Assembly: GCF_009683175.1 (NCBI RefSeq)
Contig: NZ_WKKW01000004.1
Span: 124,001-188,000 of the forward strand
Direction of reading: 5' to 3'
Origin: Bifidobacterium asteroides
GTDB taxonomy: Bacteria > Actinomycetota > Actinomycetes > Actinomycetales > Bifidobacteriaceae
Length of the DNA: 64,000 bases
The first letter of the stretch is position 1; every line of letters begins with the position of its first letter. The notes under the pieces were generated by a model. The model ran no database searches and was not told where the DNA came from. It was given only the letters and a program-made list of their open reading frames with translations. The position numbers and the translations under genes are program-made. Below, piece by piece: positions 1-64,000 of this stretch.

Positions 1-764
1 CCCAACATGTCCGCCAGCAGGGTCAGGGCCACAGGTCCGGCCAGGGCGGCCCGGAGGATGTTGCCGCCCAACCGAACTGCCAGGGCTCCCTCCCTCATCA
101 TGGTCTGAACCTCCTGATCGGCAATCCCGCCTTCCGGGCCCACAACCACGGCAACAGGCGAGCTCGCTGGAAGCTTGTCTACGCGCTTGCGGACAGCATC
201 CCATCCAAGGTCGGCGTCCTGGTGCAGTACCAGCACCAGACCTCCCTGGTCGGTCGCCTTCCGACACCAGGAGGCAAGACCCCGGCTGTCCACCTTGTCC
301 AACAGTCGAGGACGGTAGGCCCTCCTGCTCTGCTCAGTGGCTGCGTCCAATGTGGCCTGCCAGTGCCGATCGTTGCGGCCGGGCCTCCATTTGGCTATGG
401 ATCGGTCGGCCTGCCAGGGCATGACCTGATCCACTCCGATCTGGGTGGCCATGTCGATGGCCTGCTCGTCCCTGCCGCCCTTGGCCAGGGCCTGAACAAG
501 TATCAGTTCCTTCTCGGGAGGCGCCTGGCGGCCTACATCGGTGACCTCCACCAGGCCGGTCGAAGCATCCCTGACCAGGGCGCTGATGCGCAGTCCGTCT
601 CCGTCTGATAGATCCAGCTGGTCCCCGTTCTGCAGCCTCATGGAGCTCAGGGCATGGCGACGGATGCGCTCGGGCAGGGTCAGGCGCCAGCCGGTATGGA
701 GCTCATCGCTGGCCAGCGGGGAGTCATCGTGGTCGGGATCCAGCAGGAAGAGGGGTGCAGTCAT
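1..764 (-). CDS. rsmE: 16S rRNA m3U1498 methyltransferase RsmE, C-terminus cut by window edge
   Basis: SPOUT-class methyltransferase that methylates N3 of U1498 in 16S rRNA. About 254 residues are present and the frame runs open off the left edge. Seen: the central QALAKGGRDEQAIDMATQIG segment typical of RsmE, a GPEGGI motif, and the C-terminal knot segment LGGNILRAALAGP. The usual form is LG..ILR.ETA, so the normally conserved Glu-Thr is replaced by Ala-Ala, which is slightly odd. The ATG at 764 gives the N-terminal PUA-like domain beginning MTAPLFLLD. The tRNA-Leu gene lies 120 bp upstream on the other strand. The product is cytoplasmic. Only a few C-terminal residues should be missing. Confidence 0.9.
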   Translation of the reverse strand, partial: MTAPLFLLDPDHDDSPLASDELHTGWRLTLPERIRRHALSSMRLQNGDQLDLSDGDGLRISALVRDASTGLVEVTDVGRQAPPEKELILVQALAKGGRDEQAIDMATQIGVDQVMPWQADRSIAKWRPGRNDRHWQATLDAATEQSRRAYRPRLLDKVDSRGLASWCRKATDQGGLVLVLHQDADLGWDAVRKRVDKLPASSPVAVVVGPEGGIADQEVQTMMREGALAVRLGGNILRAALAGPVALTLLADML

Positions 765-883
765 GGTGTTAGGCTACAGCCCGCCGCGGAAAAAGACCCT
801 CCCGTGACGACACGCTCCCTCAATCGCCCAGTGCGCAATATCGTCTGAGATGCTATTATTGTCTCCGTTGCGATTACGCACCT

Positions 884-972
884 GTCCGGGTGGCGGAATG
901 GTAGACGCGCTAGCTTGAGGTGCTAGTGCCTATATATATACAGGCGTACGGGTTCAACTCCCGTTCCGGACA
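884..972 (+). tRNA. tRNA-Leu (anticodon GAG)
   Basis: A full cloverleaf can be drawn. The acceptor stem GTCCGGG pairs with the 3' TTCCGGAC end (one G-U pair). The anticodon stem is CTAGC/GCTAG with a 7-nt loop TTGAGGT, placing GAG at positions 34-36. There is a long class II variable arm and a T-arm GGGTTCAACTCCC. A is the discriminator base. CCA is not encoded. The long variable arm and GAG anticodon identify leucine (CUC/CUU codons). Confidence 0.96.
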
Positions 973-1219
973 CTCGATTCCACGTCGTTGGGGCTATTGC
1001 GATTCGTATCTTTCCTGCTTTCTACATTTATTGAAATGTGCTATCGCATGGAAGATTTGTAAATCCATGCGTGGCTTGAATCGTTGCTTTGATTAATACA
1101 GCTGATCGGTACGGCTCTTTCTGACCTATTATTCGAGCTCTCCATCGAAAATGTCTCATGCTCGGTTTTCGGTTGCGCCGCCTATGCTGTTACCAGTACC
1201 AGAGGGAGGAACGGCAGAC

Positions 1220-2086
1220 GTGTTCAAGGTGAGAATCGACTCCATCGAGGATGACAGAATCGAAGCCTACACCAGGCTGACCGAGCCTCAGCTGCGCAAC
1301 CGTCTGGAACCCGCCAAGGGCCTGTTTATCGCCGAGTCCCCCAAGGTCATCGCCCGCGCCCTGGATGCCGGGGTTGAGCCTATCTCCTTCCTGGTGGAAG
1401 AGCCCTGGCTGGAGGGGATGCATTCCATGTTCGACCAGGTGGACGCAGCCTTTGGACCCGACATTCCCGTCTACGTCGCCAGCCCAGCACAGCTCAAAGC
1501 CATCACCGGCTACCGGCTACATCGGGGCGCACTAGCCGCCATGAGGCGCTGGCCTCTGCCCACTGTGGAGCAGGTTTGCCGCTCGGCAAGGCGGGTGGCC
1601 GTCATGGAGAACATTGTTGATCACACCAACATCGGCGCACTAATGCGTTCAGCGGCAGCCCTGCAGGTGGATGCGGTACTGGTAACCCCTTCCTGCTCTG
1701 ACCCTCTCTACCGCCGGGCTGCAAGGGTCTCCATGGGCACTGTCTTTCAGGTTCCCTGGACCAGGATTGGTGGCGACGATGTCCACACCTGGCCCGACCA
1801 GGGCATGCGCCAACTACACGATTTGGGCTTCACCACGGCGGCCATGGCCCTGAATCGGGATGCCATCAGCCTGGATGAACTGGCGGAGCGGCTAGGGCCT
1901 GGGCCAGACCAGATCGATCGCCTGGCCCTAATATTCGGTACCGAAGGTGATGGGCTGAGCCACAGGACCATTGCCCGAGCGGACCTGACCGTGCGCATCC
2001 CCATGAGCCACGACGTGGACAGCCTCAACGTAGCTGCCTCAAGTGCCGTGGCCTTCTACGCGACCAGACCCGAGCGTGCTAGCTGA
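1220..2086 (+). CDS. TrmH/SpoU-family RNA 2'-O-methyltransferase
   Basis: SAM-dependent ribose methyltransferase of the SPOUT superfamily, acting on tRNA or rRNA; the target is not deducible. Seen: an N-terminal substrate-binding part (LFIAESPKVIARAL), motif 1 NIVDHTNIGALMRSA, motif 2 IFGTEGDGLS, and motif 3 IPMSHDVDSLNVAASSAVAFY ending the knot. I chose the GTG at 1220 because GGGAGG lies about 10 nt upstream and homologues start close to the VFKVRIDS segment. An in-frame ATG at 1151 would add 23 residues with no clear ribosome site. The family assignment is firm and the substrate unknown. Confidence 0.88.
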   Translation: MFKVRIDSIEDDRIEAYTRLTEPQLRNRLEPAKGLFIAESPKVIARALDAGVEPISFLVEEPWLEGMHSMFDQVDAAFGPDIPVYVASPAQLKAITGYRLHRGALAAMRRWPLPTVEQVCRSARRVAVMENIVDHTNIGALMRSAAALQVDAVLVTPSCSDPLYRRAARVSMGTVFQVPWTRIGGDDVHTWPDQGMRQLHDLGFTTAAMALNRDAISLDELAERLGPGPDQIDRLALIFGTEGDGLSHRTIARADLTVRIPMSHDVDSLNVAASSAVAFYATRPERAS

Positions 2087-2239
2087 CTAAGCCAGCGCCT
2101 GAGCCCTCTGATATGTAGCAAATTCCTACTGCTCTCCGCCGCCTCGCTTCATCGCAGGGCACCTAATATTGGGGAACCATTGACATCAGGTATCCTCCAC
2201 TATCAGACAACCGCGAAATGTCGAATGCCCTCGACGGAA

Positions 2240-3592
2240 TCAGTTCTGCTGAGAGACGGCTGGCGAATCCTCATGAATGTAGTCGTCAGGGTCGATGGTT
2301 CCCCGCCAGCGGCCGATGGCCTTGAGACCGTGGTACATGACCAGCGTGGCCACCGATCCGATGGCGATGCCGTTGAAGCTGACCCCAGCCACCGCGAAAG
2401 TGAAGTCCGCGATGCCCACGATCATGACGACGGCGCCCACGGTCATGTTGACGGACTTGCCGAAGTCCACCTTGTTCTCCACCCAGATACGGATGCCCAG
2501 CATGCCGATCATGCCGTAGAGCATGGTGGTGACCCCGCCCAGAACGCCGGTGGGGATGGTGTTGATGATGGCTCCGAACTTGGGGCAGAGGGAGAGCAGG
2601 AAGGCGAAAATGGCGGCGCACCAGTAGGCGGCCGTGGAGTAGACCTTGGTGGCGGCCATGACGCCGATGTTCTCCGCGTAAGTGGTGGTTCCCGAGCCTC
2701 CGCCCAGTCCGGCCAGTGTGGTGCCTAGTCCGTCGGCCATCAGGGCGGTGCCGATCTGATCGTCATAATCGCGGCCGGTCATGAGCGCTACCGACTTTAC
2801 GTGACCAATGTTCTCGGCCACAAGGACCAGCACCACGGGGATGAACATGGCCAGGACGGATGGGTCTGCTTGGGGGGTGTGGAAGTGAGGCAGGCCGAAC
2901 CAGGCGGCCTTCTCCACAGCCGCGAAGTCGACCTGCCCTTGGGTGACCGCGAAAATGTAGCCGACGATGACACCCAGAAGGATGTTGAGACGGCCGATCA
3001 GGCCCTTGAAGAGGACGGCTATCAGCATGACGGCCACCAGGGTGACCAGGGCGGTCAATGGTGCGGATTTGAAGTTCTTCCAGGCAGAAGGGGCCAGATT
3101 GAAGCCGATGATGGCCACGATGGCACCGTTGACCACCGGGGGCATGATCATATCGATCCATCGCGAGCCGGCGAAGTGGACGATCAGGCCGATCAGGAAG
3201 AGCAGGGCGCCGGTGACCATGATCCCAAAGGAGGCCACAGCCAGACCCTTGTGGGCGGTGGTCACTGCCAGGACGGGAGCGATGAAGCCGAAGGAACTGC
3301 CCAGGTAGGAGGGCAGACGGTTGCGGTTGATCAGCAGGAAGAGGGCCGTGGACATGGCCGTGAAGAAGAGCGTGGTAGAAGGGTCGAATCCGGTCAGAAT
3401 GGGAACCAGGAAGGTGGAGCCGAACATGGCGATGACATGCTGGGCACCGATGCCCGCCGTACGTGGCCATGTGAGTCGCTCATCGGGTTCCACCACTTCG
3501 CCCGGAGCCAATGTTTTCCCGTCGCCGTGCAGTTTCCAGCCCATGGACAATGCCATTTCACTGTGCTTTCTCTCGTGCGCCGTGCCGGTCAC
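2240..3592 (-). CDS. uraA: uracil/xanthine permease (NCS2 family, UraA type)
   Basis: Proton-coupled nucleobase importer of the inner membrane, 450 residues, normal NCS2 length. Seen: a hydrophilic N-terminus ending in ERLTWPRTAGIGAQHVIAMFGSTFLVP, which is typical of UraA, then about 12-14 hydrophobic segments. The substrate-site signatures are LVLVAENIGHVKSVA and the NCS2 stretch GLGGGSGTTTYAENIGVMAAT. The gene stands alone and convergent with the methyltransferase to its left. It is 66 bp from the start of the neighbouring suf-end gene and outside that operon's tight spacing. Uracil is the likelier substrate because of the AENIG motifs, but xanthine cannot be excluded. Confidence 0.9.
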   Translation of the reverse strand: MTGTAHERKHSEMALSMGWKLHGDGKTLAPGEVVEPDERLTWPRTAGIGAQHVIAMFGSTFLVPILTGFDPSTTLFFTAMSTALFLLINRNRLPSYLGSSFGFIAPVLAVTTAHKGLAVASFGIMVTGALLFLIGLIVHFAGSRWIDMIMPPVVNGAIVAIIGFNLAPSAWKNFKSAPLTALVTLVAVMLIAVLFKGLIGRLNILLGVIVGYIFAVTQGQVDFAAVEKAAWFGLPHFHTPQADPSVLAMFIPVVLVLVAENIGHVKSVALMTGRDYDDQIGTALMADGLGTTLAGLGGGSGTTTYAENIGVMAATKVYSTAAYWCAAIFAFLLSLCPKFGAIINTIPTGVLGGVTTMLYGMIGMLGIRIWVENKVDFGKSVNMTVGAVVMIVGIADFTFAVAGVSFNGIAIGSVATLVMYHGLKAIGRWRGTIDPDDYIHEDSPAVSQQN

Positions 3593-3657
3593 GGCGGACC
3601 GGAATCATCAGTATATTCACATGGGAGGACCCGAGACCATCTACCGGGCGGATGGTC

Positions 3658-4380
3658 TCACTGATAGGTGGGCATGTTCTCGAAGTTGAAGCCGATGGCG
3701 GCCAATTGTTCACGACCCTCAGGAGTGATCATGTCCAGGGTCCAACGCGGCGACCAGGTCCAGTCGATGCGGAACTCCTCGACCAGGCCCGCCAGGACGC
3801 TGGCGCATTGGTCCTCAATCAGGTCGGTCAGCGGGCAGGCCGGCGTGGTCAGGGTCATGGTGATGATGGCCCGTCCCAGTTCGTCGATTTCGATGCCATA
3901 GACCAATCCCAGATCGACCACGTCAATGCCCAGCTCGGGATCGATGACCTGGTGCAGGGCCTCCCTGACATCCTCGGCTGTGGCCCGGCCTATGTCGTCG
4001 ACGGCCTTGAGAGGGATGGCCTCCTCAGCGGCTGCCTCGGCATCAGCGGCATTCTGGTCTGCAGTCTTCTCACCATTGGCGGCCGACGCACTGGCCGAAG
4101 TTTGGGCACTCGAGCCTTGGTCCGCTGACGGGCCTTCAGGGGAGCCTTCAGAGTTAGCTGTGTTGGCACGCTGATCGTCGGACTTGGCCGAATCGGACTT
4201 CTTGTCCGCCTGGCCGTCAACCTGACGCATGGAGCCGCCTTCGGCCGACTTCAGAACCGTCTCGGCACCCAGGGGATTGCTGGCCAGGGCCTGTGCCGTG
4301 CCGGGATCGCTGATGGCCCTGCCCACCGAGGCCAGGATGGAGTCCTGGGGTTCGGGCACCAGATTCGTATTACCGCTCAT
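3658..4380 (-). CDS. sufT: SufT-like DUF59 (MIP18) iron-sulfur maturation protein with long disordered N-terminus
   Basis: Likely assists Fe-S cluster insertion as last gene of the suf operon. The C-terminal part (about residues 135-240) is a DUF59/MIP18 domain with DPELGIDVVDLGLVYGI and the conserved Cys in TTPACPLTDLIE. Residues about 50-130 are a Ser/Ala/Asp/Glu-rich, probably disordered stretch. This makes the protein more than twice the usual 100-120 residues. Its ATG overlaps the sufU stop by 4 nt, so the two are translationally coupled. The first about 50 residues (SILASVGRAISDPGTAQAL) are also outside the DUF59 domain. Domain assignment is firm, the SufT name is by context. Confidence 0.85.
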   Translation of the reverse strand: MSGNTNLVPEPQDSILASVGRAISDPGTAQALASNPLGAETVLKSAEGGSMRQVDGQADKKSDSAKSDDQRANTANSEGSPEGPSADQGSSAQTSASASAANGEKTADQNAADAEAAAEEAIPLKAVDDIGRATAEDVREALHQVIDPELGIDVVDLGLVYGIEIDELGRAIITMTLTTPACPLTDLIEDQCASVLAGLVEEFRIDWTWSPRWTLDMITPEGREQLAAIGFNFENMPTYQ

Positions 4381-4964
4381 ACCTGCTCCTCCTTCTCACC
4401 TTTGTCGCCTTCTCGTCCGGCTGACAGGGCTTGGGCCACCGAGGCCTTCATGCCCTCCCAGCCCAGCAGGGCGCATTTGATTCGCATGGGATACTTGGAC
4501 ACGCCCTGGAAGACCATGGCATCGCCAAGAGCGTCCTGCGTCTTCTCGTCCTCAAGTCCGGCTCCGCGCGACTCCATGAGCTTGCGGAAGTCGGCAGCCA
4601 GGTCCATGGCATGATCGACGGTCTGCCCCTGGACCAGATCCACCATAATGGACAGGCTGGCCTGGCTGATTGAGCAACCCGAACCCTGCCAGACGATCCG
4701 CTGGATGAGGTCGGGACCGCCCTGCTCGCCGGGCGCCACCTCCACATGGATGGTGGCCTGATCCCCGCAGGTGGGATTGAACTGATGGGACTCGGCAGCC
4801 AGGCAGGCCTCATGCTCCACCCTGATGGTCACGCCGTCGCCATCCGGGTCCCCCCCGGCATCAGCCTGATCCCCTACACGCCCGTGAGGATCCCGGGCTG
4901 CGTCCAGGATCACCTCCTGGTACATCTGCTCCAGTTCCTCGTCATCCATCCCGAAATCCGCCAT
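4377..4964 (-). CDS. sufU: SufU: zinc-dependent sulfurtransferase partner of SufS
   Basis: IscU-fold protein that accepts persulfide sulfur from SufS and passes it to the SufBCD scaffold. Seen: the N-terminal helix LEQMYQEVILD, then the metal ligands Cys66 (NPTCGD, with Asp68), Cys97 (GSGCSISQAS) and Cys164 (RIKCALLGW). These are the three Cys and one Asp expected in SufU. At 195 residues it exceeds the usual about 150. The excess is a hydrophilic insertion at about residues 30-60 between the first helix and the first Cys, and an acidic/basic C-terminal tail. It lies 60 bp after sufS and overlaps the next gene. Confidence 0.94.
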   Translation of the reverse strand: MADFGMDDEELEQMYQEVILDAARDPHGRVGDQADAGGDPDGDGVTIRVEHEACLAAESHQFNPTCGDQATIHVEVAPGEQGGPDLIQRIVWQGSGCSISQASLSIMVDLVQGQTVDHAMDLAADFRKLMESRGAGLEDEKTQDALGDAMVFQGVSKYPMRIKCALLGWEGMKASVAQALSAGREGDKGEKEEQV

Positions 4965-5024
4965 GTCCTTAAACCTACCAGTATGTCTTTGCCAAAACCG
5001 TCGATGCGCTGCCGGTGAAGACCC

Positions 5025-6299
5025 TCAGGCCACCCGGAAGAACTTGCGGACCCCGGAGACGGCATCCAGCAGGGCATCCGTGTCGGCCACGGTATTGTAC
5101 ACGCCGGTCGAGGCCCGGTTGGAGGCCATCAGGCCGAAGTGCCGATGGACCGGTTGGGCGCAGTGGTGTCCCACGCGGATGGCAATGCCGCGCGAATCCA
5201 CATACTGGCCCACGTCATGGGGATGGACCCCCTGCACGTCGAAGGCAACCGTGCCGATCCGATCCTTCGGAGTGGTCGGCCCCAGGATGCGTACCCCGTC
5301 CAACTCCCCCAGCCTCAACAGACCGGCGGTGATGGCCTTCTCGTGTTCGGCCACGTTCTCCATGCCCAGATTCATCAGCCAATCGGCGGCTACGCCAGCA
5401 CCGATCATCTGGGCCACCGGCTGGGTGCCGGCCTCGAACCGGGCCGGAGGATCCATGTAGCTGGCTGGACGGTCCAGATAGGCCAGCTCCACCATGGATC
5501 CGCCGAATGATGCCGGGGGCAGGGCCTCAAGCAGCTCTCGGCGGCCATAGAGGAAGCCCACACCGGTGGGGCCATACATCTTGTGCGCACTCCAGGCGGC
5601 AAAGTCCACATCCATGGCGTGCAGATCGATAGGCAGGTGAGGCACCGACTGGCACACATCCAGCACCACCAGGGCGCCCACCTGGTGGGCAAGGCGGACG
5701 ATGGGCTTGATGTCGGTGATGGCGCCGGTCACATTGCTGACGTGGGTGACGGCGACCACCTTGGTCCGCTCGGTGATGATCTGGTCGGCGGTATCGGCCA
5801 GAACACGGCCTTCAGGGTCCAGATCAAAGTACTTGAGGACCGCCCCGGTCCGGTAGCAGAGCTCCTGGAAGGGCAGGAGGACCGAGTGATGCTCGGCCTT
5901 GCTGACCACGACTTCATCGCCAGGCTTCAAGGCGAATCGACGTGCTGCCTTGCCTCCACGGCCCAGGCTGGCGTTGCCGAAGGAGGTGGCCAACAGGTTC
6001 AGAGCGGCTGTGGCCCCGGCGGTGACGACAATCTCCTCTGCGCCCTCCTGGCCTTCTGCGCCGACCAGGGCGGCCACGCGGGAGCGGGCATGCTCGAAGG
6101 CCATGGTGCTGCGGGCGGCCAATTCGTGCGCGCCCCGATGCACCCCGGCATTGTCCTTCAGATAGAAGTCCCGAACGGCATCGATGACCGCCAGGGGCTT
6201 CTGGGCAGTGGCAGCCGAATCCAGATAGACCAGGGGGTGGCCATGCACCTGCTGGTCCAGAATCGGAAACTGCTGCCGGATGCTGTCATCGATGACCAT
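5025..6299 (-). CDS. sufS: SufS cysteine desulfurase
   Basis: PLP-dependent group II cysteine desulfurase, which releases sulfur from cysteine as an enzyme persulfide for Fe-S assembly. The 424 residues match family length. Seen: N-terminal HPLVYLDSAATAQKP, the PLP lysine region AWSAHKMYGPTGVGFLYGR, and the active-site loop GHHCAQPVHRHFG with the nucleophilic Cys380. A short insertion (GNASLGRGGKAARRF) after about residue 105 lengthens the loop before the PLP domain. It lies 21 bp after sufC and 60 bp before sufU, in the same operon. Confidence 0.96.
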   Translation of the reverse strand: MVIDDSIRQQFPILDQQVHGHPLVYLDSAATAQKPLAVIDAVRDFYLKDNAGVHRGAHELAARSTMAFEHARSRVAALVGAEGQEGAEEIVVTAGATAALNLLATSFGNASLGRGGKAARRFALKPGDEVVVSKAEHHSVLLPFQELCYRTGAVLKYFDLDPEGRVLADTADQIITERTKVVAVTHVSNVTGAITDIKPIVRLAHQVGALVVLDVCQSVPHLPIDLHAMDVDFAAWSAHKMYGPTGVGFLYGRRELLEALPPASFGGSMVELAYLDRPASYMDPPARFEAGTQPVAQMIGAGVAADWLMNLGMENVAEHEKAITAGLLRLGELDGVRILGPTTPKDRIGTVAFDVQGVHPHDVGQYVDSRGIAIRVGHHCAQPVHRHFGLMASNRASTGVYNTVADTDALLDAVSGVRKFFRVA

Positions 6300-6320
6300 T
6301 GCGGACCCCTTCTCTTATCC

Positions 6321-7100
6321 TCAGGCCAGGGCTGATTCCGAGTTGGCGCCCTCGGGCAGGTACTGGTCGTACCCGGTCTCCTCCAGGGTGTCGGCCAGCT
6401 CGGGACCGCCGGTCTTCACGAAGCGACCGTCGGCGAAGACATGGACGATGTCAGGCTTGATGTACTTGAGGATCCTGGTGTAGTGGGTGACCATGAGCAC
6501 GCCCATGCCGGTGTTCTCCTTGGCTCTGTTGACCCCTTCGGAGACGATGCGCAGAGCGTCCACGTCCAGCCCGGAGTCGGTTTCGTCCAGGATGGCGAAC
6601 TTGGGCTTGAGCAGCTCCAGCTGCAGGACCTCGGCCCGCTTCTTCTCGCCGCCCGAGAAGCCCTCGTTGACCGAGCGCCGGGCGAATTTGGAATCCATGC
6701 GCAGCCGCTTCATGGCATCGTTCAGATCCTTGGTCCACTGGCGGATGGCCGGGGCCTTGCCATCGACCTCGGTCTTGGCGGTACGCAGGAAGTTGGTCAT
6801 GGACACACCCGGCACCTCGACCGGGTACTGCATGGCCAGGAAGAGTCCGGCCTTGGCCCGCTCGTCCGGGGTCATCTTGAGCAGATCGTGCCCATCCAGC
6901 AGGGCCTGGCCCGAATCCACCTCATACTTGGGATGACCCGCCAGGGTGTAGGCCAGGGTGGACTTGCCCGACCCGTTGGGGCCCATGATGGCGTGGGTCT
7001 CACCGGAGTGGACGGTCAGCGTGGCCCCCTTGAGGATCTGCTTGCGACCCTCCTTGGTCTCCACTGAGACGTGCAGATCCTTTATTTCCAATGTGGACAT
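6321..7100 (-). CDS. sufC: SufC ATPase of the SufBCD scaffold
   Basis: Cytosolic ABC-type ATPase that drives cluster assembly on SufB-SufD. The 259 residues match the family. Seen: Walker A GPNGSGKST, the Q-loop LFLAMQYPVEVPGVS, the signature GFSGGEKKRAEVLQL, Walker B AILDETDSGLDVDAL and the H-loop MVTHYTR. The DETDSGLD form of Walker B is the SufC hallmark that distinguishes it from transporter ATPases. It starts 1 bp after the sufD stop. Confidence 0.97.
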   Translation of the reverse strand: MSTLEIKDLHVSVETKEGRKQILKGATLTVHSGETHAIMGPNGSGKSTLAYTLAGHPKYEVDSGQALLDGHDLLKMTPDERAKAGLFLAMQYPVEVPGVSMTNFLRTAKTEVDGKAPAIRQWTKDLNDAMKRLRMDSKFARRSVNEGFSGGEKKRAEVLQLELLKPKFAILDETDSGLDVDALRIVSEGVNRAKENTGMGVLMVTHYTRILKYIKPDIVHVFADGRFVKTGGPELADTLEETGYDQYLPEGANSESALA

Positions 7101-7101
7101 G

Positions 7102-8328
7102 TCAGTTCTCCTCCAAAACGTGCTGCATCTCTTGATCCTCGCCGGCCGCCAGCCTGCGGTCGATGACCCCCATCAGGTGCCCGGAGACGCTGGGGACATC
7201 GATCTCCTCCACCAGTTCTCCGAAGAAGCCCCGGACCACCAGCTTGCGGGCCTCCTGCTCGGGGATGCCGCGGGACTGCAGGTAGAAAAGCTCCTCGTCG
7301 TCGAAGCGTCCGACCGAACTGGCATGGCCTGCCCCGATGATGTCGCCGTTCTCGATCTCCAGGTTGGGCTCGGAGTCGGCGATGGCCCCAGGGGTCAGCA
7401 CCAGATTCCTGTTGAGCTCGTAGGAGTCGGTTCCAGGCGCGGTGGGCTGAATGAGCGCGTTGCCCACCCAGGTGGTATGCGCGCCGATTCCGTCCAGGGC
7501 CCCCTTGTAGACCACACGGGACTTGCAGTTGGGATGGTTGTGCACCACCATGGTCCGGTGCTCCATGTGCTGGCCGGGATCGACGAAATAGATGCCCAGC
7601 ATGTTCAGGTCGCCCTGCTCGCCGCCGAAGTCCTGGTCCATCCGCAGCCGCACCACATCGCCGCCCAGGCTGACCACCGAGTGACGCAGGGAGGCCTCGG
7701 CGCCCAGGTGGATGCGGTGGTTGCCTACATGCTTGCTGCCCTTGTCCCACTCCTGGATGAAGGTGGTCGACATCTGCGAATTGTCACCGATGTCGATTTC
7801 AACGCCCTCAGCCAGACGTGCCTGGCCCTGATGCTCAACCACCAGATCGGCCTTGGTGCCCGCCTCTGCCTTGATGACCAGGTGGAAGGCGTCCAATTCA
7901 GGGCCGCCGCCGTCCACACGGACCAGCACGGGCTGATCCAGGGTGCCCCTGAGGTTGACCACGGTCGCCTGTTTGCCGCTGGCCCACTCCACAGCGGCTG
8001 CTCGGTCGCTGGGCTTGAGGACGGTGCCGCAGGGGGCCTGATCCATGGGAATCCGGCTGAAGCTGACCTGGTCCGCAGGCGGTTCCGACCCGTCGATCAT
8101 GGAGACCGAGACCTTGGTCAGGCCGCTGGGCTGGAAGACGGTGAAGAACTCCTCCATCCGGTCGATGGGGGTGAACCGCCAGTCATCCTGCTTGCGGGTG
8201 GGCATGGGGAAGTCGTCAGGATCGAAGGAGCGGGGCTCCTTGTCGGCGCTGGACGGCATGGTGGCCGGGAAAGCATAGGGATCCTTGGGATCCGCGTGCG
8301 GAATGGTTACTTCGCTCTTCTGTGACAT
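7102..8328 (-). CDS. sufD: SufD scaffold subunit
   Basis: Partner of SufB and SufC in the Fe-S scaffold complex, 408 residues. Seen: the N-terminal W-R-containing region KQDDWRFTPID, a long right-handed beta-helix core, and the C-terminal helical end RGIPEQEARKLVVRGFFGELVEEI shared by SufB and SufD. The core FYLQSRGI..EA motif is in place. The start overlaps the sufB stop by 1 nt, consistent with coupled translation in the suf operon. Confidence 0.95.
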   Translation of the reverse strand: MSQKSEVTIPHADPKDPYAFPATMPSSADKEPRSFDPDDFPMPTRKQDDWRFTPIDRMEEFFTVFQPSGLTKVSVSMIDGSEPPADQVSFSRIPMDQAPCGTVLKPSDRAAAVEWASGKQATVVNLRGTLDQPVLVRVDGGGPELDAFHLVIKAEAGTKADLVVEHQGQARLAEGVEIDIGDNSQMSTTFIQEWDKGSKHVGNHRIHLGAEASLRHSVVSLGGDVVRLRMDQDFGGEQGDLNMLGIYFVDPGQHMEHRTMVVHNHPNCKSRVVYKGALDGIGAHTTWVGNALIQPTAPGTDSYELNRNLVLTPGAIADSEPNLEIENGDIIGAGHASSVGRFDDEELFYLQSRGIPEQEARKLVVRGFFGELVEEIDVPSVSGHLMGVIDRRLAAGEDQEMQHVLEEN

Positions 8329-9827
8329 CAGCCTACCGAACCCTCCATCTGCAATTCGACCAAGCGGTTGAGCTCCAACGCGTACTCCATGGGCAGCTGC
8401 CGGGAGATGGGCTCCACGAACCCGCGCACGATCATGCCCATGGCCTCCTTCTCCTCCAGGCCGCGGCTCATCAGATAAAAGAGCTGGTCCTCGGAGACCT
8501 TGGAGACGGTGGCCTCGTGGGCCATGGAGACGTCGTCCTCGCGAACATCCACGTGCGGGTATGTGTCCGAGCGGGAGTAGTCGTCCACCAGCAGGGCATC
8601 GCAGACCACCGAGGAGGAGGACTTCTCGGCCCCCTTGATGATCTTGACCAGGCCACGGTATGCGGCCCTCCCCCCGTTGCGGGAGATGGACTTGGAGACG
8701 ATGGTGGAGGAGGTGTGGGGTGCCAGGTGGATCATCTTGGCGCCCGTGTCCTGGTACTGGCCTTTGCCGGCGAAGCCCAGGGAGAGGGTCTCGGCCTTGG
8801 CGTAGGGCTCGGCCAGGATGCAGGCCGGGTACTTCATGGTGGCCTTGGATCCGATATTGCCGTCAACCCACTCCATGGTGCCGCCCTCGCGCACATAGGC
8901 ACGCTGGGTGACCAGATTGTAGACGTTGTTGGACCAGTTCTGGACCGTGGTGTAGCGCACACGAGCGTGGGGCTCGACCACAATCTCCACGTTGGCCGCA
9001 TGCAGGGAGTCGGTGGAGTAGATGGGGGCCGTGCAGCCTTCCACATAGTGGACGTAGGAACCTTCGTCGGCGATGATCAGCGTGCGCTCGAACTGCCCCA
9101 TGTTGGGCGTGTTGATGCGGAAGTATGCCTGCAAGGGGATGTCCACATGGACGCCCTTGGGCACGTATACGAAGGATCCGCCCGACCAGGCCGCCGTGTT
9201 CAGGGCGGCGAACTTGTTGTCATCAGGAGGGATGACCGTGGCGAAGTACTTGCGGAAGAGGTCCGGGTACTCCTTGAGGGCCGTGTCCGTATCCAGGAAG
9301 ATGACCCCCTGTTTGCGCAGGTCTTCGCGGATGGAGTTGTAGATGACCTCGGACTCGTACTGGGCGGCAACGCCGGAGACCAACCGTTTCTTCTCGGCCT
9401 CGGGGATGCCCAGCCGGTCATAGGTGGTGCGGATGTCGTCGGGCAGGTCCTTCCAGTCCTTGGCTTGCTCCTTCAAGGGCTTGACGTAGTACTTGAAGTC
9501 GTCGGCATCGAACCCGCTCAAATCCACGCCCCACTTGGGCATGGGCTTCTCCATGAAGGCCCGATAACCCTTGAGACGCATCTGCAGCATCCAGTCAGGC
9601 TCGCCCTTGTCGGCCGAAATCGCCCGGACCACGTCCTCGTCGATGCCCTTGTGGGCGTTGCGCCCGGCATCGTCGGAGTCATGCCAGCCATAGGTATAGT
9701 CGCCGAACTCGGAGATGATCTGGTCGTCTTTTTTGATTTTTTCTTCATTGACGCGGGAGCGGTCGGCCACATACTGGCTCATTTCCACATCCCGCGATGT
9801 GTCTGTCCGCTGCGAGGTGCTGTCCAC
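8328..9827 (-). CDS. sufB: SufB scaffold subunit
   Basis: Main scaffold on which [Fe-S] clusters form, 499 residues. Seen: the [18 protein letters not shown] segment near residues 95-115, the core [21 protein letters not shown], the [20 protein letters not shown] segment containing a conserved Cys, and the C-terminal [22 protein letters not shown]. First gene of the operon sufB-D-C-S-U-T. The GTG start at 9827 is preceded by GGAGG at a good distance. No Rrf2/SufR repressor gene lies next to it in this window. The upstream 215 bp (9828-10042) separate it from pyrG. Confidence 0.97.
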
Positions 9828-10042
9828 GAGCTGAGACCTCCTAACACACGCACGGCCGCCATATGCGGCCGATCACACCATTACAGGATAACCAGGGCAC
9901 TGGTGAACCGCCAGACCCGGGCTTACGCTCTCTAAGGAATCCGACACTTCCTCTTGACAAGAGCGCCGATATGGACAATCGCCCGCCTCCCCACAAGAGG
10001 GAAACGAGCGATCATACCGAAAGGGTCCGAAAGGAATCGACC

Positions 10043-11707
<1,665 letters not shown>

Positions 11708-11772
11708 GGAACTTCAGCCTATCAGGCAGGAGCGACCAGAAACCGGCCAACACTCGAGGAGGAGGGACGGAT

Positions 11773-14316
11773 TCAGGCACGGCTCAGATGCAGGTGGTCA
11801 CCCAGGTAGCGGCCGGTCACCGAATCCGGGTTGCGGGCCACGGATTCAGGGTCGCCCTGGGCCACGATTCTTCCGCCCCGATCACCGCCCCCCGGGCCCA
11901 TATCGACCACATGGTCGGCGTTGGCGATCATGTCCAGATCGTGCTCGATGAAGACAACCGTGGCCCCCTTGCTGACCAGACGTTCCAGCACTCCAATCAG
12001 GACGCGCACATCCAAGGGATGCAGGCCGGTGGTGGGCTCGTCCAGGACGAACATGGAGCCATTCTGCCTGCGGCCCAGCTCGTTGGACAGCTTCAGCCGC
12101 TGGGCCTCCCCGCCAGACAGGGATGGGGTGTCCTCCCCCAGGGTCAGGTAGTCCAGGCCCAGGTCCTTCAAGGTCTGCAAGCCTCGGCGGATGGCTGTGT
12201 ACTCGCGGCCCTGTGCGAAGACCTCCAGGGCCCGGCCCACCTCCATGGCCAGCAGATCGGGCAGGCTCAGCGGCTCCTGGTGGGACGGCGTGGACAGGCG
12301 ATAGTGCTCGGCCTCCGGACGGTATCGACGACCCTGACAGCTGGGACAGGTGATGGGGATGTCGGGCAGGAACTGCACGTCCAGGCTGATCTGCCCGGTT
12401 CCGTCGCACTGTGGGCAGCGCAGGGATCCGGTGTTGTATGAGAATGCCGAGATGCCGAGCTTGTCCTTTTTCGCCTGGTCAGTGGCTGCAAAGAGGCGGC
12501 GCAGCCGGTCCATGAGCCCCGAGTAGGTGGCCACCGTGGAGCGCACGTTGATGCCGATGGGCGAGGAGTCCACCAGGCGAACCCTGTCGATGCCCGCCGG
12601 ATCCAGGCTATGCACATGCTTGGGCATGGGGTGGCCTTGGATGCGGGCCTGAAGGGCCGGGACCAGGGACTCCAGGATCATGGTGGTCTTGCCGGAGCCG
12701 GATACGCCGGTCACAGCCGTCATGCATCCACGAGGAATGGCCAGATCCAGAGGGTGGACCGTGTGAATGGGTCCTGACTGCATGCGGATCCACCCATTCC
12801 CTGCAGGCATGGGATGCCGGTCCCGTACCAAAACGGATTCACGTCCGTCCAAAAAGCCGGCGATGCGCGAATCCGGGTCTGCGGCGATTCGCTCTGGGGC
12901 TCCCTGGGCGAGTATCCTGCCGCCGCGCTCCCCTGCCCCGGGACCCATTTCAATCAGATAGTCGGCTGATTGCAGAACCTTGACGTCGTGGTCGACGAAA
13001 ACCACCGAATTGCCGTCGGCCAGCAGGTCGCGCATGACCCCTATGAGCCCCTCCAGGTTGGCAGGATGCAGACCGGTCGAGGGCTCGTCCAGCACATAGA
13101 GCACGCCGGTGGTCTCGTTGCGCACGGCCCTGGCCAGCTGGGCCCGCTGCCGCTCACCTGTGGAAAGGGAGGCACTGGAGCGGTCCAGTGTCAGGTAGCT
13201 CAGTCCCAGCTGGATCAACCGCCTGCCCATCTCGTCCAGGGTCTTGCACAGGGCCGAGGCCATGGGCCGCATGGGTTCGGGCAATGTGGGCGGCAGTTTC
13301 CGACCCCAGTCCAGCACCTTATCCAGGGGCCAGGAGGTGACCTCGGCCAGATTGTCCCCGTTGATCTCGGGCAGACGCGCCTGCTGGTTGAGCCTGGTGC
13401 CCTTGCAGTCCGGGCAGGTCCGCTCGGTCAGGAACTTGGCCACCTTGGCCAGACGCTTGTCGTCGTTGGCCCTCTTGAGCTCCTCGGTCACGGTCAACCG
13501 TGCGTTGCGGAAGGTGAAGTCCAGCTCGTGGACCCCCTTGATCGAAGTGATGGTGATGTGCTTCTTCTCGGCCGGGCCCTCGAAGACGATCCTCCGCTCC
13601 CGATCGGTCAGATCCCGCCAGGGCACGTCGGTGCGGACTCCGAACTCGCGAACGATGTCGGGCTGGACATTGAAGCCGAAGGTCCGCCAGGGCACCACGG
13701 CCCCCTGGTCGATGGTCAGGCTGTCGTCGGGGACCAGGGTAGCGTCGTCCACCTCGCGCACGGTCCCGGTCCCCTGGCAGGTGGGGCAGGCTCCCAGGGA
13801 GTTGAAGGCCAGCTCCTCGGCGCTGGGGGGCTCCACCTTAGCGCCGCAGACCGGACAGGTGATAGGCATCTCGGCCGCCACAGCCAGGGTGGGCTCCTGG
13901 CGATGGCCATTGGGGCAGACATGGCTGGACAGCCGGGAGAACATCAGTCTGAGCACGTTGAGCAGCTCGGTGGCGGTGCCGAAGGTGGATCGCATGCCGC
14001 CCACACCCGGGCGTTGGCGCAGGGCCAGGGCAGGAGGCAGGAAACGCACCGACTCCACCTGGGGACGCTGGGCCTGGGTCATCCGCCTTCTGGTGTAGGT
14101 GGACAGGGATTCCAGGTAGCGGCGGGAACCCTCGGCATAGAGGACCCCCAGAGCCAGCGAGGACTTGCCGGAGCCCGAGACCCCGGCGATGCCCACCAGG
14201 CGGTTCAAAGGAATGTCGACATCCAGATTGCGCAGGTTGTGGACCCTGGCGCCGCGGACAAGGATGGCCTTGGGCGGTGCGGGGAGTTTCCTGCCGGTCT
14301 CCCCGCTCTCGCTCAT
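11773..14316 (-). CDS. UvrA-like ABC ATPase (UvrA2-type paralogue)
   Basis: Two-ATPase UvrA-family protein of 847 residues, about 100 shorter than canonical UvrA. Seen: first Walker A GVSGSGKSSLALGVLYAEG, CxxC zinc sites (CPVCG, CPTCQG; later CPQCDG, CPSCQG), the signature LSTGERQRAQLARA with DEPSTGLHP, second Walker A GVSGSGKTTMILESL, and second signature LSGGEAQRLKLSNELGR with DEPTTGLHPLD. After the first P-loop the zinc domain follows almost directly, with little room for the UvrB-binding domain, as in UvrA2 proteins linked to damage tolerance or drug resistance. ATG at 14316 overlaps the aroQ stop by 4 nt. An open frame continues upstream but is only the shadow of aroQ. Confidence 0.88.
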   Translation of the reverse strand: MSESGETGRKLPAPPKAILVRGARVHNLRNLDVDIPLNRLVGIAGVSGSGKSSLALGVLYAEGSRRYLESLSTYTRRRMTQAQRPQVESVRFLPPALALRQRPGVGGMRSTFGTATELLNVLRLMFSRLSSHVCPNGHRQEPTLAVAAEMPITCPVCGAKVEPPSAEELAFNSLGACPTCQGTGTVREVDDATLVPDDSLTIDQGAVVPWRTFGFNVQPDIVREFGVRTDVPWRDLTDRERRIVFEGPAEKKHITITSIKGVHELDFTFRNARLTVTEELKRANDDKRLAKVAKFLTERTCPDCKGTRLNQQARLPEINGDNLAEVTSWPLDKVLDWGRKLPPTLPEPMRPMASALCKTLDEMGRRLIQLGLSYLTLDRSSASLSTGERQRAQLARAVRNETTGVLYVLDEPSTGLHPANLEGLIGVMRDLLADGNSVVFVDHDVKVLQSADYLIEMGPGAGERGGRILAQGAPERIAADPDSRIAGFLDGRESVLVRDRHPMPAGNGWIRMQSGPIHTVHPLDLAIPRGCMTAVTGVSGSGKTTMILESLVPALQARIQGHPMPKHVHSLDPAGIDRVRLVDSSPIGINVRSTVATYSGLMDRLRRLFAATDQAKKDKLGISAFSYNTGSLRCPQCDGTGQISLDVQFLPDIPITCPSCQGRRYRPEAEHYRLSTPSHQEPLSLPDLLAMEVGRALEVFAQGREYTAIRRGLQTLKDLGLDYLTLGEDTPSLSGGEAQRLKLSNELGRRQNGSMFVLDEPTTGLHPLDVRVLIGVLERLVSKGATVVFIEHDLDMIANADHVVDMGPGGGDRGGRIVAQGDPESVARNPDSVTGRYLGDHLHLSRA

Positions 14317-14783
14317 GCGGTCTCCAGCAGGTGGGCCACAGCCTCCAGGGCCAGCCGGTAGCCGTAGAAGCCCATGCCGGTGATGGTTCCGGTGGCCACA
14401 GGCGAGATGACACTGCGCCGACGGAAGGCCTCTCTGGACGAGGGATTGGAGATATGGACCTCCATCAGCGGCAGCCCTGCCTGGGTGACCTGGACGGCGG
14501 CATCGGCAAGACCGTAGCTGTAGTGGGTGAAGGCGGCGGGGTTGAGCACCACTGCGCTGCCCTGGTCCACGGCCTGATGCATCCAACCGATGACCTGGCC
14601 TTCGTCGTCCGATTGCAAAACCTGAACATCCAAACCCAGCTGCTGACCCCAGTCTTCGCAGTCACGGGTCAGCGTCGCCAGATCCTGACGACCGTAGACA
14701 TCAGGGTCACGCACACCCAGCCGACCCAGGTTGGGTCCGTTGACCACCAGCACCTTCTGCCTGCCCTTGTCGGCATCCGCCAT
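14313..14783 (-). CDS. aroQ: type II 3-dehydroquinate dehydratase
   Basis: Third step of the shikimate pathway, dehydrating 3-dehydroquinate to 3-dehydroshikimate. 156 residues, dodecameric flavodoxin-like family. Seen: N-terminal VNGPNLGRLGVRDPDVYGR with the catalytic Arg/Tyr region, the asparagine loop VVLNPAAFTHYS, the EVHISNPSSREAFRR motif carrying the catalytic His, and GTITGMGFYGYRLALEAV at the end. It lies 3 bp after aroKB and overlaps the uvrA-like gene. Confidence 0.95.
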   Translation of the reverse strand: MADADKGRQKVLVVNGPNLGRLGVRDPDVYGRQDLATLTRDCEDWGQQLGLDVQVLQSDDEGQVIGWMHQAVDQGSAVVLNPAAFTHYSYGLADAAVQVTQAGLPLMEVHISNPSSREAFRRRSVISPVATGTITGMGFYGYRLALEAVAHLLETA

Positions 14784-14786
14784 CTG

Positions 14787-16418
14787 TCATTCCTCCTTGC
14801 GTATGGCCTGGAAGGCCTCCTTGAGCGCCGAGACCGGCGGGTCGTCCAGGTGGGTGGGTTTGCCCAAACCATCAAGAATGATAAACCGCAACTTGTTGCC
14901 ACGGGCCTTTTTGTCCCGATGCATGAGGGCGAGCACCTGGTCGAAGTCCCCGCCATTCCACCAGGTTCGCAGGCCCAAGGAGGAAAGAAGCCGCCGGTGG
15001 TAGTCGACCGCCTCCTGATCCAGATGGCCCGTGATCCTGGCCAGCTCGGCTGCAAAGACCATGCCCACAGACACGGCCTGACCATGCCGCCAGGTGAAAT
15101 GTTCGATTTTCTCGATGGCGTGGCCCAGGGTGTGCCCGTAGTTGAGAAACTCCCGAAGGCCGGACTCCTTGAGGTCCACTGAGACATGCCGCGCCTTGAC
15201 CTCGACGGTGCGTTCGATCAGATCCTGAACCACCGTTCCCAGCCACTGATCAGACTCCTGTCCGTCGAAGGAGCGAAGGGACTCGGCACGCTCCTCCAGC
15301 TCACGCAGGATGCCGCCGTCCATGATGAAACCGGACTTGGCCACCTCGCCCAGTCCCTCTACAAAGATCTCATTGGGCAGGGTCCGCAGGGTCCGCAGAT
15401 CAGCCAGGACGCCAGCAGGGGTATAGAAGCTGCCGACCAGATTCTTGCCCTGCTCCAGGTTGATACCGGTTTTCCCTCCGGTGGAGGCGTCTACCATGGC
15501 CAGCAGGGAGGTGGGGCAGTTCACATAGCGGATGCCCCGCATCCAAGTGGCGGCGATGAACCCGGCTTGGTCTGTGGCCGCTCCCCCGCCCAGTCCCACA
15601 ACCGCGTCGGAACGGGTGAAGCCCTCGGTGGCCAGGCGCTCCCAGATTCCTTGGCTGACCTGGATGGTCTTGCCGGCCTCCGCATCAGGAATGGTCAGAT
15701 CCACCACCTGATACCCGGCCTGGCGAAGCAGGGCCCGGGCATGGTCGGAATGGCGTTGGACCGGCTGGGTGTGAATCAGAGCCACCCGCATGGTCTGGTC
15801 TCCAAGCAGCTCATGCAGTCGCCCGGTCACACCTGCGCCAATCCTCACATCGTAGGGGTCGGGACCGCTGACGTGAACCACACGCTCGGTCAATGCATCG
15901 GCCAGCCGTCGAGCCAGAGCGCGAGGGGTGGTGTTCCTGGATTTGAGGGTGATGGTGGCCAGCTCCTGGTAGACGCTGCGACGCTCGCGATAGAGGGCCA
16001 TCCAGCGCTCCGATGCGCCGCCGCGAAGAAGGGGGCGGTGATCCGACCGAGCCGCCCGGCTGACCCCTTCCTCGGGGTCGATCTGCAGGTAGACCACAGC
16101 ACCGCCTGCTCGCCGATAATCCTGCAGCGCCTGGAAGACCCCGGTGCTCATGGGAGCCCCTCCCCCCAGGGAGAGGATGCCGCCGGGAAAGTCCTTCAAA
16201 AGGTCCAGGACCGCCCGTGTCTCCATGTCACGGAAAGCCTGCTCGCCTTGAGTGTCGAAGATCTCGCTGACTGATTGGCCTGACTCTTCCTCGATGCACT
16301 GGTCCGTATCCCGGAAGGGCGCCTTGATCAGGGCGGCCGTCTCCCTGCCCAGACGGGTCTTGCCCGCACCGGGCATGCCGATGACGACGGCCTTGGGCAT
16401 GCTGCTGCTGTCAATCAT
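14787..16418 (-). CDS. aroKB: fused shikimate kinase / 3-dehydroquinate synthase
   Basis: Bifunctional shikimate pathway enzyme of 543 residues. Residues about 8-175 are shikimate kinase (P-loop [11 protein letters not shown], shikimate site [17 protein letters not shown], and the lid arginine region [10 protein letters not shown]). Residues about 185-543 are 3-dehydroquinate synthase ([41 protein letters not shown], metal ligands in [14 protein letters not shown] and HGQAVSVGM). The two catalyse non-adjacent steps (5th and 2nd). The fused arrangement is a known bifidobacterial feature. It sits 13 bp after aroC. Confidence 0.96.
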
Positions 16419-16431
16419 GCGATTCCGCCCT

Positions 16432-17631
16432 TCACCGCAGATGCTCGGGCCAGGACTGCAGGTAGGCCTGGGCGTTGCGCCGAACTTCCTCGAGTGAGTC
16501 GCCGCCGAACTTTCCCAGGGCGAATCGCGCCAAAGTCAGGTTCATCATGGCTTCGCCAATCACTGCGGCGGCAGGCACGGCGGTCACGTCGGAACGCTGA
16601 TGGATGGCCTGCGCAGGCTGACCTGTGGCCACATCCACCGTGCGCAGGGCCCGAGGAACCGAGGAGATGGGCTTCATGGCGGCCCTCACCCTGATGGGCT
16701 GACCGTTGGAGGTGCCGCCCTCCAGACCGCCTGCATGGTTGCTGAGCCTGCGGATGGTGCCGTCCGGACCGGGCTCCATCTCGTCGTGGGCCTGTGATCC
16801 GGGGCGATCAGCCTCGCTGAATCCATCACCGATCTCCACGCCTTTGATGGCCTGAATGCTCATGAAGGCACTGGCCAGAGCCGCATCCAGACGTCGGTCG
16901 TCCTCCACATAGGTGCCCAGTCCTGCAGGCACGCCATAGGCGATGACCTCGAAGACCCCGCCCGCGGTGTCGCCGTCCTTCTTGATCTGGTCGATTCTGG
17001 CCATCATCCGCTTCTCGGCGTCCTTGTCCAGGGTCCTGACCGGCGAGGCGTCCAAAGCGGGTCCGTCCTCAGGGCCGGGCGTGACCTCATGCCCTTCCAG
17101 GCCGACCCCGGCTATGGAGATGACGTGGGAAACGGTCCGTATGCCCAGGGCCTGCTGCAGGAAGTCTGCGGCCACCGATCCCAAGGCCACCCTGGAGGCG
17201 GTCTCCCTGGCCGAGGAGCGCTCAAGGACCGGACGCGCATCCGTAAACCCGTACTTGCGCATGCCGGTCAGATCGGCGTGACCGGGCCTGGGCCTGGTCA
17301 GCGGGGCGTTGCGACCGGTCGCCGGGGGCTCCTGATCGGCAGGCAGCTCGTCCACGCTCATGACCTGCTCCCACTTGGGCCACTCCGTGTTGCCGATCTC
17401 GATGGCCACCGGTGAACCTAGCGTCCGTCCATGCCTGACTCCGGTCAACAGCCGAACCTTGTCCTGCTCAAAGCCCATTCTGGCCCCACGGCCGTAGCCC
17501 AGCCGACGACGAGCCAGGGCCGATTCGATGTCCTTGGTGGACACGGCAACCCCGGCGGGCAGACCCTCCATCATGGCCACCAGGACCTCTCCATGGGATT
17601 CCCCTGCCGTCTGCCAGCGCAACATATTCAA
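16432..17631 (-). CDS. aroC: chorismate synthase
   Basis: Converts EPSP to chorismate with reduced FMN. 399 residues. Seen: N-terminal [12 protein letters not shown], the FMN-contact stretch [17 protein letters not shown], the mid motif [28 protein letters not shown], and the C-terminal [10 protein letters not shown] and [17 protein letters not shown] motifs. First gene of the aroC-aroKB-aroQ-uvrA-like run. The gene to its right is divergent (start 17688), so the 56 bp between holds both promoters. Confidence 0.96.
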
Positions 17632-17687
17632 GCTCCTCGTTCGTTCCTCGTTTGCCAGGTTAGGGCTACGTATGATTATCTTAGAAG

Positions 17688-18161
17688 ATGGTCTACCTCA
17701 TCCCAGCGCCGGGACTGCTGACTGCGCTCCTCCTGGCCCTGATCGACATCCGCTCCCGGCGAGTCCCGCGTCTTCTGGTGCTCTTGGGACTGGCGTTGCA
17801 GACCATAACGCTGCTGGTCTTTTCCCTGATCCAGGCCCGGCCGATGCTACTCGCGCAGTGCCTGTTGCTGACTCTGGCCTCTGCAGGCCTTCAGTTTCTG
17901 CTGGCCCTGGTCCGACCCGGCGCGCTGGGACTGGGCGACGTGACCGCTACGGGTCTGGTCGCCCTGAGTCTATCAGTTCTGGGGTGGACAGCCATCCTGA
18001 TCTGGTGGCTGATGATGGGCCTGCTGGGGCTGGTTGCACTCGCTCTGGTCTGGTTGGCTCGCCGCCGTAGACCCGACAGAACGAACAACCTTCTCTCACT
18101 GGCCTACGTCCCGGTCATCCTCGCCGCAGCGGTGGTGACCCTGATCATTGATGCCATCTAG
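17688..18161 (+). CDS. A24-family prepilin peptidase, single-domain
   Basis: Integral-membrane aspartic peptidase that cleaves type IV/Tad prepilin leaders. Only the peptidase half is present (157 residues; no N-methylation domain). Seen: catalytic Asp in [12 protein letters not shown] and in GLGDV, with about six hydrophobic segments. Small single-domain A24 enzymes commonly serve Tad pili in Actinobacteria, but no pilus gene is nearby, so the substrate is inferred only. ATG at 17688 is followed directly by membrane segment 1. The reading frame is isolated between aroC and mltG. Confidence 0.82.
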
Positions 18162-18191
18162 GACCGGCAACTGAGATTCTGGAACAAGGTG

Positions 18192-19388
18192 CTACTTGCT
18201 CTGCTCGTTGTGCTTGGACTCCCAGGCTTTGTACTCCTTGACATCACGGTTGAACTGATCAGGGTTGTCACTGAACCTGGTCTCTCCCGTGTCCATGTTG
18301 ACGGTCACAAAATAGAGCCAGTCGCCCGACTCAGGGTGCATGACCGCCTGGATGGCCTCGTCCCCAGGGCTACCGATGGGGCCTGGTGGCAGACCCTGGT
18401 GGATCCTGGTGTTGTAGGGGTCGTTGGTATTCTTCAGCATGGCGTCGGTCAGCTTCAAGGCGGAGACATTGTTGGAGTAGGCCACGGTACTGTCCATGCC
18501 CAGGGGCATTCCCTTGGCCAATCGGTTTTCGATGACCCTGGCCACCTTGCTGTAGTATTCCGACTTGTTGACCTCGGCCTCGGTGATGGAGGCCGTGTTC
18601 AGTATGGTCTGCCGATCCTGGCCTCCGGGCACGCCCAGCTGGTCCAAGTGCTCAATCCGCTTGGAGACCAGGTTGCCCAGGATGGCCTTGGCCGACCCGG
18701 CCTTGCGCACGTCGTACTCGCCAGGCTGCAGCCAACCCTCGAAGTTACCCTGCGCCTCCTGGGGCAGGATGTCCTCGCCCTTGGCCTGGATCAGAGCGTC
18801 GAATTCGCTCTGTGGAACCCCGGAGAGCTGGGCGGCCCGGGCAACCACATCGCGGACCCGCTCGCCGGCCCTCACCTGCAGGAAACCTCCAGCCTTACTC
18901 CGGTCAGTCAGAATGGCCACTACGTCAGATGCCTTCATGCGCAGACGTAAATCGAAGGTGCCAGGCAGGAGCCTGGATTCGGACTGGGTGCTTGTGATGG
19001 CATGCAGGAAGGCGGCTGTGGACTTGACCACCCCGGCTTTGACCAGATTGGCACCCACCTGATCAGCCCCCTCGCCGCTTTCGACAGTAAACTCCAGGGG
19101 CTGACCGCCCGGGCCTGGATAGTCGGGGGCGACCTCCTTGGTGGCTACGATCCGGGGGGCGCCATGGCGCAGCCCGCCCACCAGAATCGCCACGCAGGAG
19201 GTGGCCAGCACGACCGCAAGGGCGATGATGACGATCATGATCTGCTTGCGATGCTTGCGTCTTTCGCGCCGACGGCGCATCTCACGACGTGAACGAGGAG
19301 GACGCGGCGGCATAGCGGAAACCGGGGCCTGCCCGTCGGCAACCCACTGGACCTTGTCCTGGAAGAAATCCTGCATGTCGTCGGCCAA
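18192..19388 (-). CDS. mltG: endolytic murein transglycosylase MltG
   Basis: Membrane-anchored YceG-type enzyme that cuts nascent glycan strands and sets chain length. 398 residues: a basic N-terminus (residues about 20-50), one transmembrane segment IMIVIIALAVVLATSCVAIL, a LysM-like part, and the YceG catalytic core with ITEAEVNKSEYYSKVARVIENRL (catalytic Glu) and NTRIHQGLPPGPIGSPG. The frame opens with TTG at 19388, overlapping the ruvX stop region. An ATG at 19376 is the alternative start. Both are close to ruvX, so coupling is likely. Confidence 0.93.
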   Translation of the reverse strand: MADDMQDFFQDKVQWVADGQAPVSAMPPRPPRSRREMRRRRERRKHRKQIMIVIIALAVVLATSCVAILVGGLRHGAPRIVATKEVAPDYPGPGGQPLEFTVESGEGADQVGANLVKAGVVKSTAAFLHAITSTQSESRLLPGTFDLRLRMKASDVVAILTDRSKAGGFLQVRAGERVRDVVARAAQLSGVPQSEFDALIQAKGEDILPQEAQGNFEGWLQPGEYDVRKAGSAKAILGNLVSKRIEHLDQLGVPGGQDRQTILNTASITEAEVNKSEYYSKVARVIENRLAKGMPLGMDSTVAYSNNVSALKLTDAMLKNTNDPYNTRIHQGLPPGPIGSPGDEAIQAVMHPESGDWLYFVTVNMDTGETRFSDNPDQFNRDVKEYKAWESKHNEQSK

Positions 19389-19871
19389 TTAGCACTCCTT
19401 GTCGGCACGTTGGTCGTCCAGGGCCGACTGCAACAGCACAACAGCGGACTGCTGATCGACCACGGGACGATGTCTTCGCCCGTCCACGCGGGCATCATAC
19501 AGCTGACGATGGGCGCTGACGGTCGTCAGTCGTTCGTCTCGCAATACTACACTGGGCAGCTGCTCAGAGGCAACGCCAGCATCGTGTGCATCCTCCTGCA
19601 GACGACTGGTCAGGGCACGCACCCAACGGGCCGCCTTTTTGGCACTGCGACCAGCCTGGCCGCTCAGAAGCAGGGGGTGTCCGACCACGACTCGGGACAC
19701 GCACTTGTCCATAATCAGGTCTTCCACCTGGTCCAGGGCCTGAAAGTAGTCGCCCTGAACCCTGATATTACCGGCGGGAAAGGCCAGGGTCAGCTCCGGG
19801 TCCGACAGGGCCAGACCCACCCTGGCTTCGCCAAGATCCACCCCCAGCCACACGGCTGTCTGTGATCCCAC
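19389..19871 (-). CDS. ruvX: RuvX/YqgF putative pre-16S rRNA nuclease
   Basis: RNase H-fold protein implicated in 16S rRNA 5'-end processing. 160 residues. Seen: LGVDLGEARVGLALSDPE with the first catalytic Asp, VVGHPLLLSGQAGRSAKKA, LRDERLTTVSAHRQLYDA, and the terminal VDQQSAVVLLQSALDDQ with the last acidic residues. Lies between alaS (8 bp upstream) and mltG, an alaS-ruvX-mltG order common in Gram-positives. Confidence 0.94.
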   Translation of the reverse strand: MGSQTAVWLGVDLGEARVGLALSDPELTLAFPAGNIRVQGDYFQALDQVEDLIMDKCVSRVVVGHPLLLSGQAGRSAKKAARWVRALTSRLQEDAHDAGVASEQLPSVVLRDERLTTVSAHRQLYDARVDGRRHRPVVDQQSAVVLLQSALDDQRADKEC

Positions 19872-19879
19872 GGGAGAGC

Positions 19880-22561
<2,682 letters not shown>

Positions 22562-22727
22562 GCTGCTTCTGCTCCTTCAGACCCGGTGAACGCCGACTGG
22601 ATTACGGGTTGTCCAAATGACTCGGTTGTCCGGGGCGCGGACAGGTTGCTCGCACTCCGGACTGATAGCTGAATATGGTGATTTTACACCGACCAGGCGC
22701 ATCTGTCCTGGCCTGTCCGCCCCAGGC

Positions 22728-22967
22728 TCAGCCCTGGAAACGGTCCAGATAGCGGCGGTCCAGCTCGTCCTGCCGCTGATGCATTGTCTGGGTGAACTGG
22801 CGCACCAGACCGGACAGGGTCCTGGAAGCCACCTGGTCCTGATCCTCGCCCAGCACGAATTCCCTTGCACGCTTGGGGGTATTGGCCCTCACATAGGCTT
22901 CGGCCTTGGTCACCAGGACCACGCCTGCCGTGACGCCCAGCCCCATCCAGAAGATCCGTTTGAACAT
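22728..22967 (-). CDS. small membrane-anchored protein of unknown function
   Basis: 79 residues. One hydrophobic segment (IFWMGLGVTAGVVLVTKAEAYV) is followed by a hydrophilic helix with Arg/Gln-rich turns, so it looks like a membrane-anchored helical protein facing the cytoplasm. It shares a 1-nt overlap with the DUF948-like gene upstream and precedes alaS. The pair is thus co-transcribed and perhaps forms one membrane complex. I recognise the position next to alaS as usual for bifidobacteria, but not a function. Confidence 0.7.
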   Translation of the reverse strand: MFKRIFWMGLGVTAGVVLVTKAEAYVRANTPKRAREFVLGEDQDQVASRTLSGLVRQFTQTMHQRQDELDRRYLDRFQG

Positions 22968-23398
22968 CAGCGGGTCCTCCCCTCGTTCCCCTGGCCATCA
23001 TTGGCTCTTTTGGCTGCTACGGGCTTGGATTCGGCGCTATTGCTGCCTCCTGAGAGGAATGACGAGATCGTCTTGCGCAGGGCATAGAGGAAGGCTGCCA
23101 CCTTGATGACCGGCTTGCCCAGCATCGATCCGTACAGGTCGGTCAGGGCGCCGAGGTTGCCTGCCGTGGTCGAGGCCGCTGCGGAGATGCGATTGACGTC
23201 GGTCAGGGTCTGGTTGAGCTGGGTGACCGTGCTGGTGGACTCGTCCAGGGTGGGCACGACATGGTCGCCCGCCTGCTTGATGGTCTGCGCCAGCTGGTCG
23301 AAGAGCTTCCCCAGACGAATCAGGGGATAGATCAGAAACCCTGCCAGGATAGCGAAGGCAATGGCCGCTATCAGGCCGGCAATCTGTCCTACGTCCAT
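22967..23398 (-). CDS. DUF948-type membrane protein
   Basis: 143 residues. The N-terminus is one membrane helix (IAGLIAAIAFAILAGFLIYPLI) followed by a long amphipathic helix (KLFDQLAQTIKQAGDHVVPTLDESTSTVTQLNQTL) as in DUF948 proteins. The C-terminus is basic and Ser/Asn rich. Function is unknown; the family is often described as a general stress or methyl-accepting-chemotaxis-like coiled coil. First gene of a run that continues through the 79-residue protein to alaS, ruvX and mltG. Confidence 0.75.
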   Translation of the reverse strand: MDVGQIAGLIAAIAFAILAGFLIYPLIRLGKLFDQLAQTIKQAGDHVVPTLDESTSTVTQLNQTLTDVNRISAAASTTAGNLGALTDLYGSMLGKPVIKVAAFLYALRKTISSFLSGGSNSAESKPVAAKRANDGQGNEGRTR

Positions 23399-23490
23399 CT
23401 GCTACCTCTCTTCCATTGGTACGATACTGGGGACAACGCTAGCACGCGCCGTCTATCAGACCAGGCCATGACCGGCCTGTTGAAGCCGGT

Positions 23491-24159
23491 TCATTGATTG
23501 AAGGACCGAACCCGCAGGGCGCGCTCAAAAGGGGCCTCCGTATCGAAGTCGAATATGGTGACGCTTCCATTGCTTGGGCGGCTGCTGGTGTCATATCTGC
23601 CCCCGCCGAAGCGGTTGACCAGACTGAGCAGGGTGTTGCCGTGCGAGATCAGCAGGACGCGGTCGCCATTCTTCAGATGCGGGTCGGCGGCGATCAGGGC
23701 GAATCCTCCGGCAACCCGAGTCCAGTACTCGCTGTCGGACTCGGCATCTCCAAAGGGGTCGGCCTCCTTGAGGAAGTCCCTGGTGGCGGACAGACCGAAC
23801 TGGTCCACAATCTGCTGGTAGGTGCCGGCTCCATGGGGCGCGCCTGCAGCCCACCAGGCCATGGCCATGTCCTGCCCCTCGAAGTAGCCGTAGAACTGCT
23901 CGCGGAAGTGGCTGTCGCTGACCGGCTCAGGCTTCTTTTCCGACTGGTTCCGGTCCAGGATTCTGCGGACTGTCTCCTGGGCGCGGGTGGTGTCCGAGCA
24001 GTAGGCGGCAGCAAAGTTCACCTTGCTCAATTTATGGCCCGCACGGTCGGCATCCTCCAGCCCCGATGCAGTCAGCGGCGAGTTGGACCAGCCTTGAAGA
24101 CGGTTGTAGCGGTTGAAATAGGTCTGCCCATGGCGGACGGCATACAGATGGAGCAACAT
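23491..24159 (-). CDS. histidine phosphatase family protein (phosphoglycerate mutase-like)
   Basis: 222-residue branch-1 histidine phosphatase. Seen: the phosphohistidine motif YAVRHGQTYFNR, the RLQGWSNSPLTASG substrate segment, the arginine region CSDTTRAQETVRRI, and the second catalytic His in VLLISHGNTLLSLVNRF. The substrate is not readable from sequence. It is more likely a phosphatase than a glycolytic mutase because it lacks the mutase C-terminal lid. Separated by 92 bp from the DUF948 gene and by 105 bp from rpsD, so probably its own unit. Confidence 0.85.
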   Translation of the reverse strand: MLLHLYAVRHGQTYFNRYNRLQGWSNSPLTASGLEDADRAGHKLSKVNFAAAYCSDTTRAQETVRRILDRNQSEKKPEPVSDSHFREQFYGYFEGQDMAMAWWAAGAPHGAGTYQQIVDQFGLSATRDFLKEADPFGDAESDSEYWTRVAGGFALIAADPHLKNGDRVLLISHGNTLLSLVNRFGGGRYDTSSRPSNGSVTIFDFDTEAPFERALRVRSFNQ

Positions 24160-24210
24160 GCCCCTATTATCCCACCCATGCCCCAGCAGGCTCGGCAGAT
24201 CCTGACATGC

Positions 24211-24237
24211 AAAAGGCCCCGGACGGACCGGGGCCTC
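24211..24237 (-). terminator. Rho-independent terminator of rpsD
   Basis: A 9-bp perfect GC-rich stem (AGGCCCCGG/CCGGGGCCT, loop ACGGA) is followed on the minus strand by TTTT. It lies 28 bp past the rpsD stop and before the phosphatase gene. Confidence 0.88.
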
Positions 24238-24264
24238 AAAGTTACTAGTGGAAGTTCCTAGTGG

Positions 24265-24891
24265 TCAGCGAGCGTAGAACTCGACCACGTACTGGATGTT
24301 GATCTGAACCGGGATCTCCTCCGGCTCGGGCTTGCGGACCAGGCTGGCCTTCAGGGAGGCCAGGTCCACGTCCAGGTAGCCGGGGACTGCGGGTAGCACA
24401 TCCCGGTGGACGCCTTCGGCGGCGATCTGGAAGGGGACCATGGTCTGGCTCTTGGGCTTGACCTGGATGGTCTGGCCGGGCTTGACCCTGTAGGAGGGGC
24501 GGTCCACGATGTTGCCGTCGACCAGGATGTGGCGGTGAACCACGTACTGGCGGGCCTGGGCGGTGGTGCGGGCGATGCCGGCGCGCAGGACCAGGTTGTC
24601 CAGGCGGCACTCCAGCTCGCGAAGCATGGCGGCACCGGTCTGGCCGGACTCATGGGTGCCCCGCTCATAGGCGGCACGCAGTTGCTTCTCGGAGACGCCG
24701 TACTGGGCGCGCAGCCTCTGCTTCTCACGCAGACGGACGGCGTAGTCGGACTCGGTGCGACGGCGGCTGCGTCCGTGCTCGCCGGGGCCATAGGGGCGCT
24801 TCTCGAACAGGCGTTGGGCCTTGGGGGTCAGGGCGATGCCCAGAGCGCGGGACAGGCGAACCTGGCGACGCGCACGCTGAATGTTAGTCAT
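24265..24891 (-). CDS. rpsD: 30S ribosomal protein S4
   Basis: 16S rRNA-binding primary assembly protein, 208 residues. Seen: the N-terminal RARRQVRLSRALG, a basic zinc-less segment GPGEHGRSRRRTESDYAVRLREKQRLRAQYGVSE, the S4 RNA-binding domain ECRLDNLVLRAGIARTTAQARQYVVHRHILVDG, and the C-terminal EEIPVQINIQYVVEFYAR. A standalone gene as in other Actinobacteria where it is not in the alpha operon. Confidence 0.98.
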   Translation of the reverse strand: MTNIQRARRQVRLSRALGIALTPKAQRLFEKRPYGPGEHGRSRRRTESDYAVRLREKQRLRAQYGVSEKQLRAAYERGTHESGQTGAAMLRELECRLDNLVLRAGIARTTAQARQYVVHRHILVDGNIVDRPSYRVKPGQTIQVKPKSQTMVPFQIAAEGVHRDVLPAVPGYLDVDLASLKASLVRKPEPEEIPVQINIQYVVEFYAR

Positions 24892-25209
24892 TGATGCAAT
24901 CCTTACTTGCTTCTGTCGTTATCTGAACGAAGACGGCCGAAACCGTCGAGTCAGGCCTCTCCAATGCTTCACCGTGCCAAGCACGAACGACCTTGCGGCC
25001 GCCGACCCATTGATGGGCTGAGACTCCAGATAGGTTCGCGCACAAATGTGCAAACCAAGTGTTTATTAAACCACATGAGCGCGACCTACAGCAGAGCGTA
25101 TGTTGTGATATATTCATACCAACGGTCGGTATGTAATTGATCCAAGGCATGAAGACTCCCCCAACCGATCAATGACGATTCAACTCAGCGACCTGAAAGG
25201 AGGACGACC
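24892..25209. other. intergenic region between rpsD and divergent TetR gene
   Basis: 318 bp without a gene. It must hold the rpsD promoter (minus strand) and the promoter of the TetR/MFS pair (plus strand). The TetR start at 25210 has a strong ribosome site (AAAGGAGG, 25196-25203). The only distinct element I see is the 19-bp palindrome at 25115-25133, listed separately. Confidence 0.6.
25115..25133. promoter_or_regulatory. probable TetR operator
   Basis: Inverted repeat CATACC-N7-GGTATG, 77 bp upstream of the TetR start. It overlaps an AT-rich TATATT stretch at about 25109-25114 that could serve as -10. Length and symmetry fit an operator for the adjacent TetR repressor, which would then repress itself and the MFS gene. 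Confidence 0.55.
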
Positions 25210-25896
25210 ATGGCCCGCAACGCACACCCCGAGCTGACGCAGGAGCGGATCATCAAAGCCGCCACTGAGCTCTTCACCAGCCAGGGCTACGACAAAACCA
25301 GCATGCAGGACATCATCGATGTGACCGCAGGCTTGAGCAAGGGAGCCGTCTACCATCACTTCCGGTCCAAGGAAGACCTCTTCGACGCCGTGGCCAATAG
25401 GTTGATGAACACCATGAGCGAGACGTCCGGCAAAGCCCAAACCCGGTCGAAGCAAGGCACGGCTTTGGAGCAGCTGCAGTCGCTCTTCTCCCCTGAGCGA
25501 GCGCGAAAGAGACTGGAGGCCGCGGATCTGATGTTCCGCAAATTCAATCCAAAAGCTAATCCCAAGATGATCGGCATGGAATTCACCGCCGTGGTGGACG
25601 AGCGGGACGACTTTGTCGACCTGATCACACAGGGCAACCAGGACGGCTCACTGCATGTGGAACACATCGAACAAGCCGCAGAGATCCTCCGCCTACTGGC
25701 CAACATGTGGCTGCTGCCCTTCTTTCGCCGGGGCACGAAGGCAGAACTGCGCACCAGAGCCGCCTGTTTCTTCACGATCATGCAAAGCTTGGGCATCCCC
25801 CTGCAGGACCAGGGATTCTCCGATCTACTGGCCTCCTTCGGCACCAATGCCAAGGGCAACAACAAGGAAAAGACTGAAAGCGAAGGCAGCAGATGA
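25210..25896 (+). CDS. TetR/AcrR-family transcriptional regulator
   Basis: 228 residues. The N-terminal HTH is LTQERIIKAATELFTSQGYDKTSMQDIIDVTAGLSKGAVYHHFRSKEDLFDAVA, a textbook TetR DNA-binding domain. The C-terminal ligand-binding part is unassigned. Its last 4 nt overlap the MFS exporter start, so it most likely senses a substrate of that transporter and represses both genes through the palindrome at 25115. Ends in a basic/Glu-rich tail. Confidence 0.92.
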   Translation: MARNAHPELTQERIIKAATELFTSQGYDKTSMQDIIDVTAGLSKGAVYHHFRSKEDLFDAVANRLMNTMSETSGKAQTRSKQGTALEQLQSLFSPERARKRLEAADLMFRKFNPKANPKMIGMEFTAVVDERDDFVDLITQGNQDGSLHVEHIEQAAEILRLLANMWLLPFFRRGTKAELRTRAACFFTIMQSLGIPLQDQGFSDLLASFGTNAKGNNKEKTESEGSR

Positions 25897-27170
25897 ACCC
25901 GCCCGCTCACGACCAAACCTCAAGCATGGACCACTCCAAAGGCAAGGGGCTGCTGACACTGCCGTTCATTGCTCTTCTGACGACTGAGATTCTCTCCAAT
26001 CTAGGGCAAACATGCTTGGTCTTCGCCCTTCCGCTTCACCTGCTCAACATCTCAGGATCGGCATCCCTCTATGGCATGGTCTCTGCTCTGGCGGTCCTTC
26101 CATCCATACTCCTGACCCCCCTGGGCGGAGCTCTGGCCGACCGGCTGCACAAGCAGTCCACCATGGCGGTCCTGGACATTCTGTCGGCATTGACCGCCTT
26201 CTTGTACATCCTGATAAGCCGCAAGATTGACCCGGTTTTTTTGACCGTGGCCTGCATGATGCTGTTTAATGCCTACAGAGCCTGTTACAGCCCAACGGTG
26301 CAGGCAGCCCTTCACTGTCTGGTGGACAGAAAAGACCTGACCCGTGCATCAGCCCTGGTTTCCCAGGCGATCTCCCTGGTAGGAATGATCGGACCAATAT
26401 TGGCCGGCATGGTCATGGGATTCTTCGGAATCATGCAAGTGGTCGGGGTTGCCGCCTTGGTCTGTCTTCTTTCTGCCGTCTGGATCAAAATCGCCGTCAG
26501 GATTCCCGAACCAGCGCAGGGCCCCTCACAAGGCCCAGGAGCACTGGTGAGCCATCTGGCCGAGGACACCAAAGCCGCTGCACAGTTTCTGGTCAGACAT
26601 GGCAACCTCAAAGTGGTCATAGGGCTCAGCCTGGCGGCCAACCTGATCTTTGCCTCCTACATCAACGTGGCCCTGCCATATATGGTCACTCGCACGCTGG
26701 GTCTGAGCAATGCCATGCAGGGGCTAGCCGAAGGAATACTGGCCTGCGGGAGCCTGCTTGGAGCCATCTTGGTGTCCATCCGTCCTAGCTGGTTCTATCT
26801 GCAACGGATACCCTTGCTGCTCTCGGGCAGCGCCCTGGTCCTCCTGCCTATTGCCGCAGGACTGCTTTTGCATTTGCCTACATATGCCCTCTTCGCCCTG
26901 GTAGCCGGGTGCATGGCTCTGGCTGCGGGGATAGTGCAGACGGTCAACATCACTTCCATGTCCTATGAGCAGATTCATACCCCTGCAATGCTGATAGGCA
27001 AAGTAATAGGGCTAACCAACAGTCTATGCATGTGCGCGATTCCACTGGGACAGGCCGCCTTCGGCCCGCTGATCGACCACTGCCCCATGACCCAGATCAT
27101 CACTGGGGTGGTCATCGTGACGTTGCTGACATGCCTGGCGGCCAGGCTGGCCATGAGACCGGAGGAATGA
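25893..27170 (+). CDS. MFS transporter, probable drug/small-molecule exporter
   Basis: 425 residues with about 12 hydrophobic segments in two halves separated by a hydrophilic loop near residues 200-225. Seen: an MFS motif A-like loop GGALADRLHKQSTMAVLD after TM2, a feature of the MFS exporter/MdtH-like group, and the NPTVQ-like TM4 region YSPTVQAALHCLVDRKDLTRASAL typical of enterobactin/macrolide exporter-like MFS. Start codon overlaps the TetR stop (ATGA). The substrate is unknown, and efflux is inferred from the linked TetR. Confidence 0.82.
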   Translation: MNPPAHDQTSSMDHSKGKGLLTLPFIALLTTEILSNLGQTCLVFALPLHLLNISGSASLYGMVSALAVLPSILLTPLGGALADRLHKQSTMAVLDILSALTAFLYILISRKIDPVFLTVACMMLFNAYRACYSPTVQAALHCLVDRKDLTRASALVSQAISLVGMIGPILAGMVMGFFGIMQVVGVAALVCLLSAVWIKIAVRIPEPAQGPSQGPGALVSHLAEDTKAAAQFLVRHGNLKVVIGLSLAANLIFASYINVALPYMVTRTLGLSNAMQGLAEGILACGSLLGAILVSIRPSWFYLQRIPLLLSGSALVLLPIAAGLLLHLPTYALFALVAGCMALAAGIVQTVNITSMSYEQIHTPAMLIGKVIGLTNSLCMCAIPLGQAAFGPLIDHCPMTQIITGVVIVTLLTCLAARLAMRPEE

Positions 27171-27212
27171 TCGGCAAGACGAAGGCATTCGCGATGGTCC
27201 ACGAGTCTGGCA

Positions 27213-28547
27213 TCATCCGATCATGCTGGGGTCGGAACTGACAGGAGCGACCAGGGTGGCCCGGGTGCGTGTAAGGCGGGAGACCATGAGACCGACACAG
27301 GCATAAGCCAGAGCGAACAAGGCAACCACAGTCAGTGGAAGGCCCCAGGAGGCCAAACCTGTTGTGCTTGAATCCATTATTGATTGGACTGCAGTGTTGT
27401 ACCACCAGCCCGGTGTCAATTTGCCGATGGTCTGCATGACCGGAGGCAGGGGGCCGCCGGAACTCGATCCGGAGGTGAACATAACCACCAGCCCGAAGGT
27501 GACCCCGACGGAGTTTATGAGCGAAGAAGAAGGATTGAACTGAGAAAGCATGAATCCAAAAGATGCCGCCGATACAGCGAAAATCAGCATGACGAAAAAG
27601 CTCAGCAGCACCCTCCCCCAGCCAAGCGAAGCCAAGGACACCCCCGATGCCGCCATACTGAAGGCAACGAGTGCCACGTAATATGCCCATGAGACACCTG
27701 CCACAATGAGGGCTGCCGTGAGCTCCTGTCCATTCAGGCTGCTGGACCGGATCGGAGAGGCAAGAAGGCGTCGATGTCGGTCTGGAGAACTGAAGGCTCC
27801 GAAGAGTGTGGCTACGCAGACCGTCAGCGCTGTCATCAAGGGAAAGGCAGCCAGGCCGACTGTCGTGGCGAAGCCTTTCAACAGGGCTCCATCATCATTC
27901 TTTGGGCTGGCATGGATGCCCACATGTGGCTGGCTGCCGGCATAGTGGGCTACTGCATAGGCAGCCGCATCCTTGACCGCAGCCGGCGAGTGCAGATCCG
28001 TCGAACCGTTTTGGCCCAGACCGCTCAGCAGAGCAGTACGAATAGCATCAAAATAACTGTCCACCTGCAATTGTGCCAGACTGCCACGGCTGGAATTGTA
28101 GGAGGCAGCCGTTTCAACCTTAGGGAAAGCAGTCGTCTTGCCGCCGCTGCGAGCTTGGGCAGCAGTGTCTTCAAGCGTCTCAAGGAACCGTTGTCCATAT
28201 CCGGCTGGGATGATGACGGTCAAATCGCTTTTACCCGATACATTGGCGTCCTGCAGGGCCTGGGTCTTATCTTCGACTGTCACCAATTGGGCCGATTTGC
28301 CCAGATACTTCTTCAGACCCTGGCCCAGCTCGCAACCAGCCTGGTTACCGCTATCCCTATTGATGACGACCACCTTCGCACGTGCGGGTTCAAAGCGACC
28401 AATCGAGCTTGAGGCGTTGGCACGTACCGCGGCCTGCACGTTCGTGGAACCGATGACAATCATGATCAGGCTCATGCCCACCAGATACAGGAGGAGGTAG
28501 AACTTATGCGCCCAGATGATGCGCAGTGCTGTTTTACAAGTATTCAT
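27213..28547 (-). CDS. ABC-2 type transporter permease
   Basis: 444-residue integral-membrane subunit: one N-terminal helix (FYLLLYLVGMSLIMIVIG), a large extracytoplasmic domain (residues about 50-220), then five or six membrane segments at the C-terminus. This is the layout of YhgE/Pip-like and ABC-2 permeases. It overlaps the next permease gene by 14 nt. It forms an exporter with the permease and ATPase encoded upstream (30725 to 27213, read on the minus strand). The substrate is unknown; such triplets export antibiotics, lipids or peptides. Confidence 0.8.
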   Translation of the reverse strand: MNTCKTALRIIWAHKFYLLLYLVGMSLIMIVIGSTNVQAAVRANASSSIGRFEPARAKVVVINRDSGNQAGCELGQGLKKYLGKSAQLVTVEDKTQALQDANVSGKSDLTVIIPAGYGQRFLETLEDTAAQARSGGKTTAFPKVETAASYNSSRGSLAQLQVDSYFDAIRTALLSGLGQNGSTDLHSPAAVKDAAAYAVAHYAGSQPHVGIHASPKNDDGALLKGFATTVGLAAFPLMTALTVCVATLFGAFSSPDRHRRLLASPIRSSSLNGQELTAALIVAGVSWAYYVALVAFSMAASGVSLASLGWGRVLLSFFVMLIFAVSAASFGFMLSQFNPSSSLINSVGVTFGLVVMFTSGSSSGGPLPPVMQTIGKLTPGWWYNTAVQSIMDSSTTGLASWGLPLTVVALFALAYACVGLMVSRLTRTRATLVAPVSSDPSMIG

Positions 28548-29727
28548 ACCGTTGTTTCCTTAGGAGCAGACCGCAGATGGACAGGAAGACGGCAGCCATG
28601 ATGGCCAGGATGCCGCAGGTGCGGGCGAAGGGTGCCAGGCTGTCGTAGTAGACGATGTCGTAGAAGAGGTTGGAGACCTGCTTGACGGGGTTGAGCAAGT
28701 GAAGGATCGGAGAGTGCTCCTGGATGGCATTGTTGAGGTCCATAGCCAGGCTGCCATAGAGGCCGATAAAGGCACTCAACGTGCAGTCGATCGCTATTAC
28801 CAGGCCAACCTTCGTTTCGGTGGAAAGTTTGGGAATGGCGCCCATCATAGAGCCGAAAGCGGTCGCCATAAAGGTGCCCACTGCGATGGCTATGAGGGCT
28901 ATCGGGTCGCGACCGCCGGTCTGCACGCCGCAGACTGTGCGGACGAAGATGTAGGCGACCAGGAGGCTGACTGCGGAGAAGAGCCAGGAGGCCAGGAAGG
29001 CACCCGCTGCCTGCCGCCGCTTGGGGCTGGGAGAACTGGCCCGTCGGGCTCCCAGGGCGGAAAGGTTGGGCTGGGTCCTGGCAATCATCTCGGCTGCGGT
29101 GCTGGCACCGATAAGGCAGGCCATGGCGAGCACGGCGAAGAAGTAGGGTGCAGTCATTGAAGGGTGGATGTGCGTCAGGCGGATTTGCTTGGTATAGGTC
29201 TGTCCGCCGGACTGCACCAGTATTCGGATATTCGGCGAGGCCAGGGTGGACCTTGCGGAGTTGGCCTGGTTAAAGCTGACCAGCGAGGCGGACAGAATGG
29301 AGACCGCGATGCCTTCGGAGGCGGTTGAGTCGGATTGGATGCTGGCAGCTTCGCGGTCCGACAGGACCATGTTGACCAGTCCGTCAGGACCCGCGTACAG
29401 GTAGCCGATGTCCTTCCGGCCATCCAGACGTGTGTCCGCTTCGGCCTTGGAAGCCACCGTCGTCGGGATAAGCAGCTGAGTGTCATCGGACCCGGCCTTG
29501 GGTTTCTTCGATAGTGAGGAAACGAGCTCGTCAGCACCTGGGCTGGCTTTCCAGTTGGCGTCCGAGACGATGGCGAAATGCTGTGCCTCGGCAGTGTAAC
29601 CGTCTTGCAGGTTGCCCATGATGCCCAGCATCAGAGCGGCCAATATGACTGGAAATGCCAGTACCCAGAAGAGGGAGGAGGTGTTGCGTATCGAGGTCTT
29701 GACGTTGATCAGAAATGAGTTCCACAT
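28534..29727 (-). CDS. ABC-2 type transporter permease
   Basis: 397 residues with the same architecture as its partner: N-terminal helix (TSSLFWVLAFPVILAALMLGIM), an extracytoplasmic domain, then C-terminal helices with the ABC-2 pattern (YFFAVLAMACLIGASTAAEMIARTQP). The resemblance suggests an old duplication and a heterodimeric channel. It lies 41 bp after the ATPase gene. Confidence 0.82.
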   Translation of the reverse strand: MWNSFLINVKTSIRNTSSLFWVLAFPVILAALMLGIMGNLQDGYTAEAQHFAIVSDANWKASPGADELVSSLSKKPKAGSDDTQLLIPTTVASKAEADTRLDGRKDIGYLYAGPDGLVNMVLSDREAASIQSDSTASEGIAVSILSASLVSFNQANSARSTLASPNIRILVQSGGQTYTKQIRLTHIHPSMTAPYFFAVLAMACLIGASTAAEMIARTQPNLSALGARRASSPSPKRRQAAGAFLASWLFSAVSLLVAYIFVRTVCGVQTGGRDPIALIAIAVGTFMATAFGSMMGAIPKLSTETKVGLVIAIDCTLSAFIGLYGSLAMDLNNAIQEHSPILHLLNPVKQVSNLFYDIVYYDSLAPFARTCGILAIMAAVFLSICGLLLRKQRYEYL

Positions 29728-29768
29728 GGATAGGTGCTCCTTTACGGCAATTGAGCTTGGGACCGCGC

Positions 29769-30725
29769 TCAGTCGCGCAGTTCCTTGCCGGTCAGTTCCA
29801 GAAACACGTCGTTCAGGGATGGCGGACGGCTGGTCAGGTGGCCGTAGCTGGTCTGGGTGGATTCCAGGACCGTCAGCACATCCTGCAGGTTGTGCTCGCC
29901 CTGCCGGCAGTGGATGACCAGCTCCTTGCCGTCATAGTCGACGGACTGGGTCAGAGGCAGGGCGCGGATCTTGGCCAGGGTGGACTCCTGCAGGTCCAGG
30001 GTCTCGACGGTGACCTGCTCGCCGGCCTGGACCATGCCCTTGAGCTCCTCGGCAGTCCCCAGGGCGATCTGTCGGCCGTGGTCCATGATCATGATGCGCG
30101 TGCAGATCTGCTCCACCTCCTCCATGTAATGGCTGGTGTAAACCACGGTGGCCCCCTGGGCGTTCAGCCGTTCGATGCCCTCCAGGATGGCGTTGCGGCT
30201 CTGGGGGTCAACGGCGACGGTGGGCTCGTCGAAGAAGATGAGGTCCGGCTGATGGGCGATGCCGCAGGCGATGTTGAGCCTGCGCAGCAGACCGCCCGAC
30301 AGCTTGCCCGGACGGAACCTACGGAAGTCGCCCAGCCCCACGAAGTCGATGGCCTGCTCGACCAGCTCCTTGCGGTCGGCCTTCCTGGGCACATAGAGGG
30401 AGCAGAAATAGTCGATGTTCTCCTGCACGCTCAGTTCGTTGAAGACGGCCACATTCTGTGGAACCACGCCGATATGGCTTTTAAGGTCGTAGGAGGTCGG
30501 GGTCATCTCCTGCCCGAATATCCGAACCGTCCCCGATTCATAGCTGAGCAGGGCCAGGATGCAGTTGATGGCGGTTGACTTGCCTGAACCATTGGGGCCA
30601 AGCAGTCCGAATACCTCACCACGACCGACTTCCATGTCGAAGTGGTCCAAGGCCACCATGTCACCGTAGCGCTTCACCAATGCTCTGACCTGCAAGGCCG
30701 GCTCTTGCTCACGTGAACTGTTCAT
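29769..30725 (-). CDS. ABC transporter ATP-binding protein (DrrA/CcmA type)
   Basis: 318 residues. Seen: Walker A GPNGSGKSTAI, Q-loop VPQNVAVF, signature LSGGLLRRLNIACG (unusual LL after LSGG, normally QQ/MR), Walker B DLIFFDEPTVAVDP and H-loop TSHYMEE. The C-terminal extension of about 80 residues is typical of DrrA-like exporters. First gene of the exporter operon, divergent from a histidine kinase 179 bp away, which is probably its regulator. Confidence 0.9.
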   Translation of the reverse strand: MNSSREQEPALQVRALVKRYGDMVALDHFDMEVGRGEVFGLLGPNGSGKSTAINCILALLSYESGTVRIFGQEMTPTSYDLKSHIGVVPQNVAVFNELSVQENIDYFCSLYVPRKADRKELVEQAIDFVGLGDFRRFRPGKLSGGLLRRLNIACGIAHQPDLIFFDEPTVAVDPQSRNAILEGIERLNAQGATVVYTSHYMEEVEQICTRIMIMDHGRQIALGTAEELKGMVQAGEQVTVETLDLQESTLAKIRALPLTQSVDYDGKELVIHCRQGEHNLQDVLTVLESTQTSYGHLTSRPPSLNDVFLELTGKELRD

Positions 30726-30904
30726 GATTCCATCATCCCAGCTATGGCTGGCCCAACACCGTGACAGCCGTCATCAATATTGTGGATGGTCGAATCAGAC
30801 CTATGACATTTGTCATGGGTACTCCCGCATGCGGATAGGCGCAGGAAGGGGTAGCCCGGCAATTATTATTTGAGACAGTAGGACAACAGGGCGAGGAGAC
30901 ATTC

Positions 30905-32140
30905 ATGGGCAGGATAGCTGGTTGGCTGGTCCTGCTTGCTTTGGGGACCTTATGCGGATCATGGTATGGTTCAGAGGTTTCAGCAACCCTGATCGCCGGC
31001 CTCCTGGCCTCTCTAGCCGCAGGGGCCCTGTGTGAATGGCTGCTGCCGGCGCCAGGTTCCATGTGGGGCGGCGCTCTGGTGTCGCTTTTGGCAATGTTCA
31101 TACCTGTCTGGGTTTTCTTCTTGCCGGCTCTGGCCTTCGAGGCGGGAGTTGGACTCGGAACCATGGTTCCAGCTACCGGATCAGCCGACATGAAAGACAC
31201 CCAGGCCAAGGACTCTGTGCTGGCCTCCCTCAGGCAGCTCTTGGCCTTGCTGCCTGCATTCTTTTGGCTGATACCTGCCATCACTGACCTCATACTGTTC
31301 AGAGGCCTCACCCAAGGCTATGCGCTGCTTGCTTTGTTGACATCAGCACTGACGCAAGGCGGCGGACTGGCATGTGCGCACTTGGCCGTGGCTAAGGGTC
31401 GTGAATGGCGGATTGAAGACACCGAGCGCTACCGGATTCGCCAACTGCACGGCCGCATCAACGACCTGGACGAGGAGCGGGCCCAGGCGACCCGAATGGC
31501 GCACTTATCCGAGCGGACCCGGATCGCTCGGGATATTCATGACAATGTGGGCCACCTGCTCACCCGAGCAATCATGCAAATCCAGGCTGGCCGGGTGGTT
31601 GCGCAGAGCAGGGGCGATCAGAGTACCGAGCAGATACTGGATGATGTCGGCAAGACCTTGGACGAGGCCATGACCACAATCCGTCGTTCGGTGCATGACT
31701 TGGAGGATGAGGGCACCGACTTCGCATCCCAGATGGAGGATGCCAGCTCCGAGGCTTCTATGGGGCGGCTGAAGGTCGATCTGAGCAACGGCATCGAGAC
31801 AGCGCCTGCACCAGTGTGCCGTTGCCTGGCCACCATTGTTCGCGAGGCCCTTACCAATACGGTCCGCCATTCCTCAGCCAGGTCGGCACAGGTCATTCTG
31901 CGCGACCTCCCGGCCTTCTGGCAGATGGTGGTGCAGGACGACGGCGGGTCTCAGCAATCGCAGCCTGACAGCCGCGGCATGGGGCTGGCCGATATGGATG
32001 CCAGGGCCAGGGCCTTGGGCGGCACGGCCAACAGCGGCCCCAACCGACAAGGATGGAAGGTCTTCGTATCCTTGCCCAAGGAGCCCTGGTCCGACCACAG
32101 CGCAGCTGAGCATGGAGAGGATAGGAAGGTCATGGCATGA
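30905..32140 (+). CDS. sensor histidine kinase (HisKA_3/NarX type)
   Basis: 411 residues. The first about 170 are several membrane helices with no large extracellular domain, so it probably senses in or at the membrane (intramembrane-sensing style). Then a linker coiled coil, a HisKA_3 box ERTRIARDIHDNVGHLL with phospho-accepting His212, and a short HATPase end (RGMGLADMDARARALGG). AGGAG lies 11 nt before the ATG. It overlaps the response-regulator start by 4 nt. The divergent ABC exporter suggests a stimulus-responsive export module. Confidence 0.88.
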   Translation: MGRIAGWLVLLALGTLCGSWYGSEVSATLIAGLLASLAAGALCEWLLPAPGSMWGGALVSLLAMFIPVWVFFLPALAFEAGVGLGTMVPATGSADMKDTQAKDSVLASLRQLLALLPAFFWLIPAITDLILFRGLTQGYALLALLTSALTQGGGLACAHLAVAKGREWRIEDTERYRIRQLHGRINDLDEERAQATRMAHLSERTRIARDIHDNVGHLLTRAIMQIQAGRVVAQSRGDQSTEQILDDVGKTLDEAMTTIRRSVHDLEDEGTDFASQMEDASSEASMGRLKVDLSNGIETAPAPVCRCLATIVREALTNTVRHSSARSAQVILRDLPAFWQMVVQDDGGSQQSQPDSRGMGLADMDARARALGGTANSGPNRQGWKVFVSLPKEPWSDHSAAEHGEDRKVMA

Positions 32141-32790
32141 AAGTCGCTATCGCTGATGACGATCCGATTGTCTGCTCGTCCCTGTCGACGATTCTGACGG
32201 CAACCGGTACTGCAGACGTGATCTGGACAGCCAATGACGGCCAGTCAGCCCTGGATTGTTTTCAGGCCGTTGGTGGCAGGCCTGACGTACTGCTGCTTGA
32301 CGTGCAGATGCCTGGCATGGACGGCCTGGAGGCGGCGGAGCGCATCATCGCCTTGGATCCGGCTGCCCGGGTGCTCTTTCTGACCACCTTTGCCGACAAG
32401 GAGTATATTTCCCGCGCCCTGGCCCTGGGAGCTAAGGGGTATGTGATCAAGCAGGACGTGGCCTCGGTGGTGCCGGCCCTCCAGGCCGTCATGGCCGGGC
32501 AGACGGTTCTCGGAGCCGAAGCCGTGGCTAATCTGTCGCTTGGCAAGCAGGAGGAGCAGACACGAAAGGACCCGTCCAAGCCTGTTCCCCGGCGCTTCCA
32601 AACCTTGACCGACCGCGAATGTGAAATCGTCACTCTGGTGGCCGATGGCCTCGATAACCAGGCCATCGCCAGTCGGCTCTGCCTCAGCGAAGGCACCGTC
32701 CGCAATCACATCTCCGCCATCCTGGCCAAGACCAACCTGGCCAACCGCACCCAGCTCGCCGTGGAATGGCTGTCCTCGCAAGAGTCATGA
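32137..32790 (+). CDS. NarL/LuxR-family response regulator
   Basis: 217 residues. Receiver domain with acidic pocket ADDDP, phospho-acceptor Asp55 (LLLDVQMPGMDG), Thr in LTTFAD and Lys in GYVIKQ. The C-terminal LuxR HTH is LTDRECEIVTLVADGLDNQAIASRLCLSEGTVRNHISAILAK. Partner of the kinase encoded just upstream; the likely target is the divergent ABC exporter operon. Confidence 0.93.
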   Translation: MKVAIADDDPIVCSSLSTILTATGTADVIWTANDGQSALDCFQAVGGRPDVLLLDVQMPGMDGLEAAERIIALDPAARVLFLTTFADKEYISRALALGAKGYVIKQDVASVVPALQAVMAGQTVLGAEAVANLSLGKQEEQTRKDPSKPVPRRFQTLTDRECEIVTLVADGLDNQAIASRLCLSEGTVRNHISAILAKTNLANRTQLAVEWLSSQES

Positions 32791-32841
32791 AGGCATAGAT
32801 TCTGTGGTCCCGTCCTTGGGTAGGCCCTGAGTCTCGATCAT

Positions 32842-35370
32842 TCAGAGCTTTTCGATCGGCGCCAAGCGCAGCATCAATCTCTTGGTCCCCTCGGAACCGA
32901 AGTCCACGGTCAGGACCGAGTTGTGCCCCTTGTCCTGAATGTCGACCACCTTGCCCAGGCCATACTGGTCGTGGGCCACCCTGTCTCCCAGGGAGAAGTC
33001 CTGAATGGATAGGCCGTTCGACTTGGGCTGGGCCGAGGCCCTGCCAGCGTGTGAGGTTGACGACGGGTTTGTCGTGCTCCGCCGGGTCGTGACCCTTCCA
33101 TTTCTGGAGGAGGAGCTGCGAGAGCCATACCCCGATGATCCGAACGACCGCTGCGAGGAGGTCCGCGAGCGCCCGTATCCATTGCGGGAAGAGCCAAAGC
33201 CTGAGCCGAAGCCGCCGAATGAACGATGACCGAATGCACGGCCGTCGCTTTCATCCTCGAAGCCGCCGAATTCGTCCTCGTCTTCACCCAGGTCCCAGCC
33301 TGCGCGCATCCGCTCGTTGCCGGCCTGCCTACGCTTCCAGTCGATCAGCTCGTCAGGGATGTCATCCAGGAACTGACTGGGCAGCATCTCATTGACCTGT
33401 CCCCACTGGGAGCGGACGGCCGCCCGGGTCAGGTAAAGACGCCGCTTGGCACGGGTCACGCCCACATAGGCCAGCCGACGCTCCTCCTGCATCTCGTCGG
33501 CATCCTCCAGGCAGCGGGAGTGAGGGAAGGTTCCCTGCTCCATGCCGGTCAGGAAGACCACCGGATACTCCAGGCCCTTGGCCGTGTGCAGGGTCATCAG
33601 CGTCACCTTGCCCGAGTCGTCGCCCAGGCCCGGCAGCTGGTCCGAGTCGGCCACCAGTGCCGTGGTCTCCAGGAAGCCCGCCAGCGTCGCGTCGGGAGTC
33701 TTCTGCTCGAACTCGGCGGCCACGGACTGCAGCTGGCCAAGGTTCTCCAACCGGGAGGCATCCTGCGGATCGACCGACTTGCGCAGCTCGTCCAGCATGC
33801 CGGATTCCTCCAGAACCTTCTCAACAATCTGGGATGGTTTGGTATCGTGCTCTGCTGCAAAGCCGGTCAGGGAGGTGATCAGATCCCTGAAGGCCTTCAT
33901 CCGCTTGACCATCAGCGTGGAGGCCCCGGGCACCTCCTCAATATGCTGCACCCCCTGCCAGAAGGAGACCTGATGCAGATCCGCATAGGAGGTCGCCGCC
34001 GCCTCGGCACGTGCGGCCAGGCCGCGCTTGGGCACGTTGAGTATCCGGCGCATGTTCACGTCGTCCTGGGGATTGGCGATGGCGTGCAGGTAGGCCAGGG
34101 CGTCCTTGATTTCCTTACGCTCGTAGAAGCGGGTCCCGCCCACCAGCTGATAAGGCAGACCGGCGTTGATCAGCCCCTCCTCCAGGGCGCGGGACTGGGC
34201 GTTGGCCCGGTACATGATGGCCATGTCGGAGTAAGGAATGCCCTCCTCGCTGCGCAACCGAGCAATCTCGGTGGCAATCCAAGCGGCCTCCTGCTGGGCG
34301 TTGTCGGCTGCATAGCCCACGATGGGCTCCCCCTTGCCCAAGGCGGTCCAGAGTTTCTTGGGCTTGCGCCCCTCGTTCTTGACGATGATGGCATTGGCCG
34401 CATCCAGAATGGTCTGGGTGGAACGGTAGTTCTGCTCCAGGAGGATGGTCCGGGCTCCGGGGAAGTCCTTCTCGAAGTCCCTGATGTTGCTGATATCGGC
34501 CCCTCGGAAGGCATAGATGGACTGGTCCGAATCCCCAACCACGGTGATCCAGGCCTGGTCCTGTTTGCCGGCATCGGCACCGGCCAGCTCGCGCATAAGC
34601 ACATACTGGGCATGGTTGGTGTCCTGGTACTCGTCCACCAGCACGTAGCGGAAGCGATGGTGGTAATACTGCGCCACCATCGGGGACTGCTGGAGCAACT
34701 GGACCGTGCGTACGATCAGATCGTCGAAGTCAACCGCGTTGGCCTGAGCCAGCCGGTGCTCGTACTCGGCGTAGACCACGGAGTAGAGCTCCTCCTCGTT
34801 GCCGAAGCGGGCGGTGATCTGCTGGCCGCGCTGCCCGGGCCGGTAGTCGGGGGCGTACTCCTGCAGCTGCGTGCGCCAATCCTGCAGGTTGTTCTTGTAG
34901 TCGGATATGTGGCCCAGAATGTTTCTGGGGGTGTAGCGCTTCAGATCGATGTTCAGATCCTTGCCGATTAGCTTGATCAGGCGCTCGGAATCGGCCGTGT
35001 CATAGATGGTGAAGCCCGATCGCAGGCCGATCTCCTTGCCGTCCCGCCTCAGAATGCGCACGCAGGCCGAATGGAAGGTGGACACCCACATGCGGTCGGC
35101 CACGGGCCCGATCAGCCGGCGCAGACGCTCGCGCATCTCCGATGCTGCCTTGTTGGTGAAGGTAATGGCCAGAATCTGGCTGGGCCAAGCGCCGAACTGG
35201 CTGAGGATCCAGGCGATTCTGCGGGTCAGCACCCTGGTCTTGCCCGAGCCTGCGCCTGCCCCGATCAGCAGGGCCGGCCCCTGGTATTGCACCGCCTCAG
35301 CCTGCCGATCGTTGAGCCCCTTGAGCAGCTCCTTGGCGCTGCGCTGGATCAAGTCCGGTTCCTCGTTCAC
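32842..35370 (-). CDS. pcrA: PcrA/UvrD superfamily 1 DNA helicase
   Basis: 3'-5' helicase for nucleotide excision repair and replication-conflict resolution, 842 residues. Seen: Q-motif and Walker A IGAGAGSGKTRVLTRRIAWIL, AITFTNKAASEMRERL (Ia), DEYQDTNHAQY (II), GDSDQSIYAFRGAD (III), the GLINAGLPYQLVGGTRFYERKE region, and motifs V-VI VTLMTLHTAKGLEYPVVFLTGMEQG...RRLAYVGVTRAKRRLYL. The tail is a Gly/Ser/Arg-rich disordered stretch (about residues 690-780) followed by the DRVAHDQYGLGKVVDI Tudor-like end typical of PcrA. Confidence 0.95.
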   Translation of the reverse strand: MNEEPDLIQRSAKELLKGLNDRQAEAVQYQGPALLIGAGAGSGKTRVLTRRIAWILSQFGAWPSQILAITFTNKAASEMRERLRRLIGPVADRMWVSTFHSACVRILRRDGKEIGLRSGFTIYDTADSERLIKLIGKDLNIDLKRYTPRNILGHISDYKNNLQDWRTQLQEYAPDYRPGQRGQQITARFGNEEELYSVVYAEYEHRLAQANAVDFDDLIVRTVQLLQQSPMVAQYYHHRFRYVLVDEYQDTNHAQYVLMRELAGADAGKQDQAWITVVGDSDQSIYAFRGADISNIRDFEKDFPGARTILLEQNYRSTQTILDAANAIIVKNEGRKPKKLWTALGKGEPIVGYAADNAQQEAAWIATEIARLRSEEGIPYSDMAIMYRANAQSRALEEGLINAGLPYQLVGGTRFYERKEIKDALAYLHAIANPQDDVNMRRILNVPKRGLAARAEAAATSYADLHQVSFWQGVQHIEEVPGASTLMVKRMKAFRDLITSLTGFAAEHDTKPSQIVEKVLEESGMLDELRKSVDPQDASRLENLGQLQSVAAEFEQKTPDATLAGFLETTALVADSDQLPGLGDDSGKVTLMTLHTAKGLEYPVVFLTGMEQGTFPHSRCLEDADEMQEERRLAYVGVTRAKRRLYLTRAAVRSQWGQVNEMLPSQFLDDIPDELIDWKRRQAGNERMRAGWDLGEDEDEFGGFEDESDGRAFGHRSFGGFGSGFGSSRNGYGRSRTSSQRSFGSSGYGSRSSSSRNGRVTTRRSTTNPSSTSHAGRASAQPKSNGLSIQDFSLGDRVAHDQYGLGKVVDIQDKGHNSVLTVDFGSEGTKRLMLRLAPIEKL

Positions 35371-35577
35371 AAGCCACCTCTTGCCATCTGGTCTCGGTCA
35401 CCGTCTCAGGCCGGATGGCGCACACCCGGCAAACAACCATTTCTACCACAAAGCGGTGTCATAGAATCTTGGCTCAAGGGTTAGCCGCAGACATACCGGC
35501 AGACATAAAAGACCCCGTCCGCCTTGAGAATAGGGAAAGCGAACGGGATTTAGTCGGGGGAAGTCGAGATGACCCAG

Positions 35578-35871
35578 TCAGTTGCGCACTTGGTCCTTGG
35601 CGTTGTTGACAGCCTCGGTGGCGCCCTGCTCAGCCTTGGCCTTGCCGACCTTGGCATCGGCCTTGGCCTGGTCCATCTTGTCGGAGGCGGCGTCCTTGGC
35701 GTCGCCCATCTTGTCCTGGGCAGCGTCCTTGGCGTCGCCCATCTTATCGGCAACGGCGTCCTTGGCATCGGATGCCTTGTCCATAACGGTGTCCTTTACA
35801 TCGCCAGCGACATCGGAAATCTTCTCGCCGGCAGACTTCATGGCATCCTTTGCATCATCCAGAATCCCCAT
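35578..35871 (-). CDS. small LEA-like/CsbD-like helical stress protein
   Basis: 97 residues, nearly all Ala/Asp/Lys/Met/Gln. Residues about 25-75 contain repeating 11-residue units of the form D(K/A)MGDAKDAAQ, the pattern of late-embryogenesis-abundant and YtxH/CsbD-like proteins. Such proteins are amphipathic helices that protect membranes or proteins under drying, acid or cold stress. I chose the internal ATG at 35871 because AAGGAGG lies just upstream. A GC-rich imperfect hairpin (CCCGTTCGC with GCGGACGGG) lies past the stop. Confidence 0.72.
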   Translation of the reverse strand: MGILDDAKDAMKSAGEKISDVAGDVKDTVMDKASDAKDAVADKMGDAKDAAQDKMGDAKDAASDKMDQAKADAKVGKAKAEQGATEAVNNAKDQVRN

Positions 35872-35953
35872 ATGGTCCTCCTTAGGTCCTTGAACGCACC
35901 GTGACGATGCGTGACCATTGCGGTCAATTTTCACTGTAACAGTCAGGGCCTTG

Positions 35954-35965
35954 AATCCGCGGATT
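35954..35965. promoter_or_regulatory. 12-bp perfect palindrome upstream of xpt
   Basis: AATCCGCGGATT, perfectly symmetric, 154 bp before the xpt start and about 80 bp after the start of the divergent small stress gene. It could be an operator or the top of a hairpin. No factor is assigned. Confidence 0.3.
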
Positions 35966-35977
35966 TACGGGCTGACA

Positions 35978-36019
35978 CGCCAGGAAGACACTCCAAACCG
36001 CTGGAGGTGAAACCTGGCG
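35978..36019 (+). promoter_or_regulatory. structured leader RNA element upstream of xpt
   Basis: A 7-bp stem (CGCCAGG/CCTGGCG) encloses a symmetric 6x6 internal loop (AAGACA/GTGAAA) and a second 5-bp stem (CTCCA/TGGAG) with loop AACCGC. All pairs are perfect Watson-Crick. It stands 99 bp before the xpt start. It does not show the purine-riboswitch core, so it is not the classical guanine riboswitch. It is compact enough to be a cis-acting RNA, but could also be chance in GC-rich DNA. Confidence 0.35.
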
Positions 36020-36118
36020 GATCAGGGCGGCCGGACAACAGTCCCAGAACCGGGTTATTTTGGTGTCTATCCGTCGGGACCAGAGGGGCCCCGCATTCAT
36101 GACGACAAGGACGATGAA

Positions 36119-36709
36119 ATGCAGGAACTTGAGGAGCGAATCCGCCGCCAGGGCACGGTCAAGCCTGGCAATGTACTCAAGGTGGACGCCTTCCTCAACC
36201 ATCAGTGCGACGTGCGGCTCTTCGACCACATGGGCGCTGAATGGGCCCGCCTGTTCGCCGGTCACCAGATCGACAAGATTCTGACCATCGAGGCATCCGG
36301 CATCGGCATCGCCTGCCTGGCCGCCCGCCACTTCGGGGACGTGCCGGTGGTCTTCGCCAAGAAGACCCAGTCCATCAACCTTGACGGCGACCAGTACACG
36401 GCCCGCATCTACTCCTTCACCAAGCAGCGTGAGTACCCCGTCATCGTGGCCAAGCGCTTCCTCAAGGAGGGCGAGCACGTGCTGATCCTTGACGACTTCC
36501 TGGCCAAGGGCAACGCCCTGCACGGTCTGATCGACATCTGCCATGATGCCAAGGTCGTCATCGAGGGCATCGGCATCGCCGTGGAGAAGGGGTTCCAGGA
36601 GGGCGGCCGCACCCTGCGCAAAGAGGGCTACAACCTCAAGTCCCTGGCCATCGTGGAAAGCATGGACCCGGACCAGGGCACCATCACCTTTGCTCACAAT
36701 CCTGCCTGA
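36119..36709 (+). CDS. xpt: xanthine phosphoribosyltransferase
   Basis: Salvages xanthine to XMP using PRPP. 196 residues, matching Xpt. Seen: N-terminal [31 protein letters not shown], the DNA-hairpin/substrate part [26 protein letters not shown], and the PRPP loop [20 protein letters not shown]. The ATG at 36119 has AAGGA about 9 nt upstream. It stands alone with a structured leader. No permease gene follows it, unlike the xpt-pbuX operons of Firmicutes. Confidence 0.94.
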
Positions 36710-36748
36710 GCAGGTCGGCGCCCGGTCCGGGTCGCATAAACCATGGAC

Positions 36749-37741
36749 TCAGTCCACCTGATGCTCGCTGGTGCCACCCTCCAGAATGGTCTTCACGTCG
36801 TTCAGGGAGATGTTGACCATGGAGGTCACGGCGGCATCGGTGTAGAAACCGATGTGGGGTGAAACTTCCACATTGGGCATGGCCTTGAGGGTCTCCAGGG
36901 CCTGGTTGTCGACTTTGGTCCCGCTCAAATCATTTTCGAAGATGCCGGCCTCCCCCTCGATGGTGTCGATGGCTGCACCGGCGATGGACTTGGTCTGCAG
37001 GGCCTTGATCAGGGCCGGGGTGTCCACAATGGGGCCACGGGCGGCGTTGATCAGGAAGGCCGAGGGCTTCATGGCTTCCAGGGCTTGCGCGTTGATCAGA
37101 TGGTGTGTTGTCTCGTCAAGCGGCGTATGAACGGTGACGATGTCGGCCCGCTTCAAAAGCGTGGGTAGGTCCACGTAATCCAGGGTGTCTGCCAGCTCGG
37201 GGCGGTGAACCGGATCGTTGGCGATGACGGTGGAGCCCAGGGCCCGGAAGATCCTGGCCACTGCCGATCCGATCTTGCCGGCTCCGATGATCCCTACGGT
37301 CAGGTTGTGGATCTCGTAAGCCTGAAGCCCATCCCAGGTGTAGTCGTCATTGGCCTCGCGAGCGCTGGCCTCCCCCAGATGCCGGACCAGGCGCATGACC
37401 TGGGCCAGGACCAGTTCGGAGACCGACCGGGGCGAGTAGGCAGGCACGTTGGTGACGACCAGCCCGTTCTCCCGAGCGGCCTGCAGGTTGACGATGTCAT
37501 AGCCGGTGATCCGCAGGGTCAGCTGCTTGAGGCCATACTCCTTGAGCCGCTGGTAGAGCTCGGACTCGGGCAGGGCCGCGTGCTGCTGGATGACGATGCC
37601 GTCGTATCCCTTGATCATGTCCACGGTCTTCATCCCCAGATCGTGGTCGGTGGTGTCCACCTGAATGTCATTGGCTTGCGCCCAGGCCTGAATAGCCTCC
37701 TGCTCGTCGGGGCGCACTGAATACATGAGAATGCTGGTCAT
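36749..37741 (-). CDS. D-2-hydroxyacid dehydrogenase, D-lactate dehydrogenase-like
   Basis: 330-residue NAD-dependent dehydrogenase. Seen: the N-terminal D-LDH part ending QQHAALPESELYQRLKEYGLKQLTLRITGYDIVN, the Rossmann motif GAGKIGSAVARIFRALG, VHTPLDETTHHLIN, NAARGPIVDTPALIKAL with the catalytic Arg, and SPHIGFYTDAAV with the catalytic His. The LRITGYDIVNL stretch is the D-lactate dehydrogenase form. Reduces pyruvate or a related 2-oxoacid; it might equally be a 2-hydroxyisocaproate dehydrogenase. It lies 80 bp after the aminotransferase gene, so an amino-acid/2-oxoacid pairing is possible. Confidence 0.88.
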   Translation of the reverse strand: MTSILMYSVRPDEQEAIQAWAQANDIQVDTTDHDLGMKTVDMIKGYDGIVIQQHAALPESELYQRLKEYGLKQLTLRITGYDIVNLQAARENGLVVTNVPAYSPRSVSELVLAQVMRLVRHLGEASAREANDDYTWDGLQAYEIHNLTVGIIGAGKIGSAVARIFRALGSTVIANDPVHRPELADTLDYVDLPTLLKRADIVTVHTPLDETTHHLINAQALEAMKPSAFLINAARGPIVDTPALIKALQTKSIAGAAIDTIEGEAGIFENDLSGTKVDNQALETLKAMPNVEVSPHIGFYTDAAVTSMVNISLNDVKTILEGGTSEHQVD

Positions 37742-37821
37742 TTTCTAGTCCTTGGTAACTGTCCTCGTTGATTATTGCTAGATGATGGTTGTGATGATTG
37801 CCGAGTGAATCGCCGGAGGGA

Positions 37822-39012
37822 TCAGCCGAGATTTTGAGCGCGCATATAGTCGCCGATCCGCTCCACGGCGGTGTGCAGATCCTCCATGGAGGCAGCATAG
37901 GAGATGCGGACGTAGCCTTCTCCCCCAGGCCCGAAGCTTGCTCCGGGGATTACCGCCACCTTGGCCTTTCGAGCCAGGTCGTAGACGAAGCTCCAGCTGT
38001 CGCGCATACCCTCGGGCAGCCGGGCGAAGATATAGAAGGCCCCCTTGGGATCGATGACGTCCAGACCCACCTCTGGCAGGGCCTTGACCAGATAGTCCCG
38101 CCGCTTGCGGTAGGCCTCGCGCATCGGATCCGTGTCATTCATGCCCTTGGTCAGAGCCTCCTGGGCCGCATACTGGGCATTGGTGGTCACTGAAGTGATG
38201 GTGAACTCGTTGACCTTGCTGATCTGGTCAATGACGTCGGCCGGGCCAGCGGCGATGCCGACCCGCCATCCAGTCATGGCATGGGACTTGGAAACCCCGC
38301 CAAGAACGACCGTCTGTTCAGGCAGAATAGTGCCCATGGACACATGGGTGCCTTGGTAGGTCAGCTCGGCGTATATCTCATCGCTGAGCACGAAGAAGCC
38401 GTGCTTGCGCGCCACCTGGGCCAGAGCCTCCAGATCCTCACGGGCGTAGGTCACTCCGGTGGGATTGGTCGGATAGTTGAGCACCAGGGCCTTGACCGGA
38501 CCATCGCTGTTTTCAATGGCGGCCTCCAGCTTGTCCGGCTTGAGAATGAAGCCGTCATCGGATGTGTCGACGAAGACGGTCTTGGCTCCGCTCAGCTGGG
38601 CGATGGGGATGTAGAGCGGGAAGATGGGCGTGGGCAGGATGACCGTGTCGCCCGGGTTGATCATGGCGGTGAGGCCCGAGAAGATGCCCCCGGTGGCCCC
38701 GGCCGTAATCACCATCTGGGTGTCAGGGTCGTAGTCCAGCCCGTACTTGGTCTGAAGATAATCGGCAGCCGCCTTGCGCAGACTGGGCATGCCGCGACTT
38801 TCGGTGTAATGACTGTGGTTGTCCTGGATGGCCCGGATGCCCGCCTGCTTGACGTGCTCGGGAGTGAAGAAGTCCGGCTCCCCCAGGGTCAGCTTCACGA
38901 TGCCGTCTATTCCGGCGATCTCCTTGTTGAATTCGAGGATGTCGCTCGGCGCCAGAGCTTTGACCCTGGCATTCATATGATCCGCCAATGTCATTGGCTT
39001 GTCCTTTCCCAT
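37822..39012 (-). CDS. PLP-dependent class I/II aminotransferase
   Basis: 396 residues, fold type I. Seen: DGIVKLTLGEPDFFTPEHV, the SRGMPSLRKAAADYLQTKYG entry, the NYPTNPTGVTYAREDLEALAQ cofactor region, LSDEIYAELTY, and the PLP lysine in SKSHAMTGWRVGIAAGP. This is the PatA/aspartate aminotransferase I-gamma group, which also includes aromatic and N-acetyl-diaminopimelate aminotransferases. Start ATG at 39012. A shared transcript with the dehydrogenase downstream is possible. Confidence 0.9.
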   Translation of the reverse strand: MGKDKPMTLADHMNARVKALAPSDILEFNKEIAGIDGIVKLTLGEPDFFTPEHVKQAGIRAIQDNHSHYTESRGMPSLRKAAADYLQTKYGLDYDPDTQMVITAGATGGIFSGLTAMINPGDTVILPTPIFPLYIPIAQLSGAKTVFVDTSDDGFILKPDKLEAAIENSDGPVKALVLNYPTNPTGVTYAREDLEALAQVARKHGFFVLSDEIYAELTYQGTHVSMGTILPEQTVVLGGVSKSHAMTGWRVGIAAGPADVIDQISKVNEFTITSVTTNAQYAAQEALTKGMNDTDPMREAYRKRRDYLVKALPEVGLDVIDPKGAFYIFARLPEGMRDSWSFVYDLARKAKVAVIPGASFGPGGEGYVRISYAASMEDLHTAVERIGDYMRAQNLG

Positions 39013-39771
39013 GCGGTTACTACAACCATTGTCGCTGGTGCTGCCCTACCGACTATGCGGTGACGATGCACGGGAAATGCTGTCGACGACTGCAGGGCCG
39101 GTGGGTTCCGATCCATGCAACCGTTCCTACAAGGCACGCGGCGTCACAGATCGAATCCGTGCCACCAATAGGTAAATCGTGTGCCCTGCATGCTGAAACC
39201 TCCTGCGGTATCTACAATCAGCATTGTTAAGAAGCGTACAGCGAAGTTTCGGCAATCCTATAAACGCGACCATTATTTGACCAGTCTCTTCCATTTTGTG
39301 GACGCGACTGGCATCCAAAAACGTTCTTAAGACAGGTAATATGAAGCTAGACTAGATAATTTTGAAATTTTCCGGATACACCTTCAGGTTCCCTGGAAGT
39401 CTTCCTCGGATTACCCATTCAGCAGGCTGGCAAATCGCAGTCTGTGATCTTTACCAGCACATCGAGATAGCCCCGTCCCCCTCCGCGTCCGCGCACAAAC
39501 TCTCATCTCATTCCACCCCATCCCCTCCCATCACGAAGCCTTGGTCGGTTGTATGCTGGGCTCAATCTCTTCGCAATGGTCGTCAAGCAATGGCCGGCAA
39601 GAACGAATTCGGGTAAAGAGCCATGTCAAAGTGGTGTCGTACCGCCAAACCCGTCCACGAGACTGGCTTGTCTGACTGTCAGGCCTCCGCGTTGAGATCA
39701 CTGTCCTATACTTTGTCTCAAAGACCGGCAAGAGAAGGAATTCCTGGATGTCGGTCAAAAGGGGTGAGGGA
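39013..39771. other. gene-free region upstream of the SDR gene
   Basis: About 760 bp with no coding sequence I can support. AT content rises around 39,240-39,400. One inverted repeat TTGAGA-N18-TCTCAA (39692-39721) sits just before the SDR start and could be an operator. The rest shows no RNA gene or repeat that I recognise. Confidence 0.5.
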
Positions 39772-40596
39772 ATGGCGAAACGAGTAGCGCTGGTCACTGG
39801 GGCCACCAGCGGCATCGGGTACGAAGCCGCTCGAATGCTCGCCGATCTTGGATACCGGGTATATGCGGCAGGACGACGAGTCGAGCGACTGAAGCCGCTG
39901 GCCGACAAGGGGGTGACGGCCCTGCAGATGGACCTGACCGATTCGGCCTCCATTGAGAAGGCTACCGCACGAATTCTGCAGAAGGAGAAGCGGGTCGATC
40001 TGCTGGTCAACAACGCCGGCTACGGGTCCTATGGCCCGGTAGAGCAGGTCTCCATTGACGAGGTCCGTCGACAATTCGAGGTCAACCTCTTCGGACTTGC
40101 CCGATTGACTCAGCTGGTACTGCCCGCCATGCGCCGAGCCCGACACGGCCGAATCGTCAACACCTCATCCATGGCAGGCCGGATGGTCACCTATATGGGT
40201 GCCTGGTACCATGCCACCAAGTATGCCCTTGAAGCCTTCAGCGACGCGCTGCGCATGGAGGTGCAGCCCTTCGGCATCGACGTGGTCCTGATCGAGCCCG
40301 GAGCCATTGCCACCAACTGGGGCGCAATCGCCGCCAACAATCTCCAAACGGTCACCCGCAAAAGCGCCTATCAAAAGGCAGGCTTCCGTGCTGCTGCCGG
40401 ACTGCGCAGGCTCTACTCCAGCAGGCATTTGACCCAACCAACAACCATTGCCAAGGCCATCGTTCGTGCCTCGACGGTACGCCATCCCCGCCCACGTTAC
40501 CTTCTAGGCTTCGGCGCCAAACCTCTGGTTGCCCTTCATGCCCTGCTACCCACTCGTGCCTGGGATTACTTGATGGTCCATGCCAAGGACTTGTAG
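39772..40596 (+). CDS. short-chain dehydrogenase/reductase (SDR)
   Basis: 274 residues. Seen: TGxxxGIG cofactor motif VTGATSGIGYEAARML, NNAG in LLVNNAGYGSYGPVEQV, the catalytic Ser of NTSSMAGRM, YxxxK in WYHATKYALEAFSDALRME, and PGAIATNW. Member of the classical oxidoreductases often annotated as short-chain ketoreductases. Substrate unknown. I chose the ATG at 39772, where homologues usually begin (MAKRVALVTG). An in-frame ATG at 39748 with AAGGA before it is the alternative and would add 8 residues. Confidence 0.87.
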   Translation: MAKRVALVTGATSGIGYEAARMLADLGYRVYAAGRRVERLKPLADKGVTALQMDLTDSASIEKATARILQKEKRVDLLVNNAGYGSYGPVEQVSIDEVRRQFEVNLFGLARLTQLVLPAMRRARHGRIVNTSSMAGRMVTYMGAWYHATKYALEAFSDALRMEVQPFGIDVVLIEPGAIATNWGAIAANNLQTVTRKSAYQKAGFRAAAGLRRLYSSRHLTQPTTIAKAIVRASTVRHPRPRYLLGFGAKPLVALHALLPTRAWDYLMVHAKDL

Positions 40597-40841
40597 GCAA
40601 TAAACGAGGTATCAAACGATACCCCACGGTCGAATTCAAATAGAATAGGGGCATCGAGGGCATGCTCATTCAGATGAACCCGTCCACAGCCTATTAGATT
40701 CACAGCTGCTGAACATAAAAGCTCGCTCTTGAAAGCCGCCAAGCTGTGCAAAATGAAGTAGACAGGTAGCAGGGGATTCTGTAAAGCAGAATCAGCATCC
40801 TTACGACAGGGCCCCTCACTAATTGGCAGAATTCCGACTCC

Positions 40842-41870
40842 TCAAGCCTCCAGAGCTCGCGCTCCCAAGAGCGCCTGCTCGGCCGCCATCGGAACGCGTC
40901 CCAAGCCGTCAAGACCGACATTGAGCAGGTAGTTGATGCCGTACTTGTTCAGATGGGCCTTGTAATCGTGAATGGTCTGCGGGCTCTTCCAGTTCTGGTC
41001 ATGATAGCAGAATCCCCAGGAATCGTTGATGGTTCCGGCTGTCTCATAAAGGCCGAGCTTTGAGGGTTTGAATCCTTCGACGGAATTGTAATCGACATCT
41101 TCCGCCGAGGAGGCCTTGGCGCTGGCATCCGAATCCTCAGGAATCTCGTTGTCCCCCAACGAGACATAGTCGTATCGGCCGTTACCCAGTCTGGAATTGA
41201 TCAGACAGTCGGGCTGCAGGCGCTTGACCGTCTCGTAGATGGTCTGGCTCTGCTCGTCGCTGAGAGTCATGGGCATGTCAAACCAGGCGACCGATATTTC
41301 CCCGTAGTTGCTCATGATCTCTTCGATCTGCGGCATGATCTTGTGCTTGAAGGCCCGATTGTAGTTCTTCTTCCCCGTGAAGTCCCAGCTATTGTCCCAG
41401 GTGGTGCCCGCCGTCTCGATATCATTTGAGAGGTATCCGCCGCCATCAGGTTCATGCCAGTCCAGATCCTGAGAATAGTAAAGGCCAAATCGCAGACCAG
41501 CCTTGCGGCATGCCAGGGACAGCTCGCCAATTACATCCCGGTGAAATGGCGTCGCATCATAGACATTGTAGGGGTCAACTAGCGACCTGTACATGGCGAA
41601 CCCGTCATGATGCTTTGCGGTCACGACCAGATAGTGCATGCCACAGCGCTTTGCCAGGTCGACTATGGCATCGGCATCGAAATAAATCGGGTTGAAAGCT
41701 TGGGCCAGGCGTTCGTACTCCTTGTTGGGGATCTGGAGCCTGGATTGGATCCACTCTGCGTAATTGCTTGACGACTTCCCCTGGTACTCCCCTGCCAGGA
41801 GTGAATAGAGACCCCAGTGGATCATCATGCCGTACTTGGCCTGCTTGAACCATTCCACGGTATCGCTCAT
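40842..41870 (-). CDS. alpha-L-fucosidase, glycoside hydrolase family 29
   Basis: 342 residues, only the catalytic barrel of GH29 with no C-terminal beta domain and no signal peptide, so it is probably cytoplasmic. Seen: the N-terminal WFKQAKYGMMIHWGLYS (typical GH29), GMHYLVVTAKHHDGFAMY, FGLYYSQDLDWHEPD, the nucleophile Asp198 in VAWFDMP, LINSRLGNG, and the terminal YLLNVGLDGLGRVP. It would cleave terminal fucose from host glycans or their oligosaccharides. It lies in an AT-richer, eroded region without the usual transporter genes. Confidence 0.92.
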   Translation of the reverse strand: MSDTVEWFKQAKYGMMIHWGLYSLLAGEYQGKSSSNYAEWIQSRLQIPNKEYERLAQAFNPIYFDADAIVDLAKRCGMHYLVVTAKHHDGFAMYRSLVDPYNVYDATPFHRDVIGELSLACRKAGLRFGLYYSQDLDWHEPDGGGYLSNDIETAGTTWDNSWDFTGKKNYNRAFKHKIMPQIEEIMSNYGEISVAWFDMPMTLSDEQSQTIYETVKRLQPDCLINSRLGNGRYDYVSLGDNEIPEDSDASAKASSAEDVDYNSVEGFKPSKLGLYETAGTINDSWGFCYHDQNWKSPQTIHDYKAHLNKYGINYLLNVGLDGLGRVPMAAEQALLGARALEA

Positions 41871-41959
41871 TATTATTTACCTCTGTTCTGCTAATTAACA
41901 CGAAATGTCCGAGCCGGACCTCAATTGGTCAGCTTGCGCTTCCTGACAACGAAGGTATA

Positions 41960-42307
41960 TCAAGGGTCAGGCGCACCTAGCAGACTGCTGCACACGCAAT
42001 CTTGAAGCCGGCTTTTCCCTGGCAAGCATCCAAACCAAAACAAGGAGACAAGGCTGATCGGGACGATCAGGAAGAGGAATGCCAGGTAAGCGGGATTCCA
42101 GGAGATGTTGGAGAAGTACCGCTTCATCAGTGTGACGGTCTTGAAAACAACATTGCAAACCGATATCAGAAATGATGCAGATAAGATGCCTGGCATCAAA
42201 ATCGTTGGACCGCCCTTCACTGTATCCCTTTTTGACTTCGTGAAGGTCCCTTCCTCGGAACTGTCGTCGCTTTCCCATTCGCGATGGCGAATGATCGTTT
42301 CACTCAT
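41960..42307 (-). CDS. small membrane protein, doubtful
   Basis: 115 residues from the ATG at 42307. The hydrophilic, Arg/Asp/Ser-rich start is followed by two hydrophobic segments (ILSASFLISVCNVVF and YLAFLFLIVPISLVSLFWF). No strong ribosome site is visible. An in-frame upstream start at 42388 exists. Two membrane helices and ends not typical of any family I know suggest a remnant of a transporter upstream of the fucosidase gene, but this is uncertain. Confidence 0.3.
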   Translation of the reverse strand: MSETIIRHREWESDDSSEEGTFTKSKRDTVKGGPTILMPGILSASFLISVCNVVFKTVTLMKRYFSNISWNPAYLAFLFLIVPISLVSLFWFGCLPGKSRLQDCVCSSLLGAPDP

Positions 42308-42823
42308 GTACTGCAAACAACTAGATTCCATGAACCATCTTGGTCCTGAGTACTTCGACAGATGATATTTTGTTAGCAGTATATACATAATTAAGAATTG
42401 TACATGCCGAAGACGTTACGCAAGACTGAGTTAACGGAATCTGCCATCCGGCGATCACCAAGTAATTTGTTGGGACCCGGACTTCAAGGCGAATCTACAG
42501 CATGTAAGCAAAAGTTGATGCCAGTCAAACTATTAAGAGCACCAATATGACATGACGCGAAACAAGAAGTATCTCTAATAATTGTCATTACCGGAAGGAT
42601 TCGGGAGTTGACAGCAGCCAAGGCCGTGACAGTCTGCCGGCCACAACGTGAAACTAGCAGCGGAATGTTGTTATACAATTGCTGGACAATTGAGTCATAG
42701 GCGATTCATGGAAGCGTTGGGTTCGGCGAGTTCTGTGAATACAAATCTCTCGGTTGGATTCTTGAAGTGGTCAGCACTCCAGCGGCCAGAAAATAAGCAC
42801 CAGGAACTTTGAGAGGAAAAGCC
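42308..42823. other. gene-poor AT-richer region
   Basis: About 515 bp in which I see no credible gene, RNA or repeat. It lies between the doubtful membrane protein and a plus-strand small gene. Confidence 0.4.
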
Positions 42824-43120
42824 ATGAGCTTGACGAATGACAACAATCCGAGGGTTGAAGTCACAATGATCTTTGCTGGCTACGAAGACCCGATGGCTGC
42901 TGCAGTGGAATGGGCTCAAAGTATCGCTACATCTAGGGGAATAGATCCCAGCAAGGATCAAGTAGTGTTCATCCGTGAACTCAGGCGTGCGGAGCCGAGT
43001 CTAAGTCTGAAATCAGCCGTGTATCTTGCCCAGATGACAGCGCGAGCTTACCGAACTGAAGGCAACACAGATGGAACAGGCATCAAGAGTCTGCTGGACA
43101 CCGATCGCAATATTCCTTGA
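42824..43120 (+). CDS. small conserved-looking hypothetical protein
   Basis: 98 residues, hydrophilic. GAGAGGA lies 7 nt before the ATG. The middle segment (YEDPMAAAVEWAQSIATSRGIDPSKDQVVFIRELRRAEPSLSLKSAVYLAQMTA) looks like a two-helix ribosomal L7/L12-like or SMR-type small domain, but I cannot assign a family. Codon use is coherent, so it is probably a real gene. It stands alone between two gene-poor stretches. Confidence 0.5.
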   Translation: MSLTNDNNPRVEVTMIFAGYEDPMAAAVEWAQSIATSRGIDPSKDQVVFIRELRRAEPSLSLKSAVYLAQMTARAYRTEGNTDGTGIKSLLDTDRNIP

Positions 43121-43173
43121 GCCCATCTGCCTCATTTAAGCGAACTTGGCATATGCATATGTCTCGAAGTCAT

Positions 43174-43576
43174 CTAAGACGATATATTCGGCTCACTGTG
43201 ATTGGGGCCCTTTTGTTTAGGCCTACCTTCTGTCCCAAGAGGATAATGCTTCTCGTCTTCCCCGCTGCTTTGTGGCAATGAGCCGCCTGCCCTCTGACCA
43301 GGTGTAACACCAGTATGGCCATACCCTGGTCTTGATGATTCTGATGGTGCTTGCCAGAACGCTTGCGTGGATTGCTGAAGATCTCGGTCCAACTTGGCTT
43401 AGACCGCTTCGCTAACCTTGCCAACGCATTACTCAGAGCCAATGATGCAGTCTCCGATTGCGCTTTAGAAGACTTCGAGTCCGCGCGCATTTTCCTGCAG
43501 TATTTATCTCGTCAACAATTATGTCGACTTTTTGTTTTTCTACAAATACCGTAGGGCTATGCCGTTTGGCATTCAT
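43174..43576 (-). pseudogene. frameshifted small hypothetical gene
   Basis: The reading begins at ATG 43576 (MNAKRHSPTVFVEKQKVDII), continues sensibly in a second frame (ETASLALSNALARLAKRSKPSW) and ends in a third with a Ser/Gly/Pro-rich disordered tail stopping at 43174. Three pieces in different frames but the same order suggest one gene broken by indels. No family is recognised. The alternative is chance open frames, as no ribosome site is clear. Confidence 0.3.
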
Positions 43577-43898
43577 ATCAACCAAAGGAGATTGATACGC
43601 GGTCAAAGAAAACACAAGCTACTGGCCCCAGTACCAACAAGCACGTCAGCGGCGCTGATGTTGGTGTTACTAAAACGGCTAGCACCCCAGAACCCACTAC
43701 AACTGCGCAGAAGCCAATAATTGAACAGGTTCCAACTAGAGAAGATGTCCACAATGTGCTATTGGGCATAACTGGGTTTTGACTCCGTAATACGGCAGTG
43801 TTTCAGCTGATTTATGCTCTGTATATTGCAATTCTGGCGACTCGTAACATCAAAAATGTTGGTCATCACCAACTATACTTGTAATTCAGGAATAACGA
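43577..43898. other. gene remnants, AT-rich
   Basis: Plus-strand frame 43586-43784 reads as a Thr/Pro/Ser-rich, protein-like stretch ending in a stop (TTTAQKPIIEQVPTREDVHNVLLGITGF) but lacks a start codon, so it may be the end of a lost gene. Nothing else is supported here. Confidence 0.3.
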
Positions 43899-44230
43899 AT
43901 GAAACCAGGAAGAGACGCGGAGCGGTTTCGGCCTTTTCAACAATGCACGCGACTACCCAGCTGGTGCTCGTATTCCTTATCGGTTCCCTGGAAACCCTGA
44001 ATATTTTCATTCAATCAAAAAACAGAACACAGAAAGTCCTTCAGGGCCAGCAGTGTCATTGAGATTCGCAATTATTACACTGGTTATCACTCCCTCCTAT
44101 CACAATCTTCATGCTCGGATGGGGGCCATCTTCATGGCTCTTAATTCTTGTGTTCATTACCGGTAGCTTAGCCAGCGAATTACTATTCCCAGAACCGGCA
44201 GCTTCAAAAAAAAAAAAGAAGGAACGATGA
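43899..44230 (+). pseudogene. small membrane protein gene broken by a frameshift
   Basis: ATG at 43899 with AGGA 8 nt upstream opens a hydrophilic N-terminus (MKPGRDAERFRPFNNARDYP) leading into a hydrophobic segment (LRFAIITLVIT). At about 44,085 the sense shifts frame and continues as a second hydrophobic segment (ITIFMLGWGPSSWLLILVFITG) and a Lys-rich end at 44230. That end is encoded by a 12-A homopolymer at 44207-44218. Both parts together make a plausible two-helix membrane protein of about 110 residues. No family is recognised. It ends 65 bp before the TetR gene. Confidence 0.45.
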
Positions 44231-44258
44231 TTATGAGAATAACTACCATTTAGTATTC

Positions 44259-44287
44259 TTGACTGTTTAGTCAAATAATGCTATCTT
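44259..44287 (+). promoter_or_regulatory. promoter and probable operator of the 44295 TetR gene
   Basis: -35 TTGACT (44259-44264), 17-bp spacer, -10 TATCTT (44282-44287). The -35 is one arm of the inverted repeat TTGACT-N4-AGTCAA (44259-44274). The -10 ends 7 bp before the ATG, so the transcript would begin at or next to the start codon (leaderless mRNA). Confidence 0.6.
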
Positions 44288-44294
44288 GGCGAAC

Positions 44295-44720
44295 ATGAGT
44301 CGCAGGAGAAGTTTCGATGATGATGAGGTGCTTGCCGATGCCCGCGAGATTTTCCTGGAACATGGCTATGAGGGTACGTCGATTGATGCTCTCGTCAAGG
44401 CCACGGGTCTGCTCCGGGGCAGTCTCTACGGTGCCTTCGGCAGCAAGCGTGGAATGTTTGTGGCTGCGCTTCGTGATGCAACGTATTCGGAGTCGCACGA
44501 TTCAGGAGTGCTCAATCTGGTATTGGTGGCACTCATGGAGCTGTCGGATCATGATCTTGAGGTTCGTGGGCTGGTCAGGGATTACCTTGCGAAGCTGTCA
44601 TGCTCGGGATCGGGAGATACCAATGCTGTGACCGTTGATGTAGCCAAGCTCCTTGGCGAGACGCTGTTGCAGCGTGCACATATTCGGTTGCAGTCTGATG
44701 ATGAAAGAAGCAAGTCATGA
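44295..44720 (+). CDS. short TetR-family regulator
   Basis: 141 residues. The N-terminus is a TetR HTH (DDEVLADAREIFLEHGYEGTSIDALVKATGLLRGSLYGAFGSKRGMFVAAL); the C-terminal domain is short compared with the usual 180-220. The likely operator overlaps its own promoter, so it probably represses itself and the following gene, which it overlaps by 4 nt (ATGA). Ligand unknown. Confidence 0.82.
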   Translation: MSRRRSFDDDEVLADAREIFLEHGYEGTSIDALVKATGLLRGSLYGAFGSKRGMFVAALRDATYSESHDSGVLNLVLVALMELSDHDLEVRGLVRDYLAKLSCSGSGDTNAVTVDVAKLLGETLLQRAHIRLQSDDERSKS

Positions 44721-45073
44721 ACAACAAGGTGGCAATTGTCGGGCGGACGCTGGAGATTGAACCGCAGGGCTTGGATAAGATGTGGTCGTTCAAGGGGAAA
44801 CTGGTGGTGCCGCTTGAGCACGTTCGGGGTGCAAGCGAGGATCCGGGCATTCTCGATGATGCCAAGGGGCTGCGTTCGCCCGGCCTTCATGTTCCCGGTA
44901 AATGGGCCGGCACATACATTGAACACGGGGAAAAGACATTCTGGAATGTCACCAGACCGGAAAGTCCCATTGTCATCCAACTCAAAGATGAGCGCTATGA
45001 CCGACTGGTGCTCGGAGTGGAACATCCCCGTGAGCTGGTTGACCGGATCAACGCGGCCATCATCGAAAAGTAA
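44717..45073 (+). CDS. hypothetical protein co-transcribed with TetR
   Basis: 118 residues, no membrane segment. Core KVAIVGRTLEIEPQGLDKMWSFKGKLVVPLEHVRGASEDP and WNVTRPESPIVIQLKDERYDRLVLGVEHPRELVDRINAAI looks beta-rich with a C-terminal helix, as in bacterial PH-like domains. That fold is an inference from pattern only. Translationally coupled to the TetR gene. Confidence 0.68.
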   Translation: MNNKVAIVGRTLEIEPQGLDKMWSFKGKLVVPLEHVRGASEDPGILDDAKGLRSPGLHVPGKWAGTYIEHGEKTFWNVTRPESPIVIQLKDERYDRLVLGVEHPRELVDRINAAIIEK

Positions 45074-45144
45074 ACGACGAATTGCAGCACCTGAACTCTT
45101 CTATTAGCTATCGGCGCTCAAGTGGTTAGAAGGTTATCGAATGG

Positions 45145-45185
45145 GCCGACAAGTCATATGACGTATCGATATATGACTTGTCGGC
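45145..45185. repeat. 15-bp inverted repeat, possible bidirectional terminator
   Basis: GCCGACAAGTCATAT and its exact reverse complement, separated by 11 nt, lie 71 bp after the gene ending at 45073. There is no T-run, so either a terminator of unusual type or a recombination/protein-binding site. It marks the last native-looking feature before the foreign region. Confidence 0.5.
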
Positions 45186-45589
45186 TCAGATGCTCACTCC
45201 CACTTAACAGCGGCGATTCTACTGTTCCGCCATTCCAGTTACACCCAGTTTCCGCGCCATCTCGAAGCGCGTGCCACCGAGTGACGCGACGATACGCTTC
45301 GTCGGCTTAATGGACAAAAGCTAGGACAGTTTCGAAACTCTTGTCAAGCGCAGGGCGTTGAGTTTTAGTTTTTGGACCAAAAAGTATCGAAGATGGTCTT
45401 TCATAGCTAGACAACACTGAAAACGCCTGTTTCGAAACTCAAATGCCATTTTGCGCACAAGCCGGCAGCTGCGCCTGCAAGTGAGTAAATGCGAGTGGCT
45501 TGTGAGCGATTCAAAACCGCAGGTCACGGGTCTTCGTCATCGGTGTCCGAAGTGAGTAGTCTTGGTTGGCTTGCCCATAAGTTGACGCT
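45186..45589. other. boundary region with no intact gene
   Basis: Minus-strand bases 45219-45310 carry a short C-terminal-looking reading (RFEMARKLGVTGMAEQ, then TAG) that may be the tail of a lost gene. Otherwise I see nothing coding. Base composition turns more erratic here, consistent with the edge of foreign DNA. Confidence 0.35.
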
Positions 45590-46200
45590 TTGGACAAAAG
45601 CCAGCCAACTCAACGACTCCCGTATCGTAGGAACCACTTGGAGCAGAGGCCGATCTGAAACACCGAATAGACGAGCATCAAGATTCCGAAGCAGACCATC
45701 ATCACACAAAGCCCGATTCCGGCCCATTTACAAAAGAGTCTTTTCTTTGCTTGTCGGAATTCAACTCCAGCCGGTCGGGAGAATATGTCTTGCCGTACTC
45801 GTCAACCCTTGAGGCCCCTTTCGAAAGCAGCTCGAAGGCTTCGTCGAGATCTTCGGCGAGCCTGTCCACGTCGAACCTAACTTTGAAAAGATGCGTCTCG
45901 TCATGCTACTTGAGCGCCGATTTGCCCTGCGGCAGTAGAACCTCTCGCCGTTCACCTCGTTTGCCAAAGCGGTCCTCTCGAGCAGCTGATGCCCGCTCGT
46001 CCGCCACAGCTTGCGCAGACGGCCCTCCCGCAATGTCCATGTCTCAACGGATGGATACCACTTGTCTGAATGCGCCTGGGCAACAGGCCAACAGTACGCA
46101 AGGTCGAGCGCAGAACGCGCAGCAGCAAACACGACAGAAAGGGCGCACACCGATGCCGGACCCCGGACAACAGCACTGCGGAAGACGGGCATTCTGACCA
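45590..46200 (-). pseudogene. degraded gene with membrane-helix C-terminus
   Basis: Several frames in order give a coherent protein: a hydrophilic start with KWYPSVETWTLREGRLRKLWRTSGHQLLERTALANEV, then after a shift VRFDVDRLAEDLDEAFELLSKGA and YGKTYSPDRLELN, then after another shift a membrane helix (IGLCVMMVCFGILMLVYSVFQIGL). At least two frameshifts separate them. Family not recognised. Possibly a remnant from the incoming mobile element. Confidence 0.4.
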
Positions 46201-46444
46201 CGACCGAACAACTCTGCCTACCAGGCAGACGCCCGCATGGGACGCCTTTTATTTTTCAGAGACTTAGCTGCCAGCTAAGGTATGCGCCTCATGGCTGTTT
46301 CACGAAGGCCCGACCAGCTCGACCGACCTCGACCTGTCTCCGCTCCCACCAGTTGCGCCGCACACTTCCAAGCGGTTCAATCATCGCACAGACGAAAAAC
46401 ACACGGTGCCATGCGCTGTGCTGCACGGGAAGATTGGAGGAATC

Positions 46445-46663
46445 ATGTTGCAGACAGTCGAATGCACCGCACCCGAGAGCAACCAGAGCTGTGATGAATG
46501 GATGACGTTAATCGAAATGCAGGGGTGTATGAGGGCGAACCGAAAAAAGGCGAACGACCTCATCTGGTCAGGAGAGATCGACTCGTACATGCTCGGCAGG
46601 AAACTCCTGGTATCGAGGGCATCTGTGGACACCCACCTCGAGTCGAGGAACAGCAGGAAATGA
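46445..46663 (+). CDS. excisionase-like small HTH protein
   Basis: 72 residues from the ATG at 46445, with GGAGG 4 nt upstream. The motif ANRKKANDLIWSGEIDSYMLGRKLLVSRASVDTHLE has the Xis/MerR shape (a helix-turn-helix where the second helix is replaced by a Gly-Arg-Lys loop). Such proteins direct excision of integrated elements or regulate them. It sits in the decayed mobile region together with a parA pseudogene. No intact integrase is present. Confidence 0.5.
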   Translation: MLQTVECTAPESNQSCDEWMTLIEMQGCMRANRKKANDLIWSGEIDSYMLGRKLLVSRASVDTHLESRNSRK

Positions 46664-46702
46664 AGGCAGCGACCGCCCCAAGAGCCGCCCGCGGCCGAGC
46701 AC

Positions 46703-46990
46703 GTGAGGGAGCCTCGAGACGAAAGGAGTTCGAGGACGACCATAATCAAGAGCATTAGCAGGAGCCAGGTTAGGTTCATCGCATCGACCAACGCGATATT
46801 CTGCACTAACGAGGCGTACGCGACGCAGCGCATCAGCCGCGACGCCATGTACCGGCTCGTCAAGGATCCCCACGACCCGTTCCCGATCAGCTATATCAAC
46901 GGCAAGAAGCGCGACGGCATCGTGCTGCATGACGAGCTCGTCGCATGGATCGAGCGAAACAGCATCGTCGGCTCACCCAGAAAGAGCTAG
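46703..46990 (+). CDS. HTH/excisionase-like protein, start uncertain
   Basis: 95 residues if read from the GTG at 46703; the first about 45 are dubious. The credible part is TQRISRDAMYRLVKDPHDPFPISYINGKKRDGIVLHDELVAWIERNS, a winged-helix DNA-binding pattern of the excisionase type. It adjoins the parA pseudogene on the opposite strand. It may be a partitioning or excision regulator of the old element. Confidence 0.42.
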   Translation: MREPRDERSSRTTIIKSISRSQVRFIASTNAIFCTNEAYATQRISRDAMYRLVKDPHDPFPISYINGKKRDGIVLHDELVAWIERNSIVGSPRKS

Positions 46991-47019
46991 CGCCGATGGC
47001 GGCCGCAGGTACGAGGGAG

Positions 47020-47806
47020 TGCGAGGCGCCGTCGAGCAGCCCCGTGATGGTGAAGCCTGTGGCCACTGGCTGGGCAAGCTCACGGAACACCTTGTCAGCG
47101 AGCGCCTCGTAGTCGCGCGCGGGGCGACTTCCCGGCTCGAAGGCCGCTACCGGCTTCCATTACCAGCTGCCCTCGCAGACCTTGCTGCTCGCGTAAATGA
47201 CTATCTCTAACTGCTCGTCCGGGACGAACTAACCCGTGGCCTAGGCGTTGTTCATGCGGCCGAGCACGCAGGTGCGCAGTATCCGCCAGCGGGGCATGGG
47301 CATGCACAGCGCGACGGCGATGGAGCACGTCGCTTCAACGGTGAGCGCCGTTCCGCACATCACGGTGGAGTCGAGCTTCACGGGGATGATGACCATGCCG
47401 CCCTCCGCAACGGCGAGATAGGCGTTGGAGGCACGGGGCTGCAATCGATGAGGCAGACAGTGTAAGAGCCCGAGACGTCGTTGAGGACGGACTTCAGGCG
47501 CTGTTCGCGCAGCAGCATCTCATTCTGGTCGACGAGGTCGATCGTCGACGCCACCACGTCGAGGTTCTCCGCGATGGCTTAGGCGACCTCCTCTACGGGG
47601 GCGCCGCCGTAGAGCAGCTCGACCAAGGCGCGCCGCTCGGAGACGACCCGTTCGTAGACGCCGAAGGATTCGGTGGCCGGCACATGCGGGTTGAGGTCGA
47701 CGAGCAGGGTCCGAAGGGCCCGGGCGGCGCAGGTAGCCGCTAGATTCACGGCGGTCGTCATCTTGCCAACGCCGCCCTTGTAATTGACAATGGCTATCAT
47801 GCGCAT
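47020..47806 (-). pseudogene. parA: parA-type partition ATPase, disrupted
   Basis: ParA-like N-terminus from ATG 47806: [47 protein letters not shown]. The P-loop KGGVGKT has Met instead of Thr, and the DLDPQ-type motif reads DLNPH. A TAA stop interrupts it at 47579-47581. It resumes as IAENLDVVASTIDLVDQNEMLLREQRLK...LIDCSP, then a frameshift near 47,440 leads to NAYLAVAEGGMVIIPVKLDS, and more stops follow. Typical ParA order throughout, so it is a decayed plasmid or ICE partition gene. Confidence 0.8.
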
Positions 47807-47880
47807 GGGTCGCGTCCTCTCTAGCGTGGGGCGCGCCTCGCCGCATCCGGTCCGGCGCGCCCCGAGTCTCGGATCGTCGG

Positions 47881-47902
47881 GACAAAACCGTACGGATTTG
47901 TC
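47881..47902. promoter_or_regulatory. 22-bp imperfect palindrome upstream of parA
   Basis: GACAAA-A-CCGTACGG-A-TTTGTC: symmetric except for one base in each arm. It stands 75 bp before the parA pseudogene start and next to the larger palindrome. Probably a partition-protein or autoregulator binding site. Confidence 0.55.
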
Positions 47903-47915
47903 CGACAAGCGGAGT

Positions 47916-47955
47916 GTACCACGAAAACGTACGTATATGTACGTTTTCGTGGTAC
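47916..47955. repeat. 40-bp palindrome, perfect 17-bp arms
   Basis: The arms (first GTACCACGAAAACGTAC) are exact reverse complements around a 6-nt centre GTATAT. Located in the intergenic space between the parA remnant and the YraN-like gene, both on the minus strand. Its size fits a centromere-like parS or operator site, or a strong terminator. It shares the CGTACG core with the neighbouring 22-bp palindrome. Confidence 0.75.
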
Positions 47956-48011
47956 AGGGGCCGGTTTCGGGGGAAAGCCCGGCCCCGGGAGCCCAGGGCC
48001 GGGCGCGCCGC

Positions 48012-48383
48012 CTAGGAGAGCGGCTCCATCTCGCCGAAGCAGTTGATGTGGTGGCGAAGGAGTGCGCGGTTCTCCTTGACGACCATCATCGCCACCTCGT
48101 CGAAGCGGACCGGGGTGTCGGCGTAGTCGTCGCCGTTGCCGGCGAGCCACCTCGCCGCCAGCGCCTCGCGCAGCCCGCGCGCCCTGTGGGCCTCGGGGAA
48201 GCCGTCCGTCCCGATCCGGACCGTGGCGTCGACGAAGACCAGGGTCCCGTCCTCGTCCACCGCCACGAGGTCGATCCCGCCGATGCCCTCGGGTCCCTGC
48301 CAGGCCTCGTCGACGATCTCGTAGCCCTTGCGCTCGAGGAAGGCCTTGACCGCGCCCATCGCCTTTTCCTTCATGTCGTTCAT
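48012..48383 (-). CDS. YraN-like nuclease-fold protein (UPF0102)
   Basis: 123 residues. Seen: [18 protein letters not shown], then [24 protein letters not shown] and [22 protein letters not shown], the core of the YraN/PD-(D/E)XK fold. The Asp of IDLVA is in place, while the expected ExK reads DAT, so catalysis is doubtful. The ATG at 48383 is preceded by AGGAG. The gene is GC-rich like the defence operon but opposite in strand. Confidence 0.72.
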
Positions 48384-48929
48384 GTCTTGCTCCTTAGACT
48401 CTGAGGCCCGCCCCTGTGGCGTGCCTTGCGCCGCGTGAGTCGCATGCAGCGCGGGCGTGCCTGCAAGGGAGGAAGCGAAGTCGGGCATGGAAATAGAAGT
48501 CTCCCGACGGCAGTTTTTCGCGTTGTTCGCGCGCGGAGCGCATGGGGCGAAGAACCCGAAAAAGTGTCGCGGCCCTTGCTGGCCGCCTGCCGGCGTGCGA
48601 CCCTGCGCGTCCAAGGAGCGCCGGGGCGGGTATTCGGATCAAAGGGGCGCAGGCGTGCGGCATGGAATCCGGCGTGGGCGCCGAGACCCTCCGGGCATGG
48701 GATGCGGCCCATCGGCGGTTGCTGGGCTCCCGCGGGGATTGACGACGACGTCGTGGCGGGGACGGAGGCGGGTTCCCGAGTCGCGGCGCCGCGGCATGAG
48801 TCGGGACGGACGGCTTTCCCGTGCCGCTTGCGGCCGATGTGCGCACAAGATCGCTGGCGGTGAGGCTTTCGTTGCGCGGAACGGCTACGGTGCTGCGCGA
48901 CACGTCCGTTGAGAGAAGGAGACGAGCTG
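48384..48929. other. GC-rich stretch with no supported gene
   Basis: About 545 bp, very rich in GC. Long open frames here on both strands are low-complexity Arg/Gly/Pro/Ala readings with no motif, as expected by chance in GC-rich DNA. I see no RNA gene or repeat. Confidence 0.5.
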
Positions 48930-49205
48930 ATGTTGGGCTACGAAGAGAAGGTGGAGCGCCTCGAACTGCTCGACGCGGTGGCGGATGCCGGGAGGCTGGC
49001 GAGGGGCCTGGACCAGCTGCTCGAGTCCCTGGCGCATGCCGACCAGCTGGACCCGCTCGACGTCGAGGGGATTCTGGCCCTGAAGTCGATAAGTGAGAGG
49101 TGCGCCGAGCGCATCGGCGACGCCGCGCGAATCTTGGAGGCTCAGAACGAGGTTCTCTACGCCGAGGAATGGGCAAACGCCAAACCTCGCGAAAACGAGA
49201 GATGA
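48930..49205 (+). CDS. small helical hypothetical protein
   Basis: 91 residues, predicted all-alpha: VERLELLDAVADAGRLARGLDQLLESL, then LDVEGILALKSISERCAERIGDAARILE. GAAGGAG lies 8 nt before the ATG at 48930, better than the in-frame TTG at 48909. No family is recognised. It is 168 bp before the RHH-like gene and on the same strand as the defence operon. Confidence 0.55.
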   Translation: MLGYEEKVERLELLDAVADAGRLARGLDQLLESLAHADQLDPLDVEGILALKSISERCAERIGDAARILEAQNEVLYAEEWANAKPRENER

Positions 49206-49323
49206 GGACCCGAACGAAAGCGGCCATCCAAGCCCTATCAGGGCGTCCATCGCCGTCCGCGCTCATATAAAGCCTGGACATCGGCTGTCCTCACATTCCC
49301 AGTGCCGCCGCGTGCCGTCGCGT

Positions 49324-49354
49324 TATAATGCTGCAAACGCATTTGTATTGCATT
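49324..49354 (+). promoter_or_regulatory. -10 box and imperfect palindrome before the defence operon
   Basis: TATAAT at 49324-49329 overlaps an imperfect inverted repeat, 49327-49354, in which AATGC and the more distant GCATT bracket CAAA and TTGTA. No good -35 is visible. Position before a small RHH-type protein gene suggests autoregulation of the operon. Confidence 0.45.
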
Positions 49355-49373
49355 TCGAGCGATGGGAGCGCAG

Positions 49374-49586
49374 ATGCCCGACAGCTACAAGGAGCTCATC
49401 AAGAGCAATCCCGACGAGACCGAGATCAGAAGCTTCCTGGTGGACGGCGACCAGGTCTCCGTGACCCTGCGCATCCCCGACACCCTGCGCGACGCGGCGA
49501 AGGAGGAGGCGGCCCTGCGGGGCATGAGCTTCTCCGCCTTCGTGCGCACCTGCATGATCGAAGAGCTCGCGAAAAAGGGGGCATAG
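49374..49586 (+). CDS. ribbon-helix-helix-like small protein, first gene of defence operon
   Basis: 70 residues from the ATG at 49374, with GGGA 6 nt upstream. The second half VSVTLRIPDTLRDAAKEEAALRGMSFSAFVRTCMIEELAKKG reads as a ribbon-helix-helix (a beta strand followed by two helices), typical of antitoxins and small repressors. It ends 4 bp before the helicase GTG, so it is in the same transcript and may control it. Confidence 0.65.
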   Translation: MPDSYKELIKSNPDETEIRSFLVDGDQVSVTLRIPDTLRDAAKEEAALRGMSFSAFVRTCMIEELAKKGA

Positions 49587-49590
49587 AGGC

Positions 49591-52500
49591 GTGAAGTCGC
49601 TAAGCAACGTCGGCGCGGAGCGCCTGGGAGACGCCCTCGGCGAATCCATCGACGACGGCGCGAAGTTGTCGATAATCAGCTCGTATTTCACCGTGTTCGC
49701 CTACGGGGAGCTCAAAGAGGAGCTCTCCAAGGTCGACGAGGTGCGCTTCCTGTTCAGCGAGCCCACCTTCATCAAGCGCATGGCCGACTCGAAGGAGCCG
49801 CGCGAGTTCGAGGTAGCCCGCCGCGCGCGCGAGGTCGGCGTCGGCGGCTCGGGGCTCGAGCTCACGCTGCGCAACAACCTAAACCAACGCGCGCTCGCCC
49901 GCGAATGCGCCGAGTGGATCCGCGAGAAGGGCGTCTTCAAGTCCGCCAAGACGTCCGGCGCCATTCAGCCGGGCGGCACCTACGTGGTGGAGAACCCATC
50001 CGGCGACGACCACGCCTTCATGGGCGCCGCCGCGAACTTCACGCAGGAGGGCCTCGGCTACGAGCGCCGTCCGGGAACCGTGACCTGCGTGAGCCATTTC
50101 GAGAACGCGACCGAGGCCGTCGGCCTCAAGATGATGTTCGAGTCGGTCTGGGACAACCCTGCCATGGTCGAGGAGGTCACCGCGCAGGTGGCCGCCCAGG
50201 TCGAGACGCTCTACCGCGAGAACCCGCCCGAGTTCATCTATTTCCTGACCCTGTACCACCTGTTCCGCGACTTCATGGAGGACGACGAGGACAACGGCAT
50301 CCGCCCCGGCCTCAAGTTCGAGGAGTCCGTGGTCTGGAGCAAGCTCTACGACTTCCAGAAGGACGCCGTCGTGGGCGCCATCCGCAAGCTGGAGAAGTAC
50401 AAGGGCTGCATCATCGCCGACTCGGTGGGCCTGGGCAAGACCTACGAGGCGCTCGCCGTCATGAAGTACTACCAGGAGCGCAACGACCGCATCCTCGTGC
50501 TGTGCCCGAAGCGCCTGCGGGACAACTGGACCCTGTGGACGCAGGACAACGACGACCGCAACCCGCTGGCCGACGACCGCTTCAGCTACACGGTGCTCAA
50601 CCACACCGACCTGTCGCGCTACCACGGCATGAGCGGCGAGGTGGACCTCGAGCACCTGCGCTGGGGCCACTTCGACCTCCTCGTCATCGACGAGAGCCAC
50701 AACTTCAGGAACAAGAGCACCGACGCGGACAAGACCGACCGCTACACGCGCCTCATCGAGGACGTCATCAAGTCGGGCCAGCGCACGAAGGTGCTCATGC
50801 TCTCTGCCACCCCGGTGAACAACCGCCTGCTCGACCTGCGAAACCAGATCGAGCTCATCACCGAGGGAGACGACGCGTACCTCGCCGATACCGATGGCAT
50901 CCCGTCGATCACCCACGTGACGCGCGTCGCCCAGCAGAGGTTCAACGAGTGGAGCAAGCTCTCCGACTCCGAGCGCACGACCGAGAGCTTCGTGAACGCG
51001 GTGAACGCCGACTACTTCAAGCTGCTCGACGTGCTGACCATCGCGCGCAGCCGCAAGCACATCACGAAGTACTACGGCGCCGCGAGCGGTACCTTCCCGG
51101 CGCGCCGGCCGCCCCTGTCGTTTCAGACGCCCATTGACCTAGAAGGCGAGCTGCCGCCGATTGCCGTGCTCAACGACATGATCGCCCAGCTCACGTTCGC
51201 CCAGTACCAGGTGCTCTCCTACGTGCGCGCCGACCAGCGCCGCAAGTACGAGGACCGCTACGGGGACACGTGGGGCAAGGACTTCGAGAGCCAGGTCCAC
51301 CGCACGACGGCGGTGGCCAACCTCATGCGCGTCAACGTCCTCAAGCGCATGGAGTCCTCCGTGAACAGCTTCCGCATCACGCTGCGACGAATCCTCGACG
51401 GCTGCGTCGACCTGCGCGCGAGGCTCGACGCCGACGCGTCGGGGGTCGCCTACGGCACCGAGGGCCTCGAGGACGGGTTCGACGACGACGATGCCGAGGA
51501 GTTCGAGGCCGGCGGCAAGGTGCGAGTCGACCTGCGAGACGTCGACGCCCTGCGCCTGGGCCAGGACCTCGACTTCGACATCCAGGTGCTCCGGGCCCTG
51601 CTAACCTATGCCGACGCGGTGACGCCCGAGCGCGACGCCAAGCTCGTGAAGCTGCGCGACTTCATCGCGGGCAAGGTCAGCGAGCCGTACAACCCCGGCA
51701 ACCGCAAGGTGCTGGTGTTCAGCGCGTTCGCCGACACGACGGCGTACCTTTTCGAGCAGCTGGCGCCCTGGCTGAAGCGCGAGCTCGGAATCGAGTGCGC
51801 CGAGGTGGCGGGCAGCTCCAACCGGACCTACTCGCTGAAGCTTCCCAGGACCACCTTCGAGAACATCCTCGCGAGGTTCTCTCCCGTCTCAAAGGAGCTG
51901 CCGGAGAGCCAGCGGGAGCTCGGCGAGATCGACGTCGTCTTCGCGACGGACTGCATCTCCGAGGGCCAGAACCTGCAGGACTGCGACTGCCTGGTGAACT
52001 ACGACATCCACTGGAACCCCGTGCGTATCATCCAGCGCTTCGGCCGCATCGACCGCCTGGGATCGAAGAACTCCCAGATCCAGCTGGTCAACTTCTGGCC
52101 GGACATCGCGCTCGACGAGTACATCCAGCTCGAGGGCCGCGTGAAGGGGCGCATGGCGCTGCTCGACGCGTCGGCAACCGGCGAGGAGAACGTGCTGGAG
52201 GCCAAGGGCAATGGAGAGATGAACGACCTCAAGTACCGTCGCCGGCAGCTCCAGCAGCTCAAGAGCGAGGTGCTCGACCTCGAGGACATCTCGGGCGGCA
52301 TCTCGATCACGGATTTCGCCTTCGACGACTTCCGCGTGGAGCTCCAGCGCTACGCCAAGGAGCATCCCGGCGCGTTGGAGAACTCGCCGGCGGGACTGCA
52401 CGCCGTGGCCCCCATCCCCGACGAGCTTCGCAGCGACGTGAAGCCAGGCGTGGTCTTCTGCCTCAAGCAGAACGACGAGGGCAACGATCCCAGGGACACG

Positions 52501-52836
52501 AACCCTGTCTTCCCGTACTACGTGGTGTACGTGTCGGCCGACGGCGAGGTCATGACGAAGCACACCCAGCCCAAGCCGGCGCTCGACATCATGCGCGCCG
52601 TCTGCTCTGGGCATCCCGAGCCCATCGCTAAGCTGTGCCGCGAGTTCAACCGCGAGACCCGCGACGGGACGAGGATGGACGCCTACACCGACCTGCTTGA
52701 CGATGTCGTTGCGGCCATCACCGGAACGCAGCAGGACAAAGGCATCGAGAGCCTGTTCAGCCTGGGAGAGGTCGGCAGCGGCACCGTCATGGGCTTCAAC
52801 GACTACTCGTTGGTATGTTTCGCGGTGCTGCGATGA
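49591..52836 (+). CDS. SNF2-type helicase with N-terminal PLD-like domain
   Basis: 1081 residues. The N-terminus (about 1-170) has ISSYFTVFAYGELKEEL and EVRFLFSEPTF, characteristic of phospholipase-D-fold helicase-related proteins. The SF2 core has Walker A-type DSVGLGKT (residues 277-284), VIDESHNFRNKSTD (DEAH-like, from 367), SATPVNN (III), and motifs V-VI ATDCISEGQNLQDCD...RIIQRFGRIDRLGS near residue 790. GTG start. Such helicases accompany DUF4391 and methylase genes in defence islands. Likely a DNA translocase that works with the following genes against foreign DNA. Confidence 0.9.
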   Translation: MKSLSNVGAERLGDALGESIDDGAKLSIISSYFTVFAYGELKEELSKVDEVRFLFSEPTFIKRMADSKEPREFEVARRAREVGVGGSGLELTLRNNLNQRALARECAEWIREKGVFKSAKTSGAIQPGGTYVVENPSGDDHAFMGAAANFTQEGLGYERRPGTVTCVSHFENATEAVGLKMMFESVWDNPAMVEEVTAQVAAQVETLYRENPPEFIYFLTLYHLFRDFMEDDEDNGIRPGLKFEESVVWSKLYDFQKDAVVGAIRKLEKYKGCIIADSVGLGKTYEALAVMKYYQERNDRILVLCPKRLRDNWTLWTQDNDDRNPLADDRFSYTVLNHTDLSRYHGMSGEVDLEHLRWGHFDLLVIDESHNFRNKSTDADKTDRYTRLIEDVIKSGQRTKVLMLSATPVNNRLLDLRNQIELITEGDDAYLADTDGIPSITHVTRVAQQRFNEWSKLSDSERTTESFVNAVNADYFKLLDVLTIARSRKHITKYYGAASGTFPARRPPLSFQTPIDLEGELPPIAVLNDMIAQLTFAQYQVLSYVRADQRRKYEDRYGDTWGKDFESQVHRTTAVANLMRVNVLKRMESSVNSFRITLRRILDGCVDLRARLDADASGVAYGTEGLEDGFDDDDAEEFEAGGKVRVDLRDVDALRLGQDLDFDIQVLRALLTYADAVTPERDAKLVKLRDFIAGKVSEPYNPGNRKVLVFSAFADTTAYLFEQLAPWLKRELGIECAEVAGSSNRTYSLKLPRTTFENILARFSPVSKELPESQRELGEIDVVFATDCISEGQNLQDCDCLVNYDIHWNPVRIIQRFGRIDRLGSKNSQIQLVNFWPDIALDEYIQLEGRVKGRMALLDASATGEENVLEAKGNGEMNDLKYRRRQLQQLKSEVLDLEDISGGISITDFAFDDFRVELQRYAKEHPGALENSPAGLHAVAPIPDELRSDVKPGVVFCLKQNDEGNDPRDTNPVFPYYVVYVSADGEVMTKHTQPKPALDIMRAVCSGHPEPIAKLCREFNRETRDGTRMDAYTDLLDDVVAAITGTQQDKGIESLFSLGEVGSGTVMGFNDYSLVCFAVLR

Positions 52837-53615
52837 GCGGCATCGACTGGAACGGAATCCTGCGCCTGCCCGAAGCGGCGCTCGCGGGATGCCGCCGCAT
52901 TCCCAAGACGGTGCTCGTCAAGCAGGCCATGCTCACCAAGACCGAGCAGAAGAGGCTCGACAAGGTCGCGCGCCTCGAGCACTTCGCCACGGTCCAGAAG
53001 TCCACGACGCGCATCCCGCCGTACGAGGACGACGAGCGCAACGTGCAGAGCGTCGTCTTCCTCCGTTGCGAGATGACAGCCGGGACCATGGCGGTGGCCG
53101 AGGTGGCGGAGCTCGTGCACAAGTGCTTCCCGAACCCGACGGTGCTCCTGGTCGAGGCGGGCGGCTGCGCGTGCATATCGGTCGCCCTCACGCGGAGGAG
53201 CCAGGCCGAGCAGGGCGCGACGGTCGTCGACCGAGTCGAGTCGACGGGCGCGTTCGATCCTGGCCGTTCAGAATACGCGGACTTCCTAGGCGCGCTGGCA
53301 TTCGGGCGGCTCTCGCAGGGCGACCTCTGGGAGTACCTGGTCGACCTGTCGCGCACCGTAGCGCTGTCCCGCGCGATTGGCGGCCTGGGGTTCTACCCCG
53401 TATGCCCCGCTCGAGACCGGGAAAAGCTGATCGCCCTCACGTCGCGCTACGATGAGATGGGAGCCTCCGTCAAGCGGCTGAAGGAGCAGCGGCGGTCGAA
53501 GGACATAACGCTCAACGAGTCCGCGAAGCTGAGGATGGAAATGAAGGAAGAGGAGCGACGCCTGAGGGCGGTCGCCGATGAGATAAAGGAGATCTGCAAT
53601 GGCCGTTCTAGATGA
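52833..53615 (+). CDS. DUF4391 protein
   Basis: 260 residues. Seen: the DUF4391 pattern WNGILRLPEAALAGCRRIPKTVLVKQ, then QKSTTRIPPYEDDERNVQSVVFLRCEM and WEYLVDLSRTVALSRAI; the C-terminal third is a charged coiled coil. The ATG at 52833 overlaps the helicase stop (ATGA); an in-frame ATG 18 nt earlier is less likely. Function unknown. DUF4391 genes are regularly neighbours of helicase/methylase defence operons, so it is inferred to be a component here. Confidence 0.85.
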   Translation: MSGIDWNGILRLPEAALAGCRRIPKTVLVKQAMLTKTEQKRLDKVARLEHFATVQKSTTRIPPYEDDERNVQSVVFLRCEMTAGTMAVAEVAELVHKCFPNPTVLLVEAGGCACISVALTRRSQAEQGATVVDRVESTGAFDPGRSEYADFLGALAFGRLSQGDLWEYLVDLSRTVALSRAIGGLGFYPVCPARDREKLIALTSRYDEMGASVKRLKEQRRSKDITLNESAKLRMEMKEEERRLRAVADEIKEICNGRSR

Positions 53616-54393
53616 GTATATTTTGCGAGCGGCGCGCCTTTTGAGTGATGCTGCAGATGAGGATGTTGATGCGCTCTGCCGTGAAATCATGCAGGTCTTC
53701 GACCTCGACTACACTAACCCCGAGGCTTTAAAATATATCAATTCCTCAAGCTCATTTCGCTACTCGAAAAGCGACCTAGGGATGATTCTCCAGAAGCTGC
53801 GCCTAAAGCGGGAAGACTCAGACGACAAAGCGTTCGGTGCCGCATTCTGCGCAACTATAACGCAGCATATCAGGAGACTGGAGCAAGCTCTTGAAGAGGG
53901 CGTGAAAGACGACGAGCTCAAAGCCGTATACGACTCAATCGACTACGTCTACGCAAACGCGAGGGGCTACGACTCCTACACGGACGGACTAGCCTCCTAT
54001 TCCTATGGGTCTTCCAATCGCAATGATTTCAACGATGAACAGACGCAACTACGTATCGACAAACTGAAGCATTTCCGTGATGAGGAGCTCCGTAAGCTGA
54101 AAATCGCCGAAGCGCAGGGCGCTAGCGTCAGCCTCACGGCATCCGCCACGAGCAACGTACAGGTCACGTTAGAGGCAACCTTTGAACAGATTGACAAATT
54201 GCCAGAGACAACGCTTTCCGATGACGAGAAGACGCTGCTCAAAGGGATGATGGGCGATCTCAACACAAAAGATAAAAGCAAACGGGGCAGCAAGCTTGAC
54301 AAACTCCTGAGCTGGCTTGCCGGCAAGGGCACCGACGTTTTTATTGCCGCCATGCCCTACATAGTTCAACTAATCAAATCTCAACTTTCCTAG
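53599..54393 (+). CDS. unassigned protein of the defence operon
   Basis: 264 residues, overlapping DUF4391 by 17 nt and ending 11 bp before mod. The first half is helical (ILRAARLLSDAADEDVDALCREIMQVF, DLGMILQKLRLKRED). The middle is Ser/Tyr/Asn rich (DSYTDGLASYSYGSSN). A beta-like part VSLTASATSNVQVTLEATFEQI follows. The end has a hydrophobic helix (FIAAMPYIVQLIKSQL). I do not recognise a family. The strict packing argues that it is part of the system, not a passenger. Base composition is less GC-rich than the flanking genes. Confidence 0.75.
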   Translation: MAVLDEYILRAARLLSDAADEDVDALCREIMQVFDLDYTNPEALKYINSSSSFRYSKSDLGMILQKLRLKREDSDDKAFGAAFCATITQHIRRLEQALEEGVKDDELKAVYDSIDYVYANARGYDSYTDGLASYSYGSSNRNDFNDEQTQLRIDKLKHFRDEELRKLKIAEAQGASVSLTASATSNVQVTLEATFEQIDKLPETTLSDDEKTLLKGMMGDLNTKDKSKRGSKLDKLLSWLAGKGTDVFIAAMPYIVQLIKSQLS

Positions 54394-54404
54394 GAGGAGA
54401 CCTC

Positions 54405-55616
54405 ATGGGCGAGATAGAAAAGATGACTCTTGAATCGGAGAGTCTTATTGACGACCGCCTGAATAAGCTCAAGGAGCTGATGCCCGAAGTGTTCTCCGAG
54501 AGCGGAATCGACTTCGACAAACTGCGGCTGGAGCTTGGCGACGAGGTAGACGAGGGCCTGGAGCGCTATGCGTTCACGTGGCCCGGCAAGGCCGATGCCA
54601 TCCGCCAGTCGCAGATGTCCAGCACTGCTACTTTGCGTCCCCGTATCGAGAAAAGCCGCAGCCGCGATGGAGAGGATGGGTCCTTCGACTCGGACAACAT
54701 TTATATCGAAGGCGACAATCTCGAGGTGCTGAAGCTCCTACAGCGCGGCTACCACGGCAAGGTCAAGATGATCTACATCGACCCACCCTACAACACGGGT
54801 CACGACTTTGTCTACAAGGACAATTTCGGCAACTCTGTCGATAACTATAAGGAGCAGGCGGGACTCGCCGGCCAGTCCAACGCCGACACAAGTGGCCGCT
54901 ACCATAGCGACTGGTGCTCGATGATGTACCCTAGGTTGAGACTGGCTCGAGAGCTCCTAACCGACGATGGCGTCATTTTCATTTCGATTGACGATAACGA
55001 AGACCGCAATTTGCGCATCCTCTGTGACGAGGTGTTCGGAGAGGCAAATTTCGTTTCTCAGCTAATCTGGGAACGAGCTTACTCGCCCAAGAATGACGCC
55101 AAATACGTTTCAAATAGCCATGATTATGTTCTCGTATACGCCAAATCCATTGAGCGCTTTGTGATTGGACGCCTGCCGAGAACAGACGAGGCAAACGCCC
55201 GCTACAAGAATCCAGACAACGACCCTCGAGGCGTTTGGAAGCCAAGCGACCTCAGTGTAAAGACTTACAGCCCAGATTCCGACTATCCAATCACAACGCC
55301 CTCGGGGCGTGTTGTAGAGCCTCCAGCAGGACGCTGCTGGAGGCTCTCGCGAAACGCGTTTCGCGAGAGACTCCAGGATAACCGCATTTGGTTTGGCCCA
55401 AACGGCGACAGCGTCCCTTGCATCAAGCGTTTCCTAACAGAGCTCAAATATGATGGAATGGCTCCAACTTCAATCATGTTTTACAAAGAAGTGGGTCACA
55501 GCCAGGAAGGCGCCAAGGAGCTCGTATCTCTATTTGACGGAAAGGGCTATTTCGATGGACCGAAACCGACGAAACTACTTCAGCGCCTGATAACCCTTGC
55601 GAATCTGCTAATGTGC
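54405..55616 (+). pseudogene. mod: type III modification methylase (mod), N-terminal piece
   Basis: About 400 residues of a beta-class adenine-N6 methyltransferase, preceded by AGGAGG. Seen: NIYIEGDNLEVLKLLQ, the catalytic DPPY motif YIDPPYNTGHDFVYKDNF near residue 127, IFISIDDNEDRNLRILCDEVFGEANFV, and the target-recognition part ending PPAGRCW...NRIWFG. In the intact gene the SAM-binding FxGxG motif follows; here the frame instead runs into inserted DNA and stops at 55640. The rest continues at about 58983. The split gene cannot make a working methylase. Confidence 0.9.
55317..55370. repeat. two adjacent strong hairpins inside mod
   Basis: First: 14-bp arms AGAGCCTCCAGCAG / CTGCTGGAGGCTCT with a 4-nt loop (55317-55348). 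Second: a 26-bp perfect palindrome (55345-55370) overlapping it by 4 bp, beginning CTCTCGCGAAACG. Both are coding (the PPAGRCWRLSRNAFRERL stretch of Mod). In mRNA or single strands they would form very stable adjacent stems. Confidence 0.8.
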
Positions 55617-55693
55617 GATAAAGAAGTAATAGAAGTGTAAAAAATTTTGCCGTTCCTATCCGGCACTTAGGGCTGTGTCGGATAGGTCAGGCG

Positions 55694-56296
55694 TTAGGCT
55701 TCCGGCAAGTCTATCTTGCCGACAAAGCTGTAATAAATCTCAATGTCCTGCCTGCGGGTGCCGTTCTCGTCATAGCTGCACTCATGCACGACGATTTTCT
55801 CAATCATTTCCCGCAAGAGGGTGGGGGTCAATTCTTCAAAAGCAAGGTGCTTTCTCACAATCCCCATGAATTTCTCGGCGTTGACGGTGGCGGCCTGCGA
55901 CTTGGAAAGTTCCTCCTGCAAAGCGGCAGCCCGGTCTTTCAGTTCCCGCTGCTCCTGCTCATAGTCCGCCGACAGCTCCATGAAACGCTCGTCGCTGATT
56001 TTGCCGCTTACATTGTCCTCATACAGCCGCTTGATAATGCGGTTCACTTCGGCAATGCGTGTCTGGGCCTGTTCAAGCTGCTTCGTGGCTGCGGCGGTCT
56101 TTCTCTTGCCGCCGATTTCGTTCTGCTGGATGAGCAGCTTTACAAAGCGGCTCTCATGCCTGGCGGCGTATTCCGTCACTTGCCGGAGATTGGAAAGCAC
56201 GCCCGCCGTCAAAAGGTCGGTGCGGATAAAGTGTGCCGTACAGTCACGGGTACGCTTCTTGTAGCTGCCGCAGATATAACAGTCCTGCTTGCGGTT
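55694..56296 (-). pseudogene. large serine recombinase, C-terminal fragment
   Basis: About 200 residues preceded in frame by a stop (56297). Seen: a zinc-ribbon remnant CYICGSYKKRTRDCTAHFIR, a coiled coil (TKQLEQAQTRIAEVNRIIKRLYEDNVSGKISDERFMELSADYEQEQ) and the terminal EIYYSFVGKIDL, the pattern of TnpX/TndX-type recombinases of Firmicutes conjugative elements. The catalytic serine domain is missing, so it is inactive. It lies downstream of tet(W), on the same strand. Confidence 0.85.
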
Positions 56297-56400
56297 CTAT
56301 TCGTCTGTTCCTGGTTCAAAATAGTTTCTCCTCTCTGATACTGATTTTATCAATGATATTTCGCAATAGCCAGCAATGAACGCTTGCATTGCGCAAGACG

Positions 56401-58320
56401 TTACATTATCTTCTGAAACATATAGCGCACCTTGTCCAGGCGGCTGTTTGGACGGCGGGGCTGGATGACTGGCTTGCCGACAGCGGCCTGATACCCTTTC
56501 AGTTCTGTAAGGCATACGCTCTGCCCGTTGGTGTAAAAGGCCAGATCAGTACGGTATGCCTGTATACAGCGGGCGGGAATCTCGCCAGTAAAGACAACTT
56601 CATCCTTTTTTACCTGGACCGTTTCGATGGTGGCACAGTATTTCGGTGCATCATGATAAGCCCTGGAAAGATATTCCCGGGGCGCATAGAGGGTGAAGGA
56701 GAGATAAGGTTCCAGCAGTTGCGTCCCTGATTCCTTCAATGCCTGTTCCAATACAATCGGGGCCAATGAGCGGAAGTCCGCCGGCGTGCTGACCGGACTG
56801 TAATAAAGCCCGTATTCAAAGCAAATCTTACAGTCCGTTACGTTCCAGCCGAACAAGCCCTGCTCCAGCCCGTAACGGATACCATCCCTGACAGCGTTTT
56901 GAAAACTCTGGTTCAAGTATCCCAGCGAAACCCGGCTCTCGTATTGTACACCGGAGCCAAGCGGGAGTGGTGTAACAGACAGTCCGATGGATGCCCAAAA
57001 CGGGTTGGGCGGCACCTCGATATGGATGGTGTGGCTGGCTGCTTTGAGCGGCCGCTCCATATAAATGACGGTGGGTTCCTTTACCACTGTTTCAAGCTTG
57101 TATTTTTCCGACAGCAAAGCGGAAACAACCTCCAACTGCACCCGGCCCAAAAAAGAAAGAATGATCTCATGGGTGATGGAATCCACCTCGCAGCGCAAAA
57201 GCGGGTCAGTATCCGCAAGTTGCGTAAGAGCGTCCAGCAGCCGTTCTCTTTGCGCTGCCGTTTTCGGCGCAATCGACGTCCGCAGCATGGGGAGGGGGTC
57301 CTCACGCCACCTTTTACGAGGGAGCCGGGTTGGGTCCCCTAATACATCGTTTAACCTCACGCTGTCGCTGGGAAGGATAACAATTTCACCCGGATAAGCG
57401 GTGTCTGTCCGAACAATTTCCCCTTTGGATGGAATACGCATCTCTGTGATTTTCAGCTTTTCTCTCCCGGCCAGGGCCACCGTATCCCGCAGGCGCAGCG
57501 TTCCGCTGTATAGCCGTAGATAGACACGCCGCTGGCCGCAATCTGTATACTCCACCTTGAAAACGCTGCCGCATAGGGCGGCGCTCCCCTGTTCCCCAAT
57601 CGGTTGGAACAGCCCTGTCACCGCATCCATCAACGGTTGAATGCCAAGGCCCTTTTTGGCGCTGCCATAATAGACCGGGAACAGGGAGGCGTCTTGAACC
57701 CGCCGCTGTTCCTCCCGCACAAGTTTTTCCCGGCTGATTGGTTCTCCTGCGATATACTTTTCCAATAATTTATCGTTATTTTCGATGACCGCATCCCATG
57801 CTTCTATGTCGGTATTTTCCTCCAGGACTATTTCCGGGGACAGCGACACCGTCTGCTTGATGATAATATCGGCGGAGAGCTTATCCCGAACAGACTGAAC
57901 CACGCTCTGCAAATCAACGCCAGCCTGGTCGATCTTGTTGATAAAGATAACGGTGGGAATGTTCATTTTCCGCAGGGCATGGAACAGAATACGGGTCTGG
58001 GCCTGCACGCCATCTTTAGCGGAGATCACCAAGATGGCCCCATCTAAAACAGCCAAAGAGCGGTACACCTCCGCCAAAAAATCCATGTGGCCGGGCGTAT
58101 CCACAATGTTGACTTTACATCTGTGCCACTGGAAGGAAGTGACTGCCGCTTGAATGGTAATCCCACGCTGCCGCTCCAAAAACATGGTGTCCGTCCTCGT
58201 TGTCCCTTTTTCGACGCTCCCCGGTTCTGAAATGGCTCCGCTGGCATATAGCAGGCTCTCCGTCAAGGTCGTCTTTCCAGCGTCTACATGGGCAAGAATT
58301 CCAATATTGATTATTTTCAT
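56401..58320 (-). CDS. tet(W): tetracycline resistance ribosomal protection protein Tet(W)
   Basis: 639-residue EF-G-like GTPase that removes tetracycline from the ribosome. Seen: G1 [31 protein letters not shown] (G2), DTPGHMDF (G3), NKIDQAG (G4), and the C-terminal domain IV loop region up to [18 protein letters not shown]. Length and sequence agree with tet(W); the few residue differences from the common allele that I recall do not alter the assignment. The ATG at 58320 follows the attenuation leader. It is AT-richer than the surrounding genes, consistent with a Firmicutes origin. Confidence 0.97.
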
Positions 58321-58350
58321 GTGATTGTCCTCCCTTTACTGCCCCGAAGG

Positions 58351-58392
58351 GCATAAAAATCCCCAGCAGTAAAATACTTTTACCACTGGGGA
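58351..58392 (-). terminator. leader terminator (attenuator) before tet(W)
   Basis: Minus-strand hairpin with 14-bp arms (12 paired, CCCCAGTGGTAAAA/TTTTACTGCTGGGG) and a run of T just after it, 31 bp upstream of the tet(W) start. It would stop transcription before tet(W) unless the leader adopts an alternative fold. Confidence 0.8.
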
Positions 58393-58478
58393 TGATAATT
58401 TGCGGACATACACATATGCAGCATACACCTGTTTGTGAGTGCTGTTTTTGGGGATATGTCAAAATTGATAAGGCAAAA

Positions 58479-58575
58479 GTATTCTTAAATTGGGTACAAA
58501 AAACTAAGCCCCTACAAAATGGACTATCATAATCCTTTGTTCCCACTATTTGATTATAGTTTTATTTAAGAATAC
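58479..58575 (-). promoter_or_regulatory. anti-terminator repeat pair in the tet(W) leader
   Basis: GTATTCTTAA (58479-58488) and TTAAGAATAC (58566-58575) are exact reverse complements, one inside the leader peptide frame and one before the attenuator. They can pair and compete with or delay the terminator, as in tet(M)-type attenuation. Regulation by tetracycline-slowed ribosomes is inferred from that family. Confidence 0.6.
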
Positions 58576-58585
58576 CTTGCCGCAT
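58562..58585 (-). CDS. tet(W) leader peptide
   Basis: Seven-codon frame MRQGILK with AAGGAG 8 nt before the ATG. It overlaps the anti-terminator arm at 58566-58575. A translating ribosome here would couple drug-induced stalling or uncoupling to read-through of the attenuator. Confidence 0.72.
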   Translation of the reverse strand: MRQGILK

Positions 58586-58614
58586 ATTTTTTACTCCTTT
58601 TCTGGACTTGAATT

Positions 58615-58643
58615 ATTATATCACATCAGTTTTAGGAAAACAA
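58615..58643 (-). promoter_or_regulatory. tet(W) promoter
   Basis: On the minus strand: -35 TTGTTT (58638-58643), 17-bp spacer, -10 TATAAT (58615-58620), about 30 bp before the leader peptide start. Confidence 0.75.
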
Positions 58644-58682
58644 GTATCTAAAAGAAATTTTTCTTCCCCTTATATGTAACAA

Positions 58683-58787
58683 TCATACCGGCTTCCTAAC
58701 GTTCAGAATGGTTTCTACTGTCTGCTGCGGTGTTTGGTTGGAATTGTCCAGCCAAAAGCCGATCCGTGGTGTTGTCTGCATTTTACT
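58683..58787 (-). pseudogene. C-terminal fragment of a P-loop kinase/zeta-toxin-like gene
   Basis: Minus-strand frame ending at TGA 58683 reads TTPRIGFWLDNSNQTPQQTVETILNVRKPV, the style of the C-terminus of small AAA/zeta-type kinases (a ...DNS/DTS...ET... tail). The N-terminus with its P-loop is absent. It lies immediately upstream of the tet(W) promoter and is probably scar tissue of the donor element. Confidence 0.45.
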
Positions 58788-58982
58788 AAATACAAATTCA
58801 ATGTATACAGAAAGAAATATATAAGGAGTGGGAGGGATTCCGCCGTAGTCGGCATTGTAGGAAAATCCAAAAGTTTAGATTTTCTCAAAATGCTTATCTT
58901 TTGGTCTTTGGTTCGGAATAGTGTAGTGCTGGCGGTCTATCTATTGTTTTCGGTTGCTTGCTTCTTTACCGTACATGAGCAT

Positions 58983-59651
58983 TTAAGCACGGGTGATATT
59001 GTGCTTGATTTTTTCTCAGGCTCAGCATCGACCGCCCATGCCATGTTCCTGCAGGAGCTCGGAAAAGATGATCGCTATCAGTTTATCCTTGTCCAGCTTC
59101 CAGAGCCTTGTGACCCGAAACGCGACGCCTACAAGGACGGGTATGAGACTCTCTGCGACATAGGCGAAGGACGCATTCGCCGCGCAGGCGACAAAATCAA
59201 AACCGAGCTCGAGGAATCCAACCGTCAACTCAAGCTTGGCGAGGGACCCAAGCAGCTTCCCGACATCGGCTTCCGTGTGTTCGAGCTCGATGAGTCCGGC
59301 ATTGAGAAGCCCGAGCCCGGTCAGCTCCTCTTCGACGTGGTCAAGCCCGATCGCTCCGATATGGATATCGTCTTCGAGATGATGCTCAAATGGGGCCTCG
59401 AGCTCACGCTGCCCGTCGAGAAGTCTGAAGCCGCGGGCTATCCCATCTGGTCCGTCGCTTGCGACGAGCTCGTCTGCTGCATGTCCCGAGGCCTCACCAT
59501 TGAGGCGCTCGAGGCCATCGCCGACATGGAGCCCAGGCGCGTTCTCATCCTCGATTCCGTCCTCGACGACACCCTCAAGCTCAACGCCGTGCAGATCTTC
59601 AAGCACGCCGGCGAGCGCATGGGCTGTGAGATCGAATTGAGGACGGTCTAG
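58983..59651 (+). pseudogene. mod: type III modification methylase (mod), C-terminal piece
   Basis: Continues Mod with GDIVLDFFSGSASTAHAMFLQEL (SAM-binding FSGS motif), then VQLPEPCDPKRDAYKDGYETLCDIGEGRIRRAGDKI and a C-terminal domain (VFEMMLKWGLELTLPVEK, VACDELVCCMSRGLTIEALEAI). About 220 residues. It has no own ribosome site or start near the junction. Its stop is 1 bp before the res ATG, so the original mod-res operon was tight. Confidence 0.9.
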
Positions 59652-59652
59652 C

Positions 59653-62600
59653 ATGGCGGCGCTCGAGTTCAAGTTCTCATCCGACCAGCAGCACCAGCTG
59701 GAGGCCATCGAAGCAACCTGCGACCTGTTCCGCGGACAACAATTTATTGGCAGCGTATTCTCCGCCGATTCCGGCCGCAAAGGCCAGACGGCAATCGGCG
59801 AGCTCATGGTCGGCCACGGCAACGAGCTTCGCGTGGCGCCGGGCCAGCTCCTCGACAACCTGCACGCCGTGCAGGAGGAGGGCTGCCTCCCGGCAACCGA
59901 CGTCCTCACCGATGGGCGCCTGCGAGACTTCACCGTCGAGATGGAGACCGGCACCGGCAAGACCTACGTCTACATCCGCTCCATCTACGAGCTAAACCGC
60001 CGCTACGGCATCACCAAGTTCGTTATCGTCGTGCCGAGCGTGGCCATCCGCGAGGGCGTCCTCAAGAGCCTCCAGACCACCCGCAGGCACTTCGAGACGC
60101 TCTACGACCGCACGCCGCTCGACTACTTCGTGTACGACTCGAAGGACATGGGGCCGGTGGGTAACTTCGCCACGTCGAGCTCCATCCAGGTCATGGTCAT
60201 CAACATCGACGCGTTCAACAAGGGCCTCGAGAAGGATGGCACCGCGAAGGAGGGCAACCTCTTCCACCGTCCCAGCGAGAAGCTCACCGGCGGCTTCAGC
60301 CCTCGCGAGCTCGTGAGCGCCTGCAAGCCCGTCGTCATCATCGACGAGCCCCAGAGCGTCGACAACACCAAGCAGGCCAAGGCCGCCATCAAGAGCCTGA
60401 ACCCGCTGTTCGTGCTGCGCTACTCGGCCACGCACAAGCAGGCCTACAACATGATCTACCGCCTCACGCCGGTCGACGCCTTCGAGCGCCACCTGGTGAA
60501 GGGCATCTGCGTGGACTCGATCAAGGCCGAGGCGAACCTCAACGGCGCGTACGTGAGGCTCGAGTCCGTCAAGTCCGACCCGTTCTCCGCCAAGGTGTCC
60601 ATCGACGTGCGCCAGGCCGACGGCACGCAGAAGCGCAAGGCCGTCACGGTGAAGACCGGCAACGACCTCTACCAGAAGAGCGGCGAGAACAGCGACTACG
60701 AGAGCGGCTGGGTGGTCAACAACATCGGCGCCGCAGTGGGCGACGAGTTCATAGAGTTCCAGAACGGCGAGGTGCTCGAGCTCGGCGAGGCGCTGGGCGA
60801 CGTCAACGAGGAGGTCGTCAAGCGCGCGCAGATCCGCCGCACCATCGAGGACCACCTGGCCCGCCAGTTCGAGCTGTGGCCGCGCGGCGTGAAGGTGCTC
60901 TCGCTCTTCTTCATCGACCGCGTCGACCGATACCGCGTCTACGAGCCCGAAGTCCACGGCGGCCTGTACGCCCTGATGTTTGAGGAGGAGTACGCAGGTG
61001 CCCTGAACTCGAAGGCGCCTCGTCGCATCGCAAAGGCGGCGGGGATCGGCAAGGGCACGTGGCTCGAGTGCTACGAAGCCGTCGGCGCCCCGCTGGTGCG
61101 CGACCCCCACGCCGTGCACCAGGGATACTTCGCCAAGGACAAGAAGGGCAAGTTCAAGGACTCCAAGGGAGCCGCCGGCACCGCCGACGACGCCGGGGCC
61201 TTCGAGCTCATCATGCAGAAGAAGGAGACGCTCATCTCCTTCCCGGACGGCAAGGACGCGGACAAGGACGTCTCTTTCGTCTTCAGCCACTCCGCGCTCA
61301 AGGAGGGCTGGGACAACCCCAACGTGTTCCAGATCTGCACGCTCGTCGAGACAAAGGACAACCTGACCAAGCGCCAGAAGATCGGCCGCGGTCTGCGCCT
61401 GTGCGTGAACCAGGATGGCGAGCGCCTGTACGACCCAGAGGCGAACGTGCTCACCGTCATCGCGAACGAGAGCTACGACGACTTCGCCAACGGCCTGCAG
61501 AAGGAGCTTGAGGCTGAGGACTTCAAGTTCGGCGTCATCACTCCGGAGAGCTTCACGAAGGTCACGGTCAAGGGCGATGATGGCGTCGAGGAGCGCCTGG
61601 GCTACGAGAAGTCCAAGCAGGTCTACGACCACCTCGTCGCGACCGGCATGGTCGACGACAAGGGCGCGGTGACGCCCGAGCTGAAGGCGGCCGCCGAGGA
61701 GGGCAAGGTCGAGCTCCCCGCCGAGCTCGAGCCTGCCAAGGAGCAGGTCGAGGCGATCATCATCCACAAGTCCCAGAGGGTCCAGATCCGTGACAAGGCC
61801 AAGGAGGTCTCGGTCGAGCTGCAGAAGGACGTCACGCTCGACCCTGCGTTCCAGGCCCTGTGGGACCGCATCCGCCAGCGCACGCGCTTCCAGGTCGAGG
61901 TCGACTCCGGCAAGCTCATCGAACATGCCATCGAAGCTGTCGACGGCATGCTCGCCGTGCGCCCGCCCCAGGTGACGAGCGAGCGTGCCTCGCTGGGCAT
62001 CGACGACGCGGGCGTGAGCGCCGAGGGCACGGGCACCTCCGTGGTGTCCGTTTCGGGAAAGGTGAAATACGACCTTCCCGACCCGATCGCAGAGCTGCAG
62101 GACGCCGTCGGGCTCACCCGCGGCACCATCAAGGCGATCCTCGAGGGCTGCAGCCGCCTCGACGAGTTCGAGATCGACCCCGCGACCTTCCTCGCGCAGG
62201 TCGGCGACAAGATCAACCGCGTGAAGAACGACCTCATCGCCCAGGGCATCAAGTACGTGCGCCTTCCCGAGGACGAGTGGTACACCATGCGCGACCTCGA
62301 GCTTGACGACTACACGGCCTACCTTGGGCAGAACGCGTGGAAGCCGGACATGACGAGCAAGAGCCTGTACAACTACGTGGTCTACGACTCGGCGGGGGTC
62401 GAGCGCTCCTTTGCCGAGGCTCTAGACAAGCAGGAGGAGGTTCTCGTGTTCGCGAAATTGCCCTCGGCGTTCAAGATCGACACGCCGCTCGGCAGTTACA
62501 ACCCCGACTGGGCGTACGTCGAGGAGGCCGACGGCGAGCGCCGCGTGTACTTCGTGACCGAGACCAAGGGCGGCAAGAACGGCGAGCCCGCCCTGCGCGA

Positions 62601-62715
62601 CGCGGAGAAGATCAAGATCGGCTGCGCCAAGAAGCACTTCGAGGCGCTGGACCTCGGAAACGACTTCCATTACAACGTGCGCACGACCTACCAATACGAG
62701 GCGGTGAAGGCTTAG
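59653..62715 (+). CDS. res: type III restriction enzyme subunit Res
   Basis: 1020-residue helicase-nuclease. Seen: Walker A ETGTGKTYVYIRSIYEL (residues about 98-104), IIDEPQSVDN (DEPQ in place of DEAH), VLRYSATHK, FSHSALKEGWDNPNVFQICTL, and RQKIGRGLRLCV (motif VI). The C-terminal PD-(D/E)XK nuclease is NPDWAYVEE...VTETKGG near residues 950-975. Cleaves DNA only in complex with Mod, so with mod broken it is expected to be inert. Full length and intact. Confidence 0.93.
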   Translation: MAALEFKFSSDQQHQLEAIEATCDLFRGQQFIGSVFSADSGRKGQTAIGELMVGHGNELRVAPGQLLDNLHAVQEEGCLPATDVLTDGRLRDFTVEMETGTGKTYVYIRSIYELNRRYGITKFVIVVPSVAIREGVLKSLQTTRRHFETLYDRTPLDYFVYDSKDMGPVGNFATSSSIQVMVINIDAFNKGLEKDGTAKEGNLFHRPSEKLTGGFSPRELVSACKPVVIIDEPQSVDNTKQAKAAIKSLNPLFVLRYSATHKQAYNMIYRLTPVDAFERHLVKGICVDSIKAEANLNGAYVRLESVKSDPFSAKVSIDVRQADGTQKRKAVTVKTGNDLYQKSGENSDYESGWVVNNIGAAVGDEFIEFQNGEVLELGEALGDVNEEVVKRAQIRRTIEDHLARQFELWPRGVKVLSLFFIDRVDRYRVYEPEVHGGLYALMFEEEYAGALNSKAPRRIAKAAGIGKGTWLECYEAVGAPLVRDPHAVHQGYFAKDKKGKFKDSKGAAGTADDAGAFELIMQKKETLISFPDGKDADKDVSFVFSHSALKEGWDNPNVFQICTLVETKDNLTKRQKIGRGLRLCVNQDGERLYDPEANVLTVIANESYDDFANGLQKELEAEDFKFGVITPESFTKVTVKGDDGVEERLGYEKSKQVYDHLVATGMVDDKGAVTPELKAAAEEGKVELPAELEPAKEQVEAIIIHKSQRVQIRDKAKEVSVELQKDVTLDPAFQALWDRIRQRTRFQVEVDSGKLIEHAIEAVDGMLAVRPPQVTSERASLGIDDAGVSAEGTGTSVVSVSGKVKYDLPDPIAELQDAVGLTRGTIKAILEGCSRLDEFEIDPATFLAQVGDKINRVKNDLIAQGIKYVRLPEDEWYTMRDLELDDYTAYLGQNAWKPDMTSKSLYNYVVYDSAGVERSFAEALDKQEEVLVFAKLPSAFKIDTPLGSYNPDWAYVEEADGERRVYFVTETKGGKNGEPALRDAEKIKIGCAKKHFEALDLGNDFHYNVRTTYQYEAVKA

Positions 62716-62716
62716 G

Positions 62717-63601
62717 ATGTCGAAGCTGCCCGGAAAGATGACGCGAAAGCAGCACTGGGTGCCGCGGTTCTACCTGCGCCATTTCGCGGATTCCTCCGGG
62801 CAGCTTCATGCCTACAGCAGACAGAAGGGCTCCTTCTTCCGCACGAATTGCGAGAACCTTTGCAGCATGCGCGATCTTTATGAGGTCGAGCATGCCGATG
62901 CGACAGGCGATGCGACAGACAGATTCTATGCGCAGAACCTCATCGAGGTTAAGCTATCTGAGCTCGAGAGCCGCATCGCGCCGCTTTACGATCGCTTTTT
63001 GGAACGCCAGAAAGAAGACCAGTGCGAAGACGAAGGGTATTCTGATGGGAAAGCCGCCGTTTGCGAGCTGGCAGCAAATATCATCGTCCGGCACCCTATC
63101 AGTATGCGCGTCGACAAGAAATGGTCACGCGAGACTGCCGAAGAGCTGCTCAGAAACGTTCATCTGACACCCTATGAGCTCGGCTTGCTCGATTGGTCGG
63201 ATTGGCGCGGGGATTCCCAAGCGGTGGTCGAGCTTGCCGCCGCCGCAACCATGCTCTTCTCCAACGATGATATTGTGCCAGTTAACCGTATTCGAAAGGC
63301 TTTTTTTGAGAAGAGCTTCTCCATCCTTAGGGCACCCGTCGGCTCAGGGTTCGTTACGACGTCGATGCCTATGTTCATCATCGGGCCCGAGGACGACTCG
63401 TACGATTTTCATCTCGCGTATATGCCGTTGAGCAGTGAGTATGCTGCGGTCTTTTCAGATGACCCTCTATTTCCGCCGTTTGCGAGACTCGGTTTTTCGG
63501 GCGTCGAGTTCATGAACCGACTTCTTCTGCTTAACTGCGAGCATTGGGATGTCGCCATATCGAGGGGAAGCGGCCCGCTCGAGCACGCGGTACGCGATTG
63601 A
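62717..63601 (+). CDS. DUF4238 protein
   Basis: 294 residues. Seen: the signature TRKQHWVPRFYLRHFADSSGQLHAYSRQKGSFF near the N-terminus, typical of DUF4238, and a hydrophilic helical remainder. Starts 1 bp after res, so it is part of the operon. DUF4238 proteins are found beside many restriction-type islands. Its role is unknown; an inferred toxin or nuclease-associated function should be treated as a guess. Confidence 0.85.
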   Translation: MSKLPGKMTRKQHWVPRFYLRHFADSSGQLHAYSRQKGSFFRTNCENLCSMRDLYEVEHADATGDATDRFYAQNLIEVKLSELESRIAPLYDRFLERQKEDQCEDEGYSDGKAAVCELAANIIVRHPISMRVDKKWSRETAEELLRNVHLTPYELGLLDWSDWRGDSQAVVELAAAATMLFSNDDIVPVNRIRKAFFEKSFSILRAPVGSGFVTTSMPMFIIGPEDDSYDFHLAYMPLSSEYAAVFSDDPLFPPFARLGFSGVEFMNRLLLLNCEHWDVAISRGSGPLEHAVRD

Positions 63602-63625
63602 AGTCAAGCGAACAGTGCCGAATTC

Positions 63626-63844
63626 ATGCACGAGATGTTCACGCGCGACGGCAGGGAGCTATCCCTCGACACAGTGATCTACGACCGCTCGAAGAAGAAG
63701 GGGCAGACGATGATCGATACCATCGACCGTGGCTGCCTCGAGGGCGGCTGCCTTGATGACGAGGACCTGCGCATCATCTTCGAGCACCTTCTGGGGAGAA
63801 GACGGCAAGGACCGGGAACATTAAAGGGTCAAGCAGCGTATTGA
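63626..63844 (+). CDS. small acidic hypothetical ORF
   Basis: 72 residues from ATG 63626. Reading includes FTRDGRELSLDTVIYDRSKKKGQ and GCLEGGCLDDEDLRIIFEHLLGRR. No family is recognised and no clear ribosome site. It may be a remnant between the type III operon and the DUF262 gene. Real coding is uncertain. Confidence 0.3.
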   Translation: MHEMFTRDGRELSLDTVIYDRSKKKGQTMIDTIDRGCLEGGCLDDEDLRIIFEHLLGRRRQGPGTLKGQAAY

Positions 63845-63895
63845 TAAAATTGACCCCGCCAGCAATAACCGCAAAGGATAGATAGGGCTTTAAGG

Positions 63896-64000
63896 ATGGA
63901 TGCAGGAAAAGCAACGATAAGCGGCGTGTTCAACGGATCGCGCCTGCTCGAAATACCTTTTTACCAAAGGGCGTACGTCTGGGGAGAAGAGCAATGGGAG
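63896..64000 (+). CDS. DUF262 (GmrSD/ParB-like) protein, 5' end only
   Basis: The first 35 codons are in the window: MDAGKATISGVFNGSRLLEIP followed by FYQRAYVWGEEQW. The IPFYQRAYVW segment is the hallmark of DUF262, the GmrS-type N-terminal domain of modification-dependent restriction enzymes. AAGG lies immediately upstream of the ATG. The remainder lies beyond the right edge, so the class and full length are unknown. Confidence 0.75.
   Translation, partial: MDAGKATISGVFNGSRLLEIPFYQRAYVWGEEQWE

What the first reader, a model, noticed from the sequence alone, without database searches (positions are those of the whole stretch)
55610..58985. tet(W) cassette inserted between the catalytic and SAM-binding motifs of the type III methylase
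Mod's DPPY motif lies left and its FSGS motif right of the insert. The fragments match one protein, so the cassette landed in an active gene. Modification would be lost, and since Res needs Mod for recognition, restriction too. It trades defence for tetracycline resistance and could open the host to more foreign DNA.
Basis: partly seen in the sequence, partly recalled or inferred. Interest (0 to 1): 0.78.

Follow-up and report, generated by a model that had tools for sequence, protein, structure and literature searches.

The report
Tetracycline element splitting a methylase gene
A small tetracycline-resistance element has split the DNA-methylase gene of a bacterial defence system, and the same break is found in distantly related bacteria, in one of them with near-identical surroundings, because the region appears to travel as a mobile island.

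Summary
A 3,376-bp unit (55606-58981) splits the type III mod gene between the DPPY part (left) and the SAM-binding motif DFFSGS (right), with no detectable loss of Mod. It is a partial IME_Rho_tet(W), a family published in 2026: both 21-bp terminal inverted repeats are present, the serine recombinase is cut to its last ~200 codons, and there is no room for a relaxase. One relative (G1115) has the empty site.

The context changes the reading. Mod, Res and the insert lie in a ~23-kb island at the 3' end of guaA, with a tyrosine integrase and a NikA-like mobilisation protein. Five genomes of two Coriobacteriia families share the right-hand mod junction, two of them both junctions. One (G1011) is 99.8-100% identical per kb over 19 kb, while guaA beside it is ~65% identical where aligned. 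So this host most likely received the island with mod already broken; it did not trade away its own defence. Of 29 genomes found with the element's right end, 14 have it in this island family, at three places. A separate insertion sits in the mod gene of Enteroscipio rubneri. Loss of methylation and restriction was not measured.

The parts
45196..64000 (.). part of the guaA-associated island inside the window (continues to about window 68484 in L320)
   Evidence: homology to the far ends of the G1011, G1082 and G1089 islands starts at 45196; 9-bp repeat ACTCCCACT at 45196 and 68485
48909..48910 (.). second insertion site of the same element family, empty in the window (TT core)
   Evidence: G1037, G1043, G1102, G603 and G1083 carry the element's right end here
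49591..52836 (+). HKD+Snf2 helicase
   Evidence: PADLOC PDLC01075 E 4.6e-112
52815..53615 (+). DUF4391 protein
   Evidence: PF14335 E 4.2e-26
53599..54393 (+). 264-aa protein of unknown family between DUF4391 and mod
   Evidence: no Pfam, NCBIfam or PADLOC match at E 0.001
54405..55605 (+). N-terminal part of type III Mod (catalytic motif DPPY, then the presumed target-recognition region); the open frame runs on to a stop at 55640 inside the element
55604..55605 (.). left 2-bp core (TC)
   Evidence: natural empty site in L301
55606..55626 (.). 21-bp terminal inverted repeat, recombinase end (3' TIR of IME_Rho_tet)
   Evidence: PMC12904643
55694..56298 (-). C-terminal remnant of a large serine recombinase
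   Evidence: PF14287 (DUF4368) E 7.8e-23 in 55697-56212; 55611-56298 is identical to the nearest percent in five of 117 left-end loci
56401..58320 (-). tet(W), 639 aa, open
   Evidence: NCBIfam NF033148
58961..58981 (.). 21-bp terminal inverted repeat, tet(W) end (5' TIR of IME_Rho_tet)
58982..58983 (.). right 2-bp core (TT here; TC in G1041 and G1082)
58984..59651 (+). C-terminal part of Mod with SAM-binding motif DFFSGS
59653..62715 (+). type III Res, 1020 aa, open
   Evidence: PADLOC PDLC03647 E 4.6e-301
62717..63601 (+). DUF4238 protein, downstream neighbour in the island
   Evidence: PF14022

Best explanation
[quoted passage not shown] An internal deletion (junction at 56298), before or after that insertion, removed the relaxase region and all but the last ~200 codons of the recombinase. 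This left tet(W) between two terminal repeats, fixed in place unless a recombinase acts in trans. The island, with Mod split and tet(W) aboard, then moved as one piece between Coriobacteriia families and into this host (probably a bifidobacterium), in an order not determined. Mod without its SAM-binding half should be dead, so modification is lost and the orphan Res should be inactive. Shown: element identity and ends, precise insertion, split Mod, shared junction, high identity of the island against diverged guaA. Inferred: order of deletion and insertion, direction of transfer, loss of function.
For: Ends, repeats and cores. Family: PMC12904643 (tet(W) ~656 bp from the 5' TIR, recombinase stop 81-90 bp from the 3' TIR; here 661 bp and 88 bp). 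No loss of Mod seen: PADLOC model positions 404/408; the G490 homologue is collinear across the junction. Empty site with a frame open across it in G1115. Right-hand junction in five other genomes, both junctions in two. Island 99.8-100% per kb against guaA ~65%; integrase 100% identical in G1011 and G1041 while GuaA is 53%. Copies of the guaA-end sequence at both ends of the island in G1011 and G1082. Element in this island family in 14 of 29 genomes.
Against: The left att copy in the window is short (9 bp); in G1041 only one copy was found in the 100 kb held, and in G1089 the copy at the integrase end is not followed by guaA in the stretch held. No relaxase was found for the island among the proteins scanned, only a NikA-like protein. 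G1115 is not a complete mod copy. The right core differs (TT in four genomes, TC in two), so two insertions at one site are not strictly excluded. G1041 is only 93.8-97% identical to the window in several kb of helicase, DUF4391 and res, so the copies also have a history of recombination. Other restriction systems of this genome were not surveyed.
Confidence: 0.84

Rival explanations
1. The cassette inserted in this host's own resident, working type III system, and the host traded defence for resistance.
For: Both Mod pieces remain in open frames and Res is full length.
Against: The identical junctions with 19 kb of near-identical flanks are in G1011, whose guaA is only ~65% identical, and the right-hand junction is in four more genomes. 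Of 26 other genomes of the genus searched none has the insert, and one has a detectable match to the right Mod half (30% identity).
Confidence: 0.06
2. The tet(W) unit moves as a non-autonomous mini-element of about 3-4 kb, using recombinase from a co-resident complete IME_Rho_tet, and entered this mod in its shortened form. (Compatible with the best explanation; it settles the order of deletion and insertion.)
For: Both repeats are present. 14 two-ended copies were seen, of 11 lengths (3.4 kb or so; the one of 6.2 kb has an extra insertion); C. acnes plasmid pTZC1 has one of 3,363 bp. One shortened form is collinear end to end (94.6%) at two different targets, in Enorma massiliensis (L192) and G772 (L193), as if it had moved.
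Against: The window's own form was seen at this one target only (window, G1011, G1041). By end-to-end collinearity the 14 copies fall into 8 forms, most at one target each, which fits decay after separate insertions. No circular form was looked for.
Confidence: 0.35
3. The two Mod halves are both made and assemble into a working split methylase, so modification persists.
For: Both frames are open; the right frame could start at TTG 58734 inside the element.
Against: The break lies just before the SAM-binding motif, inside the cofactor-binding part (motif order recalled). Promoter-like matches in the region are no more than in shuffles (4 found, mean 3.8, sd 2.0).
Confidence: 0.05
4. Assembly misjoin.
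For: The contig is one of 17 of a draft genome; nothing else.
Against: Other assemblies carry the same junctions at both ends (G1011, G1041) or at the right end (G1057, G1082, G1089).
Confidence: 0.01

Closest known systems
IME_Rho_tet (PMC12904643, Sidibe et al. 2026; abstract, introduction, methods, results and discussion read; supplements not seen)
   Same: tet(W), 21-bp TIR layout, tet(W) ~656 bp from one end, recombinase stop 81-90 bp from the other; partial elements reported in 20 Actinomycetota genera.
   Different: Here the relaxase region and most of the recombinase are deleted. The paper's main text has no hit for 'restriction', 'guaA', 'Enteroscipio' or 'Eggerthella'. Its commonest target is MAFF2 ORFs (116 of 256 sites); here it is a type III mod inside a guaA island.
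tetW cassette of Bifidobacterium thermacidophilum pig isolates (PMC5561799; abstract and passages read)
   Same: tet(W) beside a serine recombinase gene, inserted inside a gene of a bifidobacterium, with the site defined from susceptible strains.
   Different: Its target is a permease gene. The passages mention type I restriction genes elsewhere in those genomes, but no island and no restriction gene at the cassette.
tet(W) unit of C. acnes plasmid pTZC1 (NZ_LC473083)
   Same: Both terminal repeats, recombinase 3' end, tet(W).
   Different: Plasmid-borne, other target, not collinear with the window's unit end to end.
Type III restriction-modification systems
   Same: Mod and Res neighbours match PADLOC MTase_III and REase_III.
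   Different: Mod is split; an HKD+Snf2 helicase and DUF4391 precede mod.
guaA-integrated genomic islands (Tn5801-like islands, GIsul2; search listings only; site recalled)
   Same: Integration at guaA with a site-specific integrase.
   Different: Cargo and hosts; relatedness was not tested.

Membership tests
IME_Rho_tet | 21-bp terminal inverted repeats at both ends | tested here: met
   55606-55626 and 58961-58981
IME_Rho_tet | tetracycline ribosomal-protection gene ~656 bp from one TIR | tested here: met
   tet(W) start 58320, TIR outer end 58981
IME_Rho_tet | serine recombinase ending 81-90 bp from the other TIR | tested here: met
   stop at 55694, TIR outer end 55606, 88 bp; only the C-terminal part is left
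IME_Rho_tet | relaxase (needed for a 'complete' element) | tested here: not met
   no room: about 100 bp lie between the recombinase remnant (to 56298) and the tet(W) stop (56401); hence 'partial'
Type III restriction-modification | Mod with DPPY and FxGxG-type motif in beta order | tested here: met
   present but on two fragments
Type III restriction-modification | Res with helicase and endonuclease domains | tested here: met
   PF04851, PF19778, PDLC03647
Type III restriction-modification | methylation and restriction activity | not testable with these tools
   needs long-read methylation data or an assay
guaA integrative mobilisable island | tyrosine integrase next to the guaA 3' end | tested here: met
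   PF00589 in L320:2038-3105, guaA stop at window 68483
guaA integrative mobilisable island | direct att repeats at both ends | tested here: inconclusive
   17-bp probe found at both ends in G1082 (no mismatch) and G1011 (1 and 2 mismatches), two copies in G1089 but no guaA seen there, one in G1041; only 9 bp at the window's left end
guaA integrative mobilisable island | relaxase or transfer genes | tested here: inconclusive
   NikA-like protein found; no relaxase among the proteins scanned; not every ORF was scanned

The most novel reading that the evidence does not exclude
Disarming the island's own type III system helped the island spread: an island whose Res can no longer act is safer to receive in a new, unmethylated host, so tet(W) copies with a dead or missing defence module are the ones seen in many hosts. 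In support, of 14 island copies with the element, mod is split in six; the window-type helicase-mod-res part is not next to the element in the three third-site copies (protein search over ~40 kb in G1036 only); and no helicase, Mod or Res match was found in the ~20 kb held of four of the five second-site copies. A related mod is split independently in Enteroscipio. Against it, the fifth second-site copy (G1043) keeps contiguous Mod and Res homologues, and islands without the element were not surveyed as a baseline.
Probability: 0.13. Interest if true: 0.75.

Novelty: new variant of a known kind. Interest (0 to 1): 0.5.

Why it matters
The 2026 description of IME_Rho_tet found complete tet(W) elements in gut Bacillota only and leaves open how tet(W) reached so many Actinomycetota. 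Here a shortened element rides in a guaA island that is nearly identical in two classes, which gives one concrete vehicle. It also moves the 'defence lost for resistance' idea from the host to the island, where it can be tested by comparing island copies.

Tried and rejected
Misjoin was rejected by other assemblies. Resident-gene disruption was disfavoured by the shared island. An RNA gene as att site in 44-50 kb was sought and not found (0 matches). Promoter-like signals for separate expression of the right Mod half were no more than in shuffles. Paper searches listed no paper whose title or abstract start concerns this island or tet(W) in a type III mod; apart from PMC12904643 and PMC5561799 the listed papers were not opened (PMC8319848, was searched for words only). 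Structure prediction was not used. The class search with the right-end pattern found only this genome (1 of 394).

I first held that each target site has its own deletion. A check showed that this is wrong: L192 and L193 share one form at two targets, and the form of L226, L229 and L236 at the second site is also in L232, whose right flank is the mod site. I raised the mini-element rival from 0.2 to 0.35 and lowered the best explanation slightly for this and for the G1089 end.

Limits of '14 of 29': the 29 genomes come (1 of 394, 6 of 396, 15 of 138, 12 of 65, with overlaps; one search used a longer pattern). The last two are families chosen because they had hits, so this is not a rate. Copies with only a right end are included.

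Full report
What is there. The left open frame 54405-55640 and the right fragment 58986-59648 match consecutive parts of one type III Mod model (PADLOC PDLC03634, positions 3-404 and 408-614 of 621). DPPY is in the left part, DFFSGS in the right. Between them lie a serine-recombinase remnant (DUF4368) and tet(W) on the minus strand (NCBIfam NF033148). Res follows at 59653-62715.

Ends of the insert. The unit is bounded by two imperfect 21-bp inverted repeats, 55606-55626 and 58961-58981, so it is 3,376 bp long. Their target side is not random: before the pattern, T is found at -5 in 117 of 117, T at -7 in 116, T at -6 in 114, C at -15 in 105 and A at -19 in 100. The window has the same letters except C at -6. 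This is what a large serine recombinase leaves around a two-base core, TC at the left and TT at the right in the window. In G1041 and G1082 the right core is TC, and the natural empty site of G1115 reads TC. The second insertion site at 48909-48910, empty in the window and filled in other genomes, shows the same two-base overlap, TT.

What the insert is. It fits IME_Rho_tet (PMC12904643; abstract, introduction, methods, results and discussion read, supplements not): tet(W) ~656 bp from one repeat, recombinase stop 81-90 bp from the other, 21-bp repeats. Here there is no room for the relaxase and the recombinase is cut to about its last 200 codons, so it is a partial element. The stretch 55611-56298 is identical, to the nearest percent, in five of 117 left-end loci (L023, L027, L074, L090, L130). 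The tet(W) side from 56298 on is 99.7% and 99.9% identical in a Limosilactobacillus plasmid and in Streptococcus phage phi-SsUD.1, so 56298 is read as a deletion junction. In four of the 117 loci tet(W) lies in the stretch held. Motif order, and the rule that type III Res needs Mod, are recalled knowledge.

No loss of Mod was seen. The G490 homologue (657 aa, 62% identical on the left) is collinear across the junction. Of 14 relatives examined, 12 have one open frame with both motifs (605-713 aa). The other two are G1115, whose frame runs through the site but whose Mod residues 1-253 are not in the contig, and G1057, where only the right half is held.

The same break elsewhere. The right-end pattern was sought in the class (1 of 394, own only), the phylum (6 of 396) and two families (15 of 138 and 12 of 65), giving 29 genomes. 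Six have the right junction in this mod gene: the window's, G1011, G1041, G1057, G1082, G1089. G1011 and G1041 have both junctions. In G1082 the left flank is that of the second site; in G1089 the stretch from within the helicase gene to tet(W) is missing; G1057 is cut by its contig. Five genomes have the element at the second site (G603, G1037, G1043, G1083, G1102) and three beside a missing helicase-mod-res part (G1036, G1092, G1124). That makes 14 of 29 in this island family. One more, G1005, has a contig of the length of the Enteroscipio rubneri ResAG-96 record (92,699) and a separate insertion in a related mod (61% identical over 247 residues) at another place. Two families were chosen because they had hits, so these are counts, not rates.

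The island. Own sequence from 47021 to 68692 aligns with G1011 at 99.0%. Per kb, 49-68 kb is 99.8-100%, and identity then falls off at guaA, which is 65% identical over the 613 columns aligned. G1041 is less uniform: 93.8-97% in parts of the helicase, DUF4391 and res region, 99.6-100% around mod and the element. The integrase is 100% identical in G1011 and G1041, while GuaA protein is 53%. A 17-bp guaA-end probe is found at both ends of the island in G1082 and G1011; G1089 has two copies but no guaA in the stretch held, G1041 one copy, and the window's left end only nine bases of it. The island holds a tyrosine integrase and a NikA-like protein, a GmrSD pair of frames, DUF4238, the HKD+Snf2 helicase and DUF4391. 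G1011 has 18.6 kb more at 47.0 kb of the window's numbering. Of seven proteins scanned there and beside it, one is adhesin-like, one has NlpC/P60 and glucosaminidase domains (a type also seen in conjugative elements, recalled), and five have no Pfam match. That this host is a bifidobacterium is inferred from phosphoketolase beside guaA and from the make-up of its class search; no name was given. That f77 and f91 are Coriobacteriia rests on contig lengths equal to those of Enteroscipio rubneri (92,699) and Enorma massiliensis (1,607,085), both Coriobacteriia in NCBI taxonomy. The tool ranks both families only as of the same phylum as the window.

How it works, most likely. The element entered the island's mod in another host; a deletion, before or after, took away its mobility genes; the island with broken mod and tet(W) moved between families and into this host. 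Mod without motif I should not bind SAM, so the mark and Mod-dependent restriction should be absent. Function was not tested. The order of deletion and insertion is open. Fourteen two-ended copies of 11 lengths fall into 8 forms by end-to-end collinearity. Window, G1011 and G1041 share one form at one site (G1041 with an extra insertion). One form is shared by Enorma massiliensis (L192) and G772 (L193) at different targets, which speaks for movement of shortened units.

Against this reading. The core differs between copies (TT in four, TC in two), so two insertions at one site, or two outcomes of a mismatched core, cannot be told apart. G1043, with the element at the second site, keeps contiguous Mod and Res homologues (33-40% identical), so the element does not always go with a broken system; in the other four second-site copies no helicase, Mod or Res match was found in ~20 kb. 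Other restriction systems of this host were not surveyed.

Verdict. Observation confirmed; host-level trade-off not supported; new variant of a known kind.

Noticed in passing
window 49591-62715 and loci L180-L183, L220, L301, L321-L328: An HKD+Snf2 helicase match lies upstream of mod in 11 of 14 relatives examined (not in G953, G490, G1115), usually with DUF4391 between, as if helicase, DUF4391, Mod and Res form one module.
   Followed up: partly
window 55337-55376: A 40-bp near-perfect palindrome inside the mod coding sequence; the own genome matches it in reverse at 95%, and the relative L301 has it too.
   Followed up: no
L228 (G1041), window equivalent 58666-58680: A 2.8-kb GC-rich insertion with a 15-bp duplication lies upstream of tet(W); alignments break at the same place in G1057 and G1083. 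Its frames look like insertion-sequence genes by eye; no family scan was made.
   Followed up: partly
L320:16-1600 (window 64016-65600): GmrSD-type restriction gene in two overlapping frames (N part and C part); G1011 has one open frame of 567 aa there.
   Followed up: no
L119/L220 (Enteroscipio rubneri): Independent tet(W) unit in another type III mod; the mod piece beyond the insert ends early, so that gene looks degraded further.
   Followed up: partly
L225, L235, L238: In three genomes the tet(W) unit is joined directly to the island at window 64817 and the helicase-mod-res part is not beside it.
   Followed up: partly
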